Source: Caldilineaceae bacterium SB0662_bin_25
GTDB lineage: Bacteria > Chloroflexota > Anaerolineae > Caldilineales > Caldilineaceae
Reading direction: 5' to 3'
Length of the DNA stretch: 48,346 bases
Assembly: GCA_009840225.1 (NCBI GenBank)
Contig: VXOE01000034.1
Span: 1-48,346, forward strand
A program made the position numbers and the translations under genes. Of the stretch, positions 1 to 48,346 are shown piece by piece; positions within the stretch are counted from its first letter, which is position 1; every line of letters starts with the position of its first letter. The notes beneath the pieces were generated by a model. It had not been told where the DNA came from. It ran no database searches and was given only the letters and a program-made list of their open reading frames with translations.

Positions 1-691
1 CGACCGACGCCGGCGTCAGGTAGACCGTGCGCGCCTCCGCATCCGTCTTCGAGCGGCCCACGGTCAGCCGGCCCGAGCCGTCGTCCCAGCGCACAAAGTC
101 ATCCCACGTCAGCGCAGCCGCCTCCGAGCGGCGCAGGCCTGCGTCCGACAGCACCCGGCACAGCGCGATGTCGACCAGCCCCCGGCGCCGCGCCTGTTCG
201 GGCCGCTCCATCTTGCCGCCCCGCCCCACGCGCGGCTGGCACGCGGTCGCAGTAACAACCGCCAGCGCCTCCGCGGTCAGCGCGTACGCCTGCCGCGGCG
301 CTGAAGCCTGCCGCGCCAGCCCCGAGATCGTATCGGTCACGACCTGGTCGTTGGCGGTCGGCTCGACACCGACCAGCGCCTGCACCTTGCGCAGCGCAGC
401 CACCGTCATGCGCAGCGAGGAGATGCCGGCGCCGTTTTCTGCCCGTTCCTGCAGGTAGGCGCGCAGCGCGAACGGCGACGGCATCAGCGCATGCACGCCC
501 AGCAACGCGGCCCATCTTCCCCAGGTTGCCAGCGCGCTGCCGTAGGCGCGGCGCGTGTTGGGCGCCAACGCTTCCAGCGCGGCTTCGAAGCGCGTCGCCT
601 GTTCGGAGTCGTACGGTCTATAGAGCCCGAGCGCGGCCTCCTGGATGGCGACCAGGACAGCCTCACCCATGCTCGTCGGCGCCTCGCTCAT
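1..691 (-). CDS. Tyrosine recombinase/integrase, partial (runs off left edge)
   Basis: Reverse-strand reading from ATG at 691 is open to the window edge: MSEAPTSMGEAVLVAIQEAALGLYRPYDSEQATRFEAALEALAPNTRRAYGSALATWGRWA...LCRVLSDAGLRRSEAAALTWDDF..., i.e. SAM-like core-binding domain plus first catalytic Arg region. Not in the ORF track because it has no stop inside the window. Confidence 0.85.
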   Translation of the reverse strand, partial: MSEAPTSMGEAVLVAIQEAALGLYRPYDSEQATRFEAALEALAPNTRRAYGSALATWGRWAALLGVHALMPSPFALRAYLQERAENGAGISSLRMTVAALRKVQALVGVEPTANDQVVTDTISGLARQASAPRQAYALTAEALAVVTATACQPRVGRGGKMERPEQARRRGLVDIALCRVLSDAGLRRSEAAALTWDDFVRWDDGSGRLTVGRSKTDAEARTVYLTPASV

Positions 692-1551
692 CGCTCAATC
701 CTCTGCCTGTAAATCCCCGCAGGAAGGTCTACAAAAAAGCCTATCTTCATAAAAGCGCGATAATTTCGTTTAACGTCGATTTATATAGGCCAGTATACAC
801 CACCCATGTAAGGGTTGCGAACATGCCAAATCGCGACAAAAGAAGGGCCTGCGCTTCACCCGCTGGTAAGCGGCCGCAACGACCGTCTCCTGCAACTGCG
901 GCCGGCCGCCGCAGTCCGAATCCGGGGCGCCGTCGGCAAATCAGGCCAGACACCGCCTATCGAGAGGTATCCCAGGTACCCTAATGCGATTTCAGGCGCT
1001 CTACGGGCTTCCTGTGGTGTTTCCATTTGGATGTTTGGGGTGAAAAAGTTGCATCTGGGTGGTTATATGACTCTTGGAATGACTACACGAAGTATTCCGC
1101 GTTCTCCCAATCCATCGGCAGTAGCCGGTCCCACAGCCCGCGACTCCTACTGTCTCCAGCCGGAAACATTCCGAAAAGGCCTGCATGCGCTCCGCACCTG
1201 CCGGATTTTGAACGGCTTACCCTGAATCTCAACGGGACCGAGTCGACTTGGCGTGCGTCAAGGAGGTCTACTGAGACTCGGAGCCGGAAGCATCTGACCT
1301 CAGTCCTCGCCGTAGTCAAGCACGATCTGCAGGATGTCCTGTAGACGCCCATCGATCTGCCCGTAGGTCGCGGCCGCATCTTCTTGATCGATCACGCCGG
1401 CAGTCAGCCCCTGCAGATTCGGCATCAGTGAAAGCAGCCTCCCCATGCGCCGCGCGGCCGTCCACCGGCGCGACAACCCAGGGCCGATAGCCGCTTAACT
1501 GCGAAGAGATCAGCCGGATGCCGTTGCGGCGGAACTACACAGGTGTCTGTC

Positions 1552-2748
1552 CTATTCGGATTCCGGAGTCGGATAGTAGCCCGAATTGACGATGAACTCG
1601 TAGGGGAAGGCGCCTCCGTCCGGCAACGGAATGTGGCCGGTGAACACGCGGGCGTAACCCACCTTGGGGACTTCGGCGCTGTCGGAATCGTCGGCAGGGT
1701 TGTCGAAGTAGTACTCCCAGAAGCCGTCTTCCGGGCCGCTTTCCGCCGCGGCGATGAGCTGATCGACGATCAGTTCGCCGGTCGCGATGTCGCGGGAAAT
1801 CCCTCCCCGTCGCAGCTCGAACCGGTCTGGAAACCCGCCGTGAAACTGGATCAGCTTGCTGGCGCGATCCATGACGGAGAGGTAGACGGAACCATCTCTC
1901 CAAGGTCCGTTCGGATCCCGCAGGGTGACCCGGGCTTTCGCGAGGACGTTCGAGCGGGCGACCGGATCGTCGGACTCGAGAAGTTCGACGATGTACTCGC
2001 CCGCGGCCGTGACGAAGGCCTTCAAGGTTGCCCGGTCCACCACTTCGCCGGCCGTAGTCGCGGGGTCGCCGTAATCGAGGGCCTCGTCGCTGATGGGAAT
2101 CAGGTGAGACGCGTCGAGCTCGAATCCGGCGAGCAGAACGGTGGGGCGCTGTACGGAGCCCGTGAAAAAAATGGTGGCGTAGCCGGAGGCGTCCGCGATA
2201 TCGGGTACGTTGAATGCACCGCCATCTCCCTGTACGGCGGCAGCGAAGGCGGCCATGGCCGCGGCCGGGTCGGTCAGGGCGGCCGGGTCGATCCCCAAAG
2301 CGTGAAGGATCGCTGCATAGATCACGGGGTTGAGTTGTCTGCCGGACAACGACATTTGCTGCGCGTGAACGTACACCCTGCCGTCGGGCGTCAGCTGCAC
2401 AAGGTAGGTGGAACCTGAACGCCACGGACTCCCCTCCTGCCTGAAGAGACATCTAAGGTATAACGTCTGCTCTACGGCCCTTTCTCCTTGCAGCACGCTT
2501 ACGTGATTGTCTCTCGCGGCCAGCGCGAAGTCGGTCAGGCTGGCGTTGCCGTCTTCCACCTGTTGCGCCGTCACCCGCGCATCGGCGGGCGGAGCAACGC
2601 CGGCAGGCAGGGGACATTCGGGCTGCGCCTGCCTCGATTCGGGTTGCACCTGCTCCGGTTCGAGCAGAACGAAGGTACAGGCGGCGGAAACGAGCATGCC
2701 AAGCGAAAGAGAGAGACAAATGACGGCCTTCCGGATTACACTTTTCAT
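1552..2748 (-). CDS. Secreted lipoprotein with two Cache-like sensor repeats
   Basis: 398 aa; N-terminal lipobox-like LVSAAC; two related segments (GSPWRSGSTYLVQLTPDGRVYVHAQQ... and NGPWRDGSVYLSVMDRASKLIQFHGG...) resembling Cache-type folds. Confidence 0.65.
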   Translation of the reverse strand: MKSVIRKAVICLSLSLGMLVSAACTFVLLEPEQVQPESRQAQPECPLPAGVAPPADARVTAQQVEDGNASLTDFALAARDNHVSVLQGERAVEQTLYLRCLFRQEGSPWRSGSTYLVQLTPDGRVYVHAQQMSLSGRQLNPVIYAAILHALGIDPAALTDPAAAMAAFAAAVQGDGGAFNVPDIADASGYATIFFTGSVQRPTVLLAGFELDASHLIPISDEALDYGDPATTAGEVVDRATLKAFVTAAGEYIVELLESDDPVARSNVLAKARVTLRDPNGPWRDGSVYLSVMDRASKLIQFHGGFPDRFELRRGGISRDIATGELIVDQLIAAAESGPEDGFWEYYFDNPADDSDSAEVPKVGYARVFTGHIPLPDGGAFPYEFIVNSGYYPTPESE

Positions 2749-3080
2749 GGTGCGTTTCTCCTGTTGGAAAGAAGCATTGGAGTCAAGCCTTCGCCGTAGG
2801 CTGCCCGCGGCGCAGACAGTACTGTCTGCGCTGAACGAGCGGATTCATAGCCTGAGTAACCTGAATTCGGAGTAAATGTGAGCCTGAACAAGCTGGTAGA
2901 ATAGGAGTCCGACAACAACGACTCACCAGCGACGATCTCAATGTCATATATCGAGTCCAGCACAACGTAGCGCATCTCCAGCAGCCCGCTTTCAGGAAAG
3001 ATTCTCGAGTCCTGCAGGCTTATGCCTTCGGGTAGCTCCCCGAAACTGTTCAGATAGCTGTCGATCGTCTCCGGACGCAA
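2745..3080 (-). CDS. Hypothetical protein (in frame with, and directly after the stop of, the upstream ORF)
   Basis: 111 aa ORF starting at TTG immediately after the TAG of 3081..3464, same frame. Confidence 0.3.
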   Translation of the reverse strand: MRPETIDSYLNSFGELPEGISLQDSRIFPESGLLEMRYVVLDSIYDIEIVAGESLLSDSYSTSLFRLTFTPNSGYSGYESARSAQTVLSAPRAAYGEGLTPMLLSNRRNAP

Positions 3081-3464
3081 CTAGAAACCGGTCGGACCGT
3101 CCATCCCCGTGTTCGCCGCCACAACGCAGAACTCGCCGGCAGGTGTGATCTGACCTGCCGCCAAGGCCGTCACCCGGCCATCCAGGCGCCGAAACGCCTT
3201 GGCGAGAATAATCAGGTCGGTGGACAGGGCTTGCACCTTGTCGTTCAAACCTTCAATCGTAACCTCCCCCTGAGCGAATAACAGGGTCGGTGCGATGTGA
3301 GCCGGCAACGCGATAAGAATCAGAGCGCGTTCTATCGTAAGACATTCCCTCTCTCCCCATATGCACGGGACAATACTCGGGTACGGGTATCGGGTCCGAA
3401 CTGGTGATGATTCCGGGCGGATAAAGCACCTCCCGCCTGGCGTTGCACTTGCTGCAGTATTCAA
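3081..3464 (-). CDS. Small secreted protein with coiled-coil-like segment
   Basis: Contains ERALILIALPAHIAPTLLFAQ (signal-like) followed by EGLNDKVQALSTDLIILAKAFRRLDGRVTAL; true start unclear. Confidence 0.35.
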   Translation of the reverse strand: MNTAASATPGGRCFIRPESSPVRTRYPYPSIVPCIWGERECLTIERALILIALPAHIAPTLLFAQGEVTIEGLNDKVQALSTDLIILAKAFRRLDGRVTALAAGQITPAGEFCVVAANTGMDGPTGF

Positions 3465-3706
3465 CCTCGCTGTAGCCGCCCGATTCGTGACGGTCCGTTC
3501 GTAAAACCTCCCAGCTGTGTCTGCGACTGAGGTCTCGTACTTTCATCTTTCTGATATCCCTGGGTACTCCTTGTAAAGGTATTTAAGTCAGTCTGTTGTC
3601 AACTGCCTACAGCTGGAAAACGAGCAGGGCTGCGGCTTCGTGGCGAATATATATATCTACTCGGTGCTGGCCGCGGCGGGCCTGGCACCGCTTTTTGGCA
3701 TATGCT

Positions 3707-4084
3707 TTATCCCTCGGCCGCCATCCAGTCGCTGCTGCCGCGAAATTCACAGCCGTGCCAGCGTTTGATCACGTAGAGCGGCCTTTCATCACGGTCCGAC
3801 ATATCCCCGGCAGAGAACAGATCCCGCTCAAGGTCTCCGACGAGGAAATCAATGTCATCTGTCGTATCCCACAATTCGTCCTGCTGATCCGCGTCTTCAA
3901 TGCCGGTTATGCGTTCGTCAAGATCATTGACACGGGAAAATGACACATCGATGAATTCGCCCAGGTGAGTGACGAGACGCCCGTCGTTGTCGGCTTCCTG
4001 GGCGTTGACGTTGGCGACGGCGAGACAGAATATGATCAATACAATTGTGATGAGGATCAGAGCGTAACGGTTGATGCGCTTCAC
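3707..4084 (-). CDS. Small secreted hypothetical protein
   Basis: 125 aa; signal peptide MKRINRYALILITIVLIIFCLAVANVNAQ then acidic coiled-coil-like region. Confidence 0.5.
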   Translation of the reverse strand: MKRINRYALILITIVLIIFCLAVANVNAQEADNDGRLVTHLGEFIDVSFSRVNDLDERITGIEDADQQDELWDTTDDIDFLVGDLERDLFSAGDMSDRDERPLYVIKRWHGCEFRGSSDWMAAEG

Positions 4085-4260
4085 GACCGGTGTGTCCTTG
4101 TTTCGCGAGGTTTTGGCTGGTGAATGGTGTCCCGAAGAACACCAATGGCATAGCCGGTCACACAGCCTGCCGGATAACCACTCGCAGTCCGATAGCCGGC
4201 AACCACAACGGACTGCACTTCCTCAAATGGACTGCAACTAAAAAATGGAGATGGCAGACC

Positions 4261-4644
4261 CTAACCCGCAGCCAGAAACAGATCGATCCGTTGCGCAAAC
4301 GCCTCATCCGTCTGGTACCGGATCCGCCACTGACTCAGGGTGCTGCGTGGCACGCCCGTCCTCTCCGACACCCGCCGGTTATCGTTGATCTCGCTCAAAA
4401 GCCGTAAGGCCTCCGCCTTCTGTCTGTCGCTGTACATGCGCCGCCTCAACTTGGGCGGAAACTTCAATCTGCGTTCACTCATGGTCTTCCCCACTGCATC
4501 AGTAGCAAGCTGCATCTGCCCCTTCGACCGCGACGCAGCCCTTTCCCCGTTCCGGGCCGCCCTGCCCTGACGGCGCGAACGTTGTCGATGACGCTGCCGT
4601 AAACATGATCCACAAACGCGTCCGTCTCCATTCATAGACCACAA
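4261..4644 (-). CDS. Orphan helix-turn-helix (transposase OrfA/HTH-like) protein
   Basis: MSERRLKFPPKLRRRMYSDRQKAEALRLLSEINDNRRVSERTGVPRSTLSQWRIRYQT: HTH of the transposase/CENP-B type; internal MSERR start is probably the real one. Confidence 0.5.
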   Translation of the reverse strand: MWSMNGDGRVCGSCLRQRHRQRSRRQGRAARNGERAASRSKGQMQLATDAVGKTMSERRLKFPPKLRRRMYSDRQKAEALRLLSEINDNRRVSERTGVPRSTLSQWRIRYQTDEAFAQRIDLFLAAG

Positions 4645-4651
4645 ATTATGT

Positions 4652-4705
4652 AGTATACAGCGTCAAAATGTCATTTGTATGTGAATCGTTCGATTTTTTG
4701 TGCCA
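4652..4705 (-). promoter_or_regulatory. Conserved-spacing element (minus strand) TGGCACAA-N24-TGACAT-N10-TATACT
   Basis: Revcomp of AGTATA...TTGTGCCA; spacing identical to the plus-strand copies. Confidence 0.6.
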
Positions 4706-4828
4706 GTATTATGTCAGTTGTTCACCAAATGATAGAATAGGGACCGTCGATCATACGCGGCCCAAATCAGGACCCGGATCCAGCCCCCGAACCAGGGGCG
4801 CACCGTCATACCAGGTAAGGAGACAAAG

Positions 4829-7243
4829 ATGAAGCCCACCGACGAGCTGATACAGGAGAATGAAGCGCTGCGGGACCGCCTTGCCCGGTCGAGCGATCGC
4901 CTCTCCCGGTTGAGCAGTGCCAGTCTGCGTATCAACGAAAGCCTCGACTTCGACGCCGTCCTCCAAAGCGTCCTCGACTCCGCCTGCTCGCTCACCGGCG
5001 CCGGATATGGCGTGCTCACCCTCCTCGACGAAACGGGTCAGGCCGATGACTTTCTCTCCTCCGGCTTTACTGCCCAGGAAGCCCAGGGCCTGTGGGACCT
5101 GCCCGGCCATATGAAACTCTTCGAACACGTCGGCAATATCCCGGAACCGATTCACCTTCCCGACCTCATCAGCCACATCAGGGCCTTCAACCTTCCCGAA
5201 CCGCCCTTGCCCGGCGATGCGACTGGTCCAGTTCCCTTCCTGGCGGCGCCCATCCTCCACGGAGGCGAACGCGTCGGCAATATCTTTCTCGCCGAAATAG
5301 GGACCGGTCAGGAGTTCACCGCCGAAGATGAAGAGACCCTGGTCATGTTTGCATGCCAGGCCGCGCTCGTCATCGCCAACGCCCGCCGCTACCGCGACGA
5401 GCAGCGCGCCAGGAACGACCTCGAAACCCTGATCAACACCTCCCCGGTCGGTGTCGTCGTATGCGACGCAGAAGCAGGGATACCGGTCTCCTTCAATCAG
5501 GAGGCCAAAAGAATCGTCAGCAGCCTGCAGATGCCCGGCCGCCCTCTGGAGGAGCTCCTCGACGTGATCACCTGCCGCCGCGCCGACGGACGCGAGTTCG
5601 CCCTCGAAGAGTTCTCCCTGGCCCAGGTGCTCAGCACCGGCGAGACCATACGCCTTGAAGAGATCGTATTGCAGGTCCCCGACGGCCGCAGCGTCAAAAC
5701 GCTGATCAACGCCACGCCCATCCACTCACAGGAGGGCGTCGTCGAATCGGTCGTCGTGACCATGCAGGACATGACGCCGCTCGAGGAGCTGGAGCGGCTG
5801 CGCGCCGAATTCATGGGGATGGTGAGCCACGAACTGCAGACCCCGCTGACCTCAATCCAAGGCTCCGCCAACAACCTTCTGGACGATGCAGCCTCACTGA
5901 ACCCCGCCGAAATGCGCCAGTTCCACCGCATCATCTCCGAACAGGCCGGCCGCATGCGCAGCCTCATACGCGACCTGCTCGATGTAGCTCACATCGAGAC
6001 CGGCACACTCTCCGTCGCCCCGGAGCCGTCCGATACCGCCATCCTCGTCGACGAGGCCCGCGTCATGTTCATGAGCGCAGGCCGCAAGCACAGTATCCAC
6101 ATCGACGTCGCTCCAGACCTGCCCCAGGTCATGACCGACCGGCGCCGTATCGTCCAGGTGCTCAGCAACCTGCTCGCCAATGCGGCCAGGCATTCCAACG
6201 AGCTGTCCACCATCACCGTGCGCGCTGTGCAGAAACAGTTTCAGGTGATCGTCTCAATCTCCGACGAGGGCAGAGGCATACCCGCCGAACGGCTGCCGCT
6301 CCTGTTCAGAAAATTCTCCCGCGTCGACGGGGAGGACCGGCAGGGCGACCTTGACGGGTCGGGGCTCGGCCTCGCCATCTGCAAAGGCATCGTGGAAGCG
6401 CACGGCGGCCGCATCTGGGCCGAAAGTGACGGACCCGGCCAGGGCGCACGCTTTATCTTTACAGTGCCAATCGTCGAGAAAAAAGAAACCGCAGGCGTCG
6501 GCGAACCCGCACCGTTCGCCGCCGACCCCGGCCATGAGACACAGGAGCGCACGCGTATCCTCGTCGTGGACGACGAGCCGAACGCGCTCAGATACATCCG
6601 CGACGTCCTCTCCAAGTCGGGCTATGACCCGATAGTGACCGGAGAACCGGAGGAAGTCGATCGTCTGATTGCGGAGAAGAGACCCCATCTCGTCCTGCTG
6701 GACATGATGCTGCCGGGCGTCGACGGCATCGATCTGATGAAGAATATCCTGGAGAAAACTGCTCTGCCCGTCATCTTCCTGTCTGCCTACGGCCAGGAGA
6801 ACGTCATCGCCAAGGCCTTCGACATGGGGGTCGCCGACTACGTGGTCAAACCCTTCTCGCCCACGGAGCTGGCCGCGCGCATCAGGTCGGTCCTGCGCCA
6901 GCGCGCCGGAACCGGCTATCTCGGGCAGCCCGAAGACTATGTCCTGGAAGACCTGGTCATCAACTATGCGGAACGTCGCGTGGCTGTGGCCGGACGCCCC
7001 ATCGTGCTGACCGCGACCGAGTATGCTCTGCTCTTCGAGCTCTCGACCAACGCCGGTCTGGTATTGACCCACGGCCAGCTCCTGCAGCGGGTGTGGGACC
7101 AGGGACACTCCGGCGAAGCAGGGCTGGTCCGCACCGTCGTCAAGAGACTGCGCCAAAAACTGGATGACGACGCACACGACCCCACCTACATCTTCACCGA
7201 ACCGCGCGTAGGCTACCGCATGGCAAAGCCACCCTCCACCTGA
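4829..7243 (+). CDS. Single-polypeptide two-component protein: GAF-PAS-HisKA-HATPase_c-REC-winged helix
   Basis: 804 aa; H-box FMGMVSHELQTPLTSIQG, N/G boxes (NLLANAARHS, DGSGLGLAICKGIVEAHGG), receiver RILVVDDEPNALRYI...LVLLDMMLPG...YVVKPF, C-terminal OmpR/PhoB-like VAGRPIVLTATEYALLFELSTNAG...VRTVVKRLRQKL...GVGYRM-like end. Confidence 0.95.
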   Translation: MKPTDELIQENEALRDRLARSSDRLSRLSSASLRINESLDFDAVLQSVLDSACSLTGAGYGVLTLLDETGQADDFLSSGFTAQEAQGLWDLPGHMKLFEHVGNIPEPIHLPDLISHIRAFNLPEPPLPGDATGPVPFLAAPILHGGERVGNIFLAEIGTGQEFTAEDEETLVMFACQAALVIANARRYRDEQRARNDLETLINTSPVGVVVCDAEAGIPVSFNQEAKRIVSSLQMPGRPLEELLDVITCRRADGREFALEEFSLAQVLSTGETIRLEEIVLQVPDGRSVKTLINATPIHSQEGVVESVVVTMQDMTPLEELERLRAEFMGMVSHELQTPLTSIQGSANNLLDDAASLNPAEMRQFHRIISEQAGRMRSLIRDLLDVAHIETGTLSVAPEPSDTAILVDEARVMFMSAGRKHSIHIDVAPDLPQVMTDRRRIVQVLSNLLANAARHSNELSTITVRAVQKQFQVIVSISDEGRGIPAERLPLLFRKFSRVDGEDRQGDLDGSGLGLAICKGIVEAHGGRIWAESDGPGQGARFIFTVPIVEKKETAGVGEPAPFAADPGHETQERTRILVVDDEPNALRYIRDVLSKSGYDPIVTGEPEEVDRLIAEKRPHLVLLDMMLPGVDGIDLMKNILEKTALPVIFLSAYGQENVIAKAFDMGVADYVVKPFSPTELAARIRSVLRQRAGTGYLGQPEDYVLEDLVINYAERRVAVAGRPIVLTATEYALLFELSTNAGLVLTHGQLLQRVWDQGHSGEAGLVRTVVKRLRQKLDDDAHDPTYIFTEPRVGYRMAKPPST

Positions 7244-7505
7244 TTCCACCCACATAGCGGGACATAATCCGCAGGGGCATCCCTCGTGGGTGCCCCCGCT
7301 CGCCGCCACCCGATCTGGACAAAGCCTGGCAGCCAACCTGCTCGGAACCGCTGGCCGGGGGAAGGTCACTCCGTTCCGATGACAGGAGTCAGGACGGTAA
7401 TCTCCGGGACCATGATATCCCCGCGCTGACGCGTGGTTGCAAGCCCCTCGACCGTCACACCTGTGTCATTTCGTACTGCAGGAAGATCCCAGGCCAGGCC
7501 ATGCT

Positions 7506-7745
7506 CTATCTGTCCACCTGGACAGCGATGCATAGCTTCTCTTCAGGCCCAGGTCTTGGGCCTGGCCCTTCCCGGATAGCCCCCCGCCGCTCCACGCGCC
7601 CCAACAGATCATCGACGCGCTCGGCGAGCCGGTTGATGAGGCGGTCTCCATTAGCCTCTGCATAGAGAGTTGTGCTGAGGATGAAAGAAAATGTGATGAG
7701 CAGAAGAGCGATGATGATTACGATATTTCGAGTCTTGGTAGTCAT
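7506..7745 (-). CDS. Small secreted hypothetical protein
   Basis: 79 aa with signal peptide MTTKTRNIVIIIALLLITFSFILSTTLYAEA and a short helical region. Confidence 0.4.
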   Translation of the reverse strand: MTTKTRNIVIIIALLLITFSFILSTTLYAEANGDRLINRLAERVDDLLGRVERRGAIREGPGPRPGPEEKLCIAVQVDR

Positions 7746-7872
7746 GGCGCGCGATCCTTAAGGAATGTTTTGAATTTGTGATGACTACACGAATAAGACT
7801 GCAGTGACGTCCCCTTGTGGGTGTCCTCCCCTCTTCACAGCAACCTGCCGGACAGAGCCAGGCACGGCGACA

Positions 7873-7918
7873 AAAGAAAGAGCGGCCTGCCCACACCCGC
7901 AGACAGACCGCCCTCTCA
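7873..7918 (-). terminator. Putative intrinsic terminator downstream of the 7939..8592 gene
   Basis: On minus strand GGGCGGTCTGTC...GCAGGCCGCTC followed by TTTCTTTTG. Confidence 0.4.
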
Positions 7919-7938
7919 CGTCGCCGGCAATGAACGCC

Positions 7939-8592
7939 CTACCAGCTGATATATCTCACCGTGTAACCCGGATCAAGCGTGAAAATATAAGGCTTGTTCG
8001 TGTCATACTCGTTGTCGGGATAGTACGTGCTCACCCGCAGCAGCGTCTTCTCCCCCTCGACAACATAGTCGATCACAACCGGCTTGCCGGTCAAAGAATT
8101 CGTGCCCTCCCATCGCTCAATCCTGGGCTCATCGGGCAGGAACGGGCCGGGCTGCGCGCTGCCGTCCGCGCCAATGAACCAGTACTGCAGACCGCCTTCG
8201 ACAGAGCAGATCTGGGCGGGCCTGGCCGCATGTGTTATGTGGCAGTCGATCCCCGTGTAAACCGGCGTCGAACCGGAGCCGCCGCCGCCTGAACCACCCG
8301 GAGGCGGAGGAGGGTTGCTGCTCGGAGGCGGAGGAGGATCGCCGCCAGGGCCGGATGTCGGAGCATTGCCGCCGGGCCCGGAAGGCGGCGGAACACTTGG
8401 CAAAGGAGGAATGTGGGTATCATGGCCCCCATTGGCGTGGTCCGCAGCACTGCAATGGCCAGCCGAGAGCGTGCCGTCCGGGAACTGGCAATAGCCTTCA
8501 CCCTCGCTCGCCGGATGAGCAAACACTGAAGCCGGAATCGCGAACGCAGCGATGAGTACTGCGAGAGAAGCGAATAAACGTAACCTTGTCAT
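7939..8592 (-). CDS. Secreted protein with Pro/Gly-rich linker and C-terminal repeat-like domain
   Basis: MTRLRLFASLAVLIAAFAIPASVFAHPASEGEGYCQFPDGTLSAGHCS...PPPPSSNPPPPPGGSGGGG...CHITHAARPAQICS...YWFIGADGS...TNKPYIFTLDPGYTVRYISW. Confidence 0.6.
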   Translation of the reverse strand: MTRLRLFASLAVLIAAFAIPASVFAHPASEGEGYCQFPDGTLSAGHCSAADHANGGHDTHIPPLPSVPPPSGPGGNAPTSGPGGDPPPPPSSNPPPPPGGSGGGGSGSTPVYTGIDCHITHAARPAQICSVEGGLQYWFIGADGSAQPGPFLPDEPRIERWEGTNSLTGKPVVIDYVVEGEKTLLRVSTYYPDNEYDTNKPYIFTLDPGYTVRYISW

Positions 8593-8805
8593 GGTAATGT
8601 CTCCTTTTCTTCCCCGCCTGCACAAATGAAAGGGTTTGCAGGGTTAAATAGGTGACGCCGCCCGCGCCCCCCATGTTTCCCCTTGACACACCATTGACGT
8701 GAAAAAACCCGAACTGATACGATAATGACATCCAAATGTGAATACTCCCGGGTTACAATCAGTGCAGAGAGGAAAACGACAGAGGCAACGGCCATCCGCC
8801 ATATC

Positions 8806-8900
8806 GTAGGGGCGCCCCTTGTGGGTGCCCTCTCACGGACGCCGCGAACTAAAAAAGGTGTTCTCCGCGTCCCTCCGCGTTCTCCGCGGACAAAAGGATG
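8806..8900 (+). repeat. Composite intergenic repeat R1 (GTAG hairpin) + R2 (TTCTCCGCG..CCTCCGCGGACAAAAAG)
   Basis: GTAGGGGCGCCCCTTGTGGGTGCCC...GTGTTCTCCGCGTCCCTCCGCGTTCTCCGCGGACAAAAGG. Confidence 0.85.
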
Positions 8901-8982
8901 TTTTCCACGGACAACCCGTAGGGACGCCCCCGCAAGCCGCGCGCCATACCCGCGCAACAACCACGCCAAGGAGAAAAGACCC

Positions 8983-10242
8983 ATGAAAACATCTGACACC
9001 CCGCGCCCGGCGCTGCTGGGCTCTCTGGCGCTGACGCTAACCCTGCTCCTGACCGGTGCATGTGTGCCCCAGAACATGATCGTCAGCCCGCTGGGAACCG
9101 TCGTAGTGGGACCCGGTGAGGAAATCCAGATCCGTTCCCTGGAAGTGATTACCGGCAGCATCGGCGAAATGGGGGTTCCACGACAGCGCGCCGTGGCAAT
9201 GGCGCTCGCCGATTACGGCCCCATCAAAGGACACAACGTCACCATGGGCGCAGGCCTGGATTCGCTCTGCACCGCCGCAGGCGGCAAGGCCGCGGCCGAA
9301 ACCGCTATCGGCGACCACCGCGTCGTCGCCGTGATCGGGACCTCCTGCTCGGTGGCCGCGGCCGCGGCCTCTCCCATCCTCAGCCAGGCCGGCCTGGTCA
9401 TGCTCTCCTCCTCAAATACCTCGCCCTCCCTCACGTCCGACCTGCGCGGCAACGCCGGGGCCAACTACCATCCCGGCTACTACCGCGTATCGAGCAACGA
9501 CCTCTACGCGGCACAGGCGGTCGCGGAATTCGTGCACAACCAGCTCGGCCTGCACACAATGGCCGCCATCCATGACGGCGACCCCTACACGACCGGGCTT
9601 ACCGCCGCCTTCGCTGCCGCCTTCGAGGCCCTGGGCGGCGCCGTGACCGCGGTCGAGGAAGTGAGCCGGGGCGACACCGACATGATCCCCGTGCTGACCC
9701 GCATCGCCGCCGACAACCCGGAGGGCATCTTCTTCCCCCTCTTCCCCGACGAGGCCGGCCATGTCGTGCGGCAGCTCGCAGAGGTGGAGGGGCTTGAAGG
9801 GCTGGCGCTCATCAACAGCGAATCGCTGCTCTTCACCGATCTCGAATCGGTGGACGCCTATCTGACGGCGCCGGAGTTCAACTTCGGCGCCAATGTCAAC
9901 GACGCGACCGGCAGAAGCGGCGATGAGCTATTCGCCGCCTACCGCCGGCAGTACAACGAGGGCGCCAACAACGCCTACATCGCGCTCGCCTACGACGCCG
10001 CCACCATCCTGCTGCGCGCCATCGAGGAAGTCGCCGTGGCGGACGGCGATACACTCTACATCGACCGCGCCCGGCTCCGGGAGGCGCTGACCGCTACAAC
10101 CGGCTTCAACGGTATCGTCGGCCCCATCTCCTGCGACACCTTCGGAGACTGCGGCACCGGCCTGATCCTCATATCGCACTTCACCGACCCCACCGTAAAC
10201 GACATCACGCAGCTGCCGGTCGTATTCAGGTACGCCCCGTAG
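8983..10242 (+). CDS. Branched-chain amino acid-type ABC transporter substrate-binding lipoprotein
   Basis: MKTSDTPRPALLGSLALTLTLLLTGACVPQN lipobox; periplasmic-binding (Peripla_BP_6) pattern; AAGGAG upstream of ATG 8983. The longer ORF from 8725 only reads through a repeat element. Confidence 0.85.
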   Translation: MKTSDTPRPALLGSLALTLTLLLTGACVPQNMIVSPLGTVVVGPGEEIQIRSLEVITGSIGEMGVPRQRAVAMALADYGPIKGHNVTMGAGLDSLCTAAGGKAAAETAIGDHRVVAVIGTSCSVAAAAASPILSQAGLVMLSSSNTSPSLTSDLRGNAGANYHPGYYRVSSNDLYAAQAVAEFVHNQLGLHTMAAIHDGDPYTTGLTAAFAAAFEALGGAVTAVEEVSRGDTDMIPVLTRIAADNPEGIFFPLFPDEAGHVVRQLAEVEGLEGLALINSESLLFTDLESVDAYLTAPEFNFGANVNDATGRSGDELFAAYRRQYNEGANNAYIALAYDAATILLRAIEEVAVADGDTLYIDRARLREALTATTGFNGIVGPISCDTFGDCGTGLILISHFTDPTVNDITQLPVVFRYAP

Positions 10243-10249
10243 CCAGCCC

Positions 10250-10432
10250 GTAGGGGCGCCCCTTGTGGGCGCCCCCTTACGGACTCCCGGACTCCACGAA
10301 CCAAAAAAGATGTTCTCCGCGCCCCTCCGTGCCCTCCGTGGACAAAAAGATGTTCTCCGCGTCCCTCCGCGTCCCTCCGCGTCCCTCCGCGGACAAAAGA
10401 TGTTCTCCGTGTCCCTCCGTGGACAAAAAGCA
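10250..10432 (+). repeat. Composite R1+R2 repeat with several R2 units
   Basis: GTAGGGGCGCCCCTTGTGGGCGCCC followed by repeated TTCTCCGCG/GTG..CCTCCGYGGACAAAAAG. Confidence 0.85.
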
Positions 10433-10436
10433 GTTG

Positions 10437-10580
10437 GCTGTTCTTGGTCATATATTCTTATGCGCATATGTCAATATGCGCGTAAATGCTTTATCTATAA
10501 GATTGACAACGATGGGCAATCGCCCGAACAGGCGCCGGGGCCTCCTGGCTTCCGAGATGCTATGATAGCGCAACGCCAAA
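10437..10580 (+). repeat. About 140 bp direct repeat, copy 1 (second copy at 12643..12780), with internal dyad
   Basis: GGTCATATATTCTTATGCGCATATGTCAATATGCGCGTAAATGCTTTATCTATAAGATTGACAACGATGGGCAATCGCCCGAACAGGCGCCGGGGCCTCCTGGCTTCCGAGATGCTATGATAGC nearly matches copy 2. Confidence 0.9.
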
Positions 10581-10609
10581 TGACCCACCTCCATGTCGGA
10601 CCCGCTGAA

Positions 10610-11377
10610 ATGATGAAAACTCCTCTACCCCGCCGCCGGCTTGCACGCCTCCTGCTGCTTCCTCTGCTATTGTCTTCGCTTCTCCTCGCCGGCGTCGCTG
10701 TTTACTTCGGTACGCCAAGCGGCGAAACCATGCCCGAGGCCAAAGCGGCATTGCTGTCGGACGCCGCCGTCACTGTCACCCAGGAGCGCTGGATCCTCTT
10801 TACCCCTGCCGCCGGCAACGTCGCCAGCGGCTATATCCTCTACCCCGGCGGCCGCGTCCCGCCCGAGGCCTACGCGCCCCTGGCAAAAGGACTTGCCCAA
10901 GCCGGAAACCTGGCTGTCATCGTTCCCATGCCGCTCAACCTCGCCATCCTGAACACCGATGCCGCCACCGCAGTCATCGAAGCATTCCCGCAAATCTCCG
11001 CCTGGACTATCGCCGGACATTCGTTGGGCGGTTCCATGGCGGCCCGCTATGCCCACCAGAACCCGGGCAAAGTCGATGGACTCGCCATGCTGGCCGCCTA
11101 CCCGGAATCGCACCTGGATTTCAGCCTCCTGGACCTGTCCGTAGCGGCCGTCTACGGCGATCGTGACGGGCTTGCAACAGTTGCCGAAATCGAAGCCTCC
11201 TTCCCGCAGCTGCCCGCCGGCGCGCGCAAGGTTCTGATCAAAGGCGGCAACCACGCACAGTTCGGCTGGTACGGCGAGCAGCAAGGCGATCTTCCCGCCC
11301 GGATCAGCCGTGACGAACAGCAGGACCTGGTCATCGACGCCTTACTCAGCCTCACACGCGCAAAAGCCTCCCCATAG
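10610..11377 (+). CDS. Alpha/beta hydrolase, membrane-anchored or secreted
   Basis: Start MMKTPLPRRRLARLLLLPLLLSSLLLAGVAVYF; nucleophile elbow AGHSLGGSMAA; catalytic-type D (YGDRDGL) and H (KGGNHAQFG). Confidence 0.8.
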   Translation: MMKTPLPRRRLARLLLLPLLLSSLLLAGVAVYFGTPSGETMPEAKAALLSDAAVTVTQERWILFTPAAGNVASGYILYPGGRVPPEAYAPLAKGLAQAGNLAVIVPMPLNLAILNTDAATAVIEAFPQISAWTIAGHSLGGSMAARYAHQNPGKVDGLAMLAAYPESHLDFSLLDLSVAAVYGDRDGLATVAEIEASFPQLPAGARKVLIKGGNHAQFGWYGEQQGDLPARISRDEQQDLVIDALLSLTRAKASP

Positions 11378-11427
11378 GTACGGAACCGCCCGTCCCCACT
11401 CGCATCCGTTCCCCCCTGATCGACAAA

Positions 11428-11460
11428 CGCCGGACCGGGCCGCAATGCCCGAATCCGGCG
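11428..11460 (+). terminator. Strong hairpin downstream of the alpha/beta hydrolase gene
   Basis: CGCCGGACCGGGCCGCAATGCCCGAATCCGGCG; no clear T-tract, so terminator function is uncertain. Confidence 0.35.
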
Positions 11461-11632
11461 CTTCTGCCTGCTCTCATCCCGATCAGAACGAACTTTCCCG
11501 CACAGGAAGCCCGTAGAGCCTCCTGAATCGCCTCAGGGTACTTCTAACTGCCTTGCAATGCGTAGCGCCGGGCCTCTTCATCAATGCATCAATACCGCTG
11601 CAACAGAGCGCGCACGCTCCCACCGCCAACCC

Positions 11633-11945
11633 GTAGGGGCACCCCTTGTGGGTGCCCTCCTATGGACGCCGCGAACCCAAAAAGATGTTCTCCGCGTCCC
11701 TCCGCGGCCTCCGCGGACAAAAAGATGTTCTCCAGAACAACCCGTAGGGGCGCCCCTTATGGGTGCCCATCGCGGGCCATTCTGCTGCCCCAAAAAAGCG
11801 ACCCTGATCAGGTTTCGTTGCCAATTGGCGAAAGCCACTCAAAATGTGACAATTACAGGCGCTGAGCGGCCCTACCAGGACACAAAAGATGCCCTTGCCG
11901 TCCTCCGTGTTCCTCCGTGTCCCTCCGTGGATCAAAAGCAGTTAA
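11633..11945 (+). repeat. R1+R2 composite repeats (two R1 copies at 11633 and 11744; R2 units to about 11945)
   Basis: GTAGGGGCACCCCTTGTGGGTGCCC, GTAGGGGCGCCCCTTATGGGTGCCC, then TTCTCCGCGTCCCTCCGCGGCCTCCGCGGACAAAAAG and GTTCCTCCGTGTCCCTCCGTGGATCAAAAGCAG. Confidence 0.85.
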
Positions 11946-12032
11946 ACCGTCTCCGTGTCGGGGAATTGGCGGGTGACTTTCAGGTTCGAGGACGGACACG
12001 CGGTCGAAGTCGACTACACAGACTACCACTGA
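11946..12032 (+). pseudogene. higB: 5'-truncated HigB toxin remnant (C-terminal 28 codons only)
   Basis: In-frame TVSVSGNWRVTFRFEDGHAVEVDYTDYH* matches the HigB/RelE-like C-terminal pattern; the next upstream in-frame codon is TAA and the preceding sequence is R2 repeat. Confidence 0.75.
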
Positions 12033-12045
12033 GGAGGTGGGACCA

Positions 12046-12342
12046 ATGGGTATGCGCAACCCGCCCCATCCGGGCGAGATTATAAGGTACGAGTGCCTGG
12101 AACCACTGGGTTTGACGGTCACGCGCGCCGCGCAAGGGCTGGGCGTAACCCGCCAGGCACTGTCGGACCTGGTCAACGGGAAGGCTGGCGTATCGGTGGA
12201 GATGTCGATTCGCCTCTCCCGGGCATTCGGCTCCACGCCGGAGACATGGCTCGGTATGCAGACCGCCTATGACCTGTGGCAGGCCAGAGAGCGGGCCCGG
12301 GAAATCGAGGTTGAAGACTTCAAAGCCGCCGTAATTCCGTAG
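12046..12342 (+). CDS. higA: HigA-family XRE antitoxin
   Basis: MGMRNPPHPGEIIRYECLEPLGLTVTRAAQGLGVTRQALSDLVNGKAGVSVEMSIRLSRAFGSTPETWLGMQTAYDLWQA; GGAGG upstream. Confidence 0.9.
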   Translation: MGMRNPPHPGEIIRYECLEPLGLTVTRAAQGLGVTRQALSDLVNGKAGVSVEMSIRLSRAFGSTPETWLGMQTAYDLWQARERAREIEVEDFKAAVIP

Positions 12343-12502
12343 GGGCATCCCCTGTGGGCGCCCTCCTATGGACGCCGCGAACCCAAAAAAGGTATTCTCC
12401 GCGCCCTTCTACGCCCTCCGCGGATCAAAAGCAGTTTAAGCCGTTCTCCGTGTTCCTCCGTGTCCCTCCGTGGATCAAAAGCAGTTAGATGTTCTCCGCG
12501 GA
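12339..12502 (+). repeat. R1+R2 composite repeat overlapping the higA 3' end
   Basis: GTAGGGGCATCCCCTGTGGGCGCCC begins inside the last codons of higA (stop TAG formed by GTAG), then R2 units. Confidence 0.8.
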
Positions 12503-12642
12503 CAACCCGCCGACCTCGCCGCTGATGGCCGGCCATTCTGCAGGTCATCATCCCTTTGTCGATGTCGATACTGTTTGAATCGCGGGAAGGCTTTCCCTCC
12601 GATAGACGGCCCGCAACGCGTCGCCTCTGGCTACTCTTGGTC

Positions 12643-12780
12643 ATATACTCTTATACGCATATGTCAATATGCGTATAAATGCTCTATCTATAAGATTGAC
12701 AACGATGGACAATCGCCCGAACAGGCGCCGGGGCCTCCTGGCCTCCGAGGTGCTATGATAGCCTGACGCCAGACGAAGCC
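12643..12780 (+). repeat. About 140 bp direct repeat, copy 2, immediately upstream of hsdM; perfect 12-4-12 dyad at 12651..12678
   Basis: TTATACGCATAT-GTCA-ATATGCGTATAA; flanking sequence nearly identical to 10437..10580. Confidence 0.9.
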
Positions 12781-12840
12781 ACCCCGCGACCGCCAGCCAG
12801 TCCTGGCCGCCGGTCGCCATTCGTACAGGAAGGGCAAAGC

Positions 12841-14802
12841 GTGAGCAGTCTCAATATCAGCAACTTCATCTGGGGTATCGCCGACGATGTGCTGCGCGAC
12901 CATTACGTGCGCGGCAAGTACCGCGACGTCATTCTGCCCATGACCGTTATCCGCCGCCTCGACGCGGTCCTGGAGCCGACCAAGGAGGACGTGCTCGGCA
13001 TGAAGGCGCGGCTGGACGGGGCCGGCATCACCAACCAGGACCAGGCCCTGCGGCAGGCTGCGGGCGAGGCCTTCTACAACACCTCCCCGTTCCGGCTGCG
13101 CGATTTGCGCGCCATCGGCAGGCAACAGCAGCTGCGCGCCAACTTCGAGGCCTACCTGGACGGGTTCTCGCCCAATGTGCAGGAGATCCTGGAAAAGTTC
13201 AGGTTCCGCAACGAGGTGCCGCGGCTGGTGGAGGATGATATTCTGGGCTTTCTGATCGAAAAGTTCCTGGACAGCTCGGTCAACCTCAGCCCGCGGCCGG
13301 TGCTGAACGGGGACGGCAGCGAGCGGCTGCCCGGGCTGGACAACCACAGCATGGGCACCGTCTTCGAGGAGCTGATCCGGCGTTTCAGCGAGGAGAACAA
13401 CGAGGAGGCGGGCGAGCACTTCACGCCGCGCGACGTGGTGGAGATGATGGCGCACCTGATTTTCAAGCCGGTCGCCGAACAGGTGCAGTCAACCACCTAT
13501 CTTGTCTACGACGGGGCCTGCGGCACGGGCGGCATGTTGACGGTGGCGGAGGATACGCTGGGCGAGCTGGCGCGCGGCCAGGGCAAGAAGGCCGAGATCC
13601 ATCTTTACGGCCAGGAGGTCAACCCGGAGACCTACGCCATCTGCAAGGCCGACCTGATTTTGAAGGGGGAGGGGGTCGAGGCGGACAACATCCAGTACGG
13701 CTCGACGCTGTCGGGGGACGCCTTCCCTGCGCACGAGTTTGATTTCATGCTTTCGAACCCGCCTTACGGCAAGAGCTGGAAGAGCGACCTGGAGCGGATG
13801 GGGGGCAAGGCGGGCATGCAGGACACGCGCTTTGTGGCGGCGCATGGCGGCGACCCGGATTTTTCGCTGGTCACGCGCTCGAGCGACGGGCAGATGATGT
13901 TTCTGGCCAACATGGTGAGCAAGATGAAGCGGGACTCGGCGCTGGGCAGCCGGATTGCGGAGGTGCACAACGGCAGCTCGCTTTTCACCGGCGACGCGGG
14001 CCAGGGCGAGAGCAATATCCGGCGCTGGATCATCGAAAACGACTGGCTGGAGGCGATCATCGCGCTGCCGCTCAACATCTTCTACAATACGGGCATCGCG
14101 ACCTACATCTGGGTGTTGAGCAACCGGAAGGCGGCCGCGCGGCGGGGTTATGTGCAGCTGATCGACGCGAGCGAGTGGTACCGGCCGCTGCGCAAGAACC
14201 TGGGCAACAAGAACTGCGAGCTGGCGGCAGAGGATATTGGGCGCATCTGCGACGCCTTTCTGGCCTTCGAGGAGACGGCGCAATCGAAGATTTTCCCCAA
14301 CGAGGCCTTCGGCTACTACAAGTTGAACGTGGCGCGTCCCCTGCGGTTGCCGGGCATCGACCCCGACCGTGCGTACAAGGCGAGCGAGATCAAGCAACTG
14401 CGGGCGCGCGCCGAACCGAGCCCTGAGGCGCCGCCCGTGATTCGCAAGATCCATCGTTCGGGCGTTGCGGCCGACCCGCTGCGGGGCCTTTTTCCCTTGC
14501 AGATCGAGGGAGAGGCGGTGGTGGTCGAGTATGCGCCTGATCCGGATCTGAAGGACAGTGAGCAGGCGCCGTTGCTGGAGGAGGGCGGCATCGAGGGCTT
14601 TCTGCGGCGGGAGGTGCTGCCGTATGCGGCGGACGCGTGGTATGACCCGGGCAGCGTGAAAGTGGGATATGAGATCAGCTTCACGCGCTATTTCTACAGG
14701 CCGCAGCCGCTGCGGGCGCCGGAGGCGATCTGGGCTGATATTCGGGCGTTGGAGCAGGAGGCGGAGGGGTTGCTGGCGGAGATCCGGGGCGGGGCTGACT
14801 GA
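12841..14802 (+). CDS. hsdM: Type I restriction-modification N6-adenine methyltransferase subunit
   Basis: HsdM N-terminal domain (FIWGIADDVLRDHYVRGKYRDVILPMTVIRRLDAVL), YDGACGTGGML, SNPPYGKSWK motifs. Confidence 0.97.
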   Translation: MSSLNISNFIWGIADDVLRDHYVRGKYRDVILPMTVIRRLDAVLEPTKEDVLGMKARLDGAGITNQDQALRQAAGEAFYNTSPFRLRDLRAIGRQQQLRANFEAYLDGFSPNVQEILEKFRFRNEVPRLVEDDILGFLIEKFLDSSVNLSPRPVLNGDGSERLPGLDNHSMGTVFEELIRRFSEENNEEAGEHFTPRDVVEMMAHLIFKPVAEQVQSTTYLVYDGACGTGGMLTVAEDTLGELARGQGKKAEIHLYGQEVNPETYAICKADLILKGEGVEADNIQYGSTLSGDAFPAHEFDFMLSNPPYGKSWKSDLERMGGKAGMQDTRFVAAHGGDPDFSLVTRSSDGQMMFLANMVSKMKRDSALGSRIAEVHNGSSLFTGDAGQGESNIRRWIIENDWLEAIIALPLNIFYNTGIATYIWVLSNRKAAARRGYVQLIDASEWYRPLRKNLGNKNCELAAEDIGRICDAFLAFEETAQSKIFPNEAFGYYKLNVARPLRLPGIDPDRAYKASEIKQLRARAEPSPEAPPVIRKIHRSGVAADPLRGLFPLQIEGEAVVVEYAPDPDLKDSEQAPLLEEGGIEGFLRREVLPYAADAWYDPGSVKVGYEISFTRYFYRPQPLRAPEAIWADIRALEQEAEGLLAEIRGGAD

Positions 14803-14920
14803 ATTACGTTTACAGCGGGCAATCTGCGCTATACTCCGTGCTGCAGGTGCTGGTTTAAGCCTTGTGCCGCAGGTCTCGATAGCCAACAGTGCTCACCGTT
14901 ATGGGTGGTTGTGAATCGAC

Positions 14921-15325
14921 GTGGCGATACCTTTTGAACTAACCATTTACGGCGTTCCCGTGTCCCAGCAAACACGTAACAGGGAACGATTGAGAGAGTG
15001 GAGGCAGGAAGTAAATAACGCCGCAAAGAGGGAATGGACCGAAGCTCCGTTCGATTCCGGGCCGCTCATGGTGACGATCACTTATGTTTACGATGCAGTT
15101 CGTCTCGACGTAGACAACATTCCGAAACCGATTCTGGACGGGTTGGAGCAGGTCGTCTTCCCTGATGATAGACGGATAACCGATATGCTCTGCCGCAGGA
15201 GAGATCTGAAGGACAACCTGCAAATTCAGACCTTTTCGCCTGTCTTAAGTGAAGCGCTTGCAAGGTCTACGCCTTTTGTGCATATTTCTGTGGACCATGC
15301 GCCTGACCAGGGGGTGATAACCTGA
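14921..15325 (+). CDS. RusA-like Holliday junction resolvase
   Basis: DAVRLDVDNIPKPILDGLEQVVFPDDRRITDMLCRRRDLKD matches the RusA DxDN-K-D-DD pattern. Confidence 0.85.
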   Translation: MAIPFELTIYGVPVSQQTRNRERLREWRQEVNNAAKREWTEAPFDSGPLMVTITYVYDAVRLDVDNIPKPILDGLEQVVFPDDRRITDMLCRRRDLKDNLQIQTFSPVLSEALARSTPFVHISVDHAPDQGVIT

Positions 15326-15981
15326 TGAAGGATGTAGAAATCGTTCAAAGGAACTTCATTGAAAAGAAGGCGGCAGAGTACCGCAGCAAAGGCTATGAGG
15401 TAGAGCAAGACTGTCCGCTGGAGTTCCTGCCAGGCTTTGTGGCCGACCTTGTCGTGCGCAAAGATGGGGAAACGAAGGTAGTTGAGGTGAAGTACAGGGC
15501 TTCGCTGGCTGAATCACCAAGAATAAGTGAACTGGCGCAGATTCTTCATGACAAGCCCGGCTGGAGTTTTGAGCTTCTTCTGGTGGGTGAACCGGAGAGA
15601 CTGGATTCGCCAGAGGGCGCGCGTTCTTTTGCGGCAGAGGAGATACGCCAACGTCTTGCCGAAGCGGAGAAGGCTCTTGGGCACGGCTTGGGTGAAGCTG
15701 CTTTTCTGCTGGTCTGGTCGGCTTTTGAAGCTGTCGTCAGGGAACTGATCGCGGCAGAGGGGGTCTCAATTGAGCGTGTCACCCAGTCAGGTTACGTCCT
15801 CGACCAGGCGGTCTATCATGGCGTTATCTCACGCGCGGACTATGACTACCTGGCTGACATGAGAAAATATCGAAACGCCATTGCCCACGGTTTTGATGTC
15901 AACGGGTTCAGCGACGAGAAGGTGACGGAGCTGATTGGGGTCGTTGTGCGGCTGCTGGATTCGGAGCCTGAACTGGTGTAG
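15325..15981 (+). CDS. PD-(D/E)XK nuclease-HEPN fusion protein, copy 1
   Basis: N-terminal FLPGFVADLVVRKDGETKVVEVKYR (D...E-x-K) and C-terminal DMRKYRNAIAHGF (RX4H HEPN motif); start overlaps the rusA-like stop. Confidence 0.8.
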   Translation: MKDVEIVQRNFIEKKAAEYRSKGYEVEQDCPLEFLPGFVADLVVRKDGETKVVEVKYRASLAESPRISELAQILHDKPGWSFELLLVGEPERLDSPEGARSFAAEEIRQRLAEAEKALGHGLGEAAFLLVWSAFEAVVRELIAAEGVSIERVTQSGYVLDQAVYHGVISRADYDYLADMRKYRNAIAHGFDVNGFSDEKVTELIGVVVRLLDSEPELV

Positions 15982-16195
15982 CGGCAGCGGAAGTTCGCTG
16001 GCATCCCCTTTTTTGACCCGCCTGCTGCGCACTTGTGGACCCTCACAGCTGTACTGTCGGGCATGACCGCCGCCTTGTCTGGGTCCTGTAGGCAAAACAA
16101 TCGTTGGATGGATAAGCATAGTTTCCGAACTTATCGCATAATCTCCACCGGATCGGGCGATCTGTACAAGTGCGCCTGACCAGGGGGTTGATATT

Positions 16196-16855
16196 TTGAT
16201 CGAAGACATCGCGATTCTTGAAAGGAAGTTTATCGACAAGAAGGCGGCAGAGTACCGCAGCCGGGGCTATGAAGTTGAGGAAAACTGTGAAGTGGACTTT
16301 CTGCCCGGGTTCCACGTGGACCTGGTTGCGCGCAAAGATGGCGAAGTGCGGGTGATCGAAGTAAAGACCAGAACGTCCCTGGCGTTGACGCCGAAGTTGA
16401 ATGAACTGGCCGAGATTCTGTATAGCAAGCCCGGCTGGAGCTATGACCTGCTGCTGGTGGGCGAACCGGAGAAGCTGGAGTCGCCCGAGGGCGCGCAGCC
16501 TTTTGCCGAAAAGGAGATCCGGCAACGTCTTACCGAGGCGGAGGCCGTTCTTGCGAAGGGTTCGGGTGCGGCCGCTTATCTGCTGGTCTGGTCGGCTTGC
16601 GAGGCCGTGATTCGCAATCTGATCGGGAGCGAGGGGATTGCCATCGCGCGCGTCACGACGGCGGCATACGTCCTCGATATGGCGGTCATGCACGGCATCA
16701 TTGCGCGCGAAGACTACGACTATCTGACCGACATGATGAAGTATCGAAACGCGATTGCCCACGGTTTTGATGTCAACGGGTTCAGCGACGAAAAGGTGAC
16801 GGAGTTGATCGGGGTCGTCCTGCGACTGCTGGATTCGGAGCCTGAACTGGCTTGA
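16196..16855 (+). CDS. PD-(D/E)XK nuclease-HEPN fusion protein, copy 2
   Basis: Paralog of 15325..15981: FLPGFHVDLVARKDGEVRVIEVKTR and DMMKYRNAIAHGF; TTG start. Confidence 0.8.
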   Translation: MIEDIAILERKFIDKKAAEYRSRGYEVEENCEVDFLPGFHVDLVARKDGEVRVIEVKTRTSLALTPKLNELAEILYSKPGWSYDLLLVGEPEKLESPEGAQPFAEKEIRQRLTEAEAVLAKGSGAAAYLLVWSACEAVIRNLIGSEGIAIARVTTAAYVLDMAVMHGIIAREDYDYLTDMMKYRNAIAHGFDVNGFSDEKVTELIGVVLRLLDSEPELA

Positions 16856-17093
16856 AGGCGAGCGGTAGCCGTTCCTTAGTGACAAAGTCCCCGCGATGTT
16901 GAGGTTTCACGGCTTAGACTTCAGTAGGGCACTCCGCTTTTCGAGTAGGTTTCATAAAGGTTGACACCCATGCCGCACGGTTAACCCAGCGGCTGCGAAT
17001 CGCGCGCGAAAGAAGGGCAGTACGGGAGCGGCTACATTAGCGGTAGTCTTTAACATGGTGCGTATTCAGCACATAAAATGATAGTAACATATT

Positions 17094-17121
17094 TTGAAAA
17101 TTTGCACGAATGTGCTATATT
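17094..17121 (+). promoter_or_regulatory. Putative promoter with operator-like dyad upstream of the HNH/pAgo operon
   Basis: TTGAAA-N16-TATATT with GCAC-GAAT-GTGC in the spacer; AGGAG before ATG 17243. Confidence 0.4.
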
Positions 17122-17242
17122 GATCTGTGGTGTGCGGCAGAGGGTCGGAGGTGCGAGGAGATTGGGGCAAGCAAATATCTGACTCCCACCACTTTCATTC
17201 AAGAGACTGAGAACTAGGTTCTTGTATGGCTAGGAGTGACCG

Positions 17243-18532
17243 ATGGCAGAATATAGGATGAGTATCCCGCAGAGAGAGAAAAATATCTTATTCGCAAAGT
17301 CAGGCAATCGTTGTGCGTTTCATAATTGTGAGATGCCAGTGATTGCGGATGAAGGCGACGAAAGCAAACCTCTAGCTGAAATGGCACACATGATTGCGTA
17401 TGCCGACGATGGGCCGAGAGCAGATCCTGCTCTGCCGAAAGAGGAGAAGAATAAAGCGTCAAACTTGATTTTGTTGTGTCCAACCCATCACTCCCTCGTG
17501 GACAAATTTGAGTGTCAATACAATATCCATGTTCTCCGAGAAATGAAGCTGCAGCACGAACGAAAATTTAGCCAATCTCCGCACAGTAGCAAGCCCCCCA
17601 AGCTAGTTACGGAATCCCTACATGCGTCAATTCTTCCTCTATCACACTTGCCTTTTGCTGTTTTTGCCGCTGAAACGGATTACACCAAGGCCAATATCCG
17701 ATCCCTTTTTGACGTGCTGAACAATCAGACCGGAAGAAGGACGCTCTATGCTTTTGAATTGAGGGACAAGAAACTATATACATTTCATGATTTGCGCCAA
17801 GCTGGTAATCCGTTCCGGGGAACTTACGATCAGCCTACCGTTGAAATGTTAAGATCTACGGAATTATGGGATTCACCTGATGAACACAGGTTGTATGTAG
17901 CATTACTCAATCGCACGTTGAGAGGCTTTCTCAGCATTAAGGGTGTAGCGTATGACGACCGCCACTATAGATACTTCTTTTTGCCAGGAGAAAAAGAGCT
18001 AAAGCGGAAATTCACATATAGGAGTCTTTCGGGTAGGCGAACAACTAAGTCAGTCGTGAATAATCCTGTAACACGAGCGACCGGTCAACCTAAATCTTAC
18101 TGGGTTCACCTCGCGGCAAACTTGTCTTTTCATCAAATCGCATCAAGACAATGGGTCTTAACTATTCGTCCGGAAAGGTATCTGACCAGAGATGGGTCTA
18201 GACCCTACTTCCATTCCTCCATTGGAAGAACTGTAACAAGAATCAAATCGACAATGTACAACTGGCAATATCTTCAAGAAATCCAGTTGTGGCGGGAGTT
18301 CATGACAGGTGCAAAACCGAGACAAATTCTAAATTTTGGAAAGCAGTCGATCGTTATAGAGAACAATCTGCTGAAAGCAGGAATTCAGTGGCTGGGGATA
18401 CCGGATGACCAGAAAGACTTCGTGTTTCAGGAGCATCCGGAAGATTTGTTTACCTCATCTGAGATAGACATTTTAGATGAGGATGAGGACGCATTTTATG
18501 GTGAGTTGTTTCTGGAGGAGGATGAGGAATGA
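17243..18532 (+). CDS. HNH nuclease with C-terminal APAZ-like domain (short-Argonaute partner)
   Basis: N-terminal CAFHNCEMPVI...EMAHMIAYADDGPRADP...NKASNLILLCPTHHSLVD (HNH with Cys pairs); about 300 aa C-terminal region including WVLTIRPERYLTRDGSRPYF...NWQYLQEIQLWREFM...GIQWLGIPDD; 4-nt overlap with the PIWI gene. Confidence 0.8.
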   Translation: MAEYRMSIPQREKNILFAKSGNRCAFHNCEMPVIADEGDESKPLAEMAHMIAYADDGPRADPALPKEEKNKASNLILLCPTHHSLVDKFECQYNIHVLREMKLQHERKFSQSPHSSKPPKLVTESLHASILPLSHLPFAVFAAETDYTKANIRSLFDVLNNQTGRRTLYAFELRDKKLYTFHDLRQAGNPFRGTYDQPTVEMLRSTELWDSPDEHRLYVALLNRTLRGFLSIKGVAYDDRHYRYFFLPGEKELKRKFTYRSLSGRRTTKSVVNNPVTRATGQPKSYWVHLAANLSFHQIASRQWVLTIRPERYLTRDGSRPYFHSSIGRTVTRIKSTMYNWQYLQEIQLWREFMTGAKPRQILNFGKQSIVIENNLLKAGIQWLGIPDDQKDFVFQEHPEDLFTSSEIDILDEDEDAFYGELFLEEDEE

Positions 18533-19983
18533 GATTCACTCAAGGGAGATTCCGCGAAAGCTTCAAGTTAGATGCGCCTCATATGGAACTAAGTTGCTTG
18601 TCTGAGCCAGAGCTATCATTTGCCGATGGTACTACTCATACCAATCCTAAAGTCGGGATTCCGCTATATGGACCGAAGTCCTTAAATACTTCTCGTCACA
18701 AGAACGAAATTCATGTTGGATTTGTTGGAGAAGCTGGGGCAATAGAGAATGTCTTGAAATTCATTGACGATTGTGCTGCTGGTGCGAAGGCTGAAGAGAT
18801 CGACAACGGATCGATGCCTTTTCCTGGTATATCGCCAGAAGTCGGGTACAGATTTGAAATAGTATCTTCAGATGAAACCATCGAAAAAATTACAAATGCT
18901 GAACGAGAAGAAATATTAAGTAGCTCGAATCCTGGAGACCAATTCTCAGGGATGCTCACTCTGGTTGAAGATAAGGTTAGGATTCTGTGCGAAAAGGATC
19001 ATCCTGTCGACTATATTTTTATTGTCTTGACTGAGGACATTTACAAGAAGCTGCGAGTCGTCGACGCAATTGATCCCATATCGGGTAAGGGTGGTGTGCA
19101 GAGGGATTTTCGCCGTGCGCTTAAAGCTCGCTTGATGATATATCAGAAGCCAACACAAATCATCAGAGAGTCTACAACGGGATATATAACTACTGATCGT
19201 AATTTGCAGGATTTGGCAACACGTTCTTGGAACATTGTAACAGGAATGTACTTCAAAGTTGGAGGTCTTCCTTGGGGGCCTGTTGGGTTAGAACCAGCTA
19301 CATGTTTTGTAGGGATTAGTTTTTTTCGTCCACTCGGGGAACCAAGATACATGCGGGCAAGCATTGCGCAAGCATTTAATGAGCATGGTGATGGGCTTGT
19401 CCTTCGAGGGCAGAAGTTTAGATGGGACGATGAGTTAGGGAAATCCCCCAATATGCCTTCTCATTTGGCCGAGCAATTGGTCCGGGAAGTGTTGGTGAGA
19501 TACAAGATGGAGTGCAAGCAACTCCCTCGGCGGGTCGTTATTCACAAGTCATCTCGATACACACCCGATGAGAGAGAAGGTTTCAAAGAAGCTCTCACGG
19601 ACATTCCTGAAGTAGATCTGGTGACTGTCAGTTCTTCGGGAGATTTTCGACTGTTTCGAGAAGGAGAATATCCTCCTCTTCGAGGCACCTTGATGCATAT
19701 CGGAGACAACTATCTCTTGTATGCCACGGGATACATACCTGGACTGAAGAAATATCCGCACGGACATGTCCCAGCCCCTCTTCGAATCGTAGATCATTAC
19801 GGCGACACTACAAAAGCGCAGTTGCTGACTGAAATTCTTAGTCTAACAAAGATGAATTGGAATACGGCGAATGTTGATGGAGTTTTTCCTATCACACTGC
19901 GGTTCGCCCGATTAGTCGGTGAAATCCTTCGAGAGATTCCTCCAGATAGAGAGCCAAATCCGAAATACTCATACTACATGTAA
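18529..19983 (+). CDS. Short prokaryotic Argonaute (MID-PIWI), predicted catalytically inactive
   Basis: 484 aa; MID-like LQDLATRSWNIVTGMYFKVGGLPWG; PIWI-like CFVGISFFRPL...LPRRVVIHKSSRYTPDEREGFKEAL...GTLMHIGDNYLLYATGYIPG...PAPLRIVDHYGD...EILSLTKMNWNTANVDGVFPITLRFARLVGEIL. Confidence 0.88.
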   Translation: MRFTQGRFRESFKLDAPHMELSCLSEPELSFADGTTHTNPKVGIPLYGPKSLNTSRHKNEIHVGFVGEAGAIENVLKFIDDCAAGAKAEEIDNGSMPFPGISPEVGYRFEIVSSDETIEKITNAEREEILSSSNPGDQFSGMLTLVEDKVRILCEKDHPVDYIFIVLTEDIYKKLRVVDAIDPISGKGGVQRDFRRALKARLMIYQKPTQIIRESTTGYITTDRNLQDLATRSWNIVTGMYFKVGGLPWGPVGLEPATCFVGISFFRPLGEPRYMRASIAQAFNEHGDGLVLRGQKFRWDDELGKSPNMPSHLAEQLVREVLVRYKMECKQLPRRVVIHKSSRYTPDEREGFKEALTDIPEVDLVTVSSSGDFRLFREGEYPPLRGTLMHIGDNYLLYATGYIPGLKKYPHGHVPAPLRIVDHYGDTTKAQLLTEILSLTKMNWNTANVDGVFPITLRFARLVGEILREIPPDREPNPKYSYYM

Positions 19984-20004
19984 GCAAGCACAGCTTCACT
20001 TTAT

Positions 20005-20856
20005 TTGACCACTTCGCACTCTTGGAACTCGTCACCACTGGAGAAAAACGTACAATTGACAAGAGGTCCTAAACGAATTAACCGCCCGAGTATCACCTAC
20101 CACTCTCACATATATGACTTGGCCATGAGAGCATCTGGCGAGGCAATGGCTCTCGGGCTGGAACTGTCACGGTATGTGGCCGACCATCCCACTTCAAGCG
20201 ACAGAGACGATTCAAGGCAGGAATTGGGGAGTTTACATAATCGGGCCGCGACTTTGAGACAGGCCGTTGACAAACTACTGTCGGCTCTCCCTCCTGATGC
20301 GGGCATCAATTTACACTCTTTGAGAAGGCACCTCAATTGGATTGATCGCCGGCTGGAAGAGAATGCCCCTTCGTTATGCGTGCAGGATCCAATTGACATT
20401 GTGCGCAGCGACATACCAGGAGTCCTCAAACAATTTGACAAATGGTATGCCAGTCAATCGGGCCTTGATCAAGACCTCAGCGCCCGGCTCAAGCCATTCA
20501 TAGAATCGGGGCAACTGGATGCCGCGGTCAGAGCGGCATGGCCCATTTTCAAGACGAGGATGGTCGATCGGTTTGGTATTTCCGAGGCGGTCGACGGTCA
20601 CAAGCTCGTTGTTGCGATATTTGGTCCCAACGGCGCCACGGCAGGACGGTTGCCGGACGAAAAACGCGAAGGGTATCTGAACCTTTTCAAGGGGCTATAC
20701 GCACTCAGCCGCAACCCGCTATCGCACAATGACATTCGTCCCAACCCGGCTGAGGCAGAAGCTGCTCTCTTGTTGATCAGCACCACACTAACGAAGGTCG
20801 AGAAACTTCCAGCCGAGAAGCGTCCCTCGAAGGAAGGAGCGGGGGTCACTTCTTGA
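20005..20856 (+). CDS. TIGR02391/Ymh-type HEPN-like protein
   Basis: C-terminal GYLNLFKGLYALSRNPLSHND (RNxxxH) as in Hypoth_Ymh proteins; stop overlaps the hsdS start. Confidence 0.75.
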   Translation: MTTSHSWNSSPLEKNVQLTRGPKRINRPSITYHSHIYDLAMRASGEAMALGLELSRYVADHPTSSDRDDSRQELGSLHNRAATLRQAVDKLLSALPPDAGINLHSLRRHLNWIDRRLEENAPSLCVQDPIDIVRSDIPGVLKQFDKWYASQSGLDQDLSARLKPFIESGQLDAAVRAAWPIFKTRMVDRFGISEAVDGHKLVVAIFGPNGATAGRLPDEKREGYLNLFKGLYALSRNPLSHNDIRPNPAEAEAALLLISTTLTKVEKLPAEKRPSKEGAGVTS

Positions 20857-22211
20857 TTGCAAATCTCCCACCCTACTCTGCCTACAAGCCCTCTGGCGTC
20901 GAATGGCTTGACGATGTGCCAGCGCAATGGGAGGTGCGTCCACTCAAACACTGGGTGGGAATAAATGAGACGGTCTTATCCGAAGCAACCGATTCTGACT
21001 TTGGTTTTGATTATTTGGAAATCGGCGCAGTCAGCGCCGGTGTGCTGACTGATGAACCTCGTCGAATCCGCTTCGGAGACGCACCGTCTCGAGCCAGACG
21101 CGTAGTAAGTAGAGGAGACACAATCGTTTCAACAGTGCGCTCTTACCTGAAAGCGGTATGGTTCGCAAATGAAACGGATAGTGTTCTGATTTGTTCAACA
21201 GGATTTGCAGTTCTTACGCCACGTCAGGGGACTATTCCCCAATACGTAGGCTATTTGGTTCAGAGTTGTTCATTTATCGATCAAATGACAGCTGAATCAG
21301 TTGGAATTGCCTATCCCGCCATTTCTGAAGGCAGGTTCAGTTCATCTCGCGTTTGTATCCCTCCCCTCGCCGAACAGCGCGCCATCGCCCGCTACCTAGA
21401 CCACGTGGACCGGCGTATCCAGCGCTACATTGAGGCCAAGGAGAAGCTGATCGCGCTACTGCAGGAGGCCCGCCAAGCCACTATCCAGCGGGCCGTCACG
21501 CGTGGTCTTGACCCCGGCGTTCCTCTCAAGCCTTCCGGCGTCGACTGGCTGGGGGATGTGCCCGCGCATTGGGAGGTGCGGCGGCTCCGGACTCTTGGCG
21601 AAGCGATAATCGGCCTTACCTATTCCCCGCAAGATGTCGTGGACGAAGAAGAAGGGACTCTCGTTCTGCGGGCTTCTAACATTTCTGAGGGGAGGATTGT
21701 GTACGGGGATAATGTTTATGTCAGATGTTCAGTACCTGACCGGCTTGTTGCTCAAGTTGGTGACATTCTCATCTGTTCCAGAAGCGGTAGCCGAGCATTG
21801 ATAGGAAAGAATGCCAGGATTGATTCAGCTTTGTCCGGGGCAACATTCGGTGCATTCATGACCATCTTTAGAAGCAAGCACAATGACTACCTACACTGTA
21901 TCTTCAATTCCAAACTGTTTGAATATCAGTCCGGTGCATTCCTCACTTCCACTATCAACCAACTTACCCTGGGCATCCTCAACAACTTCAAGATTCCGTG
22001 GCCCCCTCTCGCGGAACAGAAGGAGATAGCCGCCCACGTCGACAAAACCACCGCCGGCATTGACGCGGCCATCGACAACGCCCGACGCCAAGTCGGGTTT
22101 ATGATCGAATACCGTGCCAGCCTGATCGCGCACGTGGTCACCGGCAAGCTGGATGTGCGCGCCGCGGCCGAGCACCTGCCGCAAGAAGCTCGCGAGCTGG
22201 CGGTCAGTTGA
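20853..22211 (+). CDS. hsdS: Type I restriction-modification specificity subunit
   Basis: Two TRD/central-repeat halves: KPSGVEWLDDVPAQWEVRPLK and KPSGVDWLGDVPAHWEVRRL; PPLAEQRAIARYLD and PPLAEQKEIAAHVD. Confidence 0.97.
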   Translation: MIANLPPYSAYKPSGVEWLDDVPAQWEVRPLKHWVGINETVLSEATDSDFGFDYLEIGAVSAGVLTDEPRRIRFGDAPSRARRVVSRGDTIVSTVRSYLKAVWFANETDSVLICSTGFAVLTPRQGTIPQYVGYLVQSCSFIDQMTAESVGIAYPAISEGRFSSSRVCIPPLAEQRAIARYLDHVDRRIQRYIEAKEKLIALLQEARQATIQRAVTRGLDPGVPLKPSGVDWLGDVPAHWEVRRLRTLGEAIIGLTYSPQDVVDEEEGTLVLRASNISEGRIVYGDNVYVRCSVPDRLVAQVGDILICSRSGSRALIGKNARIDSALSGATFGAFMTIFRSKHNDYLHCIFNSKLFEYQSGAFLTSTINQLTLGILNNFKIPWPPLAEQKEIAAHVDKTTAGIDAAIDNARRQVGFMIEYRASLIAHVVTGKLDVRAAAEHLPQEARELAVS

Positions 22212-22500
22212 CGACGAAGCCCGCAAACCCGTACACTTGCGCACAGTCCGATTCCACCACTTTATCGACCTCAAGGTTGTTATGTTCGAGCCGGGCGGCG
22301 GACCGTCAGACGAGCGAATCAATCAAACAGAGGGTGTGCCCAAGATGACTGCGGGCCGGGCCGCGCCGGCCGGCCTGATGGACCGCTATACACGCGCGCT
22401 GCTGGACCCGTTCGTGACCCTGCTGGAGGTGCACAAGCTCCTGTATTTCATGCAGGCGTCCGGCGAGCCGCTGGGGCTCAGGTACCGGAAGGCGGCCTAA
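22212..22500 (+). pseudogene. darG: DarG (macrodomain antitoxin) internal fragment
   Basis: FIDLKVVMFEPGGGPSDERINQTEGVPKMTAGRAAPAGLMDRYTRALLDPFVTLLEVHKLLYFMQASGEPLGLRYRKA ends exactly at the IS boundary; no 5' macrodomain and no darT seen. Confidence 0.75.
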
Positions 22501-23324
22501 GAAGCTGTTTGAAAAGAGTCAATTGGTGCCAGGCGGCGTACCATGAGACGACTCATAGCGATATGGATCAAGGCGACACTGCTTTCGGACAGTCGTTCAT
22601 AGTCTTTGCAGAGGCGACGATTGAGGCCAAGCCAAGCGAAGGTGCGTTCCACCACCCAACGACGGGGCAATACGGAGAAACCCTTTTGCTCTTGCGGGCG
22701 CAGGACAGGTTGGAGGCGAAAGCGAAAAGGCTGCGCAACCCATCTCTGCAAAGAGCCGCGATGGGCGCCGTCAACCCAGATGAGACGCAGTTTCCGGCCG
22801 AAACCGCAGTCTCGTCTGAGCAGTTGCCGTGCCCCATCGCGGTCAGGCAGGTCGGCAGCAGTGACCAGGACGGCCAATGTGAGTCCCAGCGTATCGACGA
22901 GAAGATGCCGTTTCCGTCCTGTGATGCGTCTGCCGCCATCGCAGCCTCGCACACCTGCCGGTGTATGGCCAGTCTTGACTGTCTGACTGTCGATACTGCC
23001 AGCCGTTGGATGCTTGTGTCGTCCGACTCGATGACGAACCCGCACTCTGAGCGTGTCGTGCAACCTGCGCCAGGCGCCATCGTCCCGCCACTGCCTGAAG
23101 TAGGTGTAAACGCTCTGCCACGGCGGAAAGTCACTCGGCAGCATCCGCCACTGGATGCCACCCACAGTCAGGTAGAGCATGGCATCAACCACCAGGCGCA
23201 TATCCAGGCTGCGTGGTCGCCCACCCGGTTTGGCTGCGGGAATCAGATGCTGGATAATAGACCACTGGCTGTCAGTCAAATCTGTTGGGTATCGTTTTGT
23301 TTTCACAAAAACTACGTATCCCAT
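22497..23324 (-). CDS. IS5-family transposase (DDE)
   Basis: RYPTDLTDSQWSIIQHLIPAAKPGGRPRSLDMRLVVDAMLYLTVGGIQWRMLPSDFPPWQSVYTYFRQW...SIDSQTVKTG...RRWVVERTFAWLGLNRRLCKDYE. Confidence 0.97.
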   Translation of the reverse strand: MGYVVFVKTKRYPTDLTDSQWSIIQHLIPAAKPGGRPRSLDMRLVVDAMLYLTVGGIQWRMLPSDFPPWQSVYTYFRQWRDDGAWRRLHDTLRVRVRHRVGRHKHPTAGSIDSQTVKTGHTPAGVRGCDGGRRITGRKRHLLVDTLGLTLAVLVTAADLPDRDGARQLLRRDCGFGRKLRLIWVDGAHRGSLQRWVAQPFRFRLQPVLRPQEQKGFSVLPRRWVVERTFAWLGLNRRLCKDYERLSESSVALIHIAMSRLMVRRLAPIDSFQTAS

Positions 23325-23363
23325 AATTTGGCCGACAGCCTTTACTTTTCAAACAGCCTCTTA
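22498..23363 (-). mobile_element. IS5-family insertion sequence
   Basis: Terminal inverted repeats TAAGAAGCTGTTTGAAAAG (22498..22516) and revcomp TAAGAGGCTGTTTGAAAAG (23345..23363) flank a transposase ORF. Confidence 0.9.
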
Positions 23364-23447
23364 GACGCATAGGGAAACGCGAAGCTTGTTGCTAGTCCGG
23401 CGAGGTAAGCCTTTCTATCCAGAAGACATGGATCGGTGGGGTCGCAG

Positions 23448-24854
23448 ATGTTGACACCCGAACAAGCAATACCTCTCACTGCCTCCGGCGAGTCCGAGAC
23501 GCTGGAGTTCAAGAGCACTACAGGCGCGCGCCGGGAGGCGGCCATGACGGTGTGCGCCTTCCTGAACCAGGACGGCGGGCAGGTGTTGTTCGGCGTAACA
23601 CCGGTCGGGGCCGTGGTGGGGCAGCAGGTCGGCGAGCACACCATCGAGGAGTTGAGCGCCGAGCTGCAGCGCATCGAGCCTCCGGCGTTCCCGACAGTGG
23701 AAAGGGTCCCCGTGGACGGCGGCCGGGAGGTCATCATAGTGACCGCTGCCCAGGGCGCGTCGAGACCGTATACCTATCGAGGCAGCGCCTACCGGCGGGT
23801 CGGGAACACCACTCTGGCAATGTCCGCCGACGAGTACAACCGGATGCTCTTCGAGCGGATGCATAGCGAACAGCGCTGGGAGAACCAGCCCGCCGGGTGG
23901 TCAGTCGACGATCTCGACGCGGCCGAGATTCGACGGACGGTCGCGGAGGCGGTCCGGCGCGGGCGACTTGAGGAGCCTGCAGGTGGAGACCCGTCCGACC
24001 TGCTGCGGGGACTCGGTCTGCTGCGTGACGGGGTGCTCCTTCGGGCGGCGGCGGTGCTGTTCGGCAGTTCGGAGCGGCTGGAGGTCGAGATGCCGCAGTG
24101 CCTGCTGCGCGTCGCCCGCTTCCGCGGGACCGACCGGATGGAGTTCCTGGACAATCGCCAATTCAACGGCAACGCGTTCACGCTCCTCGCGAGCGCAGAG
24201 CGGTTCCTGCGCGACACACTGCCCATCGCCGGGCGGTTCGAGCAGGACCGCTTCGAGCGGATCGACGAGCCGCTGTATCCGCCCCTGGCCACGCGCGAGG
24301 CGCTGGCGAACGCCCTGTGCCACCGCGACTACTCCATCGGCGGCGGCTCGGTTGGCATAGCGATCTACGACGACCGGCTGGAAATCAGTTCCTCCGGCTC
24401 CCTGCACTTCGGCCTGACGCCAGAGAAGCTGTTCGAGCCGCATGAGTCAAGGCCGTGGAACCCGTTGATCGCCCGCACCTTCTACCGGCGCGGGATTATC
24501 GAGGAGTGGGGTAGCGGAACACTTAAGATGGCAGACTTGGCGAGCAGGGCCGGGCTCCCGGTCCCGGAGATCGACGATGACGGCGGGGCTGTCACTGTGC
24601 GGTTCCGGCGCGGTCAGTTCGTTCCGCTGCCGACCCCTGGCGGCATAAGCGAGGCTGAAGCGCGGCGGGAGATGATACTCGCGCTGCTGGACAGAACGAG
24701 GGATGGTTTGACGCGCCGTGAGCTTCATGCGCGTTTGGGTTCTGGCGTGACTGAACGGCAGGTGCGGAGGGCGCTTGAGGAGTTGAGGGACAGAGGGTTG
24801 ATCATCTCCACAAATCGCGGGCCGTTGACGCGCTGGAAGCAGCGGGCGCGATAG
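23448..24854 (+). CDS. AlbA/Schlafen-type (AlbA_2) ATP-binding protein with C-terminal HTH
   Basis: GESETLEFKSTTGARREAAMTVCAFLNQDGGQVLFGV...; HRDYSIGGGSVGIAIYDDRLEISSSGSL...NPLIARTFYRRGIIEEWGSGTLKM. Confidence 0.93.
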   Translation: MLTPEQAIPLTASGESETLEFKSTTGARREAAMTVCAFLNQDGGQVLFGVTPVGAVVGQQVGEHTIEELSAELQRIEPPAFPTVERVPVDGGREVIIVTAAQGASRPYTYRGSAYRRVGNTTLAMSADEYNRMLFERMHSEQRWENQPAGWSVDDLDAAEIRRTVAEAVRRGRLEEPAGGDPSDLLRGLGLLRDGVLLRAAAVLFGSSERLEVEMPQCLLRVARFRGTDRMEFLDNRQFNGNAFTLLASAERFLRDTLPIAGRFEQDRFERIDEPLYPPLATREALANALCHRDYSIGGGSVGIAIYDDRLEISSSGSLHFGLTPEKLFEPHESRPWNPLIARTFYRRGIIEEWGSGTLKMADLASRAGLPVPEIDDDGGAVTVRFRRGQFVPLPTPGGISEAEARREMILALLDRTRDGLTRRELHARLGSGVTERQVRRALEELRDRGLIISTNRGPLTRWKQRAR

Positions 24855-25039
24855 GGGCGCGATGGGAGTCAGACAGGGGGCCGATAGGGGCGCGATGGGA
24901 GGCCTATTGGAGCGCAGATGGGGGCGAAACAGGGTCCACAGCCATGACTGAGCTGAAGATCACTGAGGCCATCACCGTCCAGTTTCCGATGGTACAGTTC
25001 CGGGCGCGGAGTGGAAGGTCTCGTCTGCAGGATGGTGAA

Positions 25040-25063
25040 GGGCGCCCACAAGGGGCGCCCCAC
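25040..25063 (-). repeat. R1 REP-like hairpin (minus orientation)
   Basis: Revcomp GTGGGGCGCCCCTTGTGGGCGCCC. Confidence 0.7.
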
Positions 25064-25165
25064 AGGCGGCTGCGCTGGGTATCAGCCGCCGGGCGGCGGT
25101 CCGCCGGCTCGCAGATGCGCCAGTTCCTTTACAGATTTTGCCCGTTATGCTAGGATTTGTTTCCG

Positions 25166-25315
25166 TAGGGGTTACCCCTAGTTAACCCTTATGTCTTAAT
25201 CTCGCCTGCCGGCCGCCAGCCGGTGCCCAAGGCCCGCCAACCGGCGGGCTTTGCGGTTTTTTGGGGTTTGATCTCTTTTTGCGATCTGTTACCATGGGCG
25301 GTGAGATTAAGACAT
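25166..25315. promoter_or_regulatory. Dyad-rich control region: TAGGGGT-T-ACCCCTA palindrome, 13-bp inverted repeat ATGTCTTAATCTC/GAGATTAAGACAT, and internal terminator-like hairpin
   Basis: Palindrome 25166..25180; IR arms 25191..25203 and 25303..25315; GCCCGCCAACCGGCGGGC...GGTTTTTTGGGG between them. Confidence 0.5.
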
Positions 25316-25423
25316 CGCCCTGGCAGGCGACGATAGACTAGGAAAGCCCCGTGCTATATCTTCGCATCCCTACATCTTCGGACCTTACCTGCCTGCCGCG
25401 GCCGACCAGCTGTGGAGGCAGAG

Positions 25424-26410
25424 ATGACCTACCGTTACCGCCAGGTAATTGAAGAGGGCGGCGGCCTGACCTATCTTCGCCACGAGTTTGGCCTGTCCCC
25501 GTCGGAACTGTTTGTACTGGACAACCTGATCAAGCACGACCACCCCCGGCATGGTTGTTTCCCCAAGCAGGAGACGATCGCGCACGAGACCGGTCTACCT
25601 CTGCGCACCGTCAAAGCGGCGCTGAAAAGGCTGGCGGGCAAAGGCCTGATCGAGAGGGAAAAGCTGCCTTACACGGACTCCAGAGGCCGGAAGCGACCGG
25701 GGAAGATACACCACTACCGCTTTGCCGACGATGTTTCCTATGCATGCATTCTGGCGTGGGAGCGGTTCAAAGGCGAACGTGAGGAAGCGCTTACCGAAGC
25801 CATGATCGAGGAGATTGAAACCGAGCTTGATCGGTGCAGAAACGACACCAATCGGGCAGATGAATCGGTCCCTGCCGCGCCTGATAGATGCAGAAACGGC
25901 ACCAATCGGGAAAGTGAAGTTATCGCTGCCGTGCCCGATAGGTGCAAGAACGGCACCCATATTGGTGCAAAAGCGGCACCTGTAGGCAGGTGCAGGAATG
26001 GCACCCGGGCAGGTGCAGAAACGGCACTTGAGAAGTTAGAAGTAGAAGTAGCAAGTAAGAATGGGAAGAGAGATTCGCGATCCGCGGCGGCTGGCGCCGC
26101 TGTGGAGAGATTGTCTATGGATGCTGTTGGGTCAGGGAATGGAGGAGCGGTGCCAGCGCAAAAGGGGGAGCCGGTTCCGGAAGGGAAGCGCTGCGCATGC
26201 GGCGGGGAGATACCGCCGGAGAAGGCGGATACGCGTGACGAGTGCCGCGATTGCTACACTGCGCGGGTGCGGCGCGAAGAGAAGGAACGCAGGGCGGAAA
26301 AGGATGAGCAGAGACGGCTCGGCTTCCTGGAGGGGCGGGACAGGGGCCGGCCGCAACGCGGTCTGTTCAGTAGGGGCGAGGCGACTGGCCCGCTGCCGGC
26401 CGGGGGCTGA
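25424..26410 (+). CDS. Winged-helix, replication-initiator-like protein with iteron-encoded linker and C-terminal zinc ribbon
   Basis: HTH_36-like CFPKQETIAHETGLPLRTVKAALKRLAGKGLIERE; RCRNGT repeats; CACGGEIPPEKADTRDECRDCYTARVRREEKER. Confidence 0.65.
   Translation: MTYRYRQVIEEGGGLTYLRHEFGLSPSELFVLDNLIKHDHPRHGCFPKQETIAHETGLPLRTVKAALKRLAGKGLIEREKLPYTDSRGRKRPGKIHHYRFADDVSYACILAWERFKGEREEALTEAMIEEIETELDRCRNDTNRADESVPAAPDRCRNGTNRESEVIAAVPDRCKNGTHIGAKAAPVGRCRNGTRAGAETALEKLEVEVASKNGKRDSRSAAAGAAVERLSMDAVGSGNGGAVPAQKGEPVPEGKRCACGGEIPPEKADTRDECRDCYTARVRREEKERRAEKDEQRRLGFLEGRDRGRPQRGLFSRGEATGPLPAGG
25833..26028 (+). repeat. Six intragenic 17-bp iteron-like repeats GGTGCAGAAACGGCACC
   Basis: Copies start at 25833, 25887, 25941, 25964, 25989, 26012; each has GGTGC...GCACC dyad character. 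Confidence 0.85.
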
Positions 26411-26418
26411 ACAGGGGA

Positions 26419-26443
26419 GGGCACCCGCAAGGGGCGCCCCTAC
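26419..26443 (-). repeat. R1 REP-like hairpin (minus orientation)
   Basis: Revcomp GTAGGGGCGCCCCTTGCGGGTGCCC. Confidence 0.7.
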
Positions 26444-26567
26444 AGATCAGGCAGCCTGATCGCGCGCGTGGTTACCGGTGAGCTGGATGTGCGGGCGACG
26501 GCCGAGCGGGACCGGCACGGAACTGTCTTGACAGTAAGGATATACTCAAGAAGCAAGGCAAGGGCGT

Positions 26568-26861
26568 ATGAAGAAGAGGAATTTTGAATTGACAGAGAAG
26601 CAGCGCGCTATGCTCAAGGCGCTGGAAGAGATGCCTGACGACCGGATCGACACGAGCGACATTCCCGAAGTGCTTGACTGGTCGAACGCGCGGCGCGGTG
26701 TCTTCTACCGTCCCGTGAAGCAGCAGATCACGTTGCGTATCGACGCGGACATCATCGCATGGTTCAAGGCTCGCGCCGAGGGCAGCCGCGGCTACCAGAC
26801 CGACATCAACCGCGCTCTGCGCCGGCACGTTGAGCGCTGCGAAAGGGAGATGACCAGATGA
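26568..26861 (+). CDS. BrnA-like antitoxin
   Basis: KQQITLRIDADIIAWFKARAEGSRGYQTDINRALRRHVE. Confidence 0.8.
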   Translation: MKKRNFELTEKQRAMLKALEEMPDDRIDTSDIPEVLDWSNARRGVFYRPVKQQITLRIDADIIAWFKARAEGSRGYQTDINRALRRHVERCEREMTR

Positions 26862-27085
26862 CTGACTGGGAATCGTGCAAGGCTGTCGAACGGAACCCGG
26901 GTAAACTCGGGGGGGCCTGGGTGTTTCAAGGCACGCGTGTGCCTGTGTCCGCCCTGTTTGAGAATCTTCGTGACGGCGCCACCGTTGAGCAGTTTCTGGC
27001 GTGGTTTCCCGGTGTTGAGAAATGGATGGTCGAAGCTGCACTGGAGCACGAAGTGAAAGCCTTGACAGCGTCAGCTCGTCCATGA
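26858..27085 (+). CDS. DUF433 (VapB-like) antitoxin
   Basis: VERNPGKLGGAWVFQGTRVPVSALFENLRDGATVEQFLAWFPGVEKWMVEAALEH. Confidence 0.88.
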   Translation: MTDWESCKAVERNPGKLGGAWVFQGTRVPVSALFENLRDGATVEQFLAWFPGVEKWMVEAALEHEVKALTASARP

Positions 27086-27399
27086 AGATTCTATTTGATC
27101 AGGGGACGCCGGCCCCCCTGCGCCGGTATCTGGTCGGGCATTCGGTGGATACCGCCTATGAACGAGGATGGTCTGACTTGCGCAACGGCGATCTGCTGGC
27201 AAGAGCCGAGATGGATGGGTACGAACTACTGATCACTACAGATCAAAACATGCGGTACCAGCAGAATCTTTCCGGAAGCCGTTTGGGGATTCTCGTTCTG
27301 CTTTCGACTTCGTGGCCGCGTATCCAACTGCGAATTGGGGATGTTCAGGCCGTTGTCGATGGGATGCAGCCCGGGGCCTATAGGGAAGTTCCCATCTAG
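27082..27399 (+). CDS. DUF5615 PIN-like toxin
   Basis: MKILFDQGTPAPLRRYLVGHSVDTAYERGWSDLRNGDLLARAEMDGYELLITTDQNMRYQQNL; ATGA overlap with the DUF433 gene. Confidence 0.88.
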   Translation: MKILFDQGTPAPLRRYLVGHSVDTAYERGWSDLRNGDLLARAEMDGYELLITTDQNMRYQQNLSGSRLGILVLLSTSWPRIQLRIGDVQAVVDGMQPGAYREVPI

Positions 27400-27472
27400 C
27401 GTTTTGTTCAGGCTTTGCAGCCTGAATTCGGGAACCTCATTTCTATCCTTCAAAACGAGCTCAACGCCAGCC

Positions 27473-27703
27473 ATGACCAGACGAGGCCAGCAGATTACAT
27501 TACAGCCGGAAGTGCTGCGCTGGGCGCGCGAGCGGGCCGGTCTTTCCCCGCAGCAGCTTGCAAAGAAGATGAAGGTGAAGCCGGAACGCGTGTCAGAGTG
27601 GGAGATCACGGGCAAGATCAGCATCGCCCAGGCGGACAGGCTGGCTGACCTGAGGGGGAATGCCGTTGAATGGATGCCGGAAGAGATGGGGATTGCCCTT
27701 TGA
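27473..27703 (+). CDS. XRE-family HTH protein (antitoxin-like)
   Basis: ITLQPEVLRWARERAGLSPQQLAKKMKVKPERVSEWEITGKISIAQADRLAD. Confidence 0.75.
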   Translation: MTRRGQQITLQPEVLRWARERAGLSPQQLAKKMKVKPERVSEWEITGKISIAQADRLADLRGNAVEWMPEEMGIAL

Positions 27704-28162
27704 GTCGACAGGTGCAGCCGTTGTTCGTACTGGACGCCGATGTGTTTAAGTCAGCATTAACAGGGTATTTGACGAGCAAAAATATCCGGGCGGTCTGGTT
27801 CAGTGGGCGACGGCCGGTCACACACGGTGCGGGCTGTCCGTCCGGTATTGACGATCAATGGGATGACTGCCAGCGCCACTCACTGATTCTCCAGAGATGC
27901 TAAGAATGTCACTGAAGTAAGTATGAACATATATGCATATGAGGTTTCAGTGGATGAGTGCGGCGAGGGGAGCGGGCTGTGTCCGGGTGTTCGCTCATAT
28001 AGGGCTACCTGACTTATCCGCCCGACAAGATTCGCCAGACGGTGTCTGGCAGATAAGATGCCATTGCAATCTCGGGGCGGCCGGGAGAGTTCCTGGCCGC
28101 GGCGCTGGATCGAGCGCCGCAGGTGATGTCGGAGTATAGTTTGAAAGAGTGGAGAGCTGGAC

Positions 28163-31100
28163 GTGACCCCTACTGACACTTCCGAAGGCGGGCTTGAAAG
28201 CCTCATCTGTGCGGCGTTGACGGGTCAGCCGTGCGACGCGGCGGGCGCGGGCAGGGTGGGCGAGCGGCCGGCCGCTTACGGCGCGGGCTGGCTTTGCGGG
28301 GATGCGCAGGAGTACGACCGGGAGCACTGTGTCGACCTGGCGCAGCTGTCCGCCTTTCTCTACGCTACGCAGCCCGATACGGCCGGTCTGCTGGGCCTGG
28401 AGGAGGACGGCCCGACGCGGCGCAAGTTCCTGGCACGGCTGCAGGGGGAGGTCACGAGGCGGGGGACGGTGGAGCTGCTGCGCAAGGGGCTCCGGCACGG
28501 GCCGCACCGCATCGACCTGTTCTACGGCACGCCGTCGCCGGGCAACAGGACGGCGGCGCGCCTTTACAGTCAGAACCGCTTCTCGGTTACCCGCCAGCTG
28601 CGCTACAGCAACGACAACAGCCAGCTGGCGCTGGACCTCTGCCTGTTTGTCAACGGCCTGCCGGTCGCTACCTTTGAGCTGAAGAACAGCCTGACGAAGC
28701 AGACGGTGGATGACGCCGTCGAGCAGTACAAACGCGACCGCAACCCGAGGGAGCGGCTGTTCGAGCTGGGGCGCTGCCTGGCGCATTTTGCGGTGGACGA
28801 CCACGAAGTGCGGTTCTGCACCAGGCTGGCGGGCAAGGCGTCGTGGTTCCTGCCTTTCAACCAGGGGTGGAACGACGGCGCGGGCAATCCACCCAACCCC
28901 AACGGGCTGAAGACCGACTACCTGTGGAAGCAGGTCCTCACGCGCGAGAGCCTCACGAACATTTTGGAGAACTATGCCCAGGTCGTCACCTCGAAGGAGG
29001 AGAAGACGGGGCGCACGCGGCGCGAGCAGCTATGGCCGCGTTACCACCAGCTGGACGTGGTGCGCAAGCTGCTGGCGGACGCGTCTGAGAACGGGATTGG
29101 CGCCAGGTATCTGATCCAGCATTCGGCGGGCAGCGGCAAGTCGAACTCGATCGCGTGGCTGGCGCACCAGCTGATCGGCCTCGAACGGGAGGGCGCGGTC
29201 CTCTTCGATTCGGTGGTCGTCGTCACCGACCGCACAGTTCTCGACAAGCAGATCAAGGACACGATCAAACAGTTCGCGCAGGTGGGCGCGGTCGTCGGCC
29301 ACGCGCAGAGCTCCGGCCATCTGCGCACGCTGCTGCAGGAGGGCAAGCGCATCGTCATCTCTACGGTGCAGAAGTTCCCCTTCATCCTGGACGCGATCGG
29401 CAACGAGCACCGCGGCAGCAGGTTCGCGATCATCATCGACGAGGCGCACTCGAGCCAGGGCGGCCGCAATGCGGCGTCGATGGCGATGGCGCTGGGCGAG
29501 ATGCAGACGGAAGCGGAGGAGGAGGAAGAGACGACCGAGGACAGGATCAACCGGCTGATGGAATCGAAGAAGATGCTGCGCAACGCCAGCTACTTCGCGT
29601 TCACGGCCACACCGAAGAACAAGACGCTGGAGATCTTCGGCAGGCCCGTACCCGAAGGGGGCGCGACCAGGCATCTGCCGTTCCATGCGTATACGATGAA
29701 GCAGGCGATCCAGGAGGGTTTCATCATCGACGTGCTGGCGCATTATACGCCTGTGAGCAGCTACTACCGGCTGGTCAAGACGGTGGCGGGGGACCCGGAG
29801 TTCGACGTCCAGCGGGCGGGCAAGAAGCTGCGCCGCTACGTCGAGGACAACGAGCACGCCATCCGCCTGAAGGCGGAGATCATGGTCGACCATTTCCATG
29901 AGCAGGTGGCGGGTCTGCAGAAGATCGGCGGCCGGGCCCGGGCGATGGTGGTCACGAGCAGCGTACAGCGCGCGATCAGCTACTTTTTCGCGATCCAGAC
30001 GTACCTCGAGGCGCGCAAGAGCCCGTACCGGGCCATCGTCGCATTTTCGGGCGAGCATGAGCATATGGGTGCGAAGGTCACGGAGGCTTCACTCAACGGC
30101 TTTTCTGCCAACTGGATCGCGGCGCGGATCCAGGAGGAGCCCTACCGTTTCCTGGTGTGCGCGGACAAGTTTCAGACCGGGTATGACGAACCGCTGCTCC
30201 ACACGATGTACGTGGACAAGCCGCTGGCGGGCGTGAAGGCGGTGCAGACGCTGTCGCGGCTCAACCGGTCGCACCCCAAGAAGCACGACGCCTTCGTGCT
30301 GGATTTCGCCAACGAGGCCGATACGATCGAGGCCGCGTTCAGCGACTACTACCGGACCACGGTGCTGGCGGAGGAGACCGACCCGGACAAGCTGCATGAT
30401 CTCAAGGCGGCGCTGGACGGCTACCAGGTCTACGGCCCGGAGCAGGTGGAGGAACTGGTCGAGCGCTACCTGGCAGGCGCGGACCGCGACCGGCTCGATC
30501 CGATCCTGGACGCGTGTGTGGCGGTCTACCGGGAGGAGCTGGACGAGGACGGGCAGGTCGATTTCAAAGGGAAGGGCAAGGCGTTTCTGCGCACCTACGC
30601 CTTCCTGGCGGCGATCCTGTCCTATACGGACGAGGGGTGGGAGAAGCTGTCCATCTTCCTCGAATTTCTGGTTCCCAAGCTGCCGGCGCCGGTTGAGGAC
30701 GACCTGGCCAAGGGGATTCTGTCAGCGATCGACATGGACAGCTACCGCGTGGAGAAGCAGGCGGTGCGAGCGATCCGGCTGGCGGACGAGGACGCGGAGA
30801 TCGGGCCTGTGCCGACCGACGGCGGCGGATACAGGCCGGAAGCGGAGATGGAGCGGTTGTCCAACATTCTGCGGGAGTTCAACGACCGTTTCGGCAACAT
30901 CGAGTGGCAGGACAAGGACAAGATCGAGAAGATCATCACCGAGGAGCTGCCGGCAATGGTTGCCGAGGACCGGGCGTATCAGAACGCGAAAGCCAACTCC
31001 GACAGGCAGAACGCGCGCATCGAGCATGACAGGGCGCTGGAGCGGGCGATGACGGGGCTGCTCGCCGACCATACGGAGCTGTTCAAGCAGTTCAGCGACA

Positions 31101-31180
31101 ACGGGTCGTTCCGGCGCTGGCTGCTGGAGAGTTCGTTCAGGGCCACGTATGATCGGATTGCGGAGGCGGGTGGTGCTTAA
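28163..31180 (+). CDS. hsdR: Type I restriction endonuclease subunit R
   Basis: 1005 aa; HSDR_N nuclease region (FELKNSLTKQTVDDAVEQYKR), QHSAGSGKSNSIAWLAHQL Walker A, IIIDEAHSSQGG, FTATPKNKTLEIFG. Confidence 0.97.
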   Translation: MTPTDTSEGGLESLICAALTGQPCDAAGAGRVGERPAAYGAGWLCGDAQEYDREHCVDLAQLSAFLYATQPDTAGLLGLEEDGPTRRKFLARLQGEVTRRGTVELLRKGLRHGPHRIDLFYGTPSPGNRTAARLYSQNRFSVTRQLRYSNDNSQLALDLCLFVNGLPVATFELKNSLTKQTVDDAVEQYKRDRNPRERLFELGRCLAHFAVDDHEVRFCTRLAGKASWFLPFNQGWNDGAGNPPNPNGLKTDYLWKQVLTRESLTNILENYAQVVTSKEEKTGRTRREQLWPRYHQLDVVRKLLADASENGIGARYLIQHSAGSGKSNSIAWLAHQLIGLEREGAVLFDSVVVVTDRTVLDKQIKDTIKQFAQVGAVVGHAQSSGHLRTLLQEGKRIVISTVQKFPFILDAIGNEHRGSRFAIIIDEAHSSQGGRNAASMAMALGEMQTEAEEEEETTEDRINRLMESKKMLRNASYFAFTATPKNKTLEIFGRPVPEGGATRHLPFHAYTMKQAIQEGFIIDVLAHYTPVSSYYRLVKTVAGDPEFDVQRAGKKLRRYVEDNEHAIRLKAEIMVDHFHEQVAGLQKIGGRARAMVVTSSVQRAISYFFAIQTYLEARKSPYRAIVAFSGEHEHMGAKVTEASLNGFSANWIAARIQEEPYRFLVCADKFQTGYDEPLLHTMYVDKPLAGVKAVQTLSRLNRSHPKKHDAFVLDFANEADTIEAAFSDYYRTTVLAEETDPDKLHDLKAALDGYQVYGPEQVEELVERYLAGADRDRLDPILDACVAVYREELDEDGQVDFKGKGKAFLRTYAFLAAILSYTDEGWEKLSIFLEFLVPKLPAPVEDDLAKGILSAIDMDSYRVEKQAVRAIRLADEDAEIGPVPTDGGGYRPEAEMERLSNILREFNDRFGNIEWQDKDKIEKIITEELPAMVAEDRAYQNAKANSDRQNARIEHDRALERAMTGLLADHTELFKQFSDNGSFRRWLLESSFRATYDRIAEAGGA

Positions 31181-31757
31181 GTGGCGAGGGTGCGGGACTG
31201 AAAGATGCTGAGTAGTGCGTCAACGGACTGGCTAGTTGGACGTGCCGGAAGTCGGTCGAGTATCCTTGGCCCCAAAAGCTGGACCACGCTCCTGGCCGGC
31301 TTTGTCCTCACCCCGAAAATGCCGGCAGCACTTGAGGGCAGAAAATCGAAAAGACAGTGTCTTAAGGAATGAGGCGGTCAGGCTTTGCCTTTGCGAAATC
31401 AGGCTCGATTAGGGCTCCGGCTGCGCTGACCGCCCACACCACCAGTACGGTATGTGATATATGGGGTCTTCTTCCTTACCGGAGAGAAAACAGCAAGAGT
31501 TCACCTGTTTGACGCGTCATCGCGAATCGCGATAGCCCGCGCCCCAACCGCCTGACGGCATAATGCGCAATCCATCGTCCGTTTCTTCAACCTCCTCCCT
31601 GGAGGAAACGGTTAGCAGCTCCCGTTGTCCTCCTGACCGGCCAATCGGTACTTGATTCCCGGGTTGCCCGCCCCCCCAAGGGGCATGGGCAACCACCCCA
31701 TACCCTTATGGGGTATATGGGGTAATTGGGGTAAAGCCTTCTACCAGAGAGAAATCC

Positions 31758-31839
31758 GGACACTGTTACACGCCTTTTCGGACACTGTTACACGGTCTTT
31801 CGGACACTGTTACACGCTTTCCGCGGACACTGTTACACG
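31758..31839. repeat. Four iterons GGACACTGTTACACG with 22/22/23-bp periodicity
   Basis: Starts at 31758, 31780, 31802, 31825. Confidence 0.92.
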
Positions 31840-33497
31840 GTCTTTCTGCGTCTTCCCAACGTCTTCACCTCTTCCGGCATCTTGAAGTTCGCCCCCCAAC
31901 CCCGCGGGGGACAAAGTTTCAGGTCGCCATAGTAGCCCATTTCCAGCAGCCCGATCCTCTCCATTTTCCTTGCCGCTGCCCAGGCCCGTTCTTGATACTT
32001 GTGTAGGTTCCCCGTGCGCTTTGCCCCTTCGATCTGGGTCGGAGAGTAGCACAGTTGAAGTATGCGTTCGTCCGTGTAGGAAGGTAGATACCGGATCATC
32101 GGGTTCGGTTCACGTTCACCGTTCGGATCGTCCGGAACCGTCCGACCCTTTCTGATTATCGGATTGCCCGCCCCGTCTTTCCGCCGTATCGGTCGCGTGG
32201 CGTAAGGCCAGGTGGTGCCGCGTGTCACGCCGTCCTCGTTCTTGCCTTTCGTGTGAGCTCCCCTCCACCATTGATGCGTTAACGTCAGCATCGCACGGTA
32301 CATTAGCCCGCTTGACACGCCCAGATAATCCATCGTCTCGCGGTGAATGAGCGCGCCCCGCGTCGCCCCCAGCGGTAGATACACTTGGAAAAAAATCTCG
32401 CCGTCAAGCGGGTAGTCATCCGGCAACGCGATCCACTCGCCGACTGTTCCGATCACGCGCCGTAAGCCCCCGCGATCCGGAATGCCGGCTAAGTTCCAGC
32501 CGAACATAGCCGCCCGCAGTCTTTGAATTGCCCGTTGTCTGTGCTTGCCGCGCGGTGTCTCTCGCGGCCATAGGTGCCTGAGTATTGTCCGCAGAAGCAT
32601 GGGAACAAGGACGCCGTTATCTCCAATTGGCTTCGACTCGAGTACGTCGATTTCTGAAAGTACGGTCACAAGCAAGCGCAACCCTAATCCGGCCTCTTTG
32701 TCCGAACCCTGCATAGCGTCAAACATGGCCAAAATGGGGAAACGCTCCATTTCATCATAGTCTGGCAACAGCGCTTCTAAGCCAGGCAGCATGACTTGTC
32801 CGACATCGACTTCACTCAGGACGTCCGTCGGCGGTGAGTGTTCCCGGATTTGGAAGTGCTCATTTATGACCATAGCCATTGGCCTGTTGTTTCGGATCGC
32901 TCGCGGCGTCCTCCTCAAATAGGCCCGGATAATCGGCGCCAGCGGGTGCGGCGAGTCCGGCTTGACCGCCCATTCCACGAGCCGGGAACAGATGATTCCT
33001 TCACAAACCTCCTGTCCTGACCCCTCCGGCGTAATGGCCTTGAAGGCATTTTGAATGGCAATGTATCGGAAAACGTTCTCAGTATTCCATCCATCTTCAA
33101 ATACATCTTCAGACACGTCCTTGACGCCGGCGACTTCAGGATGGCGGCCGGCCAGTACCCGTTTGAACGCCTCCGTCCGTGCATCCTCCAGATCTTCGTC
33201 CAGCCAGGCCGCGGCCAGCGTCGAAACCTCCAGCGAAACTTTCCCTGGATCGCGCTGCTCGGCTATGACGCAATCACGCACCAGGGTTGTCATCAACCCA
33301 TCGGCGACCTCGCGGTAACAGCTCGAGCAAAGAGTGACGCGCGGTAGCATTGTGAATTGGTCTCCGTTTGAAGGACTTGTGGGGAGATCGAAATCAACAA
33401 CACCTGCCGCTTCTTCCGGCGCCAGGTCGGGGTCCTGGCACCTTAAGCACGGCAGCGAGCCATCATCAAAGAGTGTTCTTTCCAGAAAGTCCGCCAT
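31833..33497 (-). CDS. Replication-module protein, N-terminal Cys motifs and C-terminal HTH-like region
   Basis: 554 aa; CLRCQDPDL...LCSSCYREV; overlaps the RepA-like gene; C-terminal codons run into an iteron. Confidence 0.5.
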   Translation of the reverse strand: MADFLERTLFDDGSLPCLRCQDPDLAPEEAAGVVDFDLPTSPSNGDQFTMLPRVTLCSSCYREVADGLMTTLVRDCVIAEQRDPGKVSLEVSTLAAAWLDEDLEDARTEAFKRVLAGRHPEVAGVKDVSEDVFEDGWNTENVFRYIAIQNAFKAITPEGSGQEVCEGIICSRLVEWAVKPDSPHPLAPIIRAYLRRTPRAIRNNRPMAMVINEHFQIREHSPPTDVLSEVDVGQVMLPGLEALLPDYDEMERFPILAMFDAMQGSDKEAGLGLRLLVTVLSEIDVLESKPIGDNGVLVPMLLRTILRHLWPRETPRGKHRQRAIQRLRAAMFGWNLAGIPDRGGLRRVIGTVGEWIALPDDYPLDGEIFFQVYLPLGATRGALIHRETMDYLGVSSGLMYRAMLTLTHQWWRGAHTKGKNEDGVTRGTTWPYATRPIRRKDGAGNPIIRKGRTVPDDPNGEREPNPMIRYLPSYTDERILQLCYSPTQIEGAKRTGNLHKYQERAWAAARKMERIGLLEMGYYGDLKLCPPRGWGANFKMPEEVKTLGRRRKTV

Positions 33498-34800
33498 ATT
33501 CCGCTCCTGTCATCCCTTTGCTGCTTCCTGCGGCCTGCTTCTGGCGCTGCCTGACCTGGCGCATTCTACCCTGGCGTTGGCCTGCCCTGTCCGCCGCTTC
33601 GGGTGGCGTCTGTTCCCCGCTCGCTTGCCATGCCCAGCCGGTCCTCTTGCTCCGCTTCAGGTACACCGGATCAGGCTGCATCGCATAGCTGGCCTTCTTG
33701 CATGACAGCCTGGCCGTGTCGCTGTCCCCCGCGCCGTCGCCTAATTCCCAGCGGAAGCGGGCGTGCATCTCCCAGCTGCCCGCGCCTCGATATTCGGAAC
33801 TCGTCGCGCCGTCGCCCTGTGGCTTGGGCGGATGATGGACGAGAAGAACCGCGCAACTGTGATCCCGTCCCCAGCTGTCCCAGGCCGCCATAAAGTCCGC
33901 TACCCCCGCATTGTCGGAATCATTGCGCCCGTAGGCATAGCCCAGGCTGTCGAGTATCAGCAGGCTGGCCCCGATCTCTTCGCACTTCTCCCGTACGATC
34001 TTGCCTGCCTCCAGTAAATGAGGCCGCTGATTGTACAAGTCGCCTTCGTCCACCCCCCACACCGGGCCCCGCCGCGCCATGTCCAGAAAGCGCAGCCCGC
34101 GCCCCGTCTTGGCGTTGTACTGCAATCGCAGGACCAAGGGCAGGCCCTCAGCCTCCCTCCCGCCTCCTTCTTTCCTGCGCAGCGCGGCGTCCCACATGGA
34201 TAGCCGCCGCTTGATCTCTGCCGCCTCGTCCTCCCAGCTGGCAAAGACAACGGCGCCCGGCTCAACAGGAAGGACTGCCTTAGCAGGGTCGGAGGCCCGC
34301 CCCAGCCATTCCCTTTCCCCGGTCGCCATCGCCGCGGCCAGCTGCAGCAGCATCCACGTCTTGCCCTTGCCGCCCTTGCCGCTTACCATTCCGATTCGCC
34401 CGGCCGGCAGCCAGGCGGGGATCAGCCACGCTCGCGTCGGCGCCTCCAGATCGGCCCAACTGTCTACAATCTCGACGCCCGTGCGCAGTTCTTCCGCCGG
34501 CAACAGTGTCGCGACCAAATCCCACGCCGCCCGCTGCGTTTCAAGATCGCCGCTGTGCAGGTCAGCGATCAAATCAGAGGGAGCGCGCCCTTTCAGCACG
34601 CCGTCGATTATACTCCCCGGCTCGTCGCTTGGTTGCAACGCCTTGACCGCGGCCACGTCCGCCGGGTCAGGTCTCTGTCCGGCGCGCATCGCGTCCACAA
34701 TTCTTGCCAGCTCCATTGCGCCCGCCCGCGGCCGTATAGGTACAGTCTCGCCGGCGATCCCCTGACCGTTCTGCGTTCCGTTTTCAGCCTGTCTGTCCAT
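33466..34800 (-). CDS. RepA/AAA_25-like RecA-fold ATPase (plasmid-type replicative helicase)
   Basis: GRIGMVSGKGGKGKTWMLLQLAAAMATGEREWLG...VVFASWEDEAAEIKRRL...SLLILDSLGYAYGRNDSDNAGVADFMAAW...AVLLVHHPPKPQGD...YRGAGSWEMHARFRWEL. Confidence 0.85.
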   Translation of the reverse strand: MDRQAENGTQNGQGIAGETVPIRPRAGAMELARIVDAMRAGQRPDPADVAAVKALQPSDEPGSIIDGVLKGRAPSDLIADLHSGDLETQRAAWDLVATLLPAEELRTGVEIVDSWADLEAPTRAWLIPAWLPAGRIGMVSGKGGKGKTWMLLQLAAAMATGEREWLGRASDPAKAVLPVEPGAVVFASWEDEAAEIKRRLSMWDAALRRKEGGGREAEGLPLVLRLQYNAKTGRGLRFLDMARRGPVWGVDEGDLYNQRPHLLEAGKIVREKCEEIGASLLILDSLGYAYGRNDSDNAGVADFMAAWDSWGRDHSCAVLLVHHPPKPQGDGATSSEYRGAGSWEMHARFRWELGDGAGDSDTARLSCKKASYAMQPDPVYLKRSKRTGWAWQASGEQTPPEAADRAGQRQGRMRQVRQRQKQAAGSSKGMTGAEYGGLSGKNTL

Positions 34801-34959
34801 CCTCTGCTTTCTCCCTCAAAGGTGCCGACCCCGGATCATGGCCGGCTGCCAGCTGTTTGATTCGCACGTCGCAACCCCGGTCCGCCCACCTCTGCGCCGC
34901 CTTCCGCGCCGCCTCCCCAGTACGCGCCGCCCCTTCGGGGATCTGAAATAGTTTCGCCG

Positions 34960-35025
34960 TTCTCCGCGCCCCTCCGCGTCCTCCGCGGACAAAAAGCTGT
35001 TCTCTGTGTCTCTCCGCGGACAGAA
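34960..35025 (+). repeat. R2 repeat units
   Basis: TTCTCCGCGCCCCTCCGCGTCCTCCGCGGACAAAAAGCTGTTCTCTGTGTCTCTCCGCGGACAG. Confidence 0.8.
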
Positions 35026-35192
35026 ATTCGAAAAGGCTTGACTCGCGAATGACGCCCTGATGCGGATTAAAATGCAGCTCTCGTGTGGACTGCCCGGGTA
35101 ATACAAGCCGGAAATGAGACGGTGCCCGTTTCGTCTACCAGGTGAACAAATGCCTGTTACCGGGGTTGGGGCGCCGGTAACCATCCCCTACA

Positions 35193-36821
35193 TCAGATCA
35201 CGACCTCGGCGGGATACAAGCCCCGCCAGGGCCCGGGCATCTCCCCCACCGGCACTTCGATCACAACAGGCGCGTCCGCAGCATAAGCATCGGTCAGCGC
35301 GTCACGCAGACTGTCGGCAGACCGTACCCGGACCCCTGAGGCCCCAAAGGACTCTGCCAAAGCAGCAAAGTCCGGATTCACCAGGTCCGAGGATATTGTG
35401 CGCCCCGCGTAGAGCTCCTTCTGCATGCGGCGCACGTTGCCGTATGCGCCGTCGTTGAAAACGACCGAAACCGTGTTTATGCCATGCTGCACGGCCGTCG
35501 CCAGTTCCCCCACGCAAAAAAGGAAGCCACCGTCGCCGCTGATCGAGAGGACCGCTCGATCGGGTGCCGCTACCTTTGCGCCCAGCGCAGTCGGGAGTCC
35601 CCAGCCCAGCGTCGCCTGATAATTGGGCGTAATGAATGTACGCGGCTCGTAAACCGGCATCGCCAGAATGCTGGCATAGCCGACCTGCGTGATCTCATCC
35701 ACAAAGATGCCGTCATCCGGCAGCGTGTCGCGGATAGCGCGCACGAAGTCCGTCTGCGGTTGGAACGAGTCAAAGAGCGCTTCCATCTCCTTGCGCAGCG
35801 CAACCATTTCGGCCGCGCGCGATGGCCGCGGCCGGTTGTAGCGTGCCAGGACCGGCAGCAGCGCACAGAGGGCTTCCTTGCTGTCGGCCGCCACCGTCAC
35901 ATCCGCCAGGACGATCAGGGCCGACTCCTCGGCCGCGATGTCGATGCGAATCAGGGCCATATCGTCCGGACTCTTCCACTGGATCAACGGCTTGGTCATT
36001 CGCGTGCCGATGGCGATGACCAGATCGGCCTCTTCCCACAGCCGCTCACCCACGCCGTACGTGTGACTGAAAGGATGACGGCTGGAGAGAATGCCGCGCC
36101 CGCGCGCGCTGGCGACCACAGGCGCCTGCAGCGCTTCGGCCAGCGCACGGACCTCTTCCCCCGCGTCCATTGCGCCGCCACCGACGAATATCACCGGGTT
36201 GCGCGCCTTTCCCATCAGCCGGGCTGCCTCTTCGATAGCACCGGCATCCACTGCCGGCCGGCGCACGGTGAGGGGCAGCGGACTGTCGCTTATCTCCGCC
36301 TTGCCGGCCAGGACGTCCAGAGGCGCCTCCAGCCCGACCGGCCGCGGGCGGCCTGAACGCATTTCGCTGAGCGCTTCAGCCAGGAGCCGCGGGATTTCGC
36401 CGGGTGTTTCGACGCGGCGCGCCCACTTGGTCAGCGAACGCATAACGACCAGCTGGTCCGGGATCTCGTGCAACATACCGTAACCGCGGCCGATCTGGTC
36501 CGAATGGATCTGGCCGGCCAGGCAGAGTACGGGCGCATTTGTGGCGTAGGCGGTTGCCAGTGCCGCCGTGGTGTTGAGGAAACCGGGCCCGGGCACGACA
36601 ACATAGACGCCGGTCTTTCCCGAAGCGAGCGCGTAGCCGAGGGCCATGTAGGCCGCCCCCTGCTCATGCCGCGAATGGATGTGGCGTATCTGGTCGCCGG
36701 CATCGTAAACCGCGTTGTAGAAATAGTCGTTCTGCACACCGGGCAGCCCGAAGATCGTGTCGATCCCATGGGAGAGAAGGCCTTGCACGAGTGCTTCGCC
36801 GCCGGTACGTTCGCTCTTCAT
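35193..36821 (-). CDS. Thiamine-pyrophosphate-dependent enzyme, acetolactate synthase/benzoylformate decarboxylase-like
   Basis: MKSERTGGEALVQGLLSHGIDTIFGLPGVQNDYFYNAV...SRHEQGAAYMALGYA...SISGDGGFLFCVGELATAVQHGINTVSVVFNDGAYGNVRRMQ. Confidence 0.95.
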   Translation of the reverse strand: MKSERTGGEALVQGLLSHGIDTIFGLPGVQNDYFYNAVYDAGDQIRHIHSRHEQGAAYMALGYALASGKTGVYVVVPGPGFLNTTAALATAYATNAPVLCLAGQIHSDQIGRGYGMLHEIPDQLVVMRSLTKWARRVETPGEIPRLLAEALSEMRSGRPRPVGLEAPLDVLAGKAEISDSPLPLTVRRPAVDAGAIEEAARLMGKARNPVIFVGGGAMDAGEEVRALAEALQAPVVASARGRGILSSRHPFSHTYGVGERLWEEADLVIAIGTRMTKPLIQWKSPDDMALIRIDIAAEESALIVLADVTVAADSKEALCALLPVLARYNRPRPSRAAEMVALRKEMEALFDSFQPQTDFVRAIRDTLPDDGIFVDEITQVGYASILAMPVYEPRTFITPNYQATLGWGLPTALGAKVAAPDRAVLSISGDGGFLFCVGELATAVQHGINTVSVVFNDGAYGNVRRMQKELYAGRTISSDLVNPDFAALAESFGASGVRVRSADSLRDALTDAYAADAPVVIEVPVGEMPGPWRGLYPAEVVI

Positions 36822-37071
36822 AGGCATCCTTTTCGGAGATGTGGGCCGGAACAACCGGTTGCCCGCCCCCTTTAACAACCTCTGTTTATTCTGAACAAAG
36901 CTGACTGTTCATACGCTCTGCATCTACATAAATAAAGAATCTGGCCTTCACCAACTGGCATAAGACCCTGGTAATTCCCTAAGTTTACACCAACGATATG
37001 TATTTTTTATGCCAAACCCGCGAATCCCCGTGCCAGTATCGCGCCAATATCCCGGCCCCGCCGCCGCCCCC

Positions 37072-37247
37072 GTAGGGGCGCCCCTTGTGGACGCCCTCCC
37101 CAGTACGCGGCCCCCTGCGAGGATCGATAATATCTTCGCCGTTCTCCATGGCCCTCCGTGGATCAACAAGGTGTTGCCGTTCTCCGCGTACTCGGCAGTT
37201 CACTGAAAACAGAAAAAGACCCGCTGGCCTAGGCCTCGCGGGTCTTT
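37072..37247 (+). repeat. R1+R2 composite repeat joined to a terminator hairpin, copy 1 (copy 2 at 39029..39204)
   Basis: GTAGGGGCGCCCCTTGTGGACGCCC...TTCTCCATGGCCCTCCGTGGATCAACAAGG...CTCGGCAGTTCACTGAAAACAGAAAAAGACCCGC...GCGGGTCTTT; nearly identical to copy 2. Confidence 0.9.
37215..37247. terminator. Bidirectional terminator-like hairpin AAAGACCCGC-TGGCCTAGGCCTC-GCGGGTCTTT
   Basis: 10-bp perfect arms ending in AAA/TTT. Confidence 0.75.
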
Positions 37248-37278
37248 CCAAGGGGACGAAACTGCAAGGAACTGCCAT

Positions 37279-37601
37279 GACCGCTATACCTATCGCGTTA
37301 CCTGGTCCGGTGAGGATGAGATGTTCCTGGGCCTGTGTGCGGAGTTCGGGCTGCTTAGCCGCCTGGACGACACCCCGGAGAAGGTGTTCTCAGGCATTCG
37401 GGACGCGGTCGCTTTCGCCGTGAAGGCGCTGGACGAGGATGGCGCCCCGGTCCCTGAGCCGCTCTGTCTACACGCCGCTACCGAGGCGCCATAACCCATC
37501 GCATCATGCCTGAGACCCACCGTGCCCTGGCAATCGACGCCGCTGAAGCTGGCGTCAGCATGAACCGCCTGGCCGCCGAACGATTGTTGCTGCGGCGTTA
37601 G
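37279..37601 (+). pseudogene. hicB: HicB-family antitoxin pseudogene (frameshifted)
   Basis: DRYTYRVTWSGEDEMFLGLCAEFGLLSRLDDTPEKVFSGIRDAVAFAVKALDEDGAPVPEPL (37279..37494) then, in another frame, ETHRALAIDAAEAGVSMNRLAAERLLLRR* (to 37601). Confidence 0.75.
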
Positions 37602-38060
37602 AGCACTGCCTCTTGTCGTGCCGGTCCTGGCGCTGACTGCCGTCGTGCCAGCCGGACCGGTGCTGGCGCAAGGCCGCTTCGAAGGATACGCGTAAGCTCC
37701 GCTGAACACTGGAACCGCATTGTTGCCGGCGTGAATACGCAAAAAAAGCGTTGACGATAACGCGCCTCGACCTCCCCGCTGTCAGCTGATGACTTGTGGG
37801 ATGGAAAGCGCAGCGAGGCAACAGCCCTCGTCGGCCAGCAGCTTCACCTCCTGACCCCGCCGCCGGCGCCCCGAACTGGAACCCCTCTCCTGAATCCCCC
37901 AAAACTGCTGTTCAGACAACTGCCCTCGCCACCGGCGATACGGATGCGGCGGTCTAAGGTCAAATTCACTCTGGCCGCGAAATCCGTTACAATAGCCTTG
38001 GCCTCGGCAAGGCTGTCTATGAAAGCAGCTTGGCAGAACCGCTGCGAAAGGACTGCGCAA

Positions 38061-38399
38061 ATGAGCATTGCCACAATCGACAAGGCCACCATCCGCGCCG
38101 TAGCCCAACTGATCGCCCAAAAATTCGATCCCGAACAAATCATCCTCTTCGGCAGCCATGCCCGCGGCAACGCCGGCTCGCACAGCGACATAGACCTGCT
38201 TGTCGTCCTCAAATCCCTGGACGACTGGCCAAAGCGCGGCAATCCCATTCGCCTGGCGATTGGCGAGAAATTCGTCTTGCCCGTTGACGTGATCGTAACC
38301 ACGCCTGAACACCTTTCCGAGCAGCGCAAGAATCCATATTCCTTCGTTCACACGGCCCTTGAATCGCAAGAAATCCTGTATGAGCGCACAGCCCCCTGA
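38061..38399 (+). CDS. mntA: MntA-like nucleotidyltransferase antitoxin
   Basis: DPEQIILFGSHARGNAGSHSDIDLLVVLKS: GSxARG-x-DxD. Confidence 0.9.
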   Translation: MSIATIDKATIRAVAQLIAQKFDPEQIILFGSHARGNAGSHSDIDLLVVLKSLDDWPKRGNPIRLAIGEKFVLPVDVIVTTPEHLSEQRKNPYSFVHTALESQEILYERTAP

Positions 38400-38772
38400 A
38401 CGCGACTGGTTCGCGAAAGCGGAACAGGACTTGGAAATGGCCCGGCGAGCCATGAGCGCCGGCAACCCTTTGCCCGCGATGGCCTGCTATCACTGCCAGC
38501 AATGCGCCGAGAAGTACCTGAAGGGCTTTCTTGTCTCTCGGTCTATCGCGTTCCGCCCCGTGCATGATCTCCTCTATCTCTTACAGCAGTGCTCGGCATT
38601 GCAACCTGCATTTGAGGAACTGGCGCCGATTGTCGTGATCCTTGGAAGATACGGAGCTGGCGTGCGTTACCCGGTGCAGGGCTTCGAGGAACCCGACGTA
38701 GAGGCGGCAAACGAGGCGATAAAGTCGGCAGAAACTGTCTCCGCTTTCGTTACGCAGAACATGCAACTGTGA
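38380..38772 (+). CDS. HEPN-domain toxin-type partner of MntA-like protein
   Basis: RDWFAKAEQDLEMARRAMSAGNPLPAMACYHCQQCAEKYLKGFLVSRSIAFRPVHDLLYLLQQC; overlaps mntA. Confidence 0.88.
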   Translation: MSAQPPERDWFAKAEQDLEMARRAMSAGNPLPAMACYHCQQCAEKYLKGFLVSRSIAFRPVHDLLYLLQQCSALQPAFEELAPIVVILGRYGAGVRYPVQGFEEPDVEAANEAIKSAETVSAFVTQNMQL

Positions 38773-39028
38773 ACCCTTCAAGACGCTGCACGATCTCGAC
38801 ACTTTCCCCCATCTGCCCATTCGGTAGCGCCAAACCTTCCCGCAAAAACAACAAACTGTCGCATTGGCCAGCCTTTCGGCGGCGCTAACGAAAAGAAAGC
38901 CCGCCGCGAAGCGCCCCAGGTAGGCCAGTACAACCGGCCGCACCAGAGGCCGTTCTAAGCGCCTTTTCAGGCATGAGGGTACCCTGCACTCCTCCCTTCC
39001 TATCTCCGCGCCCCTCCGCAGACAATCC

Positions 39029-39204
39029 GTAGGGGCGTCCCTTGTGGGCGCCCTCCCCGGTACGCGGGCCCCTGCGAGGATCGATAATATCTTCGCCGTT
39101 CTCCGTGGCCCTCCGTGGATCAATAAGGTGTTGCCGTTCTCCGCGTACTCGGCAGTTCACTGAAAATAGAAAAAGACCCGCTGGCCAAGGCCTCGCGGGT
39201 CTTT
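39029..39204 (+). repeat. R1+R2+terminator composite repeat, copy 2
   Basis: See copy 1 at 37072..37247; only scattered substitutions. Confidence 0.9.
39172..39204. terminator. Bidirectional terminator-like hairpin, second copy
   Basis: AAAGACCCGCTGGCCAAGGCCTCGCGGGTCTTT. Confidence 0.75.
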
Positions 39205-39420
39205 CCAAGGGGTTGATGGATGTCACCCTGCCCATCCATCGACCCCATCTTAACAAGCGGTTGCGCGATCCTCAACCGCCGTGTTATCCTCCGGATCCAC
39301 AACCGAATATGCTCGTCAAAATGCAACTGCCCACCTGGGCGAGGTGAGCAGCAGCAGGACGTCGGGCGATGACGGCGAGTTAGCGCTCCCGTCACCAGAG
39401 ACAACAGGAGGGTCCGTCCC

Positions 39421-40452
39421 GTGTCTACCTCACAGCATACCATTGCCCACGCCCACAAGTCAACATCTGATATTCACCCGAACGGCCTCTACAACCCCGA
39501 CCACAACCGGCATCAGCACTATCGCTACGAAAACATCGTCCTCGACCTCTTCGAGTCCGACATCCTCTCCGTTCTGCCTTCCCATCTGAAAGCCGTCCTC
39601 CTCCTCGGCGCCGGCCTCGCCAACAGCGACAACCGCGACGGCCGCTACAGGTCCTTCTACTTCCGCCAGGGCTGGACCGCGCAGAAGCTGGGCATCTCGC
39701 GCCAGGCCCTCTCCAGCTATCTCGGCGCCGTCGTTGAGCACGGCCTCCTCATCAAACTCGGCAAAGGTCATCCCAAAAACAGGCACAAGGGCGCCCAGCC
39801 CGTCATCTTCTACGCCGTCCCCGAATTCGAGGACCTCTGCCGCCTCGCCGCCACCAAAACCAGGGACGACTTTACCCGCAAAAAGACCCCCGCAGACGTC
39901 GCCCGCATTGTGGATAACTCCCGGAAGGTGTCAACCCCCGTTTTACAACCTCCATCCGAGAAGGTGTCAACCGCGCGCGACACCCTGTTGTCAAGCGAGC
40001 GCGACACCCTTACCGGGAGGTTGTCAACCGGGCGCGACACAAAAATAGATCTACTTCCTGAAATAGAGAATAGAAATGGAAAGGGGGTGCATCCATCAGC
40101 AAATGGGGATAACGGAAAAACCGACTTCAACACCAACGGCCAGTCCGCCGCTGACGTTCCTGACGGCCGCTCCGAGATCCTCTGCCCCTGCGGCAACGCC
40201 ATCCCGGCCGAAAAATGGGCGGCCGGCCGCGAACTGTGCAAGGAATGCTGGGAGAAAGAGCAAAGAGCCGCGCACGCAGCGTGGAAGAAAGAGGAGGAAG
40301 AAAACAGGCGCAAACACGAAGAAGGGCACCGCGAATTCTTCCGCGAAAAATGGGCGCACCTGGACAAAGCCAGCAGAACTGACAAACTATGGATAGGAGA
40401 GAACTTCCCAGCTCGAGGCACGCCGGCCGCTCTCGCCGCAGCGGCCGACTAG
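39421..40452 (+). CDS. Winged-helix, replication-initiator-like protein with iteron-encoded linker and C-terminal zinc ribbon (second locus)
   Basis: 343 aa; HTH (RQGWTAQKLGISRQALSSYLGAVVEHGLLIKLGKG); RDTL/RLSTGRDT repeats; CPCGNAIPAEKWAAGRELCKECWEKEQRAAHAAWKKEEEE. Confidence 0.65.
   Translation: MSTSQHTIAHAHKSTSDIHPNGLYNPDHNRHQHYRYENIVLDLFESDILSVLPSHLKAVLLLGAGLANSDNRDGRYRSFYFRQGWTAQKLGISRQALSSYLGAVVEHGLLIKLGKGHPKNRHKGAQPVIFYAVPEFEDLCRLAATKTRDDFTRKKTPADVARIVDNSRKVSTPVLQPPSEKVSTARDTLLSSERDTLTGRLSTGRDTKIDLLPEIENRNGKGVHPSANGDNGKTDFNTNGQSAADVPDGRSEILCPCGNAIPAEKWAAGRELCKECWEKEQRAAHAAWKKEEEENRRKHEEGHREFFREKWAHLDKASRTDKLWIGENFPARGTPAALAAAAD
39927..40040 (+). repeat. Intragenic iteron-like repeats G(G/T)TGTCAANCGNGCGCGACACC
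   Basis: Full copies at 39963, 39987, 40020 and a degenerate one at 39927. Confidence 0.75.
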
Positions 40453-40492
40453 GGCCCGTTGCACAGCTGCGCACAGAAAACCCGATACGCCC

Positions 40493-40903
40493 TTGCTGTT
40501 CTCCGCGCCCAGCAGGAGATTCTTTGAAGAAGTAGATGCCGGCAAATTTGTCTTGGTGATCTCCCCCGTCGTTGAGGAAGAGATCAGATCTGCCCCCGAC
40601 GTCGTCCAGGAACTTTTCGCAGCGTACAACCAAACAGCCCGCGTTGAGCAAATCACCAATGAGACCCTGGAGCTTCGGACATCGTATGTCGAACTTGGTG
40701 TCGTTTCAAGAAGTGCGCTGGCAGATGCGCTGCATGTCGCAATTGCAACGGTTGCTGGATGTGAACTCATCGTGATCTGGAATTTCAGGGACATTGTGCA
40801 TTTCGACAAGATCCGCAGATATAACGCAGTCAATATCCTCAGAGGCCATGACCGGATAGGAATCTTTTCTCCCCTGGAGGTGGTTCAACATGACGAACCG
40901 TGA
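40493..40903 (+). pseudogene. N-terminally truncated PIN-domain (VapC-like) toxin
   Basis: RRFFEEVDAGKFVLVISPVVEEEIRSAP...SALADALHVAIATVAGCELIVIWNFRDIVHFDKIRRYNAVN; the N-terminal DTS/DTN catalytic strand is absent and replaced by R2 repeat sequence. Confidence 0.7.
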
Positions 40904-41075
40904 ACCTGAATTCATGACATGGAAACGTCGCGGCGCAAAACGCGTCCGGCGCCTCGTCGAGGGTATGTCACGGGAAGAAGAACTCGAATTCTGGCACAAA
41001 CGCACACAAAACATGCGCGCCCGCCAAAAGGCGGGTCATCCCAAATCCCCGCCATCAGCTGCCGCCAACCCATAA
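40890..41075 (+). CDS. Small antitoxin-like partner of the PIN protein
   Basis: 61 aa MTNREPEFMTWKRRGAKRVRRLVEGMSREEELEFWHKRTQNMRARQ, overlapping the PIN ORF. Confidence 0.5.
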   Translation: MTNREPEFMTWKRRGAKRVRRLVEGMSREEELEFWHKRTQNMRARQKAGHPKSPPSAAANP

Positions 41076-41156
41076 CCTGAGCGGTCATCCCATCCGCGCC
41101 GCGCGAATCCACCCCCCGCGCTGTTTATTCTCGCGATAGCAAATCCGATAAGTCTT

Positions 41157-41205
41157 TGGTGTTCTCCGCGTCCCTCCGCGCCCTCCGCGGACAAAAAGGT
41201 GTTCT
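41157..41205 (+). repeat. R2 repeat
   Basis: GGTGTTCTCCGCGTCCCTCCGCGCCCTCCGCGGACAAAAAGGTG. Confidence 0.8.
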
Positions 41206-41392
41206 TAGCGCCCTTCCGCCGGACCAATACGGCCAGCGGCTGGCAACAGCTCCCTACCCGACTCCGGTAGCAGTACCCCGTCTCCACCCACTCCGCCAAG
41301 AACTGTTGCGACTGCTGTTGTCTGCGGTTACGTGTCGCAACGCCGTCCGCACGCCCGGACGGAAACGGACTGCGCCAATATTGGCATAATAC

Positions 41393-41446
41393 TGGCACAA
41401 ATCAAGAGCGAAATAACACGCTGGCGTCATACAACAGCGGTATACT
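41393..41446 (+). promoter_or_regulatory. Conserved-spacing element TGGCACAA-N24-CGTCAT-N10-TATACT
   Basis: Matches the other three copies in spacing. Confidence 0.65.
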
Positions 41447-41724
41447 TAAAGATTGGCAAATCCTGGATTGGGGTCTCCATGTGGTCCGTACACGCTCGGA
41501 CATTGGAGTAGCCGTCATGAAGCAGACAAAAGCCGTAACGACAGGCTTAACGGCCTCGAACAGGCGGCATCCGCTTTGGTAAAGCGCTTTCTGTCCTCTG
41601 AAATACCGGGACGCAGAGGGAGGAGAAGACGGAATCGCACCATAGTGCGGCGAGCATTAAGTACAACGTCACCTACACGGTCACTGTCACGAGGGCCGGG
41701 TAAGAAGAGGAAGGGAGGTGCCAA

Positions 41725-42978
41725 ATGAGGCAGGCCATATCCCTTATAGTTGTTGTCTGCGCCATAATTTTTCTGGTAACTTTGACAAGTGGATCAAAAG
41801 CGGTAATGGCTCATCATTCAAATGTAACCGCTTGTTACGCTGAGGCTTCGCAATGGTATTTTGATGTCGTGTTTGAGAATGGCAGTCGGGAAAAGAGTGG
41901 GCCTTATTCTCAATCAGCATGCAATTTTATCCGCGGAAACAAGATTCGGTCTTTAGAGCATACCGCGACGCCCTTGCCAACTCAGACGCCAACCGAAACT
42001 GCGACGGCGACGGTTACGCCCACGCCAACCGAGACGCCAACCCAAACGTCAACACCGACGCCAACCGAGACACCAACCGAGACGTCAACGCCGACGCCCA
42101 CACCCACGCCAAGCGGGACGTCAAGACCGACGTCAGCACCAACCAGGACGTCAACACCGACGCCCACGTCCACGACTCCACCCACGGCTGCGCCCAGGAC
42201 GCCATCCCCGGCTGAGCCCACGGCTGCGCCTGTACCCCCGGGGACAAGTTACTCTATCGGAACATGCTGGCCGGGCACCAGCGCCTGGTTCTTTAGCGTT
42301 ACAGACGGTGCAGGCCAAACAACACATCACGGGCCATACGCTGATCATGGCAGTTGCAACAGTGCCCGTACCCGGTTCATAAGCAACCTGTCGACGGCAA
42401 CGCCGACACCACCCTCCGCTACACCCACCGCAACGCCGGCACCGCCCGCGCCGCCCGCAGCAACGCCGGCGCCGCCCGCGGCCAGACCGACACCAGCGCC
42501 GGGTCAGGGGAATACGCCCAAGGCTACGCCGTCGCCAGCGCCGCCGCCGGCCTCTTCAAGTGGAAAAAAGTATGAAGTTCTGGAGTGCTTGCCGAACCAT
42601 GCCGGCCGGCCCCTGGCAATCTGTCCTAATGGCGACGTCTATCTGTTTGGCGCCCCATCATACAAGTTGACCATCTTCCCACACGGAACCTTGGTGGAAT
42701 CATCCTATGCCGATGGCAAGCCATACATCTTCTTCGTCAGAAATGGGCAGGCAGAACTGTTGGATGCGCCCGTCCCGCCTGCACCGGAATGTTTGCCTGC
42801 CCACGCAGGTCGCCCTTTGGCAGTCTGTCCGGATGGTGCGGTCTATCTGTTCGGCGCGCCGTCCTATGAGATGATTCCGCTGGCGGACGGGGGGATTAAG
42901 GTTGTGTCATCTTATGCCGATGGCAAGCCGTATGTCTTCATTCTGCGCGGCAATGCAGTCGAATTCATTCACTGGTAA
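41725..42978 (+). CDS. Secreted multi-repeat protein with TPT-rich linkers, paralog 1
   Basis: Signal-like MRQAISLIVVVCAIIFLVTLTSGSKAVMAHH; CYAEASQWYFDVVFENGSREKSGPYSQSACNFIRG and CWPGTSAWFFSVTDGAGQTTHHGPYADHGSCNSAR repeats; two C-terminal HAGRPLA(I/V)CP...SYADGKPY(I/V)F repeats. Confidence 0.85.
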   Translation: MRQAISLIVVVCAIIFLVTLTSGSKAVMAHHSNVTACYAEASQWYFDVVFENGSREKSGPYSQSACNFIRGNKIRSLEHTATPLPTQTPTETATATVTPTPTETPTQTSTPTPTETPTETSTPTPTPTPSGTSRPTSAPTRTSTPTPTSTTPPTAAPRTPSPAEPTAAPVPPGTSYSIGTCWPGTSAWFFSVTDGAGQTTHHGPYADHGSCNSARTRFISNLSTATPTPPSATPTATPAPPAPPAATPAPPAARPTPAPGQGNTPKATPSPAPPPASSSGKKYEVLECLPNHAGRPLAICPNGDVYLFGAPSYKLTIFPHGTLVESSYADGKPYIFFVRNGQAELLDAPVPPAPECLPAHAGRPLAVCPDGAVYLFGAPSYEMIPLADGGIKVVSSYADGKPYVFILRGNAVEFIHW

Positions 42979-43182
42979 ACATCGGGAAACGAGTCGCGCC
43001 GGTCTGTCGACATGACCGCCCCCACCTTACGCACAATATATCGGGATGTAACGGAAAGCAGGCGAATCTGGACGCGCCCCTCCGGCCCTGTTGCAAACCT
43101 GGCGCAATCTGTCCACCTTTGGCGCAGGGTCAATCCGTATGTCCCCAATGTAACAGAACGAATCAAACAGCTAACGAGACCG

Positions 43183-43285
43183 TGTTCTCCGCGCCCCTCC
43201 GCGGACAAAAAGCAGTTCTCCGTGCTCCTCCGTGCCCTCCGTGGACAAAAAAGCAGTTAGATGTTCTCCGCGTCCCTCCGCGGAT
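43183..43285 (+). repeat. R2 repeat units
   Basis: TTCTCCGCGCCCCTCCGCGGACAAAAAGCAGTTCTCCGTGCTCCTCCGTGCCCTCCGTGGACAAAAAAGCAGTTAGATGTTCTCCGCGTCCCTCCGCGGATC. Confidence 0.85.
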
Positions 43286-43687
43286 CGACCGGTCTTGTCC
43301 AGCACAGGAATCAAACCGCAAATATCCCGAACAGGCAGGCAGGTCTTCCCTTCTTGTTCAATTCTGAACGACTTTGCTGATAACCCCGACACGTCAGATA
43401 ACACGCCGATTGAACAACCCTGAGACAAAGGCAATGTCCCCGTCTTGGGCTGGCGCCTTATGCGCTCTCTCGCGTAGTTGCAAATCTAGGGTTCTCTCGC
43501 CGTCCTGAATGCCTGCTGCCATACACCCAGCGGCCGGGAACGAAGCCCTACCCAACTCCGGTAGCAATCCCCCCGTCTCCACCCTATCCGCCAAGAACTG
43601 TTGCGACTGCTGTTGTCTGCAGTTACGTGTCGCAACACCGTCCGCACGCCCGGACGGAGACTGACTGCGCCAATATTGGCATATTAC

Positions 43688-43741
43688 TGGCACAAGTCGA
43701 GAGCGTAATGACACGCTGGTGTCATGCAGAAGCGGTATACT
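43688..43741 (+). promoter_or_regulatory. Conserved-spacing element TGGCACAA-N24-TGTCAT-N10-TATACT with dyad ATGACAC-GCTG-GTGTCAT
   Basis: Same spacing as at 41393, 48020 and 4652(-). Confidence 0.65.
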
Positions 43742-44129
43742 TAGAGATTGGTAAATCCTGGATTGAGGTCTCCATGTGGTCCGTACAGGCCCGGGCATTG
43801 GAGGTAGCCGTCATGAAGCAGACAAGAGCCGTAACGACAGGCTTAGCGGCCTCGAACTGGCGGCATCCGCTTTGGTAAAGCGCCTTTTCTGTCCTCTGAA
43901 ATACCGGGACGCAGAAGGCCGAGAGGAAGCGTCAGTACCAGGCGGGGATGAAGCCGAGCGCCAGGCAATTGGACAAACGTTTGAACGCCATGAAGCAGGC
44001 GTGTTTCCCTTGGATGTATGAACTGTTCAAATGGGCAGCACAGATGGCGATTCAAAATCTTGGCATAGCGTCAAAAATTTCTTTTCCCGGCGCGGGAAAT
44101 ATCCTCAACTTATAAAAAGGGGAAAAGAG

Positions 44130-45383
44130 ATGAAAAGGTTGTCCTGGGGGGCAGTTTTTTTGTGTTGCGTGATTCTTATAGGGTACTTGCGGAGTGATAC
44201 GAAAGTCGCTACAGCGCATCACGAAAGAGTAACTGCCTGTTTCAATTTACATGCAGAATGGTTCTTTGATATTTGGATTGATATTGCTGCTGGGAATAGG
44301 CAACGACAAGGCCCATTTATAAACGAAGCGACGTGCAATAATCAGCGAGACGGTGCAATACTTGCACTGGGCCATGACGCAGCGACGCATACGCGGACTC
44401 CGACGACCACGCCAACAGAAACTGCGACGGCGACAGATACGGCAACATCAACACCGACGCCCACACCGACACCCACGCCCACGCCAACCGAAACGCCAAC
44501 ACCGACGCCCACGCCAAGCGGGACGTCAAGACCGACGTCAGCACCAACCAGGACGTCAACACCGACGCCCACGTCCACGACTCCACCCACGGCTGCGCCC
44601 AGGACGCCATCCCCGGCTGAGCCCACGGCTGCGCCTGTACCCCCGGGGACAAGTTACTCTATCGGAACATGCTGGCCGGGCACCAGCGCCTGGTTCTTTA
44701 GCGTTACAGACGGTGCAGGCCAAACAACACATCACGGGCCATACGCTGATCATGGCAGTTGCAACAGTGCCCGTACCCGGTTCATAAGCAACCTGTCGAC
44801 GGCAACGCCGACACCACCCTCCGCTACACCCACCGCAACGCCGGCACCGCCCGCGCCGCCCGCAGCAACGCCGGCGCCGCCCGCGGCCAGACCGACACCA
44901 GCGCCGGGTCAGGGGAATACGCCCAAGGCTACGCCGTCGCCAGCGCCGCCGCCGGCCTCTTCAAGTGGAAAAAAGTATGAAGTTCTGGAGTGCTTGCCGA
45001 ACCATGCCGGCCGGCCCCTGGCAATCTGTCCTAATGGCGACGTCTATCTGTTTGGCGCCCCATCATACAAGTTGACCATCTTCCCACACGGAACCTTGGT
45101 GGAATCATCCTATGCCGATGGCAAGCCATACATCTTCTTCGTCAGAAATGGGCAGGCAGAACTGTTGGATGCGCCCGTCCCGCCTGCACCGGAATGTTTG
45201 CCTGCCCACGCAGGTCGCCCTTTGGCAGTCTGTCCGGATGGTGCGGTCTATCTGTTCGGCGCGCCGTCCTATGAGATGATTCCGCTGGCGGACGGGGGGA
45301 TTAAGGTTGTGTCATCCTATGCCGATGGCAAGCCGTATGTCTTCATCTTGCGCGGCAATGCAGTCGAATTCATTCACTGGTAA
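44130..45383 (+). CDS. Secreted multi-repeat protein with TPT-rich linkers, paralog 2
   Basis: MKRLSWGAVFLCCVILIGYLRSDTKVATAHHERVTACFNLHAEWFFDIWIDI...; from the linker onward essentially identical to paralog 1. Confidence 0.85.
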   Translation: MKRLSWGAVFLCCVILIGYLRSDTKVATAHHERVTACFNLHAEWFFDIWIDIAAGNRQRQGPFINEATCNNQRDGAILALGHDAATHTRTPTTTPTETATATDTATSTPTPTPTPTPTPTETPTPTPTPSGTSRPTSAPTRTSTPTPTSTTPPTAAPRTPSPAEPTAAPVPPGTSYSIGTCWPGTSAWFFSVTDGAGQTTHHGPYADHGSCNSARTRFISNLSTATPTPPSATPTATPAPPAPPAATPAPPAARPTPAPGQGNTPKATPSPAPPPASSSGKKYEVLECLPNHAGRPLAICPNGDVYLFGAPSYKLTIFPHGTLVESSYADGKPYIFFVRNGQAELLDAPVPPAPECLPAHAGRPLAVCPDGAVYLFGAPSYEMIPLADGGIKVVSSYADGKPYVFILRGNAVEFIHW

Positions 45384-45532
45384 ACACCGGGAAACGAGTC
45401 GCGTCGGTCCGTCGGCATGACCGCCCCCACCTTGCGCACAATGAACGGCCAGGAACGGTAGAAGTAGGGCGGGACGGACATCGATGTCCGTCCCGCCTGC
45501 CGCGCGCATAACCGTAAGGAGGAGATGAAGCG

Positions 45533-45895
45533 ATGGGAAAGCTTGTCCGACCCGTAATCTTCAACATAATCACAATCGCCGCCCTGCTGTTTGCCCTGGT
45601 CCAGATGCTGATCGTCGCCCCGGGGCGCACGACGCCAACAACGACTGAGGCCGTTCAGCTGCTTGCAGAGCTCGCCCAGGAGAGTGACGCCGTGGACCAA
45701 ACCTTGGGCGTGCGTCTCGCGACCGATCAGGAGCGGCGCCGGTGGTTCAGCAACAGCATGATCGTCACCATGGCCGTCGCAATTCTGGCCAATCTCATCG
45801 CCAACCATCTCGGCCGCGGGAGGCAGAGGATGAACGTTGCCAGGATTCGCCGGCTGGAAGAGGAGCTGCACGAACTGCAGTCAAGGAGGTCCTGA
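45533..45895 (+). CDS. Small two-TM membrane protein, tandem paralog A
   Basis: MGKLVRPVIFNIITIAALLFALVQMLIV...SNSMIVTMAVAILANLIANHLGRGRQRMNVARIRRLEEELHELQ. Confidence 0.7.
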   Translation: MGKLVRPVIFNIITIAALLFALVQMLIVAPGRTTPTTTEAVQLLAELAQESDAVDQTLGVRLATDQERRRWFSNSMIVTMAVAILANLIANHLGRGRQRMNVARIRRLEEELHELQSRRS

Positions 45896-45896
45896 A

Positions 45897-46247
45897 GTGA
45901 AGGGCAGACTTTCCCAACCCGTACTGTTCAACCTGATAACGATCGCGGCAATGCTGTTCTCACTCTTCCAGTTGGTGGCCGTGTCGCAAAGAACCGCAAC
46001 CACTGAGGTCATCGACCTGTTTGAGGAGCTTGCCGCAGAGGGCGCCATTGAGGATGCAACGCTCAGCCTGCGTCTCGCCGCCGAGCAGGACCAGCGCCTG
46101 GGCCTGGCCAACTATATCCTGGCCACGCTGCTGATCGCGATCCTGGCCAACGTTGTCGCAAACTATATCGGCAGAGGAAGACATCACGAGAATACCGCAC
46201 GAATTCGTGAGCTGGAGGCGGAGATACGCGGAATGCGAGGGAGTTAG
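45897..46247 (+). CDS. Small two-TM membrane protein, tandem paralog B
   Basis: VKGRLSQPVLFNLITIAAMLFSLFQLVAV...LANYILATLLIAILANVVANYIGRGRHHENTARIRELEAEIRGM; GTG start one base after the stop of paralog A. Confidence 0.7.
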   Translation: MKGRLSQPVLFNLITIAAMLFSLFQLVAVSQRTATTEVIDLFEELAAEGAIEDATLSLRLAAEQDQRLGLANYILATLLIAILANVVANYIGRGRHHENTARIRELEAEIRGMRGS

Positions 46248-46339
46248 CGCCTTCGACCCGAACCGGACCGATCACATTCCTTAGCTCATGGGCCAGTTTT
46301 TGCGCCCGCTTCAACCTGGTCTCGACGAAAAGACGCATG

Positions 46340-46681
46340 TCATTCCTCGTTTATCAGTCTCTCAACCTCCTGACTCAACAGTGGCAAGTTCGTCTCAACC
46401 ACATCCCACACCAGCCCGTCGTCCACATCGGCGTATCCGTGTATCAGGATATTGCGGAAGGCGATAATGCGTCGAAAGTTGGTGATGCGCGCTGCCAGTT
46501 CCTCATCAAGCCGCGCGAGTTGAGAAATCGCCTCGCCAATGATCTCAAATTGGCGCTCTACAGCCGCTCTCAGCATGGCGTCACGTTGGTAATCAGCGAA
46601 TGTCTTTCCGGCCAGAAACTCAGCCAACCGGTCCGCTGCGCTGCGAATATCAAACAGGTACTTCTTGGCCTCAAGCCGCAT
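46340..46681 (-). CDS. hepT: HepT-like (DUF86) HEPN toxin
   Basis: MRLEAKKYLFDIRSAADRLAEFLAGKTFADYQRDAMLRAAVERQFEIIGEAISQL...FRNILIHGYADVDDGLVWDVVETNLPLL. Confidence 0.93.
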   Translation of the reverse strand: MRLEAKKYLFDIRSAADRLAEFLAGKTFADYQRDAMLRAAVERQFEIIGEAISQLARLDEELAARITNFRRIIAFRNILIHGYADVDDGLVWDVVETNLPLLSQEVERLINEE

Positions 46682-46979
46682 AAAGCAATGTCCTGGTCTC
46701 TTCGACGCGCTGCCGGAAGAAGGGATTCCGAACTGCCGAGTCGACAACAAGGTCAACAGGACCTTCGAACAGCATTTCCAGAGCCTCCAGCAGCCCGAAA
46801 TAGGCATCGGCATACGCACCCGCGGGCAACGGCTGGAACTCGACCAGAAAGTCCAGATCGTTGGTCTCCTTTCTCTGGTCGCCTGAGGCGGCTGAGCCGA
46901 ACAGGTCCAGCCGTTTCACATGGTAGAGTACGCAGAGCTGTTCCAGATCGGAAGCTCGCTCCGAGACGGCCGCTATCAT
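46671..46979 (-). CDS. mntA: MntA-like nucleotidyltransferase antitoxin
   Basis: VKRLDLFGSAASGDQRKETNDLDFLVEFQP; overlaps the hepT start. Confidence 0.92.
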   Translation of the reverse strand: MIAAVSERASDLEQLCVLYHVKRLDLFGSAASGDQRKETNDLDFLVEFQPLPAGAYADAYFGLLEALEMLFEGPVDLVVDSAVRNPFFRQRVEETRTLLYAA

Positions 46980-47677
46980 CAGTCTCTCTCCTCCAAGCTA
47001 CTCTTGCTGGGCGCAAACTGCCGCCGCACCTCCCCGCTGCCTGCCAGCTGCGACAGCAGCCGGTTATCGATCGGTCACGAGCGTGATGCCGCGTCCATGC
47101 TCTCGCGCAGCGCGTCGGCCATGCGCCGCGGCGCAACTCCGGAGTCGGCAACATGCGTATCGCCCACCGAACCGGAGCCCGGGCTGAAACCTATCCGTTT
47201 CCGCCTCGCCGCCGACCTCTTCCGTCGCGTTGAGGCCATAACCAGCTTCCTCCTGCACCCAGTCGTCGAATGGTCTTGAAAACTACCAAAGAATAGGCCC
47301 CTTGCCATGGAATAGTCAACTCTTGGTTCCTTTTTGGGTTTTGTGGCCGCGGTTGCGGCTGGGCGTGGCACCCTGCGGCCCGCGATTTTCAGATTTCGCG
47401 GTTGAACCCGCGTCCCCCCCCGCCGCTCTCCCACATTCCTAGCCGTACACCTCCCAACTGCCACCCTCAAGGAGGCGCTCACGACGCCATTTCCGCGCCA
47501 AAACGCCTCCACAAAACCGGTAGCCCCGACCCATCTACAGTGCCGGCGCCATAGCTTCTACGCGCTCGGGTGTCTAGGGCCTGTGGTCGTCTGTCCCAAC
47601 AACGACTTGCGGGGGCAAAGTGCGATCGATCAGCGAACGGCTGTGCAGCTGCACACAGAAACCCCGCTACGCCCTTG

Positions 47678-47795
47678 GTGTTCTCCGCGCCCTTTCGCGG
47701 ATCAAAAGCAGTCAGATCTTCTCCGCGCCCCTCCGCGTCCTCCGCGGACAAAAAGACGTTCTTCGCGCCCCTTCGCGTGACTTCGCGGATCAATT
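47678..47795 (+). repeat. R2 repeat units
   Basis: TTCTCCGCGCCCTTTCGCGGATCAAAAGCAG, TTCTCCGCGCCCCTCCGCGTCCTCCGCGGACAAAAAG, TTCTTCGCGCCCCTTCGCGTGACTTCGCGGATCAA. Confidence 0.85.
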
Positions 47796-48019
47796 GGTTT
47801 TGTCTACTCCAACATTCAAGCAAGAAACAGGGTCCGAACACCGGCCCCCTGCATTGCCGACGCGGCTGCGCTGACAGAGCCCCGCTGCAGGGCGTAGGAA
47901 CGGCAGAAGACTCTCTCAGGCGCTGCAAAGGTCAAAATATACCTGAAAGCCCAAAAAGGCGCTCAGAACGGCTCTGCCAGGCATCCTTGACGTCAGCCGG
48001 ACCCAGATTGACGCGATAT

Positions 48020-48073
48020 TGGCACAAGAAAAACCTGAAATGACATAAAAATGTCATGCCAAGGATGTATACT
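48020..48073 (+). promoter_or_regulatory. Conserved-spacing element TGGCACAA-N24-TGTCAT-N10-TATACT with dyad ATGACAT-AAAA-ATGTCAT
   Basis: Same spacing as the other three copies. Confidence 0.65.
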
Positions 48074-48238
48074 GCAGAACTGTAGAGGTGTTCCCTGGAC
48101 GTACTGCCGCTGTCGCATGGCTGTGCGTTTCAGCCTGTCAGGACGGATGGTTTGGCGTCTCGCTGAATCCAGGCGGTCTGCACGGCGTGCAGATGCCGGA
48201 CAGTCTTCCCCTTCCCCCATCGCTCGCGAGGACCGATC

Positions 48239-48346
48239 ATGAAGCCGCTGCACGCCATTAACCGCATAAAACCTTTCCTGCTCTCGGCGCTCTTCGCCGT
48301 CCTCACCGCGCCGCTCCTGCCGGGCGGGCATGCCCGGGCACAGCAA
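48239..48346 (+). CDS. Secreted protein, N-terminus only (runs off right edge)
   Basis: MKPLHAINRIKPFLLSALFAVLTAPLLPGGHARAQQ signal peptide, open to window end; purine-rich RBS-like GCGAGGACC upstream. Confidence 0.6.
   Translation, partial: MKPLHAINRIKPFLLSALFAVLTAPLLPGGHARAQQ

Follow-up and report, generated by a model that had tools for sequence, protein, structure and literature searches.

A predicted HNH-associated short prokaryotic Argonaute (SPARHA) pair within a type I restriction locus of a Caldilineaceae bacterium

HNH-type nucleases in the operons of prokaryotic Argonautes (pAgos) were already described in PMC6299218, and PMC10810196 documents short pAgos with HNH-APAZ partners. 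Protein Data Bank (PDB) entry 9om4, released on 2025-10-22, holds the filament form of Acidithiobacillus caldus short prokaryotic argonautes, HNH-associated (SPARHA), and carries the name that the initial annotation had correctly given to HNH-APAZ pAgo systems. In NbaSPARDA, residues R183, K187, and K240 hold the guide phosphates and N232 contacts the second base (PMC12205087). The stretch of DNA analyzed here (the window) comprises 48,346 nucleotides of contig VXOE01000034.1 from Caldilineaceae bacterium SB0662_bin_25 and contains a two-gene pair that is, judging from sequence matches and modeled structures, a SPARHA system. Because HNH-APAZ partners are present in the literature and the 9om4 structure is public, the pair adds a member to SPARHA of a kind that is already known. 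It is an intact, well-conserved addition to a family for which the PDB search turned up one solved complex.

The first gene of the pair (positions 17243 to 18532, forward strand) encodes a putative HNH-APAZ effector protein of 429 amino acids (aa), and the second (18529 to 19983, forward strand) encodes a short pAgo of 484 aa (MID-PIWI) that is predicted to be noncleaving. Both open reading frames (ORFs) start with ATG and are intact, as the initial annotation had reported, and the stop of the effector gene and the start of the Argonaute gene share a 4-nucleotide (nt) overlap, ATGA, that was read from the sequence (18529 to 18532, forward strand). This overlap, which is common to several relatives of the pair, suggests translational coupling of the effector and the Argonaute. 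Each of the two proteins matched one chain of the solved SPARHA complex 9om4 almost from end to end, and the E values of the family and PDB matches (1e-36 to 1e-145) exclude chance.

Residues 19 to 484 of the Argonaute matched PADLOC short-pAgo models (pAgo_I, E = 1.2e-145). The best solved relative was 9om4_B (E = 3.2e-128; residues 22 to 484; 45% identity), followed among PDB sequence matches by the Argonautes of SPARDA and SPARTA. The architecture consists of MID and PIWI domains without a PAZ domain, and the MID/PIWI structure that had been anticipated for this ORF was recovered in an AlphaFold model (mean pLDDT, 85.4; pTM, 0.84), for which 9om4_B was the first Foldseek match (E = 5.1e-51; TM scores of 0.89/0.92). 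In an alignment with TtAgo, for which the reference sequence was taken from pTT27, catalytic residue D546 aligned with S341 and D478 fell at or near S264. Neither position is acidic, in agreement with the earlier reading of both as serine, and acids were also missing at the positions of E512 and D660, where the alignment is less secure. Because the catalytic acids of PIWI are lost, the Argonaute is predicted not to slice.

Residues that hold the guide in NbaSPARDA were compared with the Argonautes of the HNH clade. R183, K187, and K240 correspond to R195, K199, and K243 of the window Argonaute, which were invariant in 33 of 33 HNH-clade rows, and N232 corresponds to N235, which was kept in 32 of 33. 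MID-like and PIWI-like signatures had been quoted in the initial annotation; the letters are present, with the caveat that LQDLATRSWNIVTGMYFKVGGLPWG (residues 226 to 250), which includes the guide-phosphate lysine K243, is the end of the MID domain at the MID-PIWI junction. Guide binding by the MID pocket is well supported by inference from these conserved residues. The aromatic first-base pocket of NbaSPARDA (W159 and W201) was not conserved, so the 5' base preference of the guide cannot be predicted. Residues at the PIWI-PIWI filament contacts of NbaSPARDA were mostly changed (R287 to D288, E253 to G253, and E360 to P360), and the geometry of the SPARDA filament is therefore not transferable to the window pair.

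The partner protein contains an HNH nuclease domain at approximately residues 1 to 110 (17243 to 17572, forward strand), which matched Pfam HNH_2 above the gathering score and whose residues are conserved in relatives, and an APAZ domain at approximately residues 120 to 400 (17600 to 18442, forward strand). The latter was identified by PADLOC APAZ-type models (residues 105 to 390; E = 5e-36), by 9om4_A (residues 6 to 415; E = 9.3e-78; 34% identity), by the DREN-APAZ chain of NbaSPARDA, 9jsb_D (residues 125 to 357; E = 7e-10), and by Foldseek. The first Foldseek match of the AlphaFold model (mean pLDDT, 83.5) was 9om4_A (E = 4.1e-25; TM scores of 0.58/0.90; 273-residue chain), and the APAZ chains of SPARDA and SPARTA followed, in line with the APAZ fold that had been proposed for the C terminus. 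The APAZ domain is expected to bind the Argonaute and to line part of the guide-target channel. The deposited sequence of 9om4_A has 435 residues; since only a 273-residue chain was aligned by Foldseek, the structure match lends no direct support to activation of HNH by assembly.

In a 28-row alignment of relatives, C24, C29, H49, N74, C79, H83, and D87 were invariant and H82 was nearly so. The HNH and zinc-ligand residues are intact in the window protein and near-invariant across more than 30 relatives, and the HNH/Cys motif is present as it was first written out. By analogy with the family, C24, C29, C79, and H82 would be the zinc ligands and H49, N74, and H83 the HNH triad. Together, the relatives separate fixed residues (HNH, zinc ligands, and MID phosphate pocket) from variable ones (SPARDA filament interface and first-base pocket).

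Approximately residues 5 to 111 of the HNH-APAZ protein were matched by PADLOC "Effector" models and by SAVED chains in the PDB, and this resemblance of the HNH domain sequence to Cap5/SAVED effectors favors an alternative in which the protein belongs with CBASS effectors of the Cap5 type (HNH-SAVED) and would be activated not through the Argonaute but by a cyclic nucleotide. However, the C-terminal part matched APAZ and not SAVED, which rules out a Cap5 identity, no cyclase gene was recognized among the neighboring genes examined, and the Argonaute gene is coupled to the HNH gene by the overlap; the probability of the alternative is negligible. No match to a TIR or SIR2 domain was found in the protein, and PADLOC SIR2-APAZ models aligned to its APAZ part only.

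Scanning of 84,980 species genomes produced 502 related stretches, the best 80 of which were kept. Within these 80, more than 30 loci had a partner of the HNH-APAZ family immediately 5' of the Argonaute, in hosts that included Chloroflexota, Planctomycetota, Verrucomicrobiota, Acidobacteriota, Actinomycetota, Nitrospirota, Myxococcota, and Gemmatimonadota, among others. A tree of the Argonautes (quick search, with support by SH-aLRT only) was rooted on the SPARTA Argonaute of the same genome as outgroup. The window Argonaute and all complete HNH-linked Argonautes, including 9om4_B, formed a clade (SH-aLRT, 99) in which 32 rows come with APAZ proteins of the HNH-APAZ family and three are variants with effector-associated domain 10 (EAD10), and this clade was apart from a 33-row group holding NbaSPARDA (9jsb_A). 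The rows nearest to the window Argonaute were the Chloroflexota loci L016 and L017 (69 to 70% identity), and L018. A sister branch of the SPARHA clade (L048, L050 to L053, L059, L060, L066, and L070, from Myxococcota, Acidobacteriota, Planctomycetota, and Bathyarchaeota) had Argonaute partners with weak APAZ similarity and without the HNH motif. The outgroup belongs to a SPARTA-like pair elsewhere in the genome (L014:10470-13341; G000:C198), in which a second short Argonaute, 33% identical to the window Argonaute over residues 191 to 483, follows a protein with a TIR domain (Pfam TIR_2, E = 2e-20); genes for an SNF2-type helicase and an ATPase are located nearby.

Among 400 sampled genomes of the same phylum, just one other (G198) had a full-length relative of the HNH-APAZ protein, and this copy (L005/L015:182-2827; G198:C36) is broken, with an in-frame stop in the HNH-APAZ gene and the Argonaute split between two frames. 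Damage to both genes of such a close relative would fit a window pair that is likewise decaying or nonfunctional, a relic cassette within the restriction locus. In contrast, both ORFs of the window pair have their full length, no HNH or MID pocket residue is missing, and the 4-nt overlap is kept, which makes a relic very unlikely.

The three EAD10 variants were found in cyanobacteria (L042:3694-7416; L036:1-2855 with L115; L040:7757-10407 with L117) and were nested inside the HNH clade (SH-aLRT of 99 for the three). Their APAZ protein starts with EAD10 and not HNH, a match that was strong in L036 and L042 and below the cutoff in L040. In L042, a caspase gene (Peptidase_C14, E = 9.5e-19) with what look like the catalytic His and Cys motifs (SGHGW and DSCHAEG) and an EAD10-like tail lies 5' of the EAD10-APAZ gene, with a 4-nt overlap. 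A caspase 79% identical to that of L042 was found in Iningainema tapete, 74 bases from a contig end, and the L036 contig begins with a stretch encoding the matching caspase C terminus, just 5' of EAD10-APAZ, so a break in the assembly has probably divided the same operon. Stenomitos has a more distant caspase approximately 4 kb upstream on the same contig and a closer relative on another contig. This gene order suggests a candidate three-gene defense system (caspase, EAD10-APAZ, and short pAgo) in which a caspase would be triggered by an Argonaute, and the replacement of HNH by EAD10 looks like an exchange of effectors on a shared Argonaute-APAZ chassis. In a literature search outside of which preprints and most subscription papers lay, EAD10 was not found with an Argonaute, nor was any effector-associated domain found with APAZ systems. 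If this reading is true, guide-triggered proteolysis by an Argonaute becomes directly testable.

The pair is richer in AT than its surroundings, as had been noted at the outset. The HNH-APAZ gene has a GC content of 0.446 (GC3, 0.46) and the Argonaute gene one of 0.451 (GC3, 0.41), versus a window mean of 0.594 and a GC3 of 0.88 in both hsdM and hsdR of the same locus. The pair was at least 8 GC points below its flanks in 10 of the 33 relative loci measured, and at least 15 points below in 4, and it matched the host in others; foreign composition is thus common but not universal in the family. Host-unlike composition is consistent with frequent lateral acquisition within the family, and the low GC content of the window pair with recent acquisition. 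Target-site repeats flanking the pair were searched for and not found. No relatives of the Argonaute were detected in viral contigs scanned with it and no match in the phage records searched, and there is therefore no sign that the pair is phage cargo. On plasmids, matches to the HNH protein covered the HNH domain only, and the plasmid Argonaute matches listed were at most 37% identical and annotated as SMEK, DUF4365, or SIR2 or unnamed, none of them as HNH. A weak promoter-like site lies in an AT-rich leader 5' of the pair (17094 to 17121, forward strand), in a region where the site count is at chance level, and scans for promoters and terminators gave results at chance level.

The pair is located between the genes of a type I restriction locus on the forward strand: hsdM (12841 to 14802), the gene for the specificity subunit HsdS (20853 to 22211), and an ORF for HsdR (28163 to 31180) that has homologs in genomes of the same genus. 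Other cargo downstream of hsdM includes a RusA-like gene (14921 to 15325, forward strand) and two AHJR-REase/HEPN-like paralogs (15325 to 15981 and 16196 to 16855, forward strand). In each of these tandem paralogs, an AHJR-like REase domain is accompanied by a weak match to HEPN, and the two share 300 nt at 71% identity from a local duplication. A Hypoth_ymh gene (20005 to 20856, forward strand) follows the pair. It was considered as a member of the Argonaute operon and rejected, since it is directly 5' of hsdS in two same-genus genomes without the pair; its 4-nt overlap with hsdS and its position in these relatives place it with the restriction locus. Between hsdS and hsdR is an IS5-type element, labeled as such from a reading of the sequence (22497 to 23364, reverse strand; transposase ORF, 22497 to 23324), with 20-bp terminal inverted repeats (22497 to 22516 and 23345 to 23364). 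Farther downstream, two ORFs (41725 to 42978 and 44031 to 45383) have identical C-terminal portions over a long proline/threonine-rich, repeat-bearing stretch and look like a recent duplication of a gene for a secreted or surface protein.

Four genomes of the same genus have hsdM at 77 to 84% identity to that of the window, with HsdR homologs (1,692 to 1,832 bits) downstream of it, and differ in the gene content of the hsdM-hsdS interval. The genes found there encode Thoeris ThsB, a SoFic protein, an HNH protein, a trypsin-like protease, and KAP NTPases similar to PDC-S20/PifA models, and genes of the AHJR-like and ymh types turn up again in some of these genomes. In all five same-genus genomes, the window's included (12841 to 31180, with L108, L109, L110, and L111), the differing interval genes are mostly low in GC. 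Because the same hsdM and hsdR enclose other genes, several of them defense related, the interval is considered a defense cargo slot, and the same-genus comparison points to the type I restriction locus as a slot for the exchange of defense systems. DarTG2 sits between hsdS and hsdR of a type I locus (PMC12255303); with defense systems inside type I loci already known, the arrangement in the window is a variation on a known theme. The pair might further be coregulated with type I restriction and back it up, for example by drawing its guides from the products of HsdR cleavage or by acting once restriction has been blocked, and the hsdM-hsdS interval would then be a dedicated backup slot, filled in relatives by other abortive systems; this is distinctly improbable. 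A conserved linkage of SPARHA to type I restriction was ruled out by the flanks of the HNH-APAZ loci examined (approximately 9 kb or less on each side), in which no homologs of the window-type hsdM, hsdS, or hsdR were found.

The Argonaute and the HNH-APAZ protein should form a heterodimer, in which the noncutting, guide-carrying Argonaute probably detects DNA of an invader and turns on its DNA-cutting partner. NbaSPARDA, TmuRE-Ago, and the 9om4 filament entry serve as analogs for guide use, an RNA guide, a DNA target, filament assembly and assembly-dependent activation, collateral cutting, and population-level protection. The MID pocket, from its residues, would hold a short 5'-phosphorylated guide, most likely RNA, and this guide would base pair with matching DNA of the invader inside the Argonaute-APAZ channel, where the PIWI domain, given the missing acids in the alignment, would not cut. 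Target pairing would lead the complexes to assemble as a filament, as in 9om4 and SPARDA, and assembly would juxtapose the HNH domains and activate them for sequence-nonspecific DNA cutting. Growth arrest or death of the cell, as in the abortive infection first proposed for the pair, or loss of the invader, would then protect the population. The main rival is that the Argonaute guides HNH to cut the recognized target DNA itself, in which case neither collateral cutting nor cell death would follow. In its favor, the HNH fold is that of a metal-dependent DNase, and APAZ tethers the effector to the guide-target channel; however, the related nuclease-armed short pAgo systems that have been studied, NbaSPARDA (PMC12205087) and TmuRE-Ago (PMC10810196), cut collaterally after target recognition, and target-specific cutting is considered unlikely. 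Comparison with relatives indicates that the variable hsdM-hsdS interval took up the pair as a low-GC cassette. The best explanation as a whole, a SPARHA heterodimer with guide-triggered filament formation and collateral HNH activity, encoded by a cassette acquired in the hsdM-hsdS slot, is very probably correct.

Compared with A. caldus SPARHA (9om4), the window pair has the same two-protein layout and domains, full-length homology of both chains, and the same Argonaute clade, but identities are 34% (HNH-APAZ) and 45% (Argonaute), the window Argonaute falls in a separate subclade with Chloroflexota loci, and the pair sits inside a type I restriction locus. SPARDA (NbaSPARDA, 9jsb/9jsz; XauSPARDA, 9qcc) is likewise a heterodimer of a short pAgo and an APAZ nuclease with conserved MID guide-phosphate residues, whereas its effector is DREN/DUF4365, a PD-(D/E)xK-fold nuclease, rather than HNH, its Argonautes are outside the HNH clade, and the filament-interface residues differ. 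SPARTA (TIR-APAZ) and SPARSA (SIR2-APAZ) share a short pAgo with an APAZ partner and gave fold matches; their effectors are NAD consuming, whereas that of the window is a predicted nuclease. CBASS Cap5 (HNH-SAVED) has a related HNH domain with a SAVED sensor domain and no Argonaute, in contrast to the APAZ domain of the window protein, in which SAVED matches were mainly confined to the HNH stretch. DarTG2 (PMC12255303) is also a second defense system within an hsd locus, but it occupies the hsdS-hsdR slot, whereas the slot in the window is hsdM-hsdS and its cargo is a short Argonaute system.
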